DNA of 64,000 nucleotides from Salvia splendens. Its lineage: Eukaryota; Streptophyta; Magnoliopsida; Lamiales; Lamiaceae. The number at the start of each line of letters is the position of its first letter. Position 1 is the first letter of the stretch. Below the pieces are notes generated by a model. It saw nothing but the letters and a program-made list of their open reading frames with translations. It made no database searches and was not told where the DNA came from. The DNA is taken from the NCBI RefSeq assembly GCF_004379255.2, contig NC_056048.1:15771197-15835196 (forward strand), given 5' to 3'. Positions 1 to 64,000 of this stretch are shown here, piece by piece. The translations under genes and the position numbers were made by a program.

Positions 1-2
1 TC

Positions 3-1205
3 GCGGGAGAACCGGACGTCCCTCGATGGAAGCTTTCTCGGCTCGGGGAGTTCTCGCTCACTACGACCTGGGAGACTATTCGTACGCAAAGGCCGAGAAT
101 CCAAGGCCTCGACGACATTTGGAGGGCTGGCCTTACAAAATCTATTGCAATCTTCAATTGGCGATTATTGTCAAACAGGATACCGGTTGACTCCAAGCTC
201 CAATGGAGGAAGATTGAGCTTGCGTCGAAGTGCCAATGCTGGCTTGCGTCGAAGTGCCAATGCTGCCCACGGAGGCCTAACACCGAGTCCCTTCAACATC
301 TCTTCATCCGAGGGTGGGGAGCAGCATGTGTCTGGAGGGAGTTCGACGGTTCGTTCGAAGGCTCGGCCCCATCTCTTAGGGTGAATGACACCATCCCGGA
401 CAGGTTGCAAGTGTGGTCGGCTAGGACCCAACAGCATGATAGGAGACACCTTAGTCGAGTCATTCCTTACCTCATTCTGTGGTTCCTTTGGGCGGAGAGG
501 AATAGGAGTCGACATGAGCAAATTCAGTTCAAACCGTACAACGTTGTTTGGCAGGTTCACATGTTCATCCACAACAACATGACCAATGGTCACATCAAGC
601 CGAAGCATTGGAAGGGAGTGAAACTCGGAATGAGCCCTCCGAATCACCCCGAGACAAGGGGGCCGAGACCGTTAGTTATGCCGGTTAAGTGGCACCCCCC
701 GGAACGCACATGGATCAAGCTTATCACGAATGGGGCGTTCTTTGAGGCAACAAACAAGGGTGGCGGAGGGGGTCTTGTTCGGGACCACAATGGGAAATTA
801 CTTGCAGCATTTGCAACCCCCCTCGTCGTTCAATCGGCTCTTGAGGCCGAGCTCATGGCCATACACTATGGGTTGGAGGTAGCGAAGGCGTTCAACCTAC
901 CCATATGGATTGAATCAGATGCGGAACAAGCTATTAAGTTGCTCAATGGCACGACTTGGGGCCCGTCACAAGTTCGCCGCGTCATGGCCCTTTTGCATGG
1001 CTTCAAACGTGGACATATTTTCCGGGCCACCTTCATTCATAGGGAGTGCAACAAAGCGGCTGATTTGCTCGCCAAAATGGGAGTGGAACAAGATAATTTC
1101 CAACAAATGTCCCCACAAAATGTTCCAAGAAGTATTAGAGCCATCATCCGGATGGACGAAATGGGAGTCCCCAATCTTCGGGTGAGAGATGATGAACGAG
1201 AGTAG
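3..1205 (+). CDS. LINE ORF2 C-terminus: zf-RVT plus RNase H (partial)
   Basis: An open frame runs from the window edge to a stop at 1203-1205 (about 400 codons). It begins in the region between RT and zf-RVT (GEPDVPRWKLSR), continues through zf-RVT (WRLLSNRIPVDSKLQWRK, then ASKCQC) and ends in an RNase H domain (ALEAELMA, IWIESDAEQAI, NKAADLLAKMG). Two oddities: a 24-bp in-frame duplication repeats the LASKCQC stretch, and the first catalytic aspartate of RNase H (normally NTDG) is Asn (ITNG). Otherwise it is open, so this copy is not badly decayed. In a complete element the protein would make a cDNA at the nicked target site and RNase H would remove the RNA strand. Confidence 0.85.
   Translation, partial: AGEPDVPRWKLSRLGEFSLTTTWETIRTQRPRIQGLDDIWRAGLTKSIAIFNWRLLSNRIPVDSKLQWRKIELASKCQCWLASKCQCCPRRPNTESLQHLFIRGWGAACVWREFDGSFEGSAPSLRVNDTIPDRLQVWSARTQQHDRRHLSRVIPYLILWFLWAERNRSRHEQIQFKPYNVVWQVHMFIHNNMTNGHIKPKHWKGVKLGMSPPNHPETRGPRPLVMPVKWHPPERTWIKLITNGAFFEATNKGGGGGLVRDHNGKLLAAFATPLVVQSALEAELMAIHYGLEVAKAFNLPIWIESDAEQAIKLLNGTTWGPSQVRRVMALLHGFKRGHIFRATFIHRECNKAADLLAKMGVEQDNFQQMSPQNVPRSIRAIIRMDEMGVPNLRVRDDERE
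218..265 (+). repeat. 24-bp tandem duplication inside ORF2 of LINE A
   Basis: The units 218-241 and 242-265 are identical and in frame, duplicating eight residues around the zf-RVT cysteine motif (LASKCQC). No other ORF2 copy in the window has this. It is probably replication or reverse-transcription slippage. Confidence 0.9.
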
Positions 1206-1472
1206 CACGAGGCACGGAAAGTGGTCACCGATCTTGCTTTGTACCGGACGCCGTAGAGTATGTGGGTGTCGGTCCATCCCCGGATTGACCCCTATTTACT
1301 CTTGTGGTGTTTTTGTAATAGGGTGTGGTGTAAATTGTTTTTGTCACTCTAGCTTTAGAAAGATTGGTCCTCTTGTAATCAAGTAATGGCTTTTTATTGA
1401 TATATAGGGATGAGGAACCCACGAACCCTCCACCGTGAAGGTGTTTGATTAAAAAAAAACATTTTAGAAGGC

Positions 1473-2222
1473 TTGGACGTGTTCTGGAAAGTGTTTCAGA
1501 GCGCTTGGAGAGGCTGGAACTTCAAGCAAATGCAAACAATAACGAGGAAGAAGAGAGTGGATGAGAGGATAATGCTTCACATAGGCATCGAAATGAGAGG
1601 CATGGAAACGGTAGAAGAGGGCGTACAAATGAAGTTGATGGTGATTTTGAGAAGCATCAAACTGAAGATCCCAACATTCCAAGGAAGGAGTGACCCCGAA
1701 GCTTATTTGGAGTGGGAGAGAAAGGTGGATCTCATCTTTGAATGTCACAACTATTCCGAGGAGAAAAAGGTTAGGCTTGCTGCTATTGAATTCACTGACT
1801 ATGCTATAGATTGGTGGGATCAATTAACAACTAGTACAAGGCGATATGGAGGAAGACCAATTTGGACTTGGGAAGAAATGAAAGGCATTATGCGTAAGAG
1901 ATTTGTACCTTCTCATTATTTTCGTGAATTGTATCAAAAATTACAATCTATGAAACAAGGTACTAAATCTGTTGATGAGTACTACAAAGAGATGGAGATT
2001 GCTATGATTAGGGCAAATGTTGAAGAAGATAGAGAAGCAACCATGACTCGATTCTTATGTGGGCTGAATAGGGAGATTGCAAACATTGTGGAGCTTCAAC
2101 ACTATGTGGAGTTGGAGGACATGGTTCATATGGCCATGAAGGTGGAGGGACAATTGAAGAAGAAGGGAACAATCAAAAAGAATTTTTCAACAAGTTCTCA
2201 TTCTTCAAGGACAAAAGAGTGA
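1473..2222 (+). pseudogene. Ty3/gypsy Gag (retrotrans_gag domain), broken
   Basis: Encodes a Gag capsid domain. The recognisable core begins around residue 62 (KIPTFQGRSDPEAYLEWERK) and includes YAIDWWDQL, KRFVPSHYFRELYQKLQ and the tail LEDMVHMAMKVEGQL. Plant gypsy Gag of this type forms the cytoplasmic particle that packages element RNA. The start shown is only the first possible one in this frame. Upstream Gag residues appear in another frame, so a frameshift near 1540-1640 is likely. A TGA at 2220-2222 ends the frame before the CCHC knuckle, which lies downstream in another frame (CFCCQGVGHIASQC, about 2350-2391). Confidence 0.85.
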
Positions 2223-2344
2223 ACTTCATCCAAATCCAATTTTGGGGTAGCTTCTAAACCCCAAAATGAAACGTCGACATCCAAGTCCATAGAATTTGAG
2301 AAGGGTAAAGGTATTTCTACTTCTACTTCTACTCGAAATAGAGA

Positions 2345-3378
2345 TATCAAATGTTTTTGTTGTCAAGGTGTTGGACACATTGCATCTCAATGTCCAAACA
2401 AAAGGGTGATGATTTTGAAGCCAAATGGAGAGATAGAATCTGAAAGTGAACGTGAAGATGATGACGATGATGGAGGATAAGCAATTGGAGGAGATTGGAC
2501 CAGAACATGGAGAACTTTTGGTGGTTCGAAGGGCTCTAAACATGCAAAACAGAAACGATGATCAACAAAGGGAGAACATCTTCCACACAAATGTTGCAAG
2601 TTCTGAAATGGTGGAAAAGTTGAGCTTAACAACGGAAAAACATCCTAATCCATACAAGCTACAATGGCTTAATGAATGTGGAGAAATTCGAGTGACTAAG
2701 CGAGTTCTAATTTCGTTTTCAATTGGCAATTATAAAGATGATGTTCTTTGTGATGTTGTGCCAATGCATGCAAGTCACATTCTTTGGGGGAGGCCATGGC
2801 AGTTTGATCGTAGGGTGATTTATGATGGATTTCACAACCACTACACCTTCAAGCACAACAAGTCTATTATGCTCATCTCATTGACACCTCAACAAGTTCA
2901 AGAGGACCAACAGAAATTGTCACAAGCAAGGAGAGCTCGTGAGGTTGAGAGAAAAAAAGTGAGGGCATTGAAAAAGAGTCGAGAGAAAAGTAAGAATGAG
3001 AGAAAAAAAGGTGAGGGCATTGAAAAAGAGTCAAGTGAAAAGAGTCCGAATGAAAAAAAAAAAATTTATGTGGGAGCAAAAGAAATAAAGAGTGCAATAG
3101 TTGAAAAAGAGAGTGTTTTCATCTTAGTGTACAAACAATCTTTGTTTACCACTAACGAATTAACCACTTCTTTGCCAAGTACTTTTGTCTCTCTTTTACA
3201 GGAATTCGAAGATATTTTTCCAGTGGAAGAATCAAGTGGATTACCTCCATTAAGAGGTATTGAACACCAAATTGACCTTGTTCCCGGGGCAGTTCTACCA
3301 AACCGACCAGCCTATAGAGCCAATCCCGAAGAGACTAAGGAAATTCAAAGGCAAGTGCAAGAGTGGTTGGACAAATGA
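2345..3378 (+). pseudogene. Ty3/gypsy nucleocapsid knuckle, protease linker and start of RT
   Basis: The stretch 2350-2391 encodes a canonical knuckle (C-x2-C-x4-H-x4-C, CFCCQGVGHIASQC). From 2446 a second frame gives the segment after the protease core (FSIGNYKDDVLCDVVPM, HILWGRPWQFDR), a long Lys/Glu-rich linker, then the region that opens gypsy RT (FEDIFPVEESSGLPPLRGIE, HQIDLVPG, NRPAYRANPEE). It stops at WLDK, TGA at 3376-3378. The RT palm, RNase H and integrase are missing. This is Gag-Pol of the same fragment as the upstream gag. Confidence 0.8.
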
Positions 3379-3414
3379 AAAATTCATGAGAGGAGTTATT
3401 TTAACCGCCGACTT

Positions 3415-4985
3415 CTAGAGAGAGACGCTCTTCCTTCTCTCTAGCAATCCCCCCACCTTGATTCATCCCGCCGCCCCCACACCTACACGACCAGCCGCCG
3501 CAACCCACTCCACGCCGCCCTCCACATCCCTCCTCTAACCCCTCACAACCCGTCGCACACAACCCTTCGGCCACCGCACCAATCCTCCCAATCCCGACGA
3601 GTCGTTATCCTTGCTCGACTTTATCATCCCCAACACACAACCTTGGCCGCCGAACCAACCTTGAGCTCCCACGCCCAGCCACGAGGTGAGCGTCTTGACC
3701 GGCCATTCCGGACCCACCTCCAAACCCCGCCCCGGCACCTCCGGACCCCGAGGAGGCTAGATCTATCCCGGACCAACTCATGGTCTTCCATTCTAGTGAG
3801 GACCAAACACCGAAGATCTCAGCCAAAGAAATGAAAATGCCAAGCAAGAAGAATAAGATAACGGCTAGGAAGAGCACGCCGGCACCCCTCACCAAAGGCC
3901 ATGGCCGGAAAAGATTCGTATCCTCCCCTAGGACAAACAACTCATGAAGAAGCTCGACTTTGGAGAGGGCACCTCCGAGCTAGAGATCTCCGGCTCATCC
4001 TCCGCCCTTGACAGCCCTAAATGCAAGGTAACACTTTTCCCGCCTTACTCCATGGATAACAAAGAAGCACAAGCTATGGAATCTCACCCTAAGGACCTTA
4101 CCGACGAGGATGGAACCCACCCATATGGAGATGGTGGTATATGGAAAAGCTCCGGCCGCCGACGCCGCACCACCGTCCGACCTTGAACCTGTCATGGGTG
4201 AGAAGACCGTTGGAAGTGAGGAAGATGGGCCCCTAGGCGTATCTCATGAGGATTTGGACGTTGCATGTGTGACAAAAAGTACATTGGGGAGTGAGATACT
4301 CAACTTACCCGAAATGGGAACAAATTGCCTTTTGGAAAGCGCTTTTGTCCCTTACCAAAAACGGGAGTCACATGTGGAGCCTTGCTCACCCCCACCAATG
4401 CAGCAAGTAGAGCCAAAAAGAATGGAGATCCTCCAAATCATTGACTGGACCATGGCGGAGGTGCTTGATACGACGGCGGCGCAACCCCTCCTCGCCGGAT
4501 CCTCGCCGGCCAAGGTCGATATGCCAAGAGTCAACCTTGTTAAAAATGGGAAAGACAAAGGTACCGAAACATGTATGCCTTGCACTGAGATTGGCCCATC
4601 CTTGGAAGATTTTCCACCTCTAGAAAAGGGTAGGACCCGGAAAATCCGAGCATCATTCGGATCCGGAGCAACCCTAACGAAGCCGGGTTGGCCAACGACC
4701 AAGCCAACCCAAAACTCCCTCCGAGACTTGACCACACCCTCGGCCTCGGGCATGCATGCGAAGGACCCGGCGAGGACCGAGATGGAGATGGGAACGCCCC
4801 GGCCTCCCGATGAAGCCATGAACGAGAAGGATTCGACCAAAGGACCACATACCGAAACAAACCTTCGGGCTAAATCTAAAGACAACCGGACACACAACCC
4901 TTTGGGAGATGACACCGAGCCAAACGTGAGGAACCCAAACAAGAAGAAATCCATGGCCGACATGGTGAGGGGGGCATCGTCAAGT
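3415..4985 (+). mobile_element. LINE C, 5' half only (3'-truncated)
   Basis: Starts with the family's 5'-terminal hairpin at 3415-3444 (CTAGAGAGA, loop, TCTCTCTAG). It runs through a C-rich 5' UTR and the N-terminal two-thirds of ORF1, and stops abruptly near 4985 where sequence of the opposite strand begins. LINE copies normally lose their 5' end. This one kept it and lost the whole 3' part, so it must have been cut after insertion or be one arm of a rearrangement with LINE D. Confidence 0.75.
3778..4985 (+). pseudogene. LINE ORF1 N-terminal part (element C)
   Basis: Pieces in several frames match ORF1 of the better copies in order: LMVFHSSED, the basic block ARKSTPAPLTKGHGRKRF, the LPEMGTN..ESAFVPYQK motif, LDTTAAQPLLAG, the hallmark SLEDFPPLEKGRTRKIRASF, and KKKSMADMVRG. 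The longest open stretch is 4110-4985. A premature stop follows near 3945 and the DUF4283-like and CCHC domains are absent. In intact form ORF1p is expected to bind the element RNA. Confidence 0.75.
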
Positions 4986-7204
4986 GGCGCGCACCCCCTC
5001 TCGCACTACCCAGTGTATGCGAGGAAGGTGATCATCGCACTGTGGGGCCTTCCCCCTTCGCATCCATATCTTCGTACGTTGGGGATGGTGGCTCGGTGGT
5101 TGGGTGTGATGATTTTCTTCTTTCCCCATCCCCGAGCTCAAGCCCCATATTTTGTGTTCCGGGGCGCACTCCCCTCCCTTCTTGCGAGTCACCCATAATA
5201 TCCGGCCCCTCCCAACTCGTGTCGGCGGCATCTACTCCAAATGAGTTGTTGCTTGTGCGATCACCCACCTTTCCTTTTTTCTTCCCTTGACGTCTCCATT
5301 CATTGGGGTTGGGGTCGTTTGTCTTCGTGTCATGTGTCCCTTGGTCCTCGGGATGTGGCTGTTTTGGTGGGACGGTGTTGTAGTTTCTCTAAGCCGGCCG
5401 TTCCCTTTTGCCCGTGGCGTAACACACGTTGCTCGCATGGCCTACATGTTTGCATTCTTGACAATAAGATGGGAGCTTATCCCATCATACTTGCTGCACC
5501 GTCTCTCGGCCACAAATGTCTAGAATGATCTCCTCGGGAGGCGGCCTTGTGATATCTATCTCCACGCATAGTCGAGCGAAGGATAGCCTTGTCTTGTTGG
5601 TCGTAGCTCGATCGACTTGAATAGGGGTGCCAAGTAGTTTGCCGATGGCGAATAGGGCCGAATGATCGAACAAGTGAATTGGGAGACCGATTAGATTGCA
5701 CCAAATTGCCGCAATTGGGGACTCACAGTATGCATCGAACTCCGGGGACCATTTAAACACTCTCATTGGGTGACGATCGACGAGCCATACGGGGTTCCCT
5801 TTGGCCCACCGAGGAGACGGGCATAGTCCGCAATGTCCTCGCATTGGATGAGAATATGTTTTGCGTTAATATACTTCCAATTATATCCACAACGAAACTT
5901 AATGCTATCAAGAGTCTTTTGAATTTGACGCCCCGTGGAATGGAATGAGAGAACTTACCCTCTATGGCGTGGCCGATGCTTGCCGCCAACTTTTGTTTCT
6001 CCGCCCCGGAGAAGTAGATGGTCTGGATGCCGTTTGATTGGGACACGAATCCAATATTTTGAATCTTTTCCGGCTCAAAGACTTGCAGACGGCTAGGATC
6101 AGGAGTGAGTTTTAGCATGTCCGCCATCGTTATCGGCTTACCACCATGTCCCGAAGGCATCGAATCGTCTGTGGCCTTGTTCGTGTCGGCCGGGTCCGAG
6201 CTGGTCCCCTTCCCTGAATTGTGTTGGTTTCAGTGCGACCACTCCGTGTGCAGCGGCTTGGGAAGGATAGTTGGGCCCGACTCCGTAACCCTCGGGATGG
6301 CCACCTCGCCGATCGATTCTCTGAAGACTAGAGGTTGGCTTCCCTTTAGGTTCGCTCCATGGTGCACCGAGCTACCCCACTTCGGCCTCGTCCCGGCCAG
6401 GCCCCCCTCTCGGCTCGGCATTCCACTCTCAAAGGAGTCCCGAATTTGTTCGTCCTCTCTCAAGCGGGGGGAATTCCTCAAGTGAGACGATGGGGGTTGT
6501 TGGGGGCAAAGACCTTGCTGGCTCGGTCCACGGCTTCTGGTTGGTGCACATCTCGATGAGCATGTGCTCGGTCGCCGGTGGTCCGGCAGGAAGTAGGGGT
6601 TGAGCGGCTAGTGTGTCGAGATTCTCCGCCGAGTCCAAGGCTTCAAGGTGGATGATTTCACTCGTTTTTGGATGTATTAGGGCCTCAACGGCTAGGGGAA
6701 CACGTGAGCCCTCCTTGCGGTAAGGCACCAAAGCACTTTGTAAAAGTGGTTTTGTCCCTAACACCATTTCGGGTAAGTTGACCGCTCCTTCTCCCAAGAC
6801 TCCAAAAGCATTGGCTGCCGCGAGTACTTGTTGTCAGCCGTGGTGGGGGAGCTTGCCTTGTACCTCGCCGTCGTCCGGCCCGCCACTGGCCACTTGACCG
6901 GAGATCTGGTCGGAATTTTGTGTTTTTTTGGATTGGGTTTATAAACCTTGTGGGCCTTATCTTCGGCTTGGGGTGGTGGTAATGCGCCTTCAGAGCACTT
7001 CGCCTCTTCCGTGTCGTGGTGGGATGTCGCCGAGAAGATGGGGCCTTTGCATTTTGGACTAACGACCGGCGAGCTACATTCGGCCCCAAAATTAATCTTT
7101 TTTCGAAGTTGTTTATCTTCCGGCATGGGTGAAGGTACAAACCTTTTCCGACCGTTGCCTTTCGTGGGAGGTGCTGGGGTACTTTTCCTCGCCTTCACCT
7201 TCAA
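4985..7204 (-). pseudogene. LINE ORF1 (element D), frameshifted
   Basis: From the 5' side: basic block KARKSTPAPPTKGNGRKRF (near 7200), LPEMVLGTKPLLQSALVPY (near 6770), DTLAAQPLLPAG, SLEEFPPLERGRT (near 6450), TMADMLKLTPDPS (6115), the DUF4283-like domain (NIGFVSQSNGIQTIYFSG to RPPPEEIILDICGRET, about 6070-5490), and the tail with HPTTEPPSPTYED (about 5110). The CCHC region is only recovered by changing frame near 5440. At least three frameshifts make it non-coding. Confidence 0.8.
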
Positions 7205-7586
7205 TCTTATTGTTTATCTCATTGATTTCTTGGAGGAAAGCCTTGTAGAGGACTCTTCCTCCGACTTAAACGTCATTTGTTGGTCCGAGAGGGTGACCGG
7301 TAACTCGGGATCCGGTGGGTTTTTCTTGCTAGCGACCCACCATGGCGTGGAAAATCGGTCGGAGCTAGTGGCGGGAGGCCCACTAGCAGCAAGAGCGTTG
7401 GGGAGGTGGGTGGAACGGGTATGACGGCGTACACGCCGGAGAGATGGGTGGGGCGGGTGTGATTCGAGTGGAAAAGGAGGTGCCGGCGGAGGACGGATGC
7501 ACGAGGTCGTGGGGAGGTGATGGAAGATGGATGGAGATGACACAAACGTGAGGCGGTATGGGAGGGATTGTTAGGGAGAAGAAGCG
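4985..7586 (-). mobile_element. LINE D, 5' half only, inverted relative to C
   Basis: Read on the minus strand it begins inside the 5' hairpin (7586, the outer arm is lost), passes the 5' UTR and almost all of ORF1 and ends near 4985 in the Gly/Arg-rich tail of ORF1. There C and D meet tail to tail. Neither has ORF2, a 3' UTR or poly(A). This differs from a twin-priming product, where the 5' end of the inverted arm sits at the junction. Here both 5' ends face outward. Confidence 0.75.
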
Positions 7587-7758
7587 ATCATTTTGGTTGA
7601 TATAACATCATAGAAATCGTCATAGGATGTGCAATTGTACTTGCCAGACCACATTAAAAGGTTTGAAAGTTACCTGCTCATGACGGCTTCGATTTCGCTC
7701 CACCCAAATAAACCAGAAGATGAGGTACGACATGGCTCAACAGATGTGTTTCTTATCA
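7587..7758 (-). mobile_element. LINE ORF2 scrap (zf-RVT to RNase H spacer)
   Basis: Minus-strand sequence between about 7640 and 7758 encodes AMSYLIFWFIWVERNRSRH followed by FKPFNVVWQVQ, the linker between zf-RVT and RNase H, with a stop just upstream. About 50 bp at 7587-7640 are unassigned. LINE E's poly(A) abuts the right side, so this is probably what remains of E's target. Confidence 0.6.
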
Positions 7759-9668
7759 TTTTTTTTTTTTTTTTTTTTTTTTTTTATTGAATACCATTAC
7801 GGTGGAGGGTTCGTGGGTCCCTCATCCCTATATTTCATCAGAAATATTGTACAATGCAAGGCTACACCCAAAAGTGATGTACCGAGATAGACAAATTCGG
7901 AGTAGTATGCGGTCCGGTTCCACAAGCCCGGGCCTGGACCTCATCATACTCCCTTTCTTATCATGTTGATGGATTCTTTTCGACCACACTGCTAGCCTTT
8001 CTGGGATTGTATCATTAATTCGGAGGGGTGGGGAGGAATCGAACCATCCATCAAACTCCCTCCAAATGCTGGTTGCTCCTCGGCCTTGAATGAAAAGGTG
8101 TTGGAGAGATTCGATATTAGGTCTTTGGGGGCAGCATTGGCATTTGGATGCCATCTCGATCCTTCTCCATTAGAGCTTAGTGTCGACCGGGATCCTGTTC
8201 GACAAAAGCCTCCAATTGAAAATAGCAATAGAATTGGTGAGTTTCCCATGTCGACCAGGGATGATCGGCCTTTGAGATCGAATAGTTTCCCATGTCGTGG
8301 CAAGCGAGAAATCGCCTAGCCGAGAGAGATTCCACCTCGGCGTCTCTGGCTCCCCCCGGAACAATTGGGGTATCAAGTATTTGTGTGATTGCCTGGTACG
8401 GGAGACCGGATTGGTCGTGGAGCAGTTGTAGTTTGGCCTCGTCCCATGCCCTTCCCCGAATGAAATCCGAGACCAAGGTAACTGGGGCTCCCCTATCATC
8501 AATGCATAATTCCCTGAGGGCATCATCCCCCAGCCAAATGTCGTCTCAGAAGAAGATCTCACCTTGTCCCACCACCCATCTAATATGTGGGTGTGCTTGA
8601 GCCCGCACTTTCAAGAGCCTCTTCCACGTTGGGCTGTTCCTTCCCGAGGGTTTAGCCGGAAGGGGGGAGGCATTAGTGCAGTATTTGGCCTTCATGTACT
8701 TTGCCTAAAGGGAGCTTTATTCACAAAAACTCCACCACAGTTTAATATTAAAGGCTCGGAGCACCTCCGTGGATTTGCGGACGCCAAGTCCCCCTTTCTC
8801 GGTCGGGAGACATATCTGGTCCCATCCGATCCAGTGTTTCCTTCTCTTCTCATTCGTTGCACCCCAGAAGAAACGAGCCAATTGTTGATCCAGTTGTTTG
8901 AGGGCATCGGCTGTTGGTTCAATGTCTTGGAAGATGTGGAGTGGCATCGCTTCAAGAGTACTTTTAATAAGGGTAAGCCTTCCTCCAAACGAGAGATGAC
9001 GGTGTGCCCACCCTGAGATCCTTGCAGCGATCTTTTCCCGGAGAAACATAAACATATCTGTGCGCTTGATTCCACGGTAGATGGGAACCCCCAAGTATAG
9101 GAAAGCGAAATTACCTCGCGAGAAGCCTCCTTCAGCCTGGATTAAGGTTGCACATCCTTCATGTCTTTCAGCAATGTAGAAATTGCTCTTGGCAAGGTTG
9201 ATTTGCTGCCCCGAAATCTCCGCATATTCATCAAGGCATGCTCTGAGCCTACGAAGGGGAGACGTGCCCGCTTGAGTAAATATGAAGATATCGTCGGCAT
9301 AGGCCAGGTGGCTGATCTCCATGCATCGTCGGGTAGCCCTATATGTCATTTCTTTTTGCCCCAGGTTGAGCTTAACAAGCGATCTTGAAAGGTTGTCCGC
9401 AGCAATCATAAACAGGGCTGGGGAGATGGGGTCACCTTGCCTTAATCCCCTCGTCGACTTGAAGAATCCCGAAGGGCCCCATTAACGAGGACCGAGAACC
9501 AACAGGATCCCATGCATCTTTCAACCATAGCGATCCAGGACTCCGAGAAGCCCATGCGGCGTAGGACCTTAAGAAGAAAAGACCATTGAACGCGGTCGTA
9601 GGCCTTAGCCATGTCAATCTTGACCGCCACATTCGGGGCTGAGGAACATCTCGAGAGTTCATGAAACA
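7759..9668 (-). mobile_element. LINE E, piece 1 of 3 (3' end, poly(A) to mid RT)
   Basis: Minus-strand poly(A) (28 T at 7759-7786 on +), the conserved terminal hairpins, a 3' UTR, then ORF2 backwards to the RT segment starting MFHELSRCS at 9667. The preceding codons (..LLNDNVLLAQ) are found at 19564 onward, so E was split there by the F-FDM insertion. The pieces 19564-19906 and 24225-25428 continue it. E is the older host in this half of the window. Confidence 0.8.
7830..9667 (-). pseudogene. LINE ORF2, RT core to RNase H linker (element E, piece 1)
   Basis: Contains RT motif A (KIDMAKAYDRVQW near 9620), motif C (ISHLAYADDIFIFTQ near 9300), the thumb (FLYLGVPIYRGIKRTDMF near 9080), then zf-RVT pieces (ASKCQCCPQRPNIESLQHLF near 8120) ending in IPERLAVWSKRIHQHDKK. 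The frame changes near 9430, 8710 and 8480. The RNase H domain itself seems missing: the sequence passes from the linker straight to 3' UTR. ORF2 in intact elements nicks DNA and reverse-transcribes the RNA at the nick. Confidence 0.75.
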
Positions 9669-11391
9669 TTTTTTTTAACCTCAAACGAATTGTATTAATA
9701 ATTCTACCTGCGATGTTAAGAGATTAGACAATGAATGCCCAATAGTGCCAACACTGAAACAGCTTCATGGTCTTTCAGCATAGGAAACAATGCAGTTAGA
9801 TTTAAGATTCTAATAACCATTTTTACTGCACACCCGCAAGTGACATCTAAATTTATTTCCCAGTTTCAGATGAGGTTTTTAAATCATCTCTTCCGCTTGA
9901 GCGACTTCAGTTGATTCAGAATGTACGCAATGACTTCCTTTAGGGTCGCCTTCCTGTTTTCTTTGAAGATCCACAACTCTGGAACCACAGCACCCACTCG
10001 GGTTGTATTCTTGGATTTCCTTCAAGGCTGTAGCAACTGCATTATAGATTTCTTCGCCCCATTCTTCTTGAAGTTCTACTAGCAATTCGTCGTCTTCTTT
10101 CAGCACATGCTGAGCATTCCCCTTGCTATCTTCAACAACTCGGAAAGGGTGCCATTCAGGATTTTTTAGCTTTTCTTGCAACAAGGAGCAAAGTTCGACA
10201 GCCTTGATATCTGCTTCTTCCGGTGGGTATCTTTGCTTGCATGCATTTTTGAAGCCTTTCTCATCAAGTTCACCCACTCTTTTTATCCCTATATTAACAC
10301 GGTTGCTGCTCAGCATATCAGTTAAACCCGCAATTAATTCCTTGCGAGCCTCTTGCAGCTCGTCATTGCTTTGGCGCTCTTTCGCAAGTAATTGCTGGTT
10401 TAGATCTTCTAGACCATCCAAATTCTCTTTCTTCTCGTGCAGCAGCTCATTCATCTGATTTATCTTCTGCTGAACAGCTGCATCATCATCACCTCCCATG
10501 TGTTTCATTACCTCTAACTTCCCTTTAAGTTCTTCAATTTCCATTTCAAGCTTTTGTTTCTCATCTAAATTTCTTTCTAACTCAAGAAATTTTTTCAGCG
10601 CCTCTTCCTTCTCTCTTTTTTGTTCTTCAACCAGCCTCAGCATATTCTCGTCAGTTTTCCTTTGCTCCTCAGAAGCAATTGAAGCGCACTGTTTCTCATG
10701 TCATTCTTTTTCTTCTCTTCTTCAAGTTTTTGTCTCTCACGCTCAGTTAATGCCTCGCGGCTATTCAGCTCTTTGCTCCAGGAATCAAGCCTCTTCTTTT
10801 TACTCTCCAATTCTATGTTCAACATTTCTTGTTCATCCAAAACCCTCTTTATGTGTTCACGAGCAATGCGTTGAAGTTTTCTAGTTTCTTCATAGAAGGA
10901 TCGGTGAAGCTCATCTTTTTCTTCAAGCATCCTACTCAATGACAATGTCTTATCATTGTACTTGGTTTGCAACTGATCCAAATTTTCATTCTTTAAATCA
11001 ATTTCATTGACCAGATTGCCAACAATTTGGTCCCTATCCTTAGTAGCTTCTTGCACTAGGTCAGCGATCGTTTTCAGTTCCCCTTTCTTTCGAAGATAGT
11101 CTCCAACAGGACCTCCTGAATTATAATCTTCTTCCCGCGCAAACCAGCCATACAGATTATTACCTGGAGAAGTTCTTCGATCATCCCATCCTTTCTTGCT
11201 TCGACCATTAGCTTCAAAGGACTTCTCAAATTCCATTGCGTTCTTGAATCCGAACCAATCATGATCAAATCTAAGAACGGCTTGTGCATTGCGTTGATGG
11301 TCATCCCAGAACATCTCAATTTGGAGAGGCTTGTATCTGGAGAATTTCTTTAACCAGTAAGCACCGCGATCAGCAGAACCACTACTCTTTG
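9669..11391 (-). pseudogene. Retrocopy of an FDM/IDN2-like (XS-coiled coil-XH) RNA-directed DNA methylation gene
   Basis: Intronless, 5'-truncated copy on the minus strand. It enters inside the XS domain (AVLRFDHDWFGFKNAMEFE, then LYGWFAREEDYNSGGPVGDY), followed by a long Lys/Glu-rich coiled coil and the XH domain (GIKRVGELDEKGF, EWHPFRVVED, EEWGEEIYNAV, NPSG, then VPELWIFKENRKATLKE in another frame). Stop at 9884-9886, about 200 nt of 3' UTR, and an 8-nt A tract at 9669-9676. It lacks zf-XS and the start of XS. Frameshifts near 10690 and 9988 make it non-coding. Proteins of this family are dsRNA-binding partners in RNA-directed DNA methylation. Its 5' end joins the 3' terminus of LINE F, on the same strand, with at most three A between. 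Exact family member not determined. Confidence 0.85.
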
Positions 11392-14169
11392 TCAAACACC
11401 TTCACGGTGGAGGGTTCGTGGGTCCCTCATCCCTATATATCAAACTGATCAAATTACAAAGCAAGGCAACACCCAAGAGTGGTGTGCCTAGACGAAACAA
11501 GGGAGAAGTATGCGGTCCGATCACATACGGTCCGGACCTCACCATACTCCCTTCAAAATACAATTGAGCTAACACTACAAAATGGGGCATGCCATTCCAC
11601 TTCCTTGTATCTCTAGCTTCATACACCAATTTATGGTGGATCATATAAAGAGGACTGTTGGGGCGGTTCCTAGTCTTCTTCTTGAATGCGGAGGTTGGGA
11701 ACTCCCATCTCATCCAGCCGGGCCATGGCTTTAAGATGTCTCGGTAGAGAGCAGCCATTCATGCGTTGGAAGTCAACTCCATTTAGGCCCATTTTTGCGA
11801 GGTACGTTGGTTTGTTCCCCTCCCGGTGGATGAACGAGGCACGGATGGTGAAATTACACTTATGATTGGCCAGAAGTGCCATAATCCGACAAAGATGGGC
11901 CGGACCCCAGTCTGGCCCATTGAGTAGCCTGACGGTTTGAGCTGCATCCGATTCAACCCAAATTGTGAGTCTAAATTCCGAGGCAATAACTAGGCCATGG
12001 TGGATAACCAAGTGCTCCGCTTCAAAGGCCGAGTGAGCTTCGAGTGGGGTGGCGAAGGCTGCAAGTACCTTACCCGCATGGTCTTGGACAATCCTCCCTC
12101 CACCCGCTTTACTTGTCTCTTCAAAGAAAGCCCCATTCGTGTTGAGTTTGACCCAAGGCTCATCCGGGGGAATCCACTTAATCGGCATCACGAGTGGCCG
12201 AGACCTCCTGATACCCGCATGGCTCGGGAAAGCGATACGCATCTGTACTCCCTTCCGGTGTTTTGGCTTCATTCTACCATTGGCCAAACTATTCTGGACA
12301 AACATCTGCACCTGCCAAACCATGTTATAAGCCTTCAATTGCACCGACTGGTGTCGACTCCTATTCTGTTCCGCCTAGAGGAACCATAGGACAAGGTATG
12401 GCATGGCTCGGGACAGGTGCCTCTTCCCCGGCTGTTGGGCTCATCGTGCCCATACTCCGATCCTCTCTAGGATAGTATCATTGATTCGGAGAGGGGGAAC
12501 GAACTCGCGAACCAAGAGTCGAATTCCCTCCAAAATTTTGTAGCTCCCTCGCCTTGGATGAATAGGTGTTGTAAGGACTCGACGCCTGGCCTATGAGGGC
12601 AGCATTGGCATTTGGATGCCAACTCCAATTTCCGCCATTGGAGTTTGGTATCCACCGGGATACGATTGGAGAGGAGTCTCCAGGTGAAAACAGATATGGA
12701 TGAGGTTAGGCCCGCCTTCCACACACCAGCTAGACCCTGGATAATCGGCCCTCGGCTCCGGATAGTCTCATACGTTGTCGCTAGTGAGAAGTCTCCCGAG
12801 CGAGATAGTTTCCATCTCGGTATGTCCGGTCTCCTAGGGATAATCGGCATGGCAAGGATTTTTGAGATAGTCCAAAGTGGCAGTCCGCCTTGCTCATGTA
12901 GGACCTGGAGTCTCGCCTCATCCCAAGCCCCGTCCTTGATAAAATCAGCTACAAGAGAGTAAGGGGTCTCCCCTGTCATCAAGACAAGCATCCCTGATGG
13001 CCGTATTATTAAACCAGATGTCATCCCAGAAGTAGATCCTTCCGAGCCCCACCAGCCACCGGATGTGTGGTTGTGCCTGGGCCCGGACCTTCAGAAGTCT
13101 CTTCCATGCGGTGCTATTCCTGCTCGAGGGTCGTGCGGCGAGGGGGGAAACCTTATCACAATATTTGGCCATCATAAACTTGGCCCACAGAGAATTTTGC
13201 TCTCGAAATCTCCACCACAATTTGTGGTTAAAGGCACGTAGCACTTCCTTAAACTTCCGAACACCAAGGCCTCTCTCATCAGTAGCTCGGCACACCTGGT
13301 CCCATCCGATCCAGTGTGCCATTTTCTTCTCGGCGGTAGAGCCCCAAAAGAATCGAGCTATTTGTTGATCAAATTGCTTAAGAGCACCAGCCGTTGGTTC
13401 AATGGCCTGAAAGATATGGATCGGTACTGCCTCGAGGGTGCTTTTAATGAGAGTTAGGCGCCCCCCTAATGATAGGTGTCTGTGGGCCCATCCCGAGAAC
13501 ATAAACATATCTGTACGTTTTACACCAAGATAGAGAGGGTCTCCCAAGTAAAGGAAAGGGAAAGTACCTCGGGAAAAGCCTCCTTCCCTCTGTATTGCAT
13601 TCGCCCATCCTTCATGTTTTTCGGCAATATAGAAATTGCTCTTGGCAAGATTAATTTTCTGCCCCGACACTTCCGCGCAGCTATCAAGTCAGACTCTTAG
13701 CCTCCTCAGAGGATTCGCAGCCGCTTGCGTAAAAATGATGATATCGTCGGCATACGCGAGGTGGCTGATCTCCATACATCGACGAGTAGCCTTGAAGGTC
13801 ATTTCCTTCTGCCCCAATATAATTTTATCAAGGGCTCTCGAGAGGTAGTCCGCAGCAATCACAAACAGAGCCAGGGAGATGGGGTCTCCCTGTCGCAGTC
13901 CCCGTGAGGATTTCAAAAAGCCCGCCGGGGCACCATTAACTAGCACTGAAAACCAGCATGAACTAATGTATCTCTCAACCAACGAAACCCAAGCATTCGG
14001 AAACCCCATCCTAATAAGAACCCCATCTCTATCTTAATCGCAACATTTGGGGCTGGGGAGCATCTAGCTAACTCATGGAACATTTCTTGCGCGAGGAGCA
14101 CATTGTCGTTGAGGAGTCTCCCTTTCACAAAACCGCTTTGGTTCGGGGAAATAACCTGCGGCAGAAACG

Positions 14170-14770
14170 ATGTTTTTTTTAATCTAAACATCATCACGGT
14201 GGAAGGTTCGTGGGTCCCTCATCCCTATATTGCAAAACAATAGAGTTACAATCGGGGTTACAAGAGGCCCTATCAACCAATATCTAGGTACACAAAATAA
14301 TTTACAAAAAACACTAGAGCAATTACACTACGAGAGTAGGTGGGGGACATGCTAAGGAAGGCTCGACCCCTGCGAACTCTCAAGCGTCCGATAAGATCAG
14401 GGTTGGTGGTGCCTCACACGAGCCGAGCTCTACTCTTGGTCATCATCTCTAATGCAGATGTTGGGGGTGCCCATCTCATCCAAACGGACAATGGCCTTTA
14501 GTATTCTTGGGGCAGATTGGGGAGTCAATCGAAGGTAGGAGGGTTTTTCCAAGCCCATTTTGGCTAGCAAGTCCGCGGCCTTGTTCCCTTCTCGATGAAG
14601 GAATGTAGTTCTGACAGTCTGTTGTTGCTTGATGATGGCCAATCGTGCCATGATTCGGCGAGTGTGGGCCGGCCCCCATGAAGGTCCATTGACAAGCATA
14701 GTGGCTTGTTCGGCATCGGACTCAAGCCATATGCCCTGCTCGTATTCTTTGGCCAAGGTAAGCCCGAAGT
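14170..14770 (-). mobile_element. LINE G, 5'-truncated, nested in F
   Basis: A 601-bp insertion flanked by a perfect 13-bp target-site duplication (TGCGGCAGAAACG at 14157-14169 and 14771-14783). Minus-strand poly(A) is 8 nt (14173-14180). It contains the 3' terminus, 3' UTR and the last ~115 codons of ORF2 (IWLESDAEQA, HREGNKAADLLAKMG, ending DDDQE near 14430). The second arm of the terminal hairpin has decayed (CACCGTGATGATG). Confidence 0.93.
14430..14765 (-). pseudogene. RNase H C-terminal part of ORF2 (element G)
   Basis: Open for about 110 codons: LAKEYEQGIWLESDAEQA carries one catalytic Asp, and HREGNKAADLLAKMGLEK carries the last. The upstream half of RNase H and everything before it were lost when G was truncated on insertion. 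Codons upstream of 14765 belong to host F, so any longer reading is a fusion. Confidence 0.85.
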
Positions 14771-16044
14771 TGCGGCAGAAACGGCGTTAACCTTTTAACA
14801 AGAATTTTTGTGATCACCTTGTTAAGGACGTTACACAGGCTGATGGGCCGGTAGTCCCCCCATGTGTTAGGGGCTGGCTTTTTGGGGATGAGTACGATAC
14901 TCATGGCCGTGATGGTTCGGGGGAGGTACGCCCCGAGGAAGAATTGTTTGATTGCCACCTCCACGTCCAGCCCTACGGTATCCCAGCACGTTTGAAAGAA
15001 TGTGGCCGTGAAGCCATCCGGCCCTGGCGATCTGTTTCCCGAGATATCAAAGACGGCCCGTTTAATTTCTTCCGAACCCGGGGCCTTGGGGAGATCCTCC
15101 AGTTGCTCCGAAGGGGGCAGGTGGTGCAGGAGATCAAGGTCCGGGTCGGCTAGTTCCGGAGAGTCGGGCGCAAGAAGATCTTGGAAAAAGTTGACCGCCG
15201 AGTTTCTAATCTCCGTTTCGTCCGAAATCTCTTGGCCATTCACCTCAATCCTATGAATTCTCAACATGGTCCTCTTTTGCTTGACCCAGCTTTGGTAGAA
15301 CCTAGTGTTGTTGTCTCCTTCCACGAGCCATTTCAGGGCTGCTTTCTGTCGCCAGAAATCTTCCTCCATCTTAAGGGATAGGATGTAGTTAGCAATGGGC
15401 TTGTTGATCTCTGTTCTATTACCTGGCGAAGGGTCCTCTTCAAAATTGGCTTGGGCAACGGCAATGCCTTCTACAAGATTTCTGAGGTTAATGTGAACGT
15501 TCCCAAACACCTCCTTGTTCCACACTTTGAGGGCCTTTTTAAGCCTCAAGAGTTTGATTTGCAGATTGAGTAGTCCTTCCGCCTCGGTGGGAAGCGTCCA
15601 ATTTTCTCGCACAAAGTCAGCGAACCCCTCATGCCGGATCCACATGTTTTGGAACCGGAAGGCCTTCCCCCCCGTGGGGGTGTTCATCACCTTACATCCA
15701 GCGAGGACCGGCCCATGGTCAGAGGAGACCCGGGGAAGATTGGTCGCTCTTGCTGCATCAAAAACTTGGGCCCACGATTCACTCACCATCCCCCTATCTA
15801 ACCTTTCAAACAGCCCATTCTTAGCCCAAGTAAAGTCCGAGCCATCATAGCCTGGTCGAGGAGTCTGCACTCCTCAATGGCCTCGGCAAAATCGATCATT
15901 TCCGCTTGACGGTTTGTGTCACTTCCAACTCTTTCCCGGTGGGAGAGGATGGTGTTGAAGTTTCCACCCCCCCCCCCCCCCCGATCATCCAAGGCGTCCC
16001 ATCATCAATGCGCGCTATCTCTCTCATTTGGTCCCAGAGATCAT

Positions 16045-16228
16045 TTTTTTTAAAACAGCACAAGGGTGGAGGGTTAAGGCAGACCCACACCTATGCATTG
16101 CCAAGACCATTGAAACGAACAAACAAAACACCGAGCCGCCCAAAAGTGACGACTCGCAAAGACCTATTAGAGTACAACGAGGGTCTCCCTATCAGCTAGA
16201 GTGGTCATCTAAATACTCTAAACACCGA
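16045..16228 (-). mobile_element. Element H: 3' end of the ORF1-only (half-LINE) family
   Basis: A 184-bp insertion in ORF2 of F, flanked by a perfect 35-bp direct repeat (16010-16044 and 16229-16263). Minus-strand poly(A), then a tail closely matching the 3' ends of O (43654 on) and P (46331 on), for example GGAGGGTTAAGGC, GAGCCGCCCAAAAGTGACG and TTAGAGTACAACGAGGG. Only 3' UTR is present. A 35-bp target duplication is unusually long for a LINE. Confidence 0.85.
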
Positions 16229-16589
16229 GCGCGCTATCTCTCTCATTTGGTCCCAGAGATCATGTCTCTCCCCTCGTGTGCACTTCGCATAAACGGCCGA
16301 GATCAAAATAGGATTTGGGAACCGAGGGCACGAAAACTTCCCATGGAGAATTTGATCCATATCCACTTCGGTCTCATAATTAGCACCCTCCTCCACAAAG
16401 ATCCAGATCTTCCCATTGGTATTCGAGCATTTGAATGTCAGTCCTAGAGCTCTCGAGAACCTCTCCGGGTTTGGAGTAGTGAGCGGCTCCAAAATCGCAA
16501 GAAAATTGATATGGTAAGTGTTGATTATTCTTTTAAGGACGTTTTGGGTTGGCGCATTAGCGATCCCCCTAACGTTCCAAAACAAGAAA

Positions 16590-19223
16590 TTAATTGACAT
16601 GATTAACAGGAGAGGTCCTTACCCGGTGGGTTTGAAGTCCCCCTCGAAATTCAATAACTTGTAGGGTATTCTCATCTCCGCCTGTGTCGGTCTCCTTGAG
16701 GGGGGAGTTGGCGCCTATGGCTTCGAGGTTGGGATGCATCTCATGGTCCACATCCTCGCCCATCACGAACTCGTCCTCCTCAAAACATTCATTTTCCATG
16801 AGTGAGAAAAATCAGTTGGCGGACATGATTTTTTGGAACCCTTGTTCGCCATCATCCTTAGCCGTAGATAGTTGGCCCTTCTTCGCACCCTCGGTATCGG
16901 ATGGCTTCCCTACCGGGCGTCCATCTACTTGTCCTCTCGGCATACCCCCACCACCCCCTCCGCGTGGATAGGACCTGAATGTCGAGCCCCTACTAGGGTT
17001 GAAACCCCCCCCGGCAGCCTCGATCCCCGTCTCCGGCTCGGGGGCCAAGCGACACACTACTCCCTTCTTGCCAATCACCCATGATATCCGGACCCGTCCA
17101 ATATCGGACCATGGTATCACTTATATTCGGGCTTCTACTTGGTTGTGCCTCCGTTTCCTTAGCTTTCCCATGTTTCCAATTCCTTGTGAATTGGTAGTTC
17201 GGTTCCCCCTTGCGGTCCATGAGCCCCATGATGTTGTTGTCTCGGTTTAACATTATTGTTGTTCCTCTTCGGGGGTCGCTCAACCCTTCCCGCCGCATAG
17301 CAAAGCTCACTTTTATGGCCAACATGCCTCTACATTCCATGCAATAGGCGGGGATCTTATCCCATTTCACTTGTTGCACCGTCTCACGTCCACAAATGTC
17401 TAGAATAATTTCCTTGGGGGTGGCCTCGTGATGTCAATCTCAATACAAATACGGGCAAACGAGAGTCTCGACTTGTTGGCCGTAGCTCGGTCCACTTGTA
17501 TCGCGGTCCCAAGAAGTTTACCAATGGCAAAAAGAGCGGCCTGATCGAATAGGTGAATTGGGAGGCCAATGAGATTGCACCAAATTGCCGCGATCGGGGA
17601 CTCACAAAACGCATCAAAATCCGGGGACCATTTAAAAACCCTCATAGGATGGCGATCAATAAACCACACCGGAGTGCCTTTTGGTCCGCTAAGCAATCGG
17701 GCATAATCCGCCATATCCTCAAATTGAACAAGAATATGCTTGGCATTAATATATTTCCATGTAAAAGCTTGGGTGAATTTGATATTATCTAAGGCCTTTT
17801 GTATTTGATGTGATGCGGGGATAGAGTGGGAGAACTTACCAACAATGGTGTGCCCAAGGCTCGTGGCTAGCTTTTGGATTTCCGCTCCGGAGAAGTAGAT
17901 TGCCGGGATACCATTTGAAGTAGTCGCAAAGCCAATATTTGGTATATTCTCCGGTTCAAACACTTTCGGCCATTCGGGGTTTGGAGACTCTCGAACCGTA
18001 TCCGCCATAGTCTTCGGTGCGCTCGTGTGTCTCACGGCCTCACATTTCCTTCGGGCCGGGAGTTCTCCAATGGGGTATTGTTCCGTGCCACCCATGCATT
18101 GTCGATTTTTCCAGAGCCGACCCCTACTTGGGGCCAACGGGGCTCGGCCAGATCAGTCATTGGCGTGTCAACATTAGGCGTCCTCACACCCACATCCGAG
18201 GGTTGGTTATAGGCTGCCGAGGATGCCTTGTTATGAGCCGAGGTGCTCGCCACGACTCGGAGAGGCTGAGCGTCCAACTTTGGTTGCGGACTCGGGAGCG
18301 GCCTTCCACTTTCAAAAACATCTCAAATTTTTCGGGTCCGGCCACGTTCAAGAGGGGGGAAATCCTCCAAAGAAAGGCCATTAGCCGCCAAGGTGGGTTC
18401 CGGGGAAGATCTGGTCACCCATGGAAGTGGGAGGCACGGCCCGGCATACACGGTTAGATCCGCTTGCTGGGTGTCAGCGAGGAGGGGCTGCACCGACATT
18501 GAGTCTAGCATCTCCGGCTTTTCAAGGGACACAAGGTGCAAGATGGAGTCGGTTTTTGGCTGCAACGGCTAATTCTTCACGTGATGGCTTGGTTTGGAAA
18601 GTCACCAAACTACTTTCAGAAAGTGGTTTTGTTGTTGTATCCATTTCAGGAAGTTTGACTTCCACATCCCCCAAGGACAAATGTACCTCAATTGTACTAT
18701 CCACCATGCACCTTGGGACGGGAGGGGGCAAGACCATGTCGTCGCCGGTAATCACTTCGTCACCGTCGGGGGTCATACACGGGGTCCGGCGCCGCCGTAG
18801 CTGCTCATAGCCGGTGGAGATTCTGTCGAACAAGGAGTCTTCCTAGTCAATCTTTGTGAGCACGGGTTCCTTCGAGGTAGAGATCCCCACTTCGACCATG
18901 TGGGGGGTCGCCGGAAAGATGTCAACCTTACATTTTGGTGACCCGGAGGGGGAGCTAACTTCAGTACCAAACACAAGCTTCTTACGCCGCTGCTTGTCCT
19001 CCGGGAGTGGTGAAGGGACAAATCGCTTCCGCCCATTACCCTTGGAGGAAGGAGTCGAAGTGCTCTTTCGGATTTTGAGCCGGGATTTTACGGCCTTCAA
19101 TTTCAAGCCCTTGGCTGATTGTTTGGGAGAGGTAGTATCAATGGACCGGAAAACCATGAGCTGGTCCGGGATGGTCCTCGCCTCCTCGGAGCTTGATGCG
19201 GGGTCCGGCGGAGGATCCGTCAT
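16590..19223 (-). pseudogene. LINE ORF1 (element F), frameshifted
   Basis: Start chosen at 19223 because MTDPPPDP..SEEARTIPDQLM aligns with the first Met of ORF1 in K, N and J. Order: basic block SKGNGRKRFVPSPLPEDKQR, a premature stop at 18843-18845, LPEMDTTTKPLSESSL (18660), LDSMSVQPLLA, SLEDFPPLERGRTRK (18380-18330), MADTVRESP, the DUF4283-like domain (NIGFATTSNGIPAIYFSG to IDITRPPP, 17950-17420), a degraded CCHC (YCMECRGM..), a Gly-rich tail and the acidic end (NECFEEDEFVMGEDVDHE). Three or more frameshifts. Expected role in intact form: RNA-binding partner of ORF2p. Confidence 0.8.
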
Positions 19224-19563
19224 GGCCGAGCCGAGAGCACCTTCCCCAAACAAGGTGGAAGTTTCGGGGCGTGAGATGGGGCCAAGTTTAGGGATGGAAG
19301 ATGGAGGAGACAAGGCACGGAAAAGAATGGCTCACGGTGAGATTGTGGACGGGTGGTTCGGCGGCCGGCAGAGTAATAAATCTTGGAGCGAATAGATGGG
19401 AGGGGTGGTAGGGTGGTGGCCGGCGTGGTGTAACTCACGGAGGATCGTGAGAATGAAGGGTTGAAAGGCCGCGGAAGTTAGGGTGGGGGGATTGTTAGAG
19501 AGAAAGAGGAGCGTCTCTCTCTAAAGTTGATGCAGCCTTGCGATTTTCCTGGTCCGGTTGGAT

Positions 19564-19906
19564 CTGAGCAAGTAGGACATTGTCATTAAGAAGCCTACCC
19601 TTCACAAACCAGCTTTGATTCGGGGCGATGACCCGTGGGAGGATAGGAGTGAGCCTCTTCGTGAGGACCTTTGTGATGTTTTTGTTGAAGACGTTGCAAA
19701 GGCTAATGGGGCGGTAATCAACCCATGTGCTCGGCGATGGTTTCTTGGGAATGAGAACAATACTTGTTGCCGTAACACTTCGGGGGAGGTAGGCCCCTTG
19801 GAAGAACTGTCTGGCAGCTGCGACCACGTCCTGTCCCATAATTCCCCAGCATGCTTGAAAGAAAGTGGCGGAGAATCCATCGGGGCCAGGTGAACTGTCC
19901 CCCGAG
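19564..19906 (-). mobile_element. LINE E, piece 2 of 3 (RT N-terminal part), repeated at 21509-21851
   Basis: Minus-strand ORF2: SPGPDGFSATFFQACWGI, then PRSVTATSIVLIPKKPSPST, DYRPISLCNVFNKNITKVLT, PNQSWFVKGRLLNDNVLLAQ. The left end continues at 9667 (MFHELSRCS) beyond the F-FDM unit. The right end continues at 24225 beyond LINE I. The tandem duplication made a second copy at 21509-21851. Confidence 0.85.
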
Positions 19907-21019
19907 AAGTATGAAAGAGTCTCCGGCCAACAAGTCCTATGCGCCGGCTAAGAGCTTGTCTCGAGAAGTATGAAAGAGTCTCCGGCCAACAAGTCAGCCT
20001 TGCCAAGAGTAATTTCTATATCGCCGAAAACCATGAGCATTGGGCAAACTTGATCCAGGCGGAAGGAGGCTTCTCTAGAGGGGCCTTCCCTTTTCTCTAC
20101 CTCGGTGTCCCTATCTACCGTGGTGTCAAGCGCACGGACATGTTCCTCTTCCTACGGGAAAAGATTGCAAGAAGGATTTCAGGATGGGCACACCGTCACC
20201 TCTCTTTTGGAGGAAGGCTCACGTTGATTAAGAGCACTCTTGAAGCGATCCCCTTGCACATCTTCCAAGCCGTCGAGCCCACGACCGGTACCCTAAAGCA
20301 ACTTGATCAACAAATGGCCCGATTCTTTTGGGGGTCTACGAATGAGAAGAAGCGGACCCATTGGATTGGATGGGAACAAATGTGCCGCCCTACTGAAGAA
20401 GGAGGCCTTGGGATCCGAAAAACTAAGGAGGTCCTCCGCGCCTTCAATATCAAACTTTGGTGGCGCTTTCGGGAGCAAAACTCCCTTTGGGCAAGATACA
20501 TGATGGCAAAATATTGCACCAACTCCACACCGCTCACCTTGAGACTGCCGAGCAGGAGTAGCCCTACGTGGAGAAGGCTCTCAAGAGCCTGGCCCCTCGC
20601 GCAACCGCACATGAGATGGCTAGTGGGACAAGGGGACATCTACTTCTGGGATGACATTTGGTTTGGTAATAGTCCTCTGAGGGAAATTAGCCTTGATGAT
20701 AGGGGAAGACCAACCACCCGGGTTTCGGAGTTCATTACAAATGGTGTTTGGGATGTGCCCAAGCTCCAACTCCTTCACAATCAGGCCGGCCTTCCTCAGC
20801 ATGTTATCGATGGCATCATTAATACACCGATCCTCCATGACGAACAGGATATCCTTAGGTGGAACCTCTCTAAGCATGGGGAATTCACGGTGGCTTCGAC
20901 ATGGGACACACTCCGAGGGCGAAACCCGATCATCCAAGGTTTGGGGGATGTTTGGAAGGCGGGACTCACCAACTCAATAGCCATCTTTATCTGGAGGCTA
21001 CTCTCCAATCGGGTGCCGG
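19907..21019 (+). mobile_element. LINE I, truncated duplicate (copy 1 of the tandem duplication)
   Basis: The first copy of LINE I's 5' part. It reads on + from the RT motif (MRRLRACLEKYERVSGQQ, 19939) through the thumb (PFLYLGVPIYRGVKRTDMF) to the zf-RVT region (IFIWRLLSNRVPV), where it breaks at 21019 into duplicated LINE F sequence. It has no 3' end because the tandem duplication cut it. Confidence 0.9.
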
Positions 21020-21851
21020 TTGAGCCGGGATTTTACGGCCTTCAATTTCAAGCCCTTGGCTGATTGTTTGGGAGAGGTAGTATCAATGGACCGGAAAACC
21101 ATGAGCTGGTCCGGGATGGTCCTCGCCTCCTCGGAGCTTGATGCGGGGTCCGGCGGAGGATCCGTCATGGCCGAGCCGAGAGCACCTTCCCCAAACAAGG
21201 TGGAAGTTTCGGGGCGTGAGATGGGGCCAAGTTTAGGGATGGAAGATGGAGGAGACAAGGCACGGAAAAGAATGGCTCACGGTGAGATTGTGGACGGGTG
21301 GTTCGGCGGCCGGCAGAGTAATAAATCTTGGAGCGAATAGATGGGAGGGGTGGTAGGGTGGTGGCCGGCGTGGTGTAACTCACGGAGGATCGTGAGAATG
21401 AAGGGTTGAAAGGCCGCGGAAGTTAGGGTGGGGGGATTGTTAGAGAGAAAGAGGAGCGTCTCTCTCTAAAGTTGATGCAGCCTTGCGATTTTCCTGGTCC
21501 GGTTGGATCTGAGCAAGTAGGACATTGTCATTAAGAAGCCTACCCTTCACAAACCAGCTTTGATTCGGGGCGATGACCCGTGGGAGGATAGGAGTGAGCC
21601 TCTTCGTGAGGACCTTTGTGATGTTTTTGTTGAAGACGTTGCAAAGGCTAATGGGGCGGTAATCAACCCATGTGCTCGGCGATGGTTTCTTGGGAATGAG
21701 AACAATACTTGTTGCCGTAACACTTCGGGGGAGGTAGGCCCCTTGGAAGAACTGTCTGGCAGCTGCGACCACGTCCTGTCCCATAATTCCCCAGCATGCT
21801 TGAAAGAAAGTGGCGGAGAATCCATCGGGGCCAGGTGAACTGTCCCCCGAG

Positions 21852-24189
21852 AAGTATGAAAGAGTCTCCGGCCAACAAGTCCTATGCGCCGGCTAAGAGC
21901 TTGTCTCGAGAAGTATGAAAGAGTCTCCGGCCAACAAGTCAGCCTTGCCAAGAGTAATTTCTATATCGCCGAAAACCATGAGCATTGGGCAAACTTGATC
22001 CAGGCGGAAGGAGGCTTCTCTAGAGGGGCCTTCCCTTTTCTCTACCTCGGTGTCCCTATCTACCGTGGTGTCAAGCGCACGGACATGTTCCTCTTCCTAC
22101 GGGAAAAGATTGCAAGAAGGATTTCAGGATGGGCACACCGTCACCTCTCTTTTGGAGGAAGGCTCACGTTGATTAAGAGCACTCTTGAAGCGATCCCCTT
22201 GCACATCTTCCAAGCCGTCGAGCCCACGACCGGTACCCTAAAGCAACTTGATCAACAAATGGCCCGATTCTTTTGGGGGTCTACGAATGAGAAGAAGCGG
22301 ACCCATTGGATTGGATGGGAACAAATGTGCCGCCCTACTGAAGAAGGAGGCCTTGGGATCCGAAAAACTAAGGAGGTCCTCCGCGCCTTCAATATCAAAC
22401 TTTGGTGGCGCTTTCGGGAGCAAAACTCCCTTTGGGCAAGATACATGATGGCAAAATATTGCACCAACTCCACACCGCTCACCTTGAGACTGCCGAGCAG
22501 GAGTAGCCCTACGTGGAGAAGGCTCTCAAGAGCCTGGCCCCTCGCGCAACCGCACATGAGATGGCTAGTGGGACAAGGGGACATCTACTTCTGGGATGAC
22601 ATTTGGTTTGGTAATAGTCCTCTGAGGGAAATTAGCCTTGATGATAGGGGAAGACCAACCACCCGGGTTTCGGAGTTCATTACAAATGGTGTTTGGGATG
22701 TGCCCAAGCTCCAACTCCTTCACAATCAGGCCGGCCTTCCTCAACATGTTATCGATGGCATCATTAATACACCGATCCTCCATGACGAACAGGATATCCT
22801 TAGGTGGAACCTCTCTAAGCATGGGGAATTCACGGTGGCTTCGACATGGGACACACTCCGAGGGCGAAACCCGATCATCCAAGGTTTGGGGGATGTTTGG
22901 AAGGCGGGACTCACCAACTCAATAGCCATCTTTATCTGGAGGCTACTCTCCAATCGGGTGCCGGTTGACACAAAACTTCAATGGCGGGAGATTGAGCTAG
23001 CCTCTAAGTGCCAATGCTGCCCAATTCGACCGAACATTGAGTCCCTCCAGCACCTCTTCATTCAGGGATTCGGAGCCCGTAGAGTATGGAGAGAATTTGA
23101 TGAATGGTTTGAAGGTACATCCCCCCGCCTCTCAATCAATGACACAATCCCAACGAGAATTGAAGTTTGGATGCAAAGATGCAATCAGCCGAATAGGAAG
23201 CACCTTAGCCGAGCCATGCCCTACCTCATCCTATGGTTCATCTGGTCGGAGAGGAATAGGAGCCGACACCAAGATACAAGATTTAAACCCCACAATGTAA
23301 TATGGCAGGTCCACATGTACATCCGGAATTCTATGGCAAACGGGTGCCTGAAGCCGAAGCACTGGCGAGGAGTTAAACTTGGAATTAACATCCCTCAACA
23401 AGCGGAAGCCATTCGGGCGTTGCCTCTCGCCATGGCGATCAAATGGGAGCCACCGGACCCCCCTTGGATTAAAGTGAATACGGATGGTTCCTTCAATGAA
23501 GCGATCAACAAAGCAGGAGGGGGAGGAGTCATTCGCGATTTCTCGGGTAAAATGCTTGTGGCCTTTTGCATACCTTTTGAAGCACAATCGGCTCTGGAGG
23601 CGGAATTGTTGGCAATGATCCACGGGCTGAACATCGCCAAGGAATTTGGCCTCCCTATTTGGATCGAATCAGACGCCGAACAAGCTATCAAATTGATTAA
23701 TGGGGCAGGATGGGGACCGGCGCTAGCCCGGGAAGCCATGGCGCATCTGATCCTTCTTAAGCGTCAACTTAAATTCCGTGCCACCTTCATTCACCGGGAG
23801 GGAAACAAGGCGGCGGATTTCCTTGCGAGAATGGGACTAGGGAGAGATAGAGGCCAACAAATGCAACAAGACTCGGTGCCGAGAGAGCTTGCGGACCTCG
23901 TCCGCATGGATCAAATGGGTCTTTCACATGTTCGTACCCTAGGAAGGGACGGGGACTAGAATTGTTTTCACTTGCTTCTTGCTCTGTTTCCCTACTCTGT
24001 AGCTCTGTGTAACTGCTCGTGGTGTTTGAGGGAGTATGATGGGGTCCGAACCATGTTGGATCGGACCGCATACTACTCTTGTAATGTTGGTGGCACACCA
24101 CTTTCGGGTGTGGCCAAGTTCTGTTTAATTGCCTTGTTGAAATATAGGGATGAGGGACCCACGAACCCTCCACCATGACGGTGTTTGGA

Positions 24190-24226
<37 letters not shown>
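21852..24226 (+). mobile_element. LINE I, 5'-truncated, nested in LINE E
   Basis: Inserted in E on the opposite strand, with a 12-14-bp target duplication (AACTGTCCCCCGAG at 21838-21851, also at 19893-19906, and at 24225-24238). Poly(A) is 35 nt (24192-24226). The 5' junction has 4-bp microhomology (CGAG) and a ~60-bp internal repeat: a block starting CGAGAAGTATGAAAGAG occurs at both 21848 and 21908. The 3' UTR hairpin (GAGTATGATGGGGTCCGAAC..GATCGGACCGCATAC) is at 24033-24075. Confidence 0.92.
21884..23959 (+). CDS. LINE ORF2 C-terminal half: RT thumb, zf-RVT, RNase H (element I)
   Basis: An open frame of 691 codons with no disabling change. Residues 1-120: end of RT and thumb (SGQQVSLAKSNFYIAE, PFLYLGVPIYRGVKRTDMF, ISGWAHRHLSFGGRLTLIK). 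Residues 120-340: connection (ARFFWGSTNEKKRTHWIGW, WWRFREQNSLWARYMM). Residues ~345-410: zf-RVT (IFIWRLLSNRVPVDTKLQWR, ASKCQCCPIRPNIESLQHLF). Residues ~525-655: RNase H with all acidic residues present (VNTDGSF, ALEAELLAM, WIESDAEQAI, HREGNKAADFLARMG). The RT catalytic YADD lies upstream of the truncation, so this protein cannot reverse-transcribe. The start shown is the first Met; the true start is lost. Confidence 0.9.
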   Translation: MRRLRACLEKYERVSGQQVSLAKSNFYIAENHEHWANLIQAEGGFSRGAFPFLYLGVPIYRGVKRTDMFLFLREKIARRISGWAHRHLSFGGRLTLIKSTLEAIPLHIFQAVEPTTGTLKQLDQQMARFFWGSTNEKKRTHWIGWEQMCRPTEEGGLGIRKTKEVLRAFNIKLWWRFREQNSLWARYMMAKYCTNSTPLTLRLPSRSSPTWRRLSRAWPLAQPHMRWLVGQGDIYFWDDIWFGNSPLREISLDDRGRPTTRVSEFITNGVWDVPKLQLLHNQAGLPQHVIDGIINTPILHDEQDILRWNLSKHGEFTVASTWDTLRGRNPIIQGLGDVWKAGLTNSIAIFIWRLLSNRVPVDTKLQWREIELASKCQCCPIRPNIESLQHLFIQGFGARRVWREFDEWFEGTSPRLSINDTIPTRIEVWMQRCNQPNRKHLSRAMPYLILWFIWSERNRSRHQDTRFKPHNVIWQVHMYIRNSMANGCLKPKHWRGVKLGINIPQQAEAIRALPLAMAIKWEPPDPPWIKVNTDGSFNEAINKAGGGGVIRDFSGKMLVAFCIPFEAQSALEAELLAMIHGLNIAKEFGLPIWIESDAEQAIKLINGAGWGPALAREAMAHLILLKRQLKFRATFIHREGNKAADFLARMGLGRDRGQQMQQDSVPRELADLVRMDQMGLSHVRTLGRDGD

Positions 24227-24228
<2 letters not shown>

Positions 24229-25428
24229 GTCCCCCGAGATATCAAAAACCGCTCGTTTAATTTCATCCACTTCCGGTGGTGTAGAGAGTTCGTCCATTTC
24301 GGCCGAGATTGGGAGTTGTTGTATCAAGCTGAGGTTCGGTTCCAAGAGAGAGACGGGTTCGGGCGCGAGAAGATTTTTAAAGAACTCAACCGCCGATTGT
24401 TTAATCTCTTCTTCACCCGTGAGTTCGCGGCCATTCACACTGATTTTGTGGATTCGCATCCGTATTCTTTTATGCTTGACCCAACTCTGATAAAACCTTG
24501 TGTTCTTGTCTCCCTCCGCGAGCCATCGGAGTGTTGCTTTCTGACTGCAGAAATCCTCCTCCATTTTGAGGGGGAGAATGTACTCACTCCGCAATACATT
24601 TGTTGATCCTAGTCCTGTTTTCAGCCGACGGCCTTGCTTCGAAATCATCTTGAGCCACGGCAACCTTTCCTTCCAAATCCCGGAGATTACTATGGATGTT
24701 ACCAAAAACCTCTTTATTCCACCGTTTTAAGGCTTTTTTGATCCTTGCAAGCTTGATCTAGAGATTGAGGAGGCCCTCGGCCTCCGTTGGTAAGATCCAA
24801 TTTTCATGTACGAGTTCGGCAATTTTCATGTACGAGTTCGGCAAATCCACCGAAATGCTCTTTCCTTCATGTACGACCTCACAAGAATCGGGCCATGGTC
24901 CGAGGAGACCCAAGGGATGTTAGTCACTCGTGTGGCTTCAAGCATCCGTGGCCACTGTTCACTCACTAGGATTCTGTCAAGCCTTTCAAACAACCCATTC
25001 TTGGCCCACGTGAACTCCGCACCATCAAACCCCGGGTTGAGTAATCAGCAATCCTCAATGATTTCGGCAAAGTCGATCATCTCGCCTTGCCTATTGGTGT
25101 TGCTCCCAACTTTGTCCCCCAGTGAGACAATGGTATTAAAGTCACCACCAACTAACCATGGAGTCCCCCCGGTAGTATGTGCAAGTTCCCTCATTTTATC
25201 CCATAGGGGGTACCTTTCTGCTCTTGTGCATTTTGCGTAGACAGCCGAGATAGCTATATGGCTAGCCAAGCGAGGAGAGGTGAATAACCCATGAAGGATC
25301 TGCTCCTCATCACTCTCGATCTCAAAACTAGCTCCTTCTTCCACAAAAATCCATATCTTCCCATTAATGGTCGAGCCTTTGTATACCAGCCCTAGTGCCT
25401 TCGAGAATCTCTCCGGGTTGGGGGTAGT
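24225..25428 (-). mobile_element. LINE E, piece 3 of 3 (EN domain to RT linker)
   Basis: The 5'-most surviving part of LINE E, minus strand. It begins at codon ~42 of ORF2 (TPNPERFSKALGL) directly after an 8-nt A tract of unrelated sequence (25429-25436 on +) and ends at the LINE I insertion. ORF1, the 5' UTR and the first ~40 codons of ORF2 are absent from the window. Confidence 0.85.
24239..25428 (-). pseudogene. LINE ORF2 N-terminal part: EN domain and linker (element E)
   Basis: APE-type endonuclease motifs: ISAVYAKCTRAERYPLWDKM, WLVGGDFNTIV (GDFN), a broken WAKNGLFERLDR near 24990, then a decayed SDH region with about 100 bp missing and a short repeat (TTTCATGTACGAGTTCGG occurs twice near 24801-24842). 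The linker MEEDFCSQKATLRWLAEGDK, NTRFYQSWVKHKRIRMRIHK and VKRAVFDISGDS-type end follow (24705-24239). Frameshifts and a stop at 25041 make it dead. Confidence 0.8.
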
Positions 25429-25672
25429 CTTTTTTTTATTGTGTAACATAACACATAAAATTGGAGCTATTTTATTCATCACAGAAGCCTTGCTTAACAA
25501 ACTACAACCAAGATTAAACAAATATTTTGATGTCAATAGACTTGCAAAGATGATCGAACCACACCAAAATTCCGAAATTGAGTGGGGCAATTCAAACTAT
25601 CATACCCTAGCATCTGAAACCGAAATCACGGAAATGAAAATAAAATTCGGAAAAACAATAGAATGAAATCAC
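25429..25672 (-). other. Unidentified 244-bp segment resembling an mRNA 3' end
   Basis: AT-rich and unrelated to the LINE family on either side. On the minus strand it ends in an 8-nt A tract (25429-25436) with a polyadenylation signal AATAAA about 35 nt upstream (25471-25476). I do not recognise any protein in it. It lies between the 5'-truncated end of LINE E (-) and the start of LINE J (+), whose 5' hairpin is missing. It may be a retrocopy of a host mRNA's 3' UTR, like the FDM segment. Confidence 0.45.
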
Positions 25673-27363
25673 TTTGCCACCCTCCGTCGGCCCTCCCCCC
25701 ACGGTCCTCCCGGTGTTCATCCCAACCCCTCCGGCCGTGACAACCCTTCGACCATCGTTCACGGCGCGCTTCCCGGCCATGCCGGACGACCCGCTTAGCG
25801 ACACACCACCCCCCGAGGAGGCGCGAACCCTCTCGGACAAGCTTATGACGTTTAGCTCAAAGGATCCCACATCTCCGAAGCAACCTTCCAAGAAATTGGC
25901 GATGAAGGTTGCAAAAGCAAAACTCAAGACACGGAGGAGTACCCTGGCTCCGTCCACCAAAGGGAATGGACGGAAGAGATTTGTCCCATCTCCACTCCCC
26001 GAAGACAAACAACTAAGGAAGAGAATCGATTTTGGAGAGGAGGAAGGTACCCCGATCGGGAGCCCCAAATGCAAAAGCTCCATCCTTCCGGTGGTCTCGA
26101 ACCACGCCATGGGGGACACCACTCATCTAGAGGAGCATGAAAAAGATGGAGATGACAAGGAGCTAGAAATGGTGAGCCCACGCGCGGAAAAAGAAGCATC
26201 TCTCGACATTGTGCCTTTTTCCGGCCATAACTCTGACCAGACCGCCGGAGAGGGGCCAACCGGCACCGAGATGGCATACAACCAGCCGAGCCATGACAAA
26301 ACAAGTGTACTTGGCGCTACAAAAGCAAATAGTGTCTTGGGTGTAGAGAGAGTCAAACTTCCGGAAATGGTAATTGACACGAGAGCACTTTTTGAAAGCT
26401 CTTTGGAGCCTTGCCATGCTGAAAAGTCACATGCAACACTAGCCGTTAGAGAGCATGTGCAGCCAAAATCAAGCAACCTACTCCATCTTGCTTCCTTGGA
26501 TTCGGCGGACATGCTCGACACATTGGCCGCGGAACCACTTCTCGCCGGTGGCCATGAGATGAACACACGGCGCTCGGCCGAACGACCCAGCTCCTCCCAC
26601 CCGGTAATCGAGGTACAAATACGAAGTCCAACACCTTCGTCCGCTTTCAGCCCCTACCATGTGGAATTCTCCCGCCCCCCTTGGAGAAGGGCCGAATCCT
26701 CAAGATCCGGTACAACTTTGAGAATGGCGTGTCAAGGAAAGGTGGCATCGCGGCCGGACCAAAGACGCGTCCAAGAGACAATGTGCAACAAGTCACGCCT
26801 ACTAACACGAATGCAAGTTCCGGGGAAGGAGATGTCACCATGGGCATGGCCGATGACCCCGAGGGTGGGGGATGTGCGGAGATCCCGAGCCAACCCCCCA
26901 AGTCGAGTTCAATGGCTGACCTCTTCAAAACAAGCTCAACAAATCCCATGCACGAGAATCTAGCAAACAAAGGGGACGTAACGGGAACAAGCCCAATTGG
27001 AAATACAAATGCCGAAGGAGGAGGAACGGTCCCGATGCAAACCAACAAATGGAACTCAATGGCGGATATGCTCAAGGGGGCTCCCGACCCGGATGGTCCG
27101 CACGTTTTGTGGCCGACGAGATCCAAAACATAGGGCTTGCATCGGTTTCCAATGGTGTACCGGCAATATACTTCTCGGTGATGGAGATACGGAAGCTCGC
27201 CGAGAACGTTGGGCATGCCATTGTAGGTAAGTTTTCCCACTCTATATCAACGGCTGCTCAAATCCAAAAGGCCCTTTCTAATATTAAATTTCATCGTGGT
27301 TTCACTTGGAGATACATTAACGCCAAACACATTCTTATTCAATGCGAGTATTTGGCGGATTAT
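25673..27363 (+). mobile_element. LINE J, piece 1 of 4 (5' part, ORF1)
   Basis: J is the host element of the second half of the window. Pieces: 25673-27363, 32509-35140, 42886-43621 and 46284-46320, split by K/L, N and O, each with a target duplication. This piece lacks the 5' hairpin and most of the 5' UTR and ends inside the DUF4283-like domain at the K/L insertion. Confidence 0.85.
25779..27363 (+). pseudogene. LINE ORF1 N-terminal part (element J)
   Basis: Start at 25779 (MPDDPLSDTPPPEEARTLSD) matches ORF1 starts in F, K and N. Contains the basic block TKGNGRKRFVPSPLPEDKQL, KLPEMVIDTRALFESSLEP, LDTLAAEPLLAG, a frame change after YHVEFSRPPW where SLEDFPPLERGRT is expected (near 26670), NSMADMLKGAPDPDGP, and the DUF4283-like start (NIGLASVSNGVPAIYFS, YINAKHILIQCEYLADY). 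It continues after the 18-bp target duplication at 32509. Confidence 0.8.
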
Positions 27364-27364
27364 T

Positions 27365-29200
27365 ATCGAGGGTCTTTTGGATTTGCAGTCCCGTAGGGAT
27401 AGAGTGAGAGAACTTACCCACAATGGCGTGTCCCATGCTCTCAGCAAGCTTTTGAGTTTCCGCTCCGGAGAAGTAGATGGCCGGGATGCCGTCGGACACT
27501 GAAGCAAATCCAATGTTCTGGAGCTTATCCGGCTCAAAGGCTTGAGGGCCGGTAGGGTCAGTCGAGCCTTTAAGCATGTCCGCCATCGTTTTCGGCCGAC
27601 CGGGGTGGCATGAGGCGCCTTCACCCCGGCCTTGTAGAGTGTTACTCGCCGAGCCCGACGGGGTACCCATAAGCAAGTCCGCCATCGATTTCGGCCACGG
27701 CGAGGACCCCGGGGTAGCTTCTACCCCCCCAAGTTGATTAACTACATTCGGCCCTCGTGTTGCGGCATCCGCCGTGGACTTAGGTGTATTTCCATTTCTC
27801 TTCGGATTGTTGAGTTCGGCTTCTCCGTTCTCGGTGTGGATCTTCTCGGCACCTACGTTGCCGTTGTGTGCCCTTCTCGGCTTTTCCATTCTCGGCTTTT
27901 CGGCTTTTTCTTTCTCGGTGTGGATCTTCTCGACTTTTTCCTTCTCGGTGAGGATCTGTTCGGCATCATCCATAGGCGTATCGTTGGATGTTGGTGTGTC
28001 TCTTGTCACTGCAACCATCTCGGTACTAGGCGTGGCCTTGTTCATCGTCTCGATAAAAGGCTTTTCCCGGTAGTCGTTAGGGTTCGACTTCGGTCGCGGC
28101 TGGCCGAGCTCCGCACTGTAATGTTCCGAACTAGCCTCAAACGTAGCTCGGAGCTTGCTAGTTCGTCCTCGTTCGAGAGGGGGGAAGTCCTCAAGAGAGG
28201 GTCCATTCCCATCCCGAGGTGTGTGTGTGACACTTTGCATGCATCCCGAAGAGTTTAGGGGGAACTCTGGTGGTTTGTGACCGGCCGTAATGAGAGGTTG
28301 CGCAACCAATGTGTCTAGCATCTCCGCCGAGTCCAAGGCGGCTAAGTGGATGATTTCGGCCTTTTTTGGTTGCGTTGGGGCCTCCACGACAATCATCTCA
28401 CGTGAGCTCTTGGAACGGAAAGGAGTTAGCGCACTTTCGGAAGGAGGTTTTGGTCTCCAAGCCAATTCGGGAAGGTTGGGTTGCTGCAGAAAGGAGCTAG
28501 ATTTTTGTTGTTTTGGGGGCTCAACGGATGCATTGGGGCCAGCATCACGTGGTGTTCCGAAGTGGCAAGGCGTCAAGGAACTTTCGGAAAGTGATTTTGT
28601 TGTTGTGCCCATTTCGGGCAAGTTGACTAGCGCGTCCACCAAGGCCTTTTGACCCATGCTAGAGCCATCTCTCTCCAAGCAGCCATCATGTGGGGGGTTG
28701 TGCTCTCCTCCGTCACCGGTCCCCGCGTTTGCGCCGGCCGCAAGGTCATCGGCCGAAGCGTTGCCAACAGTTCCGGCGCCGGCAAGTTCTTCATTAATCT
28801 TAGCTTCATCTTCACCGTTGGGATTAGGGGAGGGCTCCATCGACGTCGGGAAGATGGGGCCTTTGCATTTTGGACTTCCGACCGGCGAGCTCCCTTCGGC
28901 CCCGAAATCAATCTTCTTCCTAAGTTGCTTGTCCTCCGGCATCGGTGAGGGTACGAACCTTTTCCGACCAGTGCCTTTGGTGGGAGGGGCTGGTGTACTT
29001 TTCCGTGCCTTCACCTTCATTTTCAAAGTTTTCCTCGCCATTTTCTTGCAGGGAGAAATTATGGCGGAAGACTCCTCCGACGTGAAAGTCATTGGCTGGT
29101 CCGAGAGAGGGTCCTCGGCCGACCGGAGGACCATTAGCTGGTCCGAGATGGTGCGCGGTTCTTCGGACTCCGGGGGGGGATCCGGCGGGAGCTCCGGCAT
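27365..29200 (-). pseudogene. LINE ORF1, inverted arm K (open but 3'-truncated)
   Basis: Open from the Met at 29200 (MPELPPDPPPESEEPRTISD) to the insertion edge, about 610 codons. Basic block KKMARKTLKMKVKARKSTP and GTGRKRFVPSPMPEDKQLRK, two tandem LPEM/LPEL motifs (NLPEMGTTTKSLSESSLTP, NLPELAWRPKPPSESALTP), SLEDFPPLERGRTSKLRATF, a charged repeat (TEKEKVEKIHTEKEKAEK), STADAATRGPNV, TMADMLKGSTDPTGP and the first half of the DUF4283-like domain (NIGFASVSDGIPAIYFSG). The rest of the domain and the CCHC knuckle are missing. G run of 7 at the NQLGG position keeps the frame open, unlike N. Confidence 0.9.
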
Positions 29201-29460
29201 GATCGAGAGAGCGAGTCGAGTCACCAGCCGCTCCGGAGCTTTGTTCGTGCCTTAGCCAATGGAGTGGGTTGGTTGGTGAGAATCCGAGGTCGGGAGGGTG
29301 GTGGGTGGCTGGTGGAGCGGGGGCGTGAGGGGGACCGTCGACGGTGGTGAGCCGACTGAGAATGGGGGTAGGCGGCGATGTGGGAACTCAAAACGTGGTG
29401 GGGGATTCTAGAGAGAAGGGAGAGCGTCTCTCTCTAACTTACCATTCAAGATTCCTCCAT

Positions 29461-32255
29461 TCAAGCCTGCTGGCCCATTGTGGGGCCGGAGGTAGTGGAA
29501 GCAATCAGACAGTTCTTCAGAGGGGCCTTCCTGCCAAGGAGCATCACGGCCACAAGCATAGTCCTTATCCCAAAGAAGGCATCGCCGGAGTCATGGACCG
29601 ACTACCGACCCATTAGTCTCTGCAATGTTCTAAACAAGATCATTACCAAGGTACTCACCTCTCGACTCTCTCCTTTCCTCCCACAGGTCATCTCCCCAAA
29701 CCAAAGTGGATTTGTCAAAGGTCGGCTCCTTAACGACAACGCACTTCTGGCTCAAGAGATGTTCCATGAGCTTGCTAGATGCTCCCCAGCGCCTAATGTG
29801 GCAGTAAAGATTGACATGGCTAAAGCCTATGATAGGGTCCAATGGCCATTCCTCTTCAAAGTTTTACGCCGTATGGGTTTCCCGGATTCATGGATTTCAC
29901 TTATGGAGAGGTGTATTGGGTATTGCTGGTTCTCGGTCCTTGTTAACGGGGCACCCTCGGGCTTCTTTAGATCAACTCGAGGACTTCGGCAAGGAGACCC
30001 GATCTCCCCCGCTCTGTTCGTAATCGCTGCGGACTACCTGTCCCGAGCATTAGATAAGCTCATCCTCGGCCAAAAGGACATGACGTTCAAAGCCTCCCGG
30101 AGATGCATGGAGATCAGCCATCTAGCCTATGCGGACGACATTATCATCTTCACTCAAGCGGCGGCAAATCCTATGCGCCGGCTAAGAGCCTGTCTCGAAA
30201 AATATGAAAGAGTCTCCGGCCAACAAGTCAGCCTCGCCAAGAGTAATTTCTATATTGCCGAGGCCCATGAGCATTGGGCAAACTCGATCCAGGCGGAAGG
30301 AGGCTTCTCTAGAGGGGCCTTTCCTTTTCTCTATCTCGGAGTCCCTATCTATCGTGGTGCCAAACGCACGGACATGTTCCTATTTCTACGGGAAAAGATT
30401 GCAAGAAGGATCTCAGGATGGGCACACCGTCACCTATCCTTTGGAGGAAGGCTTACGTTGATTAAGAGCACTCTTGAAGCGATCCCCTTGCACATCTTTC
30501 AAGCCGTCGAGCCCACGGCCGGTACCCTCAAGCAACTTGATCAACAAATGGCCCGATTCTTTTGGGGGTCTACGAATGAAAAGAAGCGGACCCATTGGAT
30601 TGGATGGGAACAAATGTGCCGGCCCACTGATGAAGGAGGCCTTGGGATCCGAAAAACTATGGAGGTCCTCCGCGCCTTCAATATCAAACTTTGGTGGCGC
30701 TTTCGGGAGCAAAACTCCCTTTGGGCAAGATACATGATGGCAAAATATTGCTCCAACTCCACACCGCTCACCTTGAGATTGCCGAGCAGGAGTAGCCCTA
30801 CGTGGAGAAGGCTCTCAAGAGCATGGCCCCTCGCGCAACCGCACATAAGATGGCTTGTGGGACAAGGGGACATCTACTTCTGGGATGACATTTGGCTTGG
30901 CGATAGCCCTCTGAGGGAACTTAGTCTTGATGATAGGGGAAGACCAACCACCCGGGTCTCGGAGTTCATTACAAATGGTGGTTGGGATGTGCCCAAGCTT
31001 CAACTCCTTCACAATCAGGCCGGCCTTCCTCAGCATGTTATCGATGGCATCATTAATACACCGATCCTCCATGACGAACAGGATATCCTGAGGTGGAACC
31101 TCTCTAAGCATGGGGAATTCACGGTGGCTTCGACATGGGACACACTTCGAGGACGAAACCCGATCATCCATGGTTTGGGGGATGTTTGGAAGGTAGGCCT
31201 CACCAACTCAATAGCCATCTTTATCTGGAGGCTTCTCTCCAATCGGGTGCCGGTTGACACGAAACTTCAGTGGCGGGAGATTGAGCTAGCTTCTAAGTGC
31301 CAATGCTGCCCCCCACAGACCGAACACTGAGTCACTCCAACACCTCTTCATCCAGGGATATGGAGCTCGCAGAGTATGGAGTGAGTTCGACGGCTGGTTC
31401 ACAGGGCCGTTCCCCCGCATCCATATCAATGACACAATCCCTACGAGAATCGAAGTGTGGGCGCGAAGGTGCCAACAGCCGAACAAGAAACATCTTAGCC
31501 GAGCCACTCCATACCTCATCCTTTGGTTTATCTGGTCGGAGAGAAACAGGAGCCGCCACCAAGGCACACAGTTTAAACCACAAAACGTGGTATGGCAGGT
31601 CCACATGTTCATTCGAAATGCTATGTCTAATGGAAGCTTGAAGCCGAAACATTGGAAGGGAGTTAAACTTGGAATCAATATTCCCCAACAAGCGGCGGCA
31701 ATCAGGGCGCTACCCCTAGCCATGGCAATCAAATGGAACCCCCCGGATCAGCCGTGGATAAAGCTCAACACGGATGGCTCCTACAATGAAGCGAACGGCA
31801 GAACAGGGGCTGGAGGGATTATTCGAGACCACTCGGGTAAGATGCTCGCCGCCGTCAGCACACCCCTTGAAGCCCACTCGGCTTTAGAAGCGGAGCTGTT
31901 GGCCATGATTCACGGGCTAAATATAGCCAAGGAATTCGGCCTACCAATCTGGATTGAGTCAGATGCAGAGCAAGCAATCAAATTGGTCAATGGGACAGGA
32001 TGGGGCCCGGCACTAGCTCGGCAAGCGGTGGCGCAACTAACCATTCTCAAACGCCATCTCAATTTCCGAGCCACCTTCATACACAGGGAGGGGAACAAAG
32101 CGGCGGACTTCCTTGCGAAAATGGGGCTAGTCCAAGACAGTGGCCTACGAATGCACTACAACTCAGCACCGAGAGAACTGTTGGACTTGGTTAGATTGGA
32201 CGAGATGGGAGTGTCGCACATCCGAAACCTAGACGGGGACGGGCATCAAAGTTGA
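29461..32255 (+). pseudogene. LINE ORF2 from RT to RNase H, arm L (one frameshift)
   Basis: Open from the twin-priming junction to ~31330: RT with IVLIPKKASPESWTDYRP, NQSGFVKGRLLNDN, motif A KIDMAKAYDRVQW, motif B GLRQGDPISPALF, motif C HLAYADDIIIF, FLYLGVPIYRG, then zf-RVT. An extra C in the run at about 31308-31313 (six instead of five in N) shifts the frame. RNase H resumes 31455-32255 with NTDGSYNEAN, ALEAELLAMIHGL, IWIESDAEQAI and HREGNKAADFLAKMG intact. EN is absent because of the twin-priming deletion. Confidence 0.9.
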
Positions 32256-32469
32256 TCATGAGACGATGGGAGACACTAGTGACTAGCTTTTTGGTTAATT
32301 GTATTTTGGAAAGGAGTATGATGAGGTCCGAACTTTGTGGGATCGGACCGCATACTACTCTTGAATTTGTTACGGCACACCACTTTTGGGTGTGGCCACG
32401 CCTTGTAATTATCACTTTTGGAAATATAGGGATGAGGGACCCACGAACCCTCCACCGTAGAGGTGTTTG

Positions 32470-32511
<42 letters not shown>

Positions 32512-32526
32512 TATTTGGCGGATTAT

Positions 32527-33661
32527 GCAAGGCTATTAAGCGGCCCGAAGGGAACCCCGGTGTGGTTCATTGATCGTCACCCAATGAGAGTCTTCAAATG
32601 GTCCCCGGACTTTGATGCCTACTGTGAGTCACCGATAGCAGCCATTTGGTGCAACCTCATCGGCTCCCAATCCATTTGTTCGACCATTCGGCCCTCTTTG
32701 CAATCGGCAAACTCCTTGGCACCCCGATTCAAGTAGATCGAGCCACCGCCAACAAAACAAGGCTCTCCTTCGCGCGAATTTGTGTCTAGATTGACATCAC
32801 AAAGCCGCCCCCCGAGGAAATTATTTTAGACATTTGTGGGAGAGAAGTGATGCAACAAGTCAGATGGGATAAGATACCCGCCTATTGCCGGGAATGTAAG
32901 CATGTTGGGCATTCAAGTAGCATGTGCTATGCGGTGGGCAACACCGAGAGGCCGAGCAAGAGGAACTACAACAACAATACAGTTCTCTTCAAAAGGCAAC
33001 CCACGGAGCAAATGGATCGGTCGAAAAGCAAGCAAACACAAATGCTACATCCAATGACAACAGCGAGTGGAAATGGCAAAAGAAATACAAGGGGAAAGGG
33101 GCAGCGCTAAGGAATAAACCGGATGGGGAGATAAGGTTTGACACGGTGTGGGAGGGTCCGGACATAGTGGGAGAAGATCGAGAAGTGGGCGAATTGGATA
33201 ATAAACCGCAAAACACTAAAGGAGGTCAATTGGAGAGATCGGCAACCAAGCATGCAAGTGGCCTGTATTGAGTTTCTAAGGTGGATAATGGACCTAGGGA
33301 CGGGACATGGGATCGAGATGGCTCACATCGACGGATGCCCTTGAAGTCCCGCGAGGGTTCACGAGGAGGCTCGAGTGGGGGATTTCGGCCATTCTAATTT
33401 GAGAACGGAAGGAATGGGGACGAGATGTCTAGAAATGTCATGAGTACGAATAAATACTACACTCTCATGGACAATGGAGAGTACGATGTTGAGGGGTGTG
33501 GCGAGGAGGATGTGGCGGCGATGGATATCCAACCACATTTGGAACATGCCGAGGATTCCCCTTTCAAAATTGACGTCGGAGAACACACAAGGGAGGAAGA
33601 TCGACGGATTGTCTTGTTTCAAGGAGGGCTTTCATACCTTCCGGGTACGAACCTAACTTGT
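32527..33661 (+). pseudogene. LINE ORF1 C-terminal part (element J)
   Basis: DUF4283-like second half (GTPVWFIDRHPMRVFKWSPD, then AAIWCNLIG, frame change at ~32670, IQVDRATANKTRLSFARICV, stop, PPEEIILDICGREVMQQVRW), CCHC knuckle (YCRECKHVGHSSSMCYAVG, ~32880-32935), hydrophilic tail (WEGPDIVGEDREVGEL) and the acidic end (MSTNKYYTLMDNGEYDVEGC) finishing GTNLTC and TAA at 33659-33661. The CCHC is complete (C-x2-C-x4-H-x4-C). Several frameshifts. Confidence 0.82.
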
Positions 33662-33665
33662 TAAT

Positions 33666-35138
33666 ATGTCTTACAATCTAATGTTTTGGAACTCTAGGGG
33701 AGTCGCTAATGCGTCAACCCAAAACGTTTTAAAGAGACTAATTAAATGTCACAATGTTATGTTTCTTGCAATATTGGAGCCACTCACAACCCCCAATCCG
33801 GACCGATACTCTATGGCGCTCGGGCTAAAGTTCAAAGGCGCTAACACAAACGGCAAGGTTTGGATCTTCACCGAAGAAGGGGCTCATTTTGATATTGAAG
33901 AAGACGAGGATCAGATTTTACATGGAAAGTTAACTTCCCACCGCATGGCTAGCCCCATCTTTGTCTCGGCCGTCTATGCAAAGTGTTCAAGATCGGAACG
34001 ATACCCACTATGGGACAAAATGAGGGACATTTCGAACCTAGTGGATGGAATGCCATGGTTAATTGGAGGGGACTTCAACACGATTCTCTCACGTGTTGAT
34101 CGGGTTGGGAGTGATACTAATCGGCAGGGCGAGATGATTGATTTTGCGGAAACTATTGAAGATTGCCGCCTCCTTGACCCGGGCTACGATGGAGCGGAGC
34201 ACACATAGGCCAAAAACGGGCTATTCGAAAGGCTGGGCATGATGTTTGTGAGCGAGGCATGGACCAAGATTTTTGAGGCTTCGAGGGTTTCTTCCTACAT
34301 CGGTGCAGCTGTATCAGATTACAATTTCACTTGTCTTGTGTTTGCTAAAGAAAGAAAATTGTTCGAGGGTGACCAACCTGCCAAGAGTATCATCGGATCA
34401 TGGCCCGATCCTCGCACGGTGCAAGATGGCGAGACCTAACACCGGGGGAAGTGGATTCCGCTTCCAAAACATGTGGATCCGACATGAAAGCTTTATGAAG
34501 ATTGTCCAAGACAGTTGGGAGCAACCCACCGGGGCGGCCGGGCTCCTAAATCTCCAAATCAAGTTGATACGAAGCAAAAAAACCTTAAAGGCATGGAACA
34601 AAGAAGTCTTTGGGAATATACATGCTAATCTCAAGAGGATGGAAGAAGAGATAGCAAAGGCCCAAGCCAACGTCGAAGCTGACCCCACGCCCCGGAACAG
34701 GACCTAGATAAACAAGAACTTTGCCGAATACATCCTCTTACTTAAAATGGAGGAGGATTTCTGGCGACAAAAGGCGGCCTTAAGGTGGCTTGCGGAGGGA
34801 GACAGGAATTCCAGATTTTATCAAAGCTGGGTGAAACAGAAGAGGGTCAGGTTGCGAATCCACTCCATTCGGACAAATGGCCAGGAGATTACGGATGAAA
34901 CTGAGATTCGCAATTCGGCAGTTGAGTTTTTCCAGGGTCTTCTTGCTCCGGACATTCCAGCGCTCGAGGAGTCGGACCTAGACTTGAACCATCAAATACC
35001 GCCTTCAGACGACCTTGCGAACCTTCATAAGGCCCTGGATCTGGACGAGGTGAAGAGAGCAGTTTTTGAGATATCCGGGGATAGTGCACCTGGACCGGAT
35101 GGATTCTTGGCCACGTTCTATCAAGTGTGTTGGTCGAT
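33666..35138 (+). pseudogene. LINE ORF2 N-terminal part: EN and RT start (element J)
   Basis: ATG at 33666, 1 nt after its ORF1 stop codon ends (33659-33661 plus spacing AAT-ATG region). MSYNLMFWNSRGVANASTQN, LAILEPLTT, FVSAVYAKCSRSERYPLWDK, WLIGGDFNTIL, then a TGG to TAG change at 34206-34208 stops EN. The 73-bp insertion disrupts the EASRV/TNLP region. The remainder (FRFQNMWIRHESF, MEEDFWRQKAALRWLAEGD, FEISGDSAPGPDGF) is open except a GAG to TAG change at 34706-34708. Continues at 42902. Confidence 0.85.
34280..34370. mobile_element. 73-bp insertion with 9-bp flanking duplication
   Basis: TTCGAGGGT occurs at 34280-34288 and 34362-34370 around 73 bp (34289-34361) that are absent from every other EN copy in the window. 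Removing one repeat and the insert restores the EASRVTNLP reading seen elsewhere. I see no convincing terminal inverted repeats. A 9-bp duplication would fit a Mutator-type non-autonomous element or repair filler. Identity unresolved. Confidence 0.6.
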
Positions 35139-35170
35139 TGGGAACGTAAGAGGTCATCGAGAATTGTAAG

Positions 35171-35200
35171 TTAGAGAGAGACGCTCTCCCTTCTCTCTAG
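35171..35200 (+). promoter_or_regulatory. 5'-terminal hairpin of the LINE family (also in C, F, K; related form in O)
   Basis: TTAGAGAGAG, ten-base loop, TTCTCTCTAG. The arms TAGAGAGA and TCTCTCTA are perfectly complementary. Equivalents: C 3415-3444, F 19495-19524 (-), K 29408-29436 (-), O 46230-46259 (-, with a 2-nt bulge). It lies at the very start of the conserved element sequence, so it would form at the 5' end of the RNA. Possible roles are promoter, RNA packaging or protein binding. None is shown here. Confidence 0.7.
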
Positions 35201-35406
35201 AATCCCCCACCACGTTTTGAGTTCCCACATCGCCGCCCACCCCATTCTCGCTCGGCTCACCACTGTCGACGGTCCCCCTCACGCCCCCGCTCCACCAGCC
35301 ACCCACCACCCTCCCGACCTCGGATTCTCACCAACCAACCCACTCCTTTGGCAAAGGCACGAACAAAGCTCCGGAGCGGCTGGTGACTCGACTCACTCTC
35401 TCGATC

Positions 35407-38400
35407 ATGCCGGAGCTCCTGCCGGACCCCCCCCCGGAGTCCGAAGAACCGCGCACCATCTCGGACCAGCTAATGGTCCTCCGGTCGGCCGAGGACCCTC
35501 TCTCGGACCAGCCAATGACTTTCACGTCGGAGGAGTCTCCCTCCATAATTTTTCCCTGCAAGAAAGTGGCGAGGAAAACTTTAAAAATGAAGGTGAAGGC
35601 ACGGAAAAGTACACCAGCCCCTCCCACCAAAGGCACTGGTCGGAAAAGGTTCGTACCCTCACCGATGCCGGAGGACAAGCAACTTAGGAAGAAGATTGAT
35701 TTCGGGACCGAAGGGAGCTCGCCGGTCGGAAGTCCAAAATGCAAAGGCCCCATCTTTCCGACGTCGATGGAGCCCTCCCCTAATCCCAACGGTGAAGATG
35801 AAGCTAAGATTAATGAAGAACTTGCCGGCGCCAGAACTGTTGACAACGCTCCGGCCGATGACCTTGCGGCCGGCGCAAACGCGGGGACCGGTGACGGAGG
35901 AGAGCACAACCCCCCACATGATGGCTGCTCGGAGAGAGATGGCTCTAGCATGGGTCAAAAGGCCTTGGTGGACGCGCTAGTCAACTTGCCCGAAATGGGC
36001 ACAACAACAAAATCACTTTCCGAAAGTTCCTTGGCGCCTTGCCACTTCGGAACACCACGTGATGCTGGCCCCAATGCATCCGTTGAGCCCCCAAAACAAC
36101 AAAAATCTAGCTCCTTTTTGCAGCAACCCAACTTTCCCGAATTGGCTTGGAGACCAAAACCTCCTTCCGAAAGTGGGCTAACTCCTTTCCGTCCCAAGAG
36201 CTCACGTGAGACGATTGTCGTGGAGGCCCCAACGCAACCAACAAAGGCCGAAATCATCCACTTAGCCGCCTTGGACTCGGCGGAGATGCTAGACACATTG
36301 GTTGCGCAACCTCTCATTACGGCCGGTCACAAACCACTGGAGTTCCCCCTAAACTCTTCGGGATGCATGCAAAGTGTCACACACACACCTCGGGATGGGA
36401 ATGGACCCTCTCTTGAGGACTTTCCCCCTCTCGAACGAGGACGAACTAGCAAGCTCCAAGCTACGTTTGAGGCTAGTTCGGAACATTACAGTGCGGAGCT
36501 CGGCCAGCCGCGACCGAAGTCGAACCCTAACGTCTACCGAGAAAAGCCTTTTATCGAGACGACGAACAAGGCCACGCCTAGTGCCGAGATGGTTGCAGTG
36601 ATAAGAGACACACCAACACCCAACGATACGCCTATGGATGATGCCGAACAGATCCTCACCGAGAAGGAAAAAGTCGAGAAGATCCACACCGAGAAAGAAA
36701 AAGCCGAAAAGCCGAGAATGGAAAAGCCGAGAAGGGCACACAACGGCAACGTAGGTGCCGAGAAGATCCACACCGAGAATGGAGAAGCCGAACTCAACAA
36801 TCCGAAGAGAAATGGAAACACACCTAAGTCCGCGACGGATGCCGCAACACAAGGGCCGAATGTAGTTAATCAACTTGGGGGGGGCAGAAGCTACACCGGG
36901 GACCTCGTCGTGGCCGAAATCGATGGTGGACTTGCTTAGGGGTACCCCGTCGGGCTCGGCGAGTAACACTCTACAAGGCCGGGGTGAAGGCGCCGCAAGC
37001 CACCCCGGTCGGCCGAAAACGATGGCGGACATGCTCAAAGGCTCGACTGACCCTACCGGCCCCCAAGCCTTTGAACCGGATAAGCTCCAGAACATTGGAT
37101 TTGCTTCAGTGTCCGACGGCATCCCGGCCATTTACTTCTCCGGAGCGGAAACTCAAAAGCTTGCTGAGAGCATGGGACACGCCATTGTGGGTAAGTTCTC
37201 TCACTCTATCCCCACGGGACTGCAAATCCAAAAGACCCTCGATAATATTAAACTTCGGTGTGGATTTAGTTGGAAGTACATTAATGCTAAACATATTCTC
37301 ATTCAATGCGAGGACTTGGCGGACTATGCCCGAATCCTTGGAGGCCCAAGGGGTACGCCCGTTTGGCTCATTGACCGACACCCGATGAGGGTCTTCAAAT
37401 GGTCCCCGGACTTTGATGCTTACTGCGAGTCCCCCATTGCGGCAATTTGGTGCAACCTAATTGGCCTCCCCATTCATCTTTTCGACCAATCCGCCTTATT
37501 CGCCATCGGCAAGCTTCTCGGCAATCCAATACAAATTGATCGAGCCACGGCAAACAAGACTCGGCTTTCATTTGCCCGAATTTGCGTCGAGATAGACATC
37601 ACAAAACCACCTACCGAAGAGATAATCCTCGATCTTGGTGGGCGAGAAACGGTGCAGCGAGTCCGATGGGACAAGATACCATCATATTGCCGAGAATGCA
37701 AACATGTCGGCCATGCAAGTGAGGTGTGCTATGCGACGGGCAAGAAGGAACGGCCGCCAAAGAGAAACTACCACAACGGCCCGCCAAAACAGCCACAACC
37801 CGAGAGACAGACCGAGAAGGGGAAGCAAGATATGGGGAAGAATGCCTCCAGCTCCAACGAATGGAAACATCAGGGGAAGAAGCAAGGCAAGGCCGGTGAT
37901 CGACCAAACAATAACAAAACAAATGGGGAGGACTCCGGTGATACTTCCTGGGAGGGACCGAACTCCAAGGGTGACTCTACTTTGGGGAGCGGACCGAGCT
38001 CCGGAACTCAGAATGCCGGGCTCATTGCCGGGATCGAGATTGGGAAGTCCCCACCGAACCGGGGGAATCCATTGCATCCCACCACCGAACCACCAACACC
38101 ACGTGGGAACATGGACGTGGAGTGGGGCTCCCCCAATGCGAGGAGCTTGGTCTCACCAGTTCGGCGAGGGAATCCGAGAGGAGGCGCGCGCCATGCTTTG
38201 ACAAGGGGGCGTGGGTTCTTCTCGGCAAAGAACCACATGAGCACTAACCAATATTATACTCTCATGGAGAACGGAGAATTTGATGTTGAGAATTGTGGGG
38301 ATGCGGACGAAGACCTTATGGAATTGCACGTGGGGGCCGAGAAGTTAGGAGGCAACAGTTCGGCCGAGGACGCCGAGGAGGTCGCTCCGAACAAAGAGCA

Positions 38401-38461
38401 ACACCGTACTGACTATCAAGGAGGGCCTTCAACCTCTTTGGGTACGCACCCTTCTTGTTAA
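35407..38461 (+). pseudogene. LINE ORF1p (DUF4283-like plus CCHC), one 1-nt frameshift (element N)
   Basis: About 1017 codons if the single slip is ignored. Start at the ATG of MPELLPDPPPESEEPRTISD, shared with K. Residues ~60-100: basic, NLS-like block. ~200-290: two tandem LPEM/LPEL motifs. ~340: SLEDFPPLERGRTSKLQ. ~415-460: charged TEKEK repeats. ~560-745: DUF4283-like domain (NIGFASVSDGIPAIYFSG, MRVFKWSPDFDAYCESPIAA, ITKPPTEEIILDLGGRET). ~760: CCHC (YCRECKHVGHASEVCYATG). C-terminus acidic (MSTNQYYTLMENGEFDVENC). A G run of 8 at 36877-36884 (7 in K) shifts the frame. Role: RNA-binding chaperone of the LINE ribonucleoprotein. Confidence 0.9.
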
Positions 38462-38463
38462 TA

Positions 38464-41400
38464 ATGTCGTACAATCTCATGTTTTGGAACGTGAGGGGGA
38501 TCGCGAATGCGCCCACTCAAAACGTTCTGAAAAGACTAATTGGTTGTCATAATGTTTTATTTCTTGCAATAATGGAACCGCTCACACAACCGGACCCGGA
38601 CCGTTTCTCTAAGGCCTTGGGGCTGTCCTTCATTGGTTCGAACACGAACGAGAAGATTTGGATGTTTGCGGAAGAGGGGTCCACTTTTGATATTGAGGTT
38701 GACTCGGAACAAATTCTCCACGGGTACCTCAAATCCCACCGCCTTGCTAGGCCGGTGGCCATCTCAGCCGTGTACGCCAAATGTACAAGGGCTGAAAGAC
38801 ATCACTTATGGGACAAGATGAGAGAGATTGCCGGGCCTCTTGAGGGAACACCTTGGATCATCGGTGGCGATTTCAACACCATGCTATCTCACCAAGACAG
38901 AGTCGGAAGTGATACCAACCGGCAAGCCGAGATGGTAGATTTTGCGGAGGCAACGGAAGATTGTAGGCTGCTTGACCCTGGTTTTGATGGAGCGGCATTC
39001 ACTTGGGCCAAGAATGGCCTTTTTGAAAGGTTGGATAGAGTGCTTGTCAGCGAGGATTGGACTAAGACCTTCGAGGCTACTCGGGTTACGAACCTCCCCC
39101 GGATTGCCTCGGACCATGGACCAATTCTTGTCAGGTGCACGAAGATGAACACATCCGCTGGAGCCAAGGCTTTCAGGTTCCAGAACATGTGGATCCGACA
39201 TGAAGGATTCATGGCCGTAGTGCAAAAAGCATGGGAGGAGCCCACGGGGGCGGGTGGAATCCTAAACATTCAAATCAAGCAGGCCAGAGTTAAAAAGGCC
39301 CTTAAGGAGTGGAACAAAGAGGTTTTTGGAAACATCCATGCTAATCTAAAAGAAAAGGAGGAAGAAATTGCTCTGGCCCAATCTTGTTTCGAAGCAAGGC
39401 CGACTCCGGATCACAGGACAGCGATCAACAAACACATTGCCGAGTACATCCTTTTGCTGAGAATGGAAGAAGATTTTTGGCGACAGAAGGCAGCTTTGAG
39501 GTGGCTTGCCGAGGGAGACAAAAATACCCGGTTCTACCAAAGCTGGGTGAAACAAAAGAGGGTTCGTCTCCGCATCCATTCAATACGTGTCAATGGGCAG
39601 GAGCTCACCGAGGAAGCCGAGATTAAAAAGTCCGCAGTGGAGTTCTTCCAACAACTCCTTGCCCCCAACAATCCGACACTTGAAGATCCAGACCTCGACC
39701 TAATCCAGCAGGTCCACTCAGCCGAGCAGTTCGCTGACATCGCAGATGCTCCAAGTGCGGACGAGGTCAGGAGTGCCACCTTTTGCATTTCCGGAGATAG
39801 TGCACCCGGACCCGACGGCTTCTCGGCCACCTTCTATCAAGCCTGCTGGCCCATTGTGGGGCCGGAGGTAGTGGAAGCAATCAGACAGTTCTTCAGAGGG
39901 GCCTTCCTGCCGAGGAGCATCACGGCCACAAGCATAGTCCTTATCCCAAAGAAGGCATCGCCGGAGTCATGGACCGACTACCGACCCATCAGTCTCTGCA
40001 ATGTTTTAAACAAGATCATTACCAAGGTACTCACCTCTCGACTCTCTCCTTTCCTCCCACAGGTCATCTCCCCAAACCAAAGTGGATTTGTCAAAGGTCG
40101 GCTCCTTAACGACAACGCACTTCTGGCTCAAGAGATGTTCCATGAGCTTGCTAGATGCTCCCCAGCGCCTAATGTGGCAGTAAAGATTGACATGGCTAAA
40201 GCCTATGATAGGGTCCAATGGCCATTCCTCTTCAAAGTTTTACGCCGTATGGGTTTCCCGGATTCATGGATTTCACTTATGGAGAGGTGTATTGGGTGTT
40301 GCTGGTTCTCGGTCCTTGTTAACGGGGCACCCTCGGGCTTCTTTAGATCAACTCGAGGACTTCGGCAAGGAGACCCGATCTCCCCCGCTCTGTTCGTAAT
40401 CGCTGCGGACTACCTGTCCCGAGCATTAGATAAGCTCATCCTCGGCCAAAAGGACATGACGTTCAAAGCCTCCCGGAGATGCATGGAGATCAGCCATCTA
40501 GCCTATGCGGACGACATTATCATCTTCACTCAAGCGGCGGCAAATCCTATGCGCCGGCTAAGAGCCTGTCTCGAAAAATATGAAAGAGTCTCCGGCCAAC
40601 AAGTCAGCCTCGCCAAGAGTAATTTCTATATTGCCGAGGCCCATGAACATTGGGCAAACTCGATCCAGGCGGAAGGAGGCTTCTCTAGAGGGGCCTTTCC
40701 TTTTCTCTATCTCGGAGTCCCTATCTATCGTGGTGTCAAACGCACGGACATGTTCCTCTTTCTACGGGAAAAGATTGCAAGAAGGATCTCAGGATGGGCA
40801 CACCGTCACCTATCCTTTGGAGGAAGGCTTACGTTGATTAAGAGCACTCTTGAAGCGATCCCCTTGCACATCTTTCAAGCCGTCGAGCCCACGGCCGGTA
40901 CCCTCAAGCAACTTGATCAACAAATGGCCCGATTCTTTTGGGGGTCTACGAATGAAAAGAAGCGGACCCATTGGATTGGATGGGAACAAATGTGCCGGCC
41001 CACTGATGAAGGAGGCCTTGGGATCCGAAAAACTATGGAGGTCCTCCACGCCTTCAATATCAAACTTTGGTGGCGCTTTCGGGAGCAAAACTCCCTTTGG
41101 GCAAGATACATGATGGCAAAATATTGCTCCAACTCCACACCGCTCACCTTGAGATTGCCGAGCAGGAGTAGCCCTACGTGGAGAAGGCTCTCAAGAGCAT
41201 GGCCCCTCGCGCAACCGCACATGAGATGGCTAGTGGGACAAGGGGACATCTACTTCTGGGATGACATTTGGCTTGGCAATAGCCCTCTGAGGGAACTTAG
41301 TCTTGATGATAGGGGAAGACCAACCACCCGGGTCTCGGAGTTCATTACAAATGGTGGTTGGGATGTGCCCAAGCTTCAACTCCTTCACAATCAGGCCGGC

Positions 41401-42628
41401 CTCCCTCAGCATGTTATCGATGGCATCATTAATACACCGATCCTCCATGACGAACAGGATATCCCGAGGTGGAACCTCTCTAAGCATGGGGAATTCACGG
41501 TGGCTTCGACATGGGACACACTTCGAGGACGAAACCCGATCATCCATGGTTTGGGGGACGTTTGGAAGGTAGGCCTCACCAACTCAATAGCCATCTTTAT
41601 CTGGAGGCTTCTCTCCAATCGGGTGCCGGTTGACACGAAACTTCAGTGGCGGGAGATTGAGCTAGCCTCTAAGTGCCAATGCTGCCCCCACAGACCGAAC
41701 ACTGAGTCACTCCAACACCTCTTCATCCAGGGATATGGAGCTCGCAGAGTATGGAGTGAGTTCGACGGCTGGTTCACAGGCCCGTTCCCACGCATCCATA
41801 TCAATGACACAATCCCTACGAGAATCGAAGTGTGGGCGCGAAGGTGCCAACAGCCGAACAAGAAACATCTTAGCCGAGCCACTCCATACCTCATCCTTTG
41901 GTTATATGGTCGGAGAGAAACAGGAGCCGCCACCAAGGCACACAGTTTAAACCACAAAACGTGGTATGGCAGGTCCACATGTTCATTCGAAATGCTATGT
42001 CTAATGGAAGCTTGAAGCCGAAACATTGGAAGGGAGTTAAACTTGGAATCAATATTCCTCAACAAGCGGCGGCAATCAGGGCGCTACCCCTAGCCATGGC
42101 AATCAAATGGAACCCCCCGGATCAGCCGTGGATAAAGCTCAACACGGATGGCTCCTATAATGAAGCGAACGGCAGTACAGGGCTGGCGGGATTATTCGAG
42201 ACCACTCGGGTAAGATGCTCGTCGCCGTCAGCACACCCCTTGAAGCCCACTCGGCGTTAGAAGCGGAGCTGTTGGCCATGATTCACGGGCTAAATATAGC
42301 CAAGGAATACGGCCTACCAATCTGGATTGAGTCAGATGCAGAGCAAGCAATCAAACTGGTCAATGGGACGGGATGGGGGCCGGCACTCGCTCGGCAAGCG
42401 GTGGCGCAACTAACCATTCTCAAACGCCAACTCAAATTCCGAGCCACCTTCATACACAGGGAGGGGAACAAAGCGGCGGACTTCCTTGCGAAAATGGGGC
42501 TAGTCCAAGACAGTGGCCTACGAATGCACTACAACTCAGCACCGAGAGAACTATTGGACTTGGTTAGATTGGACGAGATGGGAGTGTCGCACATCCGAAA
42601 CCTAGACGGGGACGGGCATCAAAGTTGA
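38464..42628 (+). pseudogene. LINE ORF2p: EN, RT, zf-RVT, RNase H (element N; two late 1-nt deletions)
   Basis: Begins at ATG 38464, 2 nt after ORF1's TAA; ~1388 codons overall, the first ~1150 uninterrupted. EN (residues 1-230): LMFWNVRGIANAP, IMEPLT, SAVYAKCTRAER, IIGGDFNTML, RLDRVLVS, ASDHGPIL. RT (~440-800): IVLIPKK, DYRPISLCNVLNK, motif A KIDMAKAYDRVQW, motif B GLRQGDPISPALF, motif C YADD (~residue 681), FLYLGVPIYRG. zf-RVT (~1045-1095): ASKCQCCPHRPNTESLQHLF. RNase H (~1220-1350): NTDG, EAELLAM, ESDAEQ, HREGNKAADFLA. Single-base deletions near 41905 and 42185 disrupt the zf-RVT/RNase H linker and early RNase H. EN and RT look catalytically complete. Confidence 0.92.
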
Positions 42629-42686
42629 TCATGAGACGATGGGAGACAATAGTGACTAGCTTTGTGGTTAATTGTATTTTGGAAAG

Positions 42687-42732
42687 GAGTATGATGAGGT
42701 CCGAACCTTGTGGGATCGGACCGCATACTACT
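42687..42732 (+). promoter_or_regulatory. 3' UTR long hairpin of the LINE family
   Basis: GTATG and GGTCCGA (42689-42704) pair with TCGGACC and CATAC (42716-42728), with GAGTA/TACTC extending the stem. The same structure occurs in I (24033-24075), L (32317-32362), T and E (-) and F (-). A and S have a different primary sequence at this place that can still pair. Confidence 0.6.
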
Positions 42733-42806
42733 CTTGATTTTGTTACGGCACACCACTTTTGGGTGTGGCCACGCCTTGTAATTATCTCTTGTGGAAATAT
42801 AGGGAT

Positions 42807-42838
42807 GAGGGACCCACGAACCCTCCACCGTAGAGGTG
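42807..42838 (+). promoter_or_regulatory. 3'-terminal double hairpin next to poly(A) (LINE family)
   Basis: GAGGG-(ACCCACGAA)-CCCTC followed directly by CACC-(GTAGA)-GGTG, then TTTGATT and poly(A). Seen in A, E, F, I, L, N, R, S and T. The stem of the second hairpin is kept while its loop varies (GTGAA, GTAGA, ATGAC, GTTAA, GTAAT). LINE RTs often recognise the RNA 3' end, so this is a candidate recognition element. Confidence 0.65.
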
Positions 42839-42842
42839 TTTG

Positions 42843-42885
<43 letters not shown>

Positions 42886-42887
<2 letters not shown>

Positions 42888-43617
42888 GTGTTGGTCGATT
42901 GTTGGAAGGGACGTTGTGGAAGCGATCTCACAGTTCTTTAAAGGGGCTGACCTCCCCTGAAGTGTCACGGCCACAAACATAGTTCTTATTCCAAAGAAGG
43001 CGTCGCCCGAGACATGGGCTGATTACCGCCCTATTAGCCTGTGCAATGTCCTCAATAAGATCATTACCAAAGTTCTAAGGGCCAGACTCACACCTTTCTT
43101 GCCGTAGGTCATATCTCCCAACCAATCTGGTTTTGTGAAGGGACGGCTCCTGAATGACAATGTCCTCCTAGCCCAAGAAATGTTCCATGAGATTGCTAGG
43201 TGCTCCCCGACCCCAAACGTGGCGATCAAGATTGACATGGCCAAGGCCTATGACAGGGTCCAGTGGGGCTTCCTTACAAAAGTACTCCGACGCATGGGTT
43301 TCTCGGAGCCATGGATCAGCCTTATTGAAAGGTGCGTTGGTTCCTGTTGGTTCTCTGTTCTTATTAATGGTGCCCCCGCTGGTTTTTTTCAGATCAACCC
43401 GAGGTTTACAACAAGGAGATCCCATCAGCCACGGATTACTTGTCGATGGCCCTTGACGGAGGGAGATGACATTCAAAGCCTCGAGGCGATGTATGGAAAT
43501 AAGCCACTTAGCATACGCCGATGATATCATTATCTTCACGCAAGCGGCTGAGACCCCTCTTCGCCAACTTAGAGCATGCCTTAATGGGTATAAGGGAGTC
43601 TCCGGGCAACAGATCAA

Positions 43618-43621
<4 letters not shown>
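42886..43621 (+). mobile_element. LINE J, piece 3 of 4 (RT core)
   Basis: Resumes J after N. ORF2 RT: VLIPKKASPETWADYRPISL, stop at 43107-43109 (PQ to P-stop), NQSGFVKGRLLNDN, motif A KIDMAKAYDRVQW (43225-43265), motif B region decayed with a frameshift near 43395 and loss of LFVIAA codons, motif C HLAYADDIIIFTQ (43506-43545), ending GVSGQQINL at the O insertion. A TGA at 42958-42960 also breaks it. Confidence 0.85.
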
Positions 43622-43661
<40 letters not shown>

Positions 43662-46283
43662 CCCGAGGGTGGAGGGTTAAGGCGGACCCACACCTGTGCA
43701 TTACCAACAGCAATTGCAGCCAAAACAAACAACCATTGAGCCGCCCAAAAGTGACGGCTCACCACGACCAATTAGAGTACAACGAGGGCCTCCCAATAAA
43801 CTAGGGTAGTCATCTAAATACTCTTAGCATCCCTATTACAATTATAATGATGCAGCCATCGCATCGTCAAAAACTTAAGTCCGTTACCTAGTTGAGGCCC
43901 GCGATAGGGGTGCCCCCACATGTGACAACCCCTCCCGGATCGAGGTCCTCGATGAAGCCCTCCATTTCCCGGCTTAGGAACCCACATGATACACTCATTG
44001 AGCCAATGCCCGGCTCAGTTGCACCCGAGTCGTCGGCCCCAAAAGTAACCGTTGCTACGTTCTCCTTAAGATGCAACTTATCATTGTGGAGAGCTCTGAT
44101 GTACCCATCACCCTCGTGGACCTTTCCTTTCTTCTTCCTAGACACCACTTGGAAAACCATCGTCATCTACCTGGGCTTGCACCCTCGGTGTTGCTTTCAA
44201 GCTAGGAGCCGCTTCCGCACCGCTCTTCTCTTTGTGTGTCCCCGGCTCGGTCTCCCCCTTTGGCATAGACCCTTGGCCCGGCTCCGGGTTGTGGGTGCCA
44301 TGCACGTTAGTTTTCAGCCTCCATTCCCGGCGGATGGGATTTGACGCAGAGTGGGGTCGGCGGGGTTGTGGTGGTCGGGTGGGATCCGTGGTGGCCTGCT
44401 CCTTTCTCCTCCCTAGGATAAGGCATGTTTCCTTGACGTGCCCAACATGCTTACATTCCGCACAAAATAGGGGAATCCGATCCCATACCACCTTGTACCT
44501 AGTGTCTTTGCCTAGGATGTTGAGAATGATCTCCACCGGTGGAGGCGTCGAGATATCAATCTCAATACACATCCGGGCAAAGGTGAGTCGGGTTTGGTTG
44601 AAGGTCGCATGGTCCACTTGGATTGGCTTCCCCAACAACTTGCCAATCGCAATGAGGGCTACTTGGTCATAGAGATGGATCGGGAGTCCCACCACCTTAC
44701 ACCAAACGGCGGCAATAGGTGTCTCAAAAAATGTGTCGAACTCCGGAGTCCATTTGAACACCCGCATTGGGTGATGCTCGACAAACCAAACCGGCGCTCC
44801 ATTGGGACCATTGAGCATCCGGCCGTAATCTCGTACATCACGGAATTGGATTAGGATGTGCTTGGCGTTAATGAACTTCCATTTGAATCCATCGACGAAG
44901 TTGATGTTGGAAAGGGATTTTTGGATTTGTTGTGGTGTTGGGAGGGTGTGGGAGAACTTTCCGATAATGGCGTGCCCTACCTTGTCCACCAAGCACTTTG
45001 TTTCCTCGTTTGAGAATGTAAGCGAAGGGATCCCTTCACACCATCCGAATGTCCCCATCTCCGTGTCGTGATCAGCATCAAGGTTCACCGCGTCGGATTT
45101 CGGTGGTCCTCCACTATCCAGCCCGGCACCCGTGTTCGCGGGCTTTTCATCTAGATCTGGCTCAACAGGTTGGGTCTCGGCTTGAGCGGCCTTGTCCGTG
45201 ATGAATTCCAGCGAGTGACCCAACGTCGGCAGACTCCCAACGGGGGAGGCCACGTCGATGCCTACCTCAGACGCCGAGTGCTTGGGTAGGATTTCCGGCT
45301 GGTCCCTGTCCTGGTCCAGCAGCTTGTCCGGCGGGTCCGACGGGTTATCCGGCGCCGACGGCTTCCCGTTGAGCCCGTCCTCACCCCCTCCATTGTTATC
45401 CTCGGCCTTGAAATTTGTACCATCACCAGATTTGAATTGCAAGAGGCTTTGACCCATAAGGGAGTCACATGTCTCACTAGCTAGTACATGCCTATCCTTT
45501 CCGGAAATGGTGCAGCAAGAGTGGGTGGGTCAAAAAAGCATGTTGGCACCATACCTTTCCGAGGATGTGTCCTCGTCCAAGACAGCTGCACTTGCAGCCG
45601 CCTCCACGCGCGTTGACCGGAGTACCCCTTGTGCAACGGCCTCATTCACCTCCGGTAATGCACCCTCCAGCCGAGTTCCGGTCACGACTTCCGGCTGGTG
45701 CCTGGCCGAGCCGTCCTTTTGTCCCATGGAGAAACGGAGCTCCCCCGCGAGTAATGGGAGAACTCCCGGCACCACCTCAAACGCTCCGGTGCTGGCTTCA
45801 AAATGGTCAGGTCGTGCCTTTCTCTTCCACCGGCGCTTCTCTCTCTCCCCGGGCAGGGAGCTCCAACCGTCTTTTCCGGCAATGGCGCTACCCCTCCACC
45901 ATTAGTTTCCGGAAATAAGCTCATCGAACTCAAAGACAATCTTCTTCCTCACCCTTCCGGTCTCCGTCAATGGCACACAAGCGCTGCGTTTTGTATTACC
46001 ACCGTTTTTAATGGGGTGGGGAGTGGCTGACTTTTTCATATTCCGTTTCGCATTAGTTGGTCGGAAAACCCATTTCGGCGAGGGAGAGGGACTCGTGCCT
46101 TGACCTCCTTCCCCGGTGAGTCCGTTCCGGGCTGGACCATGACCGACGTTAGGCCGGCCGCATATCCACCTCACCCCAAGGTGAGGGAGACCGTCGGCGT
46201 TGGACGTGAGATGGTTGGGGCAAGACTTTCTAGAGAGATGTGGGAGCTTCTCTCACTAGCGGTTGCAGCTTATGTGTCCAACG
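43622..46283 (-). mobile_element. Element O: full-length ORF1-only half-LINE (no ORF2)
   Basis: 2662-bp insertion in LINE J with a perfect 18-bp target duplication (GGGCAACAGATCAACCTC, 43604-43621 and 46284-46301). Minus strand: ~23 nt of non-homologous 5' sequence, a 5' hairpin (46230-46259) almost the same as the LINE's, 5' UTR, one ORF1 with DUF4283-like and CCHC domains, a ~235-nt 3' UTR, a terminal CACC-N5-GGTG hairpin (43659-43671) and poly(A) of 32. There is no EN, RT, zf-RVT or RNase H and no room for them. Two further members are H and P. Compare mammalian HAL1, an ORF1-only L1 derivative. Confidence 0.88.
43887..46174 (-). pseudogene. ORF1 of half-LINE O (DUF4283-like plus CCHC)
   Basis: Several frames from 46174: KKSATPHPIKNGGNTKRSAC..RKKIVFEFDELI (basic block), stop at 45902-45904, then 45775-45530, then a 439-codon open stretch from 45457 (MGQSLLQFKSGDGTNFKAED). 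DUF4283-like domain at ~45040-44530 (FGWCEGIPSLTFSNEETKC, GKFSHTLPTPQQIQKSLSNI, PVWFVEHHPMRVFKWTPEFD, IDISTPPPVEIILNILGKDT), CCHC at ~44470-44420 (FCAECKHVGHVKETC). A 1-nt shift near 44155 leads to the C-terminus (FQVVSRKKKGKVHEGDGYIR, ending GGTPIAGLN, stop near 43889). The protein is clearly related to, but well diverged from, the LINE's ORF1p, so this is a separate lineage and not a simple deletion of N. Confidence 0.85.
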
Positions 46284-46320
46284 GGGCAACAGATCAACCT
46301 CGCCAAAAGCAACTTTTACA
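46284..46320 (+). mobile_element. LINE J, piece 4 of 4 (37 bp)
   Basis: After O, the host reads GGGCAACAGATCAACCTC then GCCAAAAGCAACTTTTACA (QQINLAKSNFY), the expected continuation of ORF2. It ends at the poly(T) of element P. The rest of J (thumb, zf-RVT, RNase H, 3' end) is not in the window. Confidence 0.8.
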
Positions 46321-46735
46321 TTTTTTTTTTAAATCAATAGCACCACGAGGGTGGAGGGTTAAGGCGGACCCACACCTGTGCATTACTAAGGACAATTGCA
46401 ACGAACAACCAGGAACACCGAGCCGCCCAAAAGTGACGGCTCGCCAAAACCAATTAGAGTACAACGAGGGCCTCCCTACCAACTAGAGTGGTCATCAATG
46501 TGCTCTTCACTATTCTATTACAATTAACCTGGTGTAACCTTCACATCACAAAATCCAAGATCCGTCACTTAATTGAGGCCCACAATAGGGATACCCCCAC
46601 GATGAACGATCCCTCCCGGATCAAGTTCCTCGATGAAGCCTTCCTTCTCCCGGTTGGGGAGCCCACATGAGGACATTCATTGAGCAAGTGCTCGGCTCGT
46701 TCGCACTAGAGTCATCCCGATCGAATGACACCAGT
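46321..46735 (-). mobile_element. Element P: 5'-truncated half-LINE of the O family
   Basis: Minus-strand poly(A) (10 T at 46321-46330 on +), terminal hairpin CACC-CTCGT-GGTG, a 3' UTR aligning with O, and the C-terminal codons of ORF1 (GGIPIVGLN and stop near 46580). It fades near 46735. It lies only 37 bp from O in the same host ORF2. No matching target duplication was found on its right side, where LINE J does not resume. Confidence 0.75.
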
Positions 46736-46902
46736 TGGAAGGCAAGTGCGCCCCTATTTCCTCTATCTTCCAATCAAAAAAGATTTGACTCTGATCTTGT
46801 GGAGAAGAAGAAGAATCCTTGCAGGTAAACTACAAGGAATGCCAACCAACCCCAATTCCACCCAACAACGCATGTCATAATTATCAATAATGTCTCCAAT
46901 CT
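46736..46902. other. Unassigned 167-bp stretch
   Basis: No similarity to the LINE family was recognised and no open frame of note. It separates truncated element P from the start of the segmental duplication at 46903. It may be unrelated flanking DNA or a more diverged 5' part of P. Confidence 0.4.
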
Positions 46903-46904
46903 AA

Positions 46905-47755
46905 GGTTGTCGTGGATGTTCCCGAAAACTACCTTATTCCACTCCTTAAGGGTTTTCTTTATTCGTGCAAGTTTGATCTGTAAATTAAGTAATCCCTCGG
47001 CCCCTGTTGGTTGGCTCCAGTCTCCCGAACCAGGTCCGCGAAACTATCATGCCTAATCCACATGTTTGGAAGCGGAACGGGCTACCCCCGAATTGGGTGC
47101 GTGGGGTTCTACACCGGGCCAGAACAGGGTCGTTATCCGAAGACAGCCGTGGCAAATTAGTCACCCTAGTCGCTTCAAAGAACTGTGCCCATGGTTCATT
47201 CACGAGAATTCTATTTAGCCTCTCAAAAAGGCCATTCTTGGCCCATGTGAAGTCCGAGCCATCAAAGCCCGGGTCCAGAACTCTGCAGTCTTCAATAGCT
47301 TCCTCAAAATCCACCATATCGGCTTGTCGGTTAGTGTTACTTCCCCACCCTATCACATGTCGAGAGAATGGTGTTGAAGTCTCCCCCAATCATCCAAGGA
47401 GTATCTATGGTAGCCATTGAAATTTCCCTCATTTTGTCCCACAAAAGTACCCTCTCACCCCTTGTGCACTTTGCATAGACTGCCAAATACATATGTGACC
47501 CGCGAGGCGAGGGGACTCAACACGATCGTGAAGGACCTACTCCGTGTCGCACTCGGCACTAAAGCTTGCGCCCTCTTCAACAAATACCCATATCTTCCCA
47601 AGGTCTTGGAGAACTTCTCCGGGTTTGGCGCCGTGAGCGGCTCCATTATGCAAGAAAATTGACATTATGAGTCTTAATTAATCTTTTTAAAACATTTTGG
47701 GTGGGCGCATTCGCGATCCCCCTAACGTTCCAAAACATGAGATTAAATAACATAA
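46905..47755 (-). pseudogene. LINE ORF2 N-terminus: EN domain (element Q copy 1)
   Basis: Starts near 47755 (LFNLMFWNVRGIANAPTQNV), 2 nt after the ORF1 stop (TGTTAATTATG). EN motifs follow in several frames: MEPLTAPNPEKFSKTL, VYAKCTRG, a damaged GDFNTIL (GETSTPFSRH), SNTNRQADMVDFEEAIEDCR, FTWAKNGLFERLNRILVN, SSDNDPVL where the SDH catalytic His is Asn (intact SSDHDPVL in copy 2). Frameshifts at several points. Confidence 0.8.
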
Positions 47756-47761
47756 TTAACA

Positions 47762-48690
47762 ATGGCGGTTCTTACCCGGCGGGGTGTGAAGGCCCCCCTT
47801 GAATTTTGGTGCATTGAAGGTCTTGCGGGGCGTGTCCAGAGCCTTTGTCCCTAGCGGGAAGAAGCTTACACATTATTGTAATGAGGGTGCCGAGTTCGAG
47901 CCGTCTTGAGATCAGTTGTAATTTCCTCCTATCTATAGTATAGGAGTTTATTTGCAATTTACTAATAAAAAAAAGGTCTACGGGGCGTGTCCAGAGCCTT
48001 TGTCCTAGCGGGAAGAAGCTTACACATTATTGTATGAGGTGCCGAGTTCGAGCCCTCTTGAGATCAGTTGTAATTTCCTCCTATCTATAGTATAGGAGTT
48101 TATTTGCAATTTCCTAATAAAAAAAAAGGTCTTACGGGGCGTGGCTTGACTCGCCCTACGTGATTAGCATGGTGGAGCCTTCGGCGTCGATGTTCGGCTG
48201 CCGCTCGACCTCAATGCTCTTGATATCATCGAGGACGGTCGGGCCGAGCCCCCCGAACCTTGAATTACCTGGCCAGCTGACCCACTACGCCCATGCGTAC
48301 CCTTGCCAGCCACACTAGGAGAAACATCCCTCCGGGGATAGTGGAAAGGGAGGAATCCCGTCCGTTGCTTGGAGGTGTCCAGCCTTGTTTTCCTCCTTTC
48401 TCAAGTTGATCACCCTCCTCCGGGTCGAAAGGTTCATGGAGGTTGCCTAGAATGTCCGGCCCCATCCGTTCGGCTTCCACGGCCTCGCTTACCCTCGAGC
48501 TATTGTTGTGTTGCTCCCCCGAATTTTTTCCTCTTCTTTGAGCTCTCCATTCCCTTCCATTCAACAAGGGTTTTGAGATATCTTGTGCCCTTGTTTTCCG
48601 TTCTCGAATTGCGGTTGCTTGGGAGGAATGGTGTTGTAGTTTTTCTTGATCGGCCTTTCCGTCTTGCCTACCGTGCAACACACGTCAGTT
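47762..48690 (-). pseudogene. LINE ORF1 C-terminal tail (element Q copy 1), split by SINEs
   Basis: Begins at the end of the CCHC knuckle (GHKTDVCCTVGRQ, ~48690), then DKAD..LQHHSSQATAIR, AEAERMGPDILGNLHEPFD and a region of 48265-48145 with stops. After the SINE dimer the last codons IQGGPSHPAG end at 47774 near the ORF2 start. Copy 2 is at 61884-62643. Confidence 0.75.
47819..48143 (-). mobile_element. SINE dimer (two tRNA-type SINE copies in tandem)
   Basis: Two ~139-bp units (47835-47974 and 47990-48127), readable on + from TCCAGAGCCTTTGTCC to an A8 tail, each bounded by the same ~16-bp site (GGTCTTGCGGGGCGTG at 47819, GGTCTACGGGGCGTG at 47975, GGTCTTACGGGGCGTG at 48128). A pol III B-box-like motif GAGTTCGAGCC and an A-box-like CTAGCGGGAAGAAG lie ~40 nt apart. 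The 3' part ends AATAAAAAAAA. The SINE runs on + although its host ORF1 runs on -. The locus copy at 61940-62110 has only one unit. Confidence 0.7.
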
Positions 48691-49882
48691 TTGTGTCCAA
48701 ATTATCCCTATGCTATTCTACATAATTTTTTCGCCCTTATGCCTTTCAATTACTTGTGGGATTAATTTATTTGTTACCTATTTTGTGGGAGTCTTTTCCT
48801 ACAAGAAATTACCAATTTAAATCCTATTCCTATTTAATTGAGGATTTAAATATATTTTTTTAAAATACTCCCCTAGTGCACGTCCCTTTCCCTATTTTCA
48901 CTCCACAATTTGTTTTATTTTTTTTTATTTTTGTTTATTTAAGTGGGGAATTAATCCTAGAATATAAAAAAGGGAGAAACCCAAACCCTAGCCCCATTAT
49001 TTCAACGCCTTTTTCTCTTCCTCTACTCTCTCCCACACGTTTTTTCCTCTCTTCCTCTCATTCTCCACCAATTCTTCACCAATCCTTTGTTCTTGCATCA
49101 ATTTGGAGTTGGAAATTCAAGATTCATCGAAGAATCGCATCAATTATCTTTCCTACCGATTGTTTTTTGAAAAAGAAAGGTATATTTGAATTCTCTATCT
49201 CATCTTTTCCATTGAATCCTTGTTCTTGATTCCCTCATGCATATAGTGAGTGTAGGAATCATAGATCGCATAATTAATCGGTGGGAATTTGTGTTTTGTA
49301 TGAGAAGATTTGTGAATATGCGATTTTCAATGAATATTTGTGAAGTTTGAATGATTCATTGATGAATGATGTGTGATTATATGAGAACATGATTGTGAAA
49401 ACCTTTTGAAGCATGTTTGTGTGTGGGGAGCATGAAAATTTGTGTTTGGATGAATGAGGAAAAAACCCTAATTTCGAAATTGTGATACCTGAAACTGTGG
49501 TGTTCGGACAGTGGATTCCGACGTGTATTTGACTGACCAAACGATCTTATTTTGGTGTGAATTTTTAACTGAGTAAACTTCAAGGTGTTTTCTGTGTTGT
49601 GTGTAAATTTCAGCCCCTCTTGACAAAAGATGAATTTTTAATAAAGTTTTGAAGCCGACTGCGCAATTCTGCTAGAAACTTGTATTCTCGCCCAGAAGTG
49701 TCTTCTGTGTTGTGTGAAAATTTTAGTCTCATTGGATATCGGATGAATTTTTGGTAAATTTTTCAATGGAACTGCACAGTGCTACCAGAGTTTTTATGTT
49801 CCGACCAGAGAGTTACATTATTGTTTTGACTGACCAAATGACGTGCTTTTGGTGTGGAATTTTAACTGGACAAACTTGAATG
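48691..49882 (+). other. AT-rich promoter/LTR-like non-coding region, copy 1
   Basis: No coding potential. It contains a TATA box (TATAAAAA, 48963-48970), a telobox AAACCCTA 13 nt downstream (48983-48990), a CT-rich leader (49010-49080), and a splice-donor-like AAAG/GTATAT near 49178. From ~49500 imperfect ~115-bp repeats follow (TGTGTTGTGTG.AAATTT..AG, GGATG/GATGAATTTTT, and TGC.CAG/GCTA.CAGA). This looks like the promoter and leader of a plant LTR retrotransposon or a gene's 5' region. No LTR termini (TG..CA) could be fixed. It is broken at 49883 by LINE R. Copy 2 starts at 62644. Confidence 0.5.
48963..48990 (+). promoter_or_regulatory. TATA box and telobox
   Basis: TATAAAAA at 48963-48970 and AAACCCTA at 48983-48990, followed by a pyrimidine-rich leader, the usual arrangement of plant pol II core promoters. 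The same pair occurs at 62929-62936 and 62949-62956 in copy 2. Confidence 0.55.
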
Positions 49883-51670
49883 TTTTTTTTTTTTTTTTTC
49901 AAACACCTTAACGGTGGAGGGTTCGTGGGTCCCTCATCCCTATATAGCAAAATATTTCTCGGTTACAATTAGCCTAGCTTGAGCTTAGGGTTACATGCGG
50001 CTATTACAACTAACTATTACAACCAAAGCAAGAACAATCAAAAGGCCAAAGCACCACAAGAGTAAGTAGGGGTCGTGTCACAAATGGCTCGACACCCGCC
50101 TACTCTATGGTGTCCTCCTAAGCATCTTCCTCGGCACGGACCCGGAAGTTCGGGATCCCCATTTGTTCCATTCGAATGACATCTTGGACGGCTCTCGGTA
50201 AGTCTTGGGCCTTCAAAACTCGACTGTGGCTCAGATCGACACCAATCTTCGCAAGTAAGTCAGCCGCCTTATTGCCTTCACGGTGGATGAAGGTTGTTCG
50301 GAGGAGTGTGTGTTGGCGCTTGTGTAAGGTCATGTGGGCCATGGCTTGGCGAGTATGAGCAGGCCCCCAACTTGGCCCTTTAATGAGATTGAGAGCTTGC
50401 TCGGCGTCCGATTCGAGCCAAATTGGTTTCTCAAGCTCCGAGGCCAACTTCAACCGTGGTGCATGGCGAGTAGTTCGGCTTCGAGTGGTGAGTGTGCTTC
50501 GAGAGGGAGCGCATAGGCGACTAGCACCTTCCCAAAGGTCTCGAATGAGGCCGCCTCCCCCGGCTTTTCCTGTTGCTTCTTTAAAGGACCCGTCCGTATT
50601 AAGTTTGATCCAGGCCTGATCCGGTGGTTCCCACTTAACCATCATAGCGAGTCGCGGTGGCCGTTGCGGTTCGGCATGGCTTGGGATACTAACTCCGAGC
50701 CTAACCCCTCTCCAATGCTTTGGCTTGAGCCTGCCATTAGCCATGCTGTTCCGGACGAAAGTGAGGATTTGCCAAATCACATTGCTCGGTTTGAATTGAA
50801 CATCATGATGGCGGCTTCTATTTCTCTCTGCCCAGAGGAACCAGAAGATAAGGTACGGCATGGCTCGGCTGAGGTGCTTCCTTCCCGCTGCAGCAATCTT
50901 CTCGCCCATACCTCAATTCTTGTTGGGATCGTGTCATTGACCACGAGAGTGGGGGCCGAGCCTTCGAACCACCCGTCGAATTCCCTCCACACTCTCGTTG
51001 CACCTACTCCTTGAATGAAGAGGTGTTGGAGAGACTCGGTACTAGGCCTGTGTGGGCAGCATTGGCATTTGGATGCGAGTTCAATCTTGCGCCATTGCAG
51101 CTTTGCGTCAACAGGGATGCGGTTGGATATGAGCCTCCAATTGAAGATAGCGATGGTAGTTGTGAGGCCAGCCGTGCAAATCTCCTCGAGCCCTTGGATG
51201 ATGGGTTGAGGCGACCGGACCGTCTCCCAAGTCGAGGCTAGCGAGAAATCTCCTCGCCTTGTCAGCGTCCATCGTGGGATGTCCGGCTCCCCGGGAAGTA
51301 TCGGGGTTTTGCAAATTTGATCAATGATCTGTTGGGGAAGGCCTGCCTGGTCATGGAGAACTTGGAGTTTTGGAGCGTCCCACTCACCATCCGTGATAAA
51401 ATCCGAGACAGTCGTTGTAGGGCTGCCCCTCTCGTCGAAACATAGCCCCCTAAGAGGGTCGTTGCCAAGCCATATATCATCCCAGAAGTAGATCTTACCT
51501 TGACCAACAATCCAGCGAATGTGCGGTTGAGCGTGGGGCCCAAGCTTTGGCCAGCCTCCTCCACGTCGGGCTATTCCTTCCCGTGATCCTTAGCGAAGTG
51601 GCGATGAATTGGCGCAATACTTTCTCATCATGTACCGGGCCCATAAGAGTTCTATTGTCTGAACCGCCAC
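49883..51670 (-). mobile_element. LINE R, 5'-truncated (or cut by the assembly gap)
   Basis: Minus-strand poly(A) (17 T at 49883-49899), terminal hairpin CACC-GTTAA-GGTG, 3' UTR, RNase H, zf-RVT and the connection region up to the N run. Nearly identical, in inverted orientation, to the 3' part of LINE S (about 55420-57087), with scattered differences. It is inserted into the promoter/LTR-like region. The upstream part is hidden by the gap, so truncation and target duplication cannot be checked. Confidence 0.85.
50118..51660 (-). pseudogene. LINE ORF2 C-terminal part (element R)
   Basis: From the right: a connection region with in-frame stops (NSPTWRRLAKAW), zf-RVT region (ASKCQCCPHRPSTESLQHLF), SRAMPYLIFWFLWAERNRSR, and RNase H (LNTDGSFKEATGKAGGGGLI), then a frameshift near 50525, ending IWLESDAEQALNLI, HREGNKAADLLAKIG, stop at 50118. 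NTDG is present, unlike in A and F. Confidence 0.82.
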
Positions 51671-51678
51671 NNNNNNNN
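51671..51678. other. Assembly gap (8 N)
   Basis: Eight undetermined bases join minus-strand LINE R to plus-strand LINE S. The ~400 bp to the right (51679-52090) carry an unusual density of 1-nt indels relative to other ORF1 copies (for example TTACGCAAGCTCCTCGG for a GATTATGCAAGGCT-type sequence), as expected at a poorly polished contig end. Confidence 0.95.
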
Positions 51679-51699
51679 TTACGCAAGCTCCTCGGTGGC

Positions 51700-52819
51700 C
51701 GAAGGGACGCCGGTGTTTGATGGCTCATCGACGGCACCCAATAGGGTGTTCAAATGGTCCCCAGATTTTGACGCCTATTGTGAAGGTCCCCGATGCACAA
51801 TATGGTGTAACCTAATTGGCCTCCGAATCCACCTATTCGATCAATCAGCCCTCTTCGCCATTGGCAAAGCTTTGCCTAGGGACGCCAATACAAGATGACC
51901 GCAGCCACTTGCTAAACAAGACAAGGCTCTCCTTGCGCGGCAGTGCGTCGAGATTGAATCAGAAAACCACCCCGAAGAAATTCATACTTGATATTTGTGG
52001 ATATAGAGAAGGACGGTCCAACAGGGCGGTGGGATAAATTCCAGCCATTGTCGGGAGGGTTAAGCACATCGTCGGTCACCAGCAATGTTTGCTATGCTTG
52101 TGGGAAAGACTGAGAGGCCACCGAAAAGAAACTACAACAATGCAGCCCCCCAAAAAAGTCAAATCAAGATGGAAACGGTCCCACGGAAAAGCAAGCCAAT
52201 TTGGAGGCCAAGCAAAATAATAACAATGAGTGGAGACGGCAAAGGAGAAACAAAGGAAAGGGATCACCCCCCGAAAGCTAGGCAGAGTGGGGAGGAGTCG
52301 GTTTGGGAGGGTCCGGACATTGTGGGCAACCTTCAAGAAGATGATGGGCTTGGGAAAGGTCAACTTAACACAAGGCCGGTCCAAGGTGAGGAAGCCGCCA
52401 CTAAATACTCAATGGGGCCGAGTCGAACAAAATCGAACGATGAGGAAGCAACGGGTGTGCCATGGGAACTTGGAGTCACAAGCCGTCGGATGGCTTCGAG
52501 CTCCCGAGGTGGGCCAAGAGGGGGCTCGAGAGGGAGAGGGCGACATTCCACATCAAACCATGGAAGGAGTGGAGATGAGTGGACGGGCAATATCATGAGC
52601 ACAAACAAGTACTACTCGCTCATGGCTAACGGGGAATTTGATGTCGAAGCATGTGGCGAGATGGATGAGGTGGAAATGGAATTCCAAACCTTTGGTGCAC
52701 AATCTAAGGATGCCTCGCAACAAGTTGATGCCGACAATCACACGATGGATGACGACCATCAGATTGTCATATTCCAAGGAGGGCCTTCAAACCTTCCGGG
52801 TACGACCCTATCTTGTTAA
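51700..52819 (+). pseudogene. LINE ORF1 C-terminal half (element S)
   Basis: DUF4283-like part (NRVFKWSPDFDAYCEGP, IWCNLIGLRIHLFDQSALFA), many 1-nt indels up to ~52090 that may be sequencing errors near the gap, loss of a clean CCHC, then open from 52085: PPKRNYNNAAPQKSQ, VWEGPDIVGNLQED, GGPRGGSRGRGRHSTSN and the acidic C-terminus (MSTNKYYSLMANGEFDVEAC) ending GTTLSC, TAA at 52817-52819. Confidence 0.8.
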
Positions 52820-52821
52820 TC

Positions 52822-55800
52822 ATGTCTTACAACTTCATGTTTTGGAACGCTAGGGGAATCGCTAATGCGCCGACCCAAAACGTCCTCAAAAGACTAATCA
52901 AGTGTTATAATGTCATGTTTCTTGCAATAATGGAGCCACTCACTAATCCCGACCCGGATCGGTATTCCAAGGTGCTGGGACTAAATTTCAAAGGTGCAAA
53001 TACGTCTGGTAAGATATGGGTATTCGCCGAGGAGGGTGCCAACTTCATCGTTGAGGAGGATTCGGACCAAGTCCTACACGGAAGGCTTACTTCGTACCGC
53101 ATGGCGAATCATATCTCCATTTCGGCCATCTACGCTAAATGTAGTAGGTTGGAGCGACACCCTCTGTGGGATAAAATGAGGGAGATATCATTCAGGACGG
53201 AAGGAACCCCGTGGCTGATTGGAGGGGATTTTAATACGATCCTTGCACACGAAGACAAGGTTGGAAGTGAAACCAACCGGCAAGCAGAGATGATTGATTT
53301 TGCCGAAGCAATTGAAGATTGCCGGCTTCTGGACCCGGGATTCGATGGTGCGGAATTCACTTGGGCTAAAAATGGCTTGTTTGAGAGGTTGGACAGGCTG
53401 CTTGTTAATGAGGCATGGTCTAATGCGTTTGAGGCAACAAGGGTAACTAATCTCCCAAGCGTTTCCTCGGATCATGGCCCGATTCTTGCAAGGTGTAAGA
53501 TGCCGAGGCCCCCCTCCGGGGGCAGCGCCTTTCGCTTCCAGAACATGTGGGTCCGGCATGGAGGCTTCCTGCAGCTTGTGCAAAATATTTGGGCTCAACC
53601 AACAGAGGCGAGTGGGCTATTGAACCTCCAAACTAAGCTTGCTAGGAGCAAAAAGGCCCTCAAGGCGTGGAACAAGGAGGTTTTTGGCAACATTCACGCC
53701 AATCTCAAAGGAATGGAGGAAGGAATCGCGCAGGCTCAAGCCGACTTTGAGGCTGATCCAACGCCACACAATAGATCTGAGATCAACAAAAGCATTGCCG
53801 AGTACATCCTCCTTCTCCGGATGGAGGAGGACTTCTGGAGGCAAAAGGCGGCTCTACGGTGGCTAGCAGATGGAGATAAGAATACCAGATTCTACCAAAG
53901 CTGGGTGAAGCAGAAGAGAGTTAGACTCCGAATTCACTCTATCAATGTGAATGGCCGGGAGATTGCAGATGAAACTGAGATACGGCACTCGGTGGTCGAA
54001 TTCTTTCGGAGCCTTCTCGCCCCGGACACCCTGGACCTTGGGGACCCGGACCTTGATCTTATCCAACAACTCCCCCCCTCAACGGATCTTGAGGAGCTAC
54101 ACTACCCACCGAACTCCGAGGAGGTGAAGAAAGCGGTTTTTGACATCTCCGGGGACAGTGCTCCAGGCCCGGATGGCTTCTCGGCTGTCTTCTACCAAAC
54201 ATGTTGGGGAATTCTTGGAACGGATGTGGTGGAAGCCATAAAACAGGTCTTTCTTGGGGCCTACCTCCCTCGGAGCGTCACGGCCACAAACATTGTCCTT
54301 ATCCCGAAGAAGGCCTCGCCCGAGACATGGGCCGATTTTCGCCCCATAAGCCTATGCAACGTCCTCAACAAGATTATTACAAAAGTTCTAACCGCACGCC
54401 TTGCGCCTTTTTTGCCACAGGTTATCTCCCCGAACCAGAGTGGATTCGTGAAGGGGCGGCTCCTACATGACAACGCCCTCCTCGCCCAAGAGATGTTCCA
54501 CGAATTAGCAAGGTGCTCCCCTGCACCGAATGTGGCCATTAAGATCGACATGGCCAAGGCGTATGATAGAGTGCAATGGAGCTTCTTGATCAAGGTGCTT
54601 CGGCGCATGGGCTTCTCTGATGGGTGGATCGCCCTGATTGAAAGGTGCATTGGCTCCTGTTGGTTCTCGGTCCTTATTAACGGTGTCCCAGCTGAATTCT
54701 TCAAATCTACTCGGGGGCTCAGACAAGGAGACCCCATATCCCCGGCGCTGTTTGTGATTGCCGCAGAGTATCTCTCCAGGGCCCTCGATAAGCTCATCCT
54801 TGGAAAAAAAGAGATGACCTTCAAAGCGGCCAGGAGGTGCATGGAAATCAGCCACTTAGCATATGCCGATGACATTATAATCTTCACTCAAGCAGCTGCA
54901 ACCCCATTGCGTCGGCTTAGAGAGTGCCTTGACGGATATGAGGGAGTCTCCGGGCAGCAGATCAATCTTGCAAAAAGCAATTTCTATATTGCTGAAGCGC
55001 ACGAGCAATGGGCACATGAAATCCAAACGAAGGAGGCTTTGCTCGGGGGTCCTTCCCATTCCTCTATTTGGGGGTCCCTATATACCGTGGAGCCAAGAAA
55101 ACCGAAATGTTCATGTTTGTCCGAGAGAAGATCGCTAGAAGGATTTCCGGATGGGCACATCGTCATCTATCTTTTGGAGGAAGGCTAACTCTCATTAAGA
55201 GCACTCTTGAGGCAGTTCCTATCCACATCTTCCAAGCCATTGAGCCCACGGCCGGAACCCTTAAGCTACTTGATCAGCCATTGGCTCGCTTCTTTTGGGG
55301 CTCGACGACTGAGAAAAAACGGACACATTGGATCAGCTGGGACCAAATGTGTCTCCCCACCAAGGAGGGAGGGCTCGGGATCCGAATGTTCACAGAAGTT
55401 CTAAGAGCATTCAATTCATCGCCACTTTCGCCAAGGATCACGGGAAGGAATAGCCCGACGTGGAGGAGGCTGGCCAAAGCTTGGGCCCACGCTCAACCGC
55501 ACATTCGCTGGATTGTTGGTCAAGGTAAGATCTACTTCTGGGATGATATATGGCTTGGCAACGACCCTCTTAGGGGGCTGTGTTTCGACGAGAGGGGCAG
55601 CCCTACAACGACTGTCTCGGAGTTTATCACGGATGGTGAGTGGGACGCTCCAAAACTCCAAGTTCTCCATGACCAGGCGGGCCTTCCCCAACAGATCATT
55701 GATCAAATTCGCAAAACCCCGATACTTCCCGGGGAGCCGGACATCCCATGATGGACGCTGACAAGGCGAGGAGATTTCTCGCTAGCCTCGACTTGGGAGA

Positions 55801-56910
55801 CGGTCCGGTCGCCTCAACCCATCATCCAAGGGCTCGAGGAGATTTGGACGGCTGGCCTCACAACTACCATCGCTATCTTCAATTGGAGGCTCATATCCAA
55901 CCGCATCCCTGTTGACGCAAAGCTGCAATGGCGCAAGATTGAACTCGCATCCAAATGCCAATGCTGCCCACACAGGCCTAGTACCGAGTCTCTCCAACAC
56001 CTCTTCATTCAAGGAGTAGGTGCAATGAGAGTGTGCAGGGAATTCAACGGGTGGTTCGAAGGCTCGGCCCCCACTCTCGTGGTCAATGACACGATCCCAA
56101 CAAGAATTGAGGTATGGGCGAGAAGATTGCAGCAGCCGGGAAGGAAGCACCTCAGCCGAGCCATGCCGTACCTTATCTTCTGGTTCCTCTGGGCAGAGAG
56201 AAATAGGAGCCGCCATCATGATGTTCAATTCAAACCGAGCATTGTGATTTGGCAAATCCTCACTTTCGTCCGGAACAGCATGGCTAATGGCAGGCTCAAG
56301 CCAAAGCATTGGAGAGGGGTTAGGCTCGGAGTTAGTATCCCAAGTCATGCCGAACCGCAACGGCCACCGCGACTCGCTATGATGGTTAAGTGGGAACCAC
56401 CGGATCACGCCTGGATCAAACATAATACGGACGGGTCCTCCTTTAAAGAAGCAACAGGAAAAGCCGGGGGAGGCGGCCTCATTCGAGACCACTTGGGGAA
56501 GGTGCTAGTCGCCTATGCGCTCCCTCTCGAAGCACACTCACCACTCGAAGCCGAACTACTCGCCATAGCACCACGGCTTGAAGCTGGCCTCGGAGCTTGA
56601 GAAACCAATTTGGCTCGAATCGGACGCCGAGCAAGCTCTCAATCTCATTAAAGGGCCAAGTTGGGGGCCTGCTCACACTCGCCAAGCCATGGCCCACATG
56701 ACCTTACACAAGCGTCAACTCACACTCCGAACAACCTTCATCCACCGAGAAGGCAATAAGGCGGCTGACTTACTTGCGAAGATTGGTGTCGATCTGAGCC
56801 ACAGTCGAGTTTTGGAGGCCCAAGACTTACCGAGAGCCGTCCAAGATGTCATTCGAATGGAACAAATGGGGATCCCGAACTTCCGGGTCCGTGCCGAGGA
56901 AGATGCTTAG
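52822..56910 (+). pseudogene. LINE ORF2 (element S): EN and RT open, C-terminal half frameshifted
   Basis: ATG at 52822, 2 nt after ORF1's TAA. Open for ~740 codons: EN (MFWNARGIANAPTQNV, ISAIYAKCSRLER, WLIGGDFNTIL, FTWAKNGLFERLDR, SSDHGPIL) and RT (SGDSAPGPDGFSAVF, IVLIPKK, KIDMAKAYDRVQW, GLRQGDPISPALF, HLAYADDIIIFTQ). A 1-nt loss near 55045 shifts the frame at FPFLYLG. The next frame (55068-55751) has ~72 bp deleted in the connection region (AFN to SSPLS). Another shift at 55749 precedes zf-RVT, and one near 56575 splits RNase H (NTDGSSFKEA, then IWLESDAEQALN, HREGNKAADLLAKIG). Ends EEDA, stop at 56908-56910. Confidence 0.9.
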
Positions 56911-57087
56911 GAGGACACCGTAGAGTAGGCGGGTGTCGAGCCATTTGTGACACGACCCCTACTTACTCTTGTGGTGCTTTGGCCTTTTGATTGTTCTTGC
57001 TTTGGTTGTAATAGTTAGTTGTAATAGCCGCATGTAACCCTAAGCCTCGTGCTAGGCTAATTGTAACCGAGAAATATTTTGCTATAT

Positions 57088-60000
57088 TTTTTTTTTTTTT
57101 TTTTTTAATCAAACACCTTCACGGTGGAGGGTTCGTGGGTCCCTCATCCCTATATTTCAAAAGTGGTTGAATACAAAACGTGGCCACACCCGAAAGTGGT
57201 GTGCCTACACGAAAATTAGGAGTAGTATGCGGTCCGGTTCCACAAGCCCGGACCACATCATACTCCCTTTCAAAAGGTAAAATACAATTCAACAAAAAGA
57301 AAGACTATATCCCTTTCCACCAAAACTCGAGCCTATTCTTCCTCTTCATTATGGACCCGAATGTTCGGGATACCCATTGCATCCATCCTAATCATCGCTG
57401 TGAGGTGCCTTGGTGCCGTGAGGGCATTCATACGCCAGTAGTCATTTCTTTCTAATCCCATTTTGGCGAGGAGATCTCCTGCTCTATTCCCTTCCCGGTG
57501 GATGAAGGTGATACGGGTGTCTTGTTGGCGCTTGAGGATTGCTAGTCGTGCCATCACCCGACTAATATGGGCCGGTCCCCAGTGCGTGCCATTTAGGAGC
57601 TTAACCGCTTGTTGTGCATCCGACTCAACCCAAATAGGCCTTCTGAATTCTGCGGCGAGCGTCAACCCGAATTGGATGGCCAGAAGCTCCGCTTCGAGGG
57701 CTGAGTGAGCCTCGAGTGGGGAGGTAAAGGCTGCAAGCATGTTGCCCTCGTGGTCACGAACAAGACCTCCCCCCCCGGCTTTATCCGTTGCCTCCATGTA
57801 TGCTCCGTCAGTGTTGAGTTTGATCCACGGTTCATCCGGCGGGTTCCATTTGACCACCATCGCGAGGGGCCTGGTCCTTCGTGGCTCGGCCTGACTCGGG
57901 ACGTTGATCTTGAGGCGGACTCCTTTCCAATGCTTCGGTTTGTAGGATCCATTGGCCATGCTATTTCTAAGGAACATTTGCACTTGCCATACCACATTGA
58001 AAGGCTTAAATTGCACCGATTGATGACGACTCCTGTTTCGCTCAGCCCAAATGAACCAAAGAATAAGGTACGGCATCGCCCGGCTGAGGTGTTTCTTACC
58101 AGGTTGTTGGACTCTCCGTGCCCAAACTTTGAGCCTCTCCGGGATGGTGTCATTGATCCGGAGAGGTGGTGAAGATCCCTCGAACCAGGAGTCAAACTCC
58201 CTCCACACACCTCGGGCGCCAGCCCCTTGGATGAAGAGATGCTGCAGTGATTCGATGCCCGGTCTATGAGGGCAGCATTGGCACTTAGATGCCATTTCCA
58301 TTCTTCTCCACTGTAGCTTCGTATCCACCGGTATTCGGTTGGATAGGAGTCTCCAAATGAAGATAGCAATAGAAGACGTGAGGCCTGCTTTCCATAAGTC
58401 ATCAAGGCCTTGGATGATAGGTCTTTGAGTTCGGATGGTCTCCCAAGTTGATGCTAGTGAGAACTCCCCATTGTGTGAAAGCCTCCATCTCGGCACATCC
58501 GGCCCCTCCGGGATGATTGGCGTGTCAAGGATCTTCCGGACGATGTGTTGTGTAAGGCCGGCTTGCGCTTGTAGAATCCGCAACTTGGCTTCATTCCAAG
58601 ATCCATTGATAATGTAATCAGCAACATGGACAAGAGGGCCTCCCCTATCATCAAGACAAAGTTCCCTCAAAGGAACCTCTCCTAGCCATAGGTCATCCCA
58701 AAATGATATCTTACCTTCTCGCACCACCCAGCGAATGTACGGTTGCGCCTGTGCCCGAGCCTTCAAAAGCCTCTTCCAAGTAGGGCTACACCTCCCCGAG
58801 GCTCTAGCTGTGAGTGGGGACGCCTTAAGGCAATATTTAGTCATCATGTACGTAGCCCAAAGGGAGTTTTGTTCCCGGAATCTCCACCATAATTTAATAT
58901 TAAAGGCACGTAAGACCTCCTTGATCTTCCGAATGCCCAAGCCCCCTTCGGCCGTGGGTAGGCAAACCTGATCCCATCCTATCCAGTGCGTCCTTTTCTT
59001 CTCATTACTCGACCCCCAAAAGAAGCGAGCCACTTGTTGATCTAATTGCTTGAGGGCTCCGCCGGTTGGCTCGATCGCTTGAAAAATATGTAAGGGAATC
59101 GCCTCAAGTGTGCTTTTTATCAAGGTTAGTCTCCCCCCAAAGGAAAGGTGTCGGTGAGCTCATCCAGATATCCTAGCCGAGATTTTCTCTCGAAGAAACA
59201 TGAACATATCCGTGCGCTTCACCCCCCGGTAAATAGGGACACCAAGGTAAAGGAAGGGGAACGTACCTCGTGAGAAACCTCCTTCACTTTGAACTATGTT
59301 TGACCAGCCTTCATGCGCCTCGGAGATGTAGAAATTGCTCTTGCCGAGGTTGATTTGTTGTCCGGACACCTCGGCATAATGCTCAAGACATGCACGTAGC
59401 CTCCGGAGGGGGTTTACGGCCGCTTGCGTGAAGATGATGATGTCGTCCGCATAGGCGAGGTGGCTGATCTCCATGCTGCCTCGGGTTGCTTTGTATGTCA
59501 TCTCTTTGTCTCCGAGGATAAGTTTATCGAGTGATCTCGAGAGATAGTCAGCAGCAAGGACGAAGAGGGCGGGGGAAATGGGGTCCCCTTGTCTAAGGCC
59601 ACGAGTGGATTTGAAAAAGCCCGTCGGGGCCCCGTTGATAAGGATCGAGAACCAGCATGTCCCGATGCACCTTTCTATGAGCGCCACCCAAGGTTCGGGG
59701 AAGCCCATTTGCTTGAGGACTTTTAGGAGGAACGGCCATTGAACCCTATCATAGGCCTTAGCCATGTCAATCTTGATAGCAACATTAGGGGCTGGTGTAC
59801 TTCTATGGAGCTCATGGAACATCTCCTGTGCAAGGAGTACATTGTCATTGAGGAGCCTCCCTTTGACAAACCCGCTTTGATTCGGTGCGACAACACTTGG
59901 AAGGAATGGGGCAAGGCGCCTCGTGAGGACTTTAGTAATCACCTTGTTGATCACGTTACACAAGCTAATGGGCCTATAGTCTCCCCAAGTCTCGGGTAAA

Positions 60001-60575
60001 GGCTTCTTGGGGATGAGTACGATACTCGTGGCCGTGAAGCTGCGGGGGAGGAAAGCCCCACCAAAAAATTGCCTAACCGCTTCCACCACGTCTGGCCCCA
60101 CAATGCCCCAACAAGCTTGGAAGAACAATGCCGAGAAGCCATCCGGGCCGGGCGCGCTATTGGCCGAGATATCGAAGACAGCTCGTTTCACCTCATCCGC
60201 ATCCGGGGGTTTGGGGAGGCCCGCCAACTGCTCCGAGGGAGGGAGTGGATGTAAGAGGCTGAGGTCCGGATCCACGAGCTCCGGGTAGCTTGGGGCTAGG
60301 AGGTTTTGAAAGAACTCAACCGCCGATTCATTGATGGCCGTGTCATCCGTAAGTTCTCGCCCATTAGCGTTAATCTTGTGGATACGTAGCCGAATCCTCT
60401 TCTGCTTCACCCAACTTTGGTAAAATCTAGTGTTTTTATCCCCTTCTTCCAACCAACGGAGGGCCGCCTTCTGACGCCAAAAATCTTCCTCCATCTTAAG
60501 GAGAAGGATGTACTCAGCAATTTGTTTGTTGACCCCTGTTCTATTCCGGGCCGAGGGGTCACCTTCAAACTCCGA
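57088..60575 (-). mobile_element. LINE T, 5'-truncated, nested in LINE S
   Basis: 3488-bp insertion with a 9-bp target duplication (TTGCTATAT, 57079-57087 and 60576-60584). It landed inside the 3' tail of S, splitting CTATATAGGGATGAGG. Poly(A) is 19 nt (57088-57106). Terminal hairpin CACC-GTGAA-GGTG. The 3' UTR hairpin is on the minus strand near 57215-57265. It begins in the linker between EN and RT. Confidence 0.92.
57333..60494 (-). pseudogene. LINE ORF2 from linker to RNase H (element T), one nonsense codon
   Basis: Reads from MEEDFWRQKAALRWLEEGDK (60494) through RT (SAPGPDGFSALF, IVLIPKKPLPETWGDYRPIS, NQSGFVKGRLLNDN, KIDMAKAYDRVQW, GLRQGDPISPALF, HLAYADDIIIFTQ, FLYLGVPIYRGVKRTDMF) to a TGG to TGA change at 59160-59162 (ISG-stop-AHRHLSFGGR). 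The same frame then continues to 57333: zf-RVT (ASKCQCCPHRPGIESLQHLF) and RNase H with NTDGAYMEA, ALEAELLAI, WVESDAQQAV and HREGNRAGDLLAKMG. Apart from that one stop, ~1054 codons are continuous. EN and ORF1 are missing by truncation. Confidence 0.92.
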
Positions 60576-60584
60576 TTGCTATAT

Positions 60585-60638
60585 AGGGATGAGGGACCCA
60601 CGAACCCTCCACCGTTAAGGTGTTTGAAAAAAAAAAAA
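60585..60638 (+). mobile_element. LINE S, terminal 54 bp and poly(A)
   Basis: AGGGATGAGGGACCCACGAA, then CCCTC, CACC-GTTAA-GGTG, TTTG and a 12-nt A tract (60627-60638). This is the 3' end of S displaced from 57087 by the insertion of T. Confidence 0.9.
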
Positions 60639-61882
60639 GCTCATGTCCGGCTCCAAGAGCGTGAGAGGGCCCAGGGCTAGGAGGTTTTGGAAGAACTCCA
60701 ACGCCGAGTTCCTAATTTCCAAGTCATCCGAAATTTCTCTCCCCCCTACATTGATCTTGTGAATGCGCATCCGTAATCTCTTTTGTTTGACCCAACTCTG
60801 TTAGAATTTGGTATTCTTGTCGCCTTCCGCTAGCCATCTTAGGGTCACCTTTTGTCGCCAAAAATCCTCCTCCATCTTGAGAAGTCGGATATACAAGGCG
60901 ATGCATCTGTTGACTTCGGACCTATTCTCTGGGGAAGGCCTCTCCTCAAAGTCCGCTTGGGCAGCCACGATTTTTTCCTCCAAGTCCTTAAGGTTGTCGT
61001 GGATGTTCCCGAAAACTACCTTATTCCACTCCTTAAGGGTTTTCTTTATTCGTGCAAGTTTGATCTGTAAATTAAGTAATCCCTCGGCCCCTGTTGGTTG
61101 GCTCCAGTCTCCCCGAACCAGGTCCGCGAAACTATCATGCCTAATCCACATGTTTTGGAAGCGGAACGGGCTACCCCCGAATTGGGTGCGTGGGGTTCTA
61201 CACCGGGCCAGAACAGGGTCGTGATCCGAAGACAGCCGTGGCAAATTAGTCACCCTAGTCGCTTCAAAGAACTGTGCCCATGGTTCATTCACGAGAATTC
61301 TATCTAGCCTCTCAAAAAGGCCATTCTTGGCCCATGTGAAGTCCGAGCCATCAAAGCCCGGGTCCAGAACTCTGCAGTCTTCAATAGATTCCTCAAAATC
61401 CACCATATCGGCTTGTCGGTTAGTGTTACTTCCCACCCTATTACATGTCGAGAGAATGGTGTTGAAGTCTCCCCCAATCATCCAAGGAGTATCTATGGTT
61501 GCCATTGAAATTTCCCTCATTTTGTCCCACAAAAGTACCCTCTCACCCCTTGTGCACTTTGCATAGACTGCCAAATACATATGTGACCCGCGAGGGGAGG
61601 GGACTCAACACGATCGTGAAGGACCTGCTCCGTGTCGCACTCGGCACTAAAGCTTGCGCCCTCTTCAACAAATACCCATATCTTCCCATTTAGATTTGAG
61701 CCTTGGAAAACCAGCCCCAAGGTCTTGGAGAACTTCTCCGGGTTTGGCGCCGGGAGCGGCTCCATTATTGCAAGAAAATTGACATTATGAGTCTTAATTA
61801 ATCTTTTTAAAACATTTTGGGTGGGCGCATTCGCGATCCCCCTAACGTTCCAAAACATGAGATTAAATAACATAATTAACAA
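60639..61882 (-). pseudogene. LINE ORF2 N-terminal part: EN and linker (element Q copy 2)
   Basis: Starts at LFNLMFWNVRGIANAPTQNV (near 61873), 2 nt after the ORF1 stop (TGTTAATTATG). EN: MEPLPAPNPEKFSKTL, GSNLNGKIWVFVEEGASF, a frame change at ~61590, VYAKCTRGERVLLWDKM, WMIGGDFNTIL (61480), FTWAKNGLFERLDRILVN, SSDHDPVLARC (catalytic His intact), then the linker MEEDFWRQKVTLRWLAEGDK (60870), a stop after NTKF (60801), and RMRIHKINVGGREISDD. Cut by LINE S at the APGP..HEL codons. Confidence 0.85.
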
Positions 61883-61883
61883 T

Positions 61884-62643
61884 GGAGGTTCTTACCCGGC
61901 GGGGTGTGAAGGCCCCCCCTTGAATTTTGGTGCATTGAAGGTCTTGCGGGGCGTGTCTAGAGCCTTTGTCCTAGCAGGAAGAAGCTTAGACATTATTGTA
62001 TGAGGTGCCGAGTTCGAGCCCTCTTGAGATCAGTTGTAATTTCCTCCTATCTATAGTATAGGAGTTTATTTGCAATTTCCTAATAAAAAAAAAAGGTCTT
62101 ACGGGGCGTGGCTTGACTCGCCCTACGTGATTAGCATGGTGGAGCCTTCAGCGTCGATGTTCGGCTGCCGCTCGACCTCAATGCTCTTGATATTATCGAG
62201 GACGGTCGGGCCGAGCCCCCCGAACCTTGAATTACCGGGCCAGCTGACCCACTACGCCCATGCGTACCCTTGCCAGCCGCACTAGGAGAAACATCCCTCC
62301 GGGGATAGTGGAAAGGGAGGAATCCTGTCCGTTGCTTGGAGGGTGTCCAGCCTTGTTTTCCTCCTTTCTCAAGTTGATCACCCTCCTCCGGGTCGAAAGG
62401 TTCATGGAGGTTGCCTAGAATGTCCGGCCCCATCCGTTCGGCTTCCACGGCCTCGCTTACCCTCGAGCTATTGTTGTGTTGCTCCCCCAAATTTTTTCCT
62501 CTTCTTTGAGCTCTCTATTCCCTTCCATTCAACAAGGGTTTTGAGATATCTTGTACCCCTTGTTTTCCGTTCTCGAATTGCGGTTGCTTGGGAGGAATGG
62601 TGTTGTAGTTTTTCTTGATCGGCCTTTCCGTCTTGCCTACCGC
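61884..62643 (-). pseudogene. LINE ORF1 C-terminal tail (element Q copy 2), split by a SINE
   Basis: Begins at the end of the CCHC (GHKSDVCCAVGRQ, ~62640), DKAD..LQHHSSQATAIRE, VEAERMGPDILGNLHEPFD, then the SINE at 61956-62094 and the final codons next to the ORF2 start. Same structure as copy 1. Confidence 0.75.
61940..62110 (+). mobile_element. SINE, single copy
   Basis: A 139-bp unit (61956-62094) with B-box-like GAGTTCGAGCCC and an A10 tail (62085-62094), flanked by a ~16-bp target duplication (GGTCTTGCGGGGCGTG at 61940-61955, GGTCTTACGGGGCGTG at 62095-62110). It is inserted at the same position as the dimer at 47819-48143, so the SINE landed before the segmental duplication. Confidence 0.72.
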
Positions 62644-64000
62644 GCAACACACGTCACTTTTGTGTCCAAATTATCCCTATGCTATTCTACATAATTTTCG
62701 CCCTTATGCCTTTCAATTACTTGTGGGATTAATTTATTTGTTACCTATTTTGTGGGAGTCTTTTCCTACAAGAAATTACCAATTTAAATCCTATTCCTAT
62801 TTAATTGAGGATTAAAATATATTTTTTTAAAATACTCCCCTAGTACACGTCCCTTTTCCCGATTTTCACTCCACAATTTGTTTTATTTTTTTATTTTTGT
62901 TTATTTAAGTGGGGAATTAATCCTAGAATATAAAAAAGGGAGAAACCCAAACCCTAGCCCCATTATTTCAACGCCTTTTTCTCTTCCTCTACTCTCTCCC
63001 ACACGTTTTTTCCTCTCTTCCTCTCATTCTCCACCAATTCTTCACCAATCCTTTGTTCTTGCATCAATTTGGAGTTGGAAATTCAAGATTCATCGAAGAA
63101 TCGCATCAATTATCTTTCCTACCGATTGTTTTTGAAAAAGAAAGGTATATTTGAAGTCTCTTTCTCATCTTTTCCATTGAATCCTTGTTCTTGATTCCCT
63201 CATGCATATAGTGAGTGTAGGAATCATAGATCGCATAATTAATCGGTGGGAATTTGTGTTTTGTATGAGAAGATTTGTGAATATGCGATTTTCAATGAAT
63301 ATGTGTGAAGTTTGAATGATTCATTGGTGAATGATGTGTGATTATATGAGAACATGATTGTGAAAACCTTTTGAAGCATGTTTGTGTGTGGGGAGCATGA
63401 AAATTTGTGTTTGGATGAATGAGGAAGAAACCCTAATTTCGAAATTGTGAAACCTGAAAACTGTGGTGTTCGGACAGTGGTATTTGACTGACCAAACGAT
63501 CTTATTTTGGTGTGAATTTTTAACTGAGTAAACTTCAAGGTGTTTTCTGTGTTGTGTGTAAATTTCAGCCCCTCTTGACAAAAGATGAATTTTTAATAAA
63601 GTTTTGAAGCCGACTGCGCAATTCTGCTAGAAACTTGTATTCTCGCCCAGAAGTGTCTTCTGTGTTGTGTGAAAATTTTAGTCTCATTGGATATCGGATG
63701 AATTTTTGGTAAATTTTTCAATGGAACTGCACAGTGCTACCAGAGTTTTTGTGTTCCGACCAGAGATTTACATTATTGTTTTGACTGACCAAATGACGTG
63801 CTTTTGGTGTGGAATTTTAACTGGACGAACTTGAATGTGTCTTCTATGTTGTGACCAAATCTTAGTTTCATATGAGGTCGTATGGATTTTTGGTGATTTT
63901 TACAAACCAACCGCGCAGTTATGCCAGATTTGTTGTCATGTTCAAATATCACTTGTTGCCAAGTTTGGGTGAATTATATGATGCATGTATGATTAAGGAA
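62644..64000 (+). other. AT-rich promoter/LTR-like non-coding region, copy 2
   Basis: Direct copy of 48691-49882, with TATA box (62929-62936) and telobox (62949-62956). It continues ~160 bp further because no LINE interrupts it. This reveals a third ~115-bp repeat unit (TATGTTGTGACCAAATCTTAG near 63847, and GCGCAGTTATGCCAGA). No gene seen. The region leaves the window. Confidence 0.5.

Follow-up and report, generated by a model that had tools for sequence, protein, structure and literature searches.

The question raised by this locus in Salvia splendens is whether O, a LINE insertion with an ORF1 and no ORF2, is a damaged copy of an ordinary LINE or a member of a plant lineage that moves in this reduced form. 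The initial annotation, made from the letters of the window (the whole stretch of 64,000 nucleotides that was analysed), had taken O for a plant counterpart of mammalian HAL1 (half-L1), which was reportedly described by Bao and Jurka in 2010. That reading as a whole is supported, and the observation behind it is partly confirmed. We put at about 0.8 the probability that O belongs to a diverged, recently multiplied ORF1-only lineage of plant L1-type LINEs, which would supply its own ORF1p and obtain ORF2p from an N-type LINE through a common 3' end.

O lies on the minus strand between two matching copies of an 18-bp target-site duplication (5' copy, 46284-46301; 3' copy, 43604-43621) and ends in a 32-nt poly(A) tail (43622-43653, T on the plus strand). 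It is a complete insertion with an ORF1 and without an ORF2, and no EN, RT, zf-RVT, or RNase H match was found inside it, both as first described. From its 5' end, O consists of an outermost 24 nt (46260-46283), a family-conserved 5' UTR that starts with CTAGTGAGAGAAGCTCCC and contains a 5' hairpin (46141-46259), the ORF1 region (43888-46140), and the 3' UTR proper (43654-43887). The 3' UTR includes a hairpin with the loop ACTTTTG (43738-43760), whose stem covaries with the stems found in LINE N and in certain other LINEs, and a 3'-terminal tail, AACCCTCCACC...GGTGCTTTT (43654-43690), the core of which is common to the ORF2-bearing LINEs of the window. The insertion does reach 46283, as annotated, but the conserved 5' end of the family is near 46259 instead; the outermost 24 nt are complete only in O and in L009, a duplicate of the O locus, and are probably a transduced flank of the parent copy. 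The 5' hairpin that had been noted is present, but its z is -0.89 in O, a weak value, against -2.88 in the long P copy, where it is stronger.

The 439-aa ORF (44138-45457, minus strand) matches DUF4283 (Pfam, 1e-23), the sole Pfam family in it at E <= 0.01; the CCHC knuckle assigned to it, C-x2-C-x4-H-x4-C, is a reading by eye, and Pfam gave no zinc-knuckle family for this ORF. A structure model is confident at residues 135-345, and the fold matches are weak and to tandem-RRM proteins, none at E <= 0.001. In open siblings, ORF1 is 749 aa long and spans the equivalent of 46140-43888, a frame that has four breaks in O. The 439-aa ORF is thus a broken remnant of the 749-aa ORF1, and the layout first proposed, a 439-aa ORF1 with long UTRs, is the anatomy of a decayed copy: by the sibling frame, ORF1 takes up most of what had been read as 5' UTR and roughly half of what had been read as 3' UTR. 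The divergence from LINE N that had been reported holds, with 45% identity over 331 aa between the ORF1 of an open sibling and that of N. An upstream 510-aa ORF of N, considered for a time as a sign of a different organisation, is better read as the N-terminal section of a longer ORF1 of the N type, into which it is fused in frame in the 621-aa ORF.

A genome search bore out the prediction of a family. Besides O, 39 further places were fetched (40 of 1345 DNA candidates were scored for O and 40 of 835 for P), 33 of them left after removal of duplicated segments, and the copies are 97.4-99.5% identical (median 98.7%). At 38 of the 39 places the junction is crossed directly, with nothing inserted between ORF1 and the 3' UTR. 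An open 749/750-aa ORF1 is retained by 21 of the 39 copies, or by 20 of 33 once duplicated segments are set aside, and its frame extends beyond the usual stop in L017 and L018. Target duplications of 12-21 bp flank 26 of the 31 testable nonduplicate copies, O included, and begin with A in 21 of the 26. This count leaves out the duplicated-segment copies L009, L018, L027, L043, L045, and L046, as well as L035, L042, and L047, which have a cut or interrupted 3' part; it sets the start of O at 46283, so that its extra 5' nucleotides are zero, and its threshold of at least 12 bp places L011, L016, L023, L026, and L040 below. In L033, an extra 42 nt at the 5' end includes the target duplication of L032, which means that an ORF1-only copy was the template for a new insertion. 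Within the family, the n/s ratio does not differ between shared variants (0.45-0.60) and singletons (0.53); seven stops occur among the singletons and none among the shared variants, a distribution that is only suggestive of selection.

The ORF1-only condition extends to two other subfamilies, P (30 loci) and T (1 locus), and the subfamilies are 36-57% identical in protein. The window holds a partial P copy (46321-46735, minus strand), with the ORF1 C-terminus carrying an internal deletion, the 3' UTR, and a short poly(A), for which we sought a target duplication and saw none, and H (16044-16232, minus strand), a 5'-truncated O-clade copy that sits within a LINE ORF2 and has a 25-bp target duplication (16014-16038/16233-16257). 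Both carry the 3' end of O, as had been stated, at 79% for P and 83% for H. In the P subfamily, the ORF1 C-terminus is contiguous with the 3' UTR in 30/30 fetched loci, and the entire fetched part of ORF1 is open in 4/30. We had at first taken an adjoining EN fragment (47753-46870) for an ORF2 of P itself; since ORF1 leads into the 3' UTR in L048 and L050-L079 of this subfamily, the fragment is assigned to another LINE and P is rejected as an ORF2-bearing relative. At a dS of 0.9-1.6 between the three ORF1-only subfamilies, dN/dS is 0.24 (bootstrap 0.13-0.34), 0.41 (0.25-0.58), 0.32 (0.17-0.52), and 0.33 (0.21-0.46), and a stop-free frame of at least 600 aa is found at 63 of 144 O-clade places (144 scored of 3397 protein candidates). 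ORF1 has been maintained in the ORF1-only lineage. In the ORF1 tree, O, P', and T form one clade (99/96), with T placed on 17% of the columns, and N and other ORF2-bearing LINEs form a separate one (100/99); the row win5272 is labelled ORF2-bearing there, a label unsupported by its downstream sequence, which has no ORF2.

The O clade is without an ORF2 in the copies examined, which have the DUF4283 ORF1 of an autonomous plant L1-type element and lack its ORF2 with EN and RT. In the fetched DNA, 74 of 76 O-type tails are preceded by an O-clade ORF1, the other two being H and one interrupted copy, so that the outcome named beforehand as refuting, a majority of members with ORF2, was not seen; the count is biased because most loci were fetched by ORF1-containing queries, and some places are counted repeatedly (tails lying too close to the end of a locus, six in all, were passed over, as were L001-L008, which repeat fetched copies). 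By coordinates alone, in a comparison of 144 ORF1s with 100 listed of 364 tails, a tail follows 288-501 bp beyond the ORF1 in 21 cases. Three more ORF1s have one at 1.2-4 kb, a coordinate comparison that shows no ORF2; for the ORF1 at C13:17600410, with its tail 1.2 kb downstream, the gap is too short for a whole ORF2. The absence of ORF2 covers a minority of the clade, since 77 of the 100 listed tails (364 counted) have none of the 144 ORF1s within 7 kb upstream and 120 of the 144 ORF1s have no tail among the 100 listed within 7 kb downstream. With few candidates scored, and queries most of which contained ORF1, an ORF2-bearing member with an O-type 3' UTR could have escaped.

The 3' UTRs of O and LINE N align, as do the hairpin and tail within them, and a 3' hairpin with a fixed loop and a covarying stem, together with the tail, is common to the O clade and N-type ORF2-bearing LINEs. 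Among 11 aligned hairpins, selected for the presence of the loop and taken without the O variant L044 (a broken pair) and the LINE at 32470 (the same as N), 88.9% of the cells are paired, 19 cells are changed on both sides, and the covariation score is 0.525, values that none of 500 shuffles equalled; the best slid register gives 44.4%, 8 cells, and 0.186. Two of the five measures are not above the shuffles, namely the pairs changed on both sides (129/500) and the further pair types (328/500). Folded alone, the hairpin of N is weak (z -0.85). It is absent from 6 of 79 O-type tails and from 9 of 17 N-type tails (5/10 in the window).

How, then, might O move? Transcription would begin at the conserved 5' end or up to a few tens of bases before it, and the RNA would encode a single 749-aa ORF1 protein. 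This protein would combine an RRM-like core with a CCHC knuckle and presumably coat the RNA from which it was translated. The ORF2p of an N-type LINE in the same genome would recognise the common 3' end (hairpin, tail, and poly(A)) and insert the O copy by target-primed reverse transcription. LINE N (35141-42885, plus strand), with ORF1, ORF2, poly(A), and an 18-bp target duplication, probably represents the donors. We infer the borrowing from three features of O, which has target duplications, contains no RT, and has its 3' end in common with N-type LINEs; an ORF2p that is borrowed by reading this 3' end explains them best.

An ORF2-bearing LINE with an O-type ORF1 and 3' UTR may instead exist, or have existed recently, with ORF2 lost independently in O, P, and T. 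Such a history would fit the fact that the stretch 3' of ORF1 has been read for a minority of the clade, with an outlying P0036-like branch outside it, but O, P', and T have the same junction between ORF1 stop and 3' UTR and belong to one clade (T by its 17% of columns). The 74 of 76 tails in the biased set, with the other two explained, and the 21 closely spaced ORF1s and tails, from coordinates alone, speak against it as well, and we regard it as unlikely. Less probable still is that O is a SINE-like passive parasite that needs the 3' signal only and whose ORF1 is open merely through youth: the dN/dS of 0.24-0.41 between diverged subfamilies and the 63 long open frames argue against this, even though the median identity of 98.7% and the like ratios of shared and singleton variants are what it would lead one to expect.

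That O could be a retrocopy of a DUF4283-containing host gene, and no LINE derivative, is suggested by S. splendens gene models that call O-type sequence hypothetical genes; the 3' UTR alignment with N, and the fact that the nearest well-supported ORF1 clade beside that of O holds ORF2-bearing LINEs, make this very improbable. Nothing beyond the layout of the one copy suggests that O arose as a single internal deletion in an ordinary LINE, and the other copies, at 39 further places and in two more subfamilies, already refute this; we give it practically no weight.

O-clade copies concentrate in one region per chromosome. This clustering is not new, since the Hi-C-defined pericentromeres of S. 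splendens have been described as LINE1-enriched, 0.3-1.2 Mb long, and bounded by 93-573 LINE1 elements (PMC8408255); the O-clade clusters are equal to these in scale, and the sections consulted do not set apart an ORF1-only class. We tentatively hypothesize, and think it rather doubtful, that each pericentromere harbours a split LINE system, in which a long-lived ORF1-only lineage with a specialised ORF1p of its own lives beside ORF2-bearing LINEs and one ORF2p reads both through the covarying 3' hairpin. If so, ORF1-only copies in the same regions would place the homing signal either in the ORF2p/EN of the partner or in the O-clade ORF1p, and this location offers a natural test of which of the two homing follows. 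The O lineage is a nonmammalian half-LINE with an ORF1 kept through long divergence, so that a plant now allows a test of why a nonautonomous element should require an ORF1p encoded by itself. For a eudicot L1 lineage, the covarying hairpin hints at the way in which ORF2p may select an RNA, and tags from the 5' flank can serve to trace which copy gave rise to which.

A plant half-LINE was not among the matches listed in the open literature searched, and a pattern search of viral contigs, with a reach of close relatives only, gave no match. Mammalian L1 ORF1p belongs to a Pfam family other than DUF4283. The comparison with HAL1 stands as an analogy and falls as membership: like HAL1, O encodes ORF1p without ORF2p in the copies examined and is multicopy and poly(A)-tailed with target duplications, but the ORF1 of HAL1 belongs with mammalian L1 ORF1p, whereas O has the plant DUF4283/CCHC type (DUF4283 alone by Pfam in the 439-aa ORF), a covarying 3' hairpin common to part of the ORF2-bearing LINEs, and copies that crowd into one region per chromosome. 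HAL1 is a nonautonomous L1-type derivative thought to use ORF2p in trans (PMC3627910, PMC5753468), with a coding capacity long kept, in the guinea pig for about 29 to 44 Myr (PMC3627910); we infer that O would likewise be moved by a resident L1 ORF2p. Celine, a centromeric LINE of poplar, is also L1-type with a DUF4283 ORF1 and gathers in a single region on each chromosome, where its insertions are nested; it has target duplications of 10-30 bp, but unlike O it has an ORF2 (PMC11288735). Its group is defined by an RT of the L1-CS subclade and by CENH3 chromatin, whereas O has no RT, and what its location shows is clustering in a genome with LINE1-dominated pericentromeres. SINEs are noncoding, in contrast to the O family with its open 749/750-aa ORF1s. 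A parallel for the 3' end is found in the stringent-type L1s of maize and sorghum, in which a conserved 3'-end hairpin, with a conserved loop and compensatory stem changes, is common to the LINE and SINEs (PMC3747384). A conserved-loop hairpin shared by LINE and passenger, with compensatory changes in the stem, is likewise what we found for O, present in 8 of 17 N-type tails, and the O-clade hairpin is a putative recognition site of this type; the passengers are SINEs with the loop UCU in the grasses (PMC3747384), and an ORF1-coding half-LINE with the loop ACUUUUG in this eudicot.

O, an insertion on the minus strand at window 43622..46283, carries a 32-nt poly(A) at its 3′ end and interrupts another LINE's ORF2 in its RT part (42886-43621, resuming at 46302); the two copies of its 18-bp target duplication lie at 43604-43621 and 46284-46301. 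DUF4283 (1e-23) was the sole Pfam family in its 439-aa ORF, and no match to EN, RT, zf-RVT, or RNase H was found inside the insertion, bearing out the initial annotation of O as an insertion with target duplication and poly(A) but without these domains. When the genome (805.9 Mb, 1162 contigs) was searched with O and the best 40 of 1345 candidates were scored, at least 40 places, O itself counted, matched over at least 2.2 kb, the 39 others with 97.4-99.5% identity to O. The junction between ORF1 and 3′ UTR was crossed without insertion in 38 of the 39, the exception, L047, stopping short of it. After six copies in duplicated segments and three cut or interrupted copies were left out, we observed target duplications of 12-21 bp (median 17.5) for 26 of 31 copies, O counted, and 21 of the 26 begin with A. 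The search thus corroborates the idea that other ORF1-only copies exist with target duplications of their own. O's own duplication also occurs in the duplicated flanks of L009 and L046, of which L046 is missing the element's first 378 nt; L018, L027, L043, and L045 each share flanks with another copy, and toward the 3′ end of L035 lie ~190 bp of foreign sequence. Among the 34 nonduplicate elements, pairs are a median 98.7% identical.

In 21 of 26 copies, 8-46 nt of mostly private sequence separate the target duplication from the conserved 5′ end; the simplest reading is that transcription begins upstream in the flank, giving each copy a short parental tag. The 5′ stretch of L033 holds the target duplication of L032 followed by L032's private stretch (the two lie at C16:27.79 and 27.98 Mb), and here the simplest reading is that L032, whose ORF1 is open, is the parent of L033 via 5′ transduction.

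DUF4283 in the ORF of the initial annotation was confirmed, but ORF1 and the UTRs have other extents in the family. A 749-aa ORF (750 in one copy), starting with MVQPGRDS and stopping after GLN, is open in 21 of the 39 further copies; it continues beyond the usual stop in L017 and L018, and O itself has four breaks in this frame. ORF1 of the family takes in most of the supposed 5′ UTR and roughly half the supposed 3′ UTR, the family's UTRs being ~119 nt and ~234 nt, respectively. The close protein relatives of the 439-aa ORF are Salvia splendens gene models, with up to 100% identity over parts of the ORF, and some of these models look chimeric because a number of annotated proteins depart from the element at a single point in DUF4283, following VDK, as though a splice site lay there. 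LINE ORF1s are annotated as host genes in both Salvia and Sesamum (P0026, P0058, and SASPL_ models), under labels such as "peroxidase," "40S ribosomal protein S5," and hypothetical protein. An AlphaFold2 model of the 439-aa ORF was confident at about residues 135 to 345. Foldseek with this model returned no match at E ≤ 0.001; its top matches were mostly tandem-RRM proteins (HuR, PABP, IMP3, and others), weak at a best E of 1.4e-3 and with TM-scores by target of at most 0.41 among the 50 matches listed. Together with the CCHC knuckle, these predicted RRM-type similarities would fit an RNA-binding ORF1p.

Two further subfamilies have the same organization. P′ (L048), a longer relative of the partial element P (46321..46735), has in common with O the 5′ end, N-terminal motif, DUF4283, CCHC, C-terminus, and 3′ UTR; the C halves are 54.8% identical in amino acids and the N halves 35.8%. 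The L048 ORF1 is split at about 5650-5855 by a SINE-like segment that includes an A-run and is absent from most other P copies. Searching with the 3′ part of P′ gave 97-100% identity for all 40 places scored (the best 40 of 835 candidates). The P ORF1 C-terminus runs directly into the 3′ UTR in 30/30 retrieved loci, which are partly nonindependent, and the entire retrieved ORF1 portion is open in four of the 30. In T (L049), an in-frame ORF1 C-terminus with 49% identity to O is followed by T's 3′ UTR.

If O were a one-off deletion, most members of its clade should carry an ORF2 ahead of the O-type tail. In the retrieved loci, 74 of 76 O-type tails lie within 400 bp after an O-clade ORF1, the other two belonging to the interrupted L035 and to H (16044..16232), a truncated copy that sits in an ORF2, while 13 of 15 N-type tails, the kind found in the ORF2-bearing LINE N (35141..42885, plus strand), come after ORF2 or RNase H; the two exceptions are a tail in L013, preceded by an O-clade ORF1, and a tail preceded by neither. 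These counts are biased because most loci were retrieved with ORF1-containing queries and overlapping loci were counted repeatedly. Independently of these loci, the O-type tail by itself (27 letters, at most one mismatch) was found 364 times across the genome, against zero for the reversed control. When 100 of the 364 were compared by coordinates with 144 ORF1s found with the O-clade C-terminus P0036 (144 of 3397 candidates scored), at least 21 of the 144 had a same-strand tail 288-501 bp downstream. For three, the nearest tail among those listed lay 1.2, 2.0, and 4.0 kb downstream; the latter two tails belong, by coordinates, to neighboring ORF1-only copies. The ORF1 at C13:17599640-17600410 has its nearest listed tail at 1.2 kb, too close to leave room for an entire ORF2. 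The remaining 120 ORF1s had no tail among the 100 within 7 kb and are uninformative. Hence, neither the retrieved tails nor the coordinate comparison places an ORF2 in most members, and no ORF2-bearing O-clade member was seen among the 76 tails and the 24 of 144 ORF1s with a listed tail, a small part of the clade.

A tree built on 38 ORF1 rows places O, P′, and T (the last filling 17% of the columns) in one clade with five database proteins (99/96). A separate clade (100/99) holds six window or locus rows labeled ORF2-bearing; ORF2 follows in five of the six, and none was seen after win5272. The dN/dS values were 0.24 for the C half and 0.41 for the N half of O-P′, 0.32 for O-T, and 0.33 for P′-T, with between-subfamily bootstrap ranges below 0.6 and dS of 0.9-1.6. 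Inside the O family, the n/s ratios of shared variants (0.45-0.60) were similar to that of singletons (0.53). A stop-free frame of at least 600 aa was present in 63, and of at least 700 aa in 44, of the 144 O-clade places (best 144 of 3397 candidates). The common junction suggests that ORF2 was lost once, before O, P′, and T split; if so, ORF1 would have been retained for its own sake.

O, P, T, H, and N have in common a 3′ hairpin with a fixed ACTTTTG loop and a variable stem; in N and O it is placed 75-84 nt ahead of the poly(A). In 11 distinct sequences from the window and the retrieved loci, selected for the loop and leaving out one O variant with a broken pair, 88.9% of cells were paired, 19 cells were changed on both sides, and the covariation score was 0.525, each equaled in 0/500 shuffles; slid registers reached at most 48.5%, 8 cells, and 0.186. 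The number of pairs changed on both sides (5, matched in 129/500 shuffles) and of further pair types (10, matched in 328/500) did not exceed shuffles. Since pair 6 occurs as C-G, G-C, and U-A and pair 7 as A-U, C-G, U-A, and U-G, the stem changes are not a single event. Scored as present at five or more of six inner pairs, the hairpin was found in 73/79 O-type versus 8/17 N-type tails. Only 5/10 N-type tails in the window have it, and two types of LINE 3′ terminus thus appear to be present side by side; the tails at 1408, 11432, 14224, 49939, and 60587 are without the ACTTTTG hairpin. The 3′ UTRs of O and N are alignable along their length, and the core AACCCTCCACC is shared within the final ~30 nt ahead of the poly(A), as is a GGTG stretch.

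Other elements in the window were also noted. The 510-aa ORF ahead of N's ORF1 matches the first part of a 621-aa ORF that continues in frame into an ORF1 start, and N-type ORF1 seems to be ~1000 aa (35407-38461 and 27335-29200). This 621-aa ORF, on the minus strand, is the 5′ part of a LINE at 27346-32508 with an 18-bp target duplication and is inverted relative to its own ORF2, which looks like 5′ inversion by twin priming. At 19893-24239, a LINE 3′ part is in near-identical tandem duplication (19930-21024 and 21875-23239), and one 15-bp flanking word occurs three times. Two tandem 152-bp units at 47817-48143, with 94% matches, a box-B-like stretch GTTCGAGCC, and A-rich ends, resemble a tRNA-type SINE in two copies.

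The O family is clustered: 24 of 40 places (best 40 of 1345 candidates) sit on nine large contigs that hold at least two each, every group spanning at most 352 kb, and 0/10,000 uniform placements put all nine groups inside 400 kb. For the clade, 128 of 144 places (best 144 of 3397) lie on 21 large contigs, 120 of the 128 no more than 0.75 Mb from the contig median, as do 92 of the 100 tails listed from 364. O-clade ORF1s crowd into one narrow region per chromosome (C1-C22), the window itself being at C17:15771197-15835196. Clustering is already known for LINE1 overall because Hi-C-defined S. splendens pericentromeres of 0.3-1.2 Mb are described as LINE1-enriched (PMC8408255); what is added here is that the ORF1-only clade shares it.

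Taken together, the core claim of the initial annotation stands and is widened from a single copy to an ORF1-coding lineage of several subfamilies. Its likeness to HAL1, the mammalian ORF1-only half-L1, holds for function, as ORF1 is coding and no ORF2 was seen in the copies examined, but not for descent; by this analogy, the O lineage can be regarded as a plant half-LINE like HAL1. The 3′ signal common to O and N resembles the stringent-type recognition of maize and sorghum L1s (PMC3747384), and for location, Celine of poplar is the closest described case (PMC11288735).
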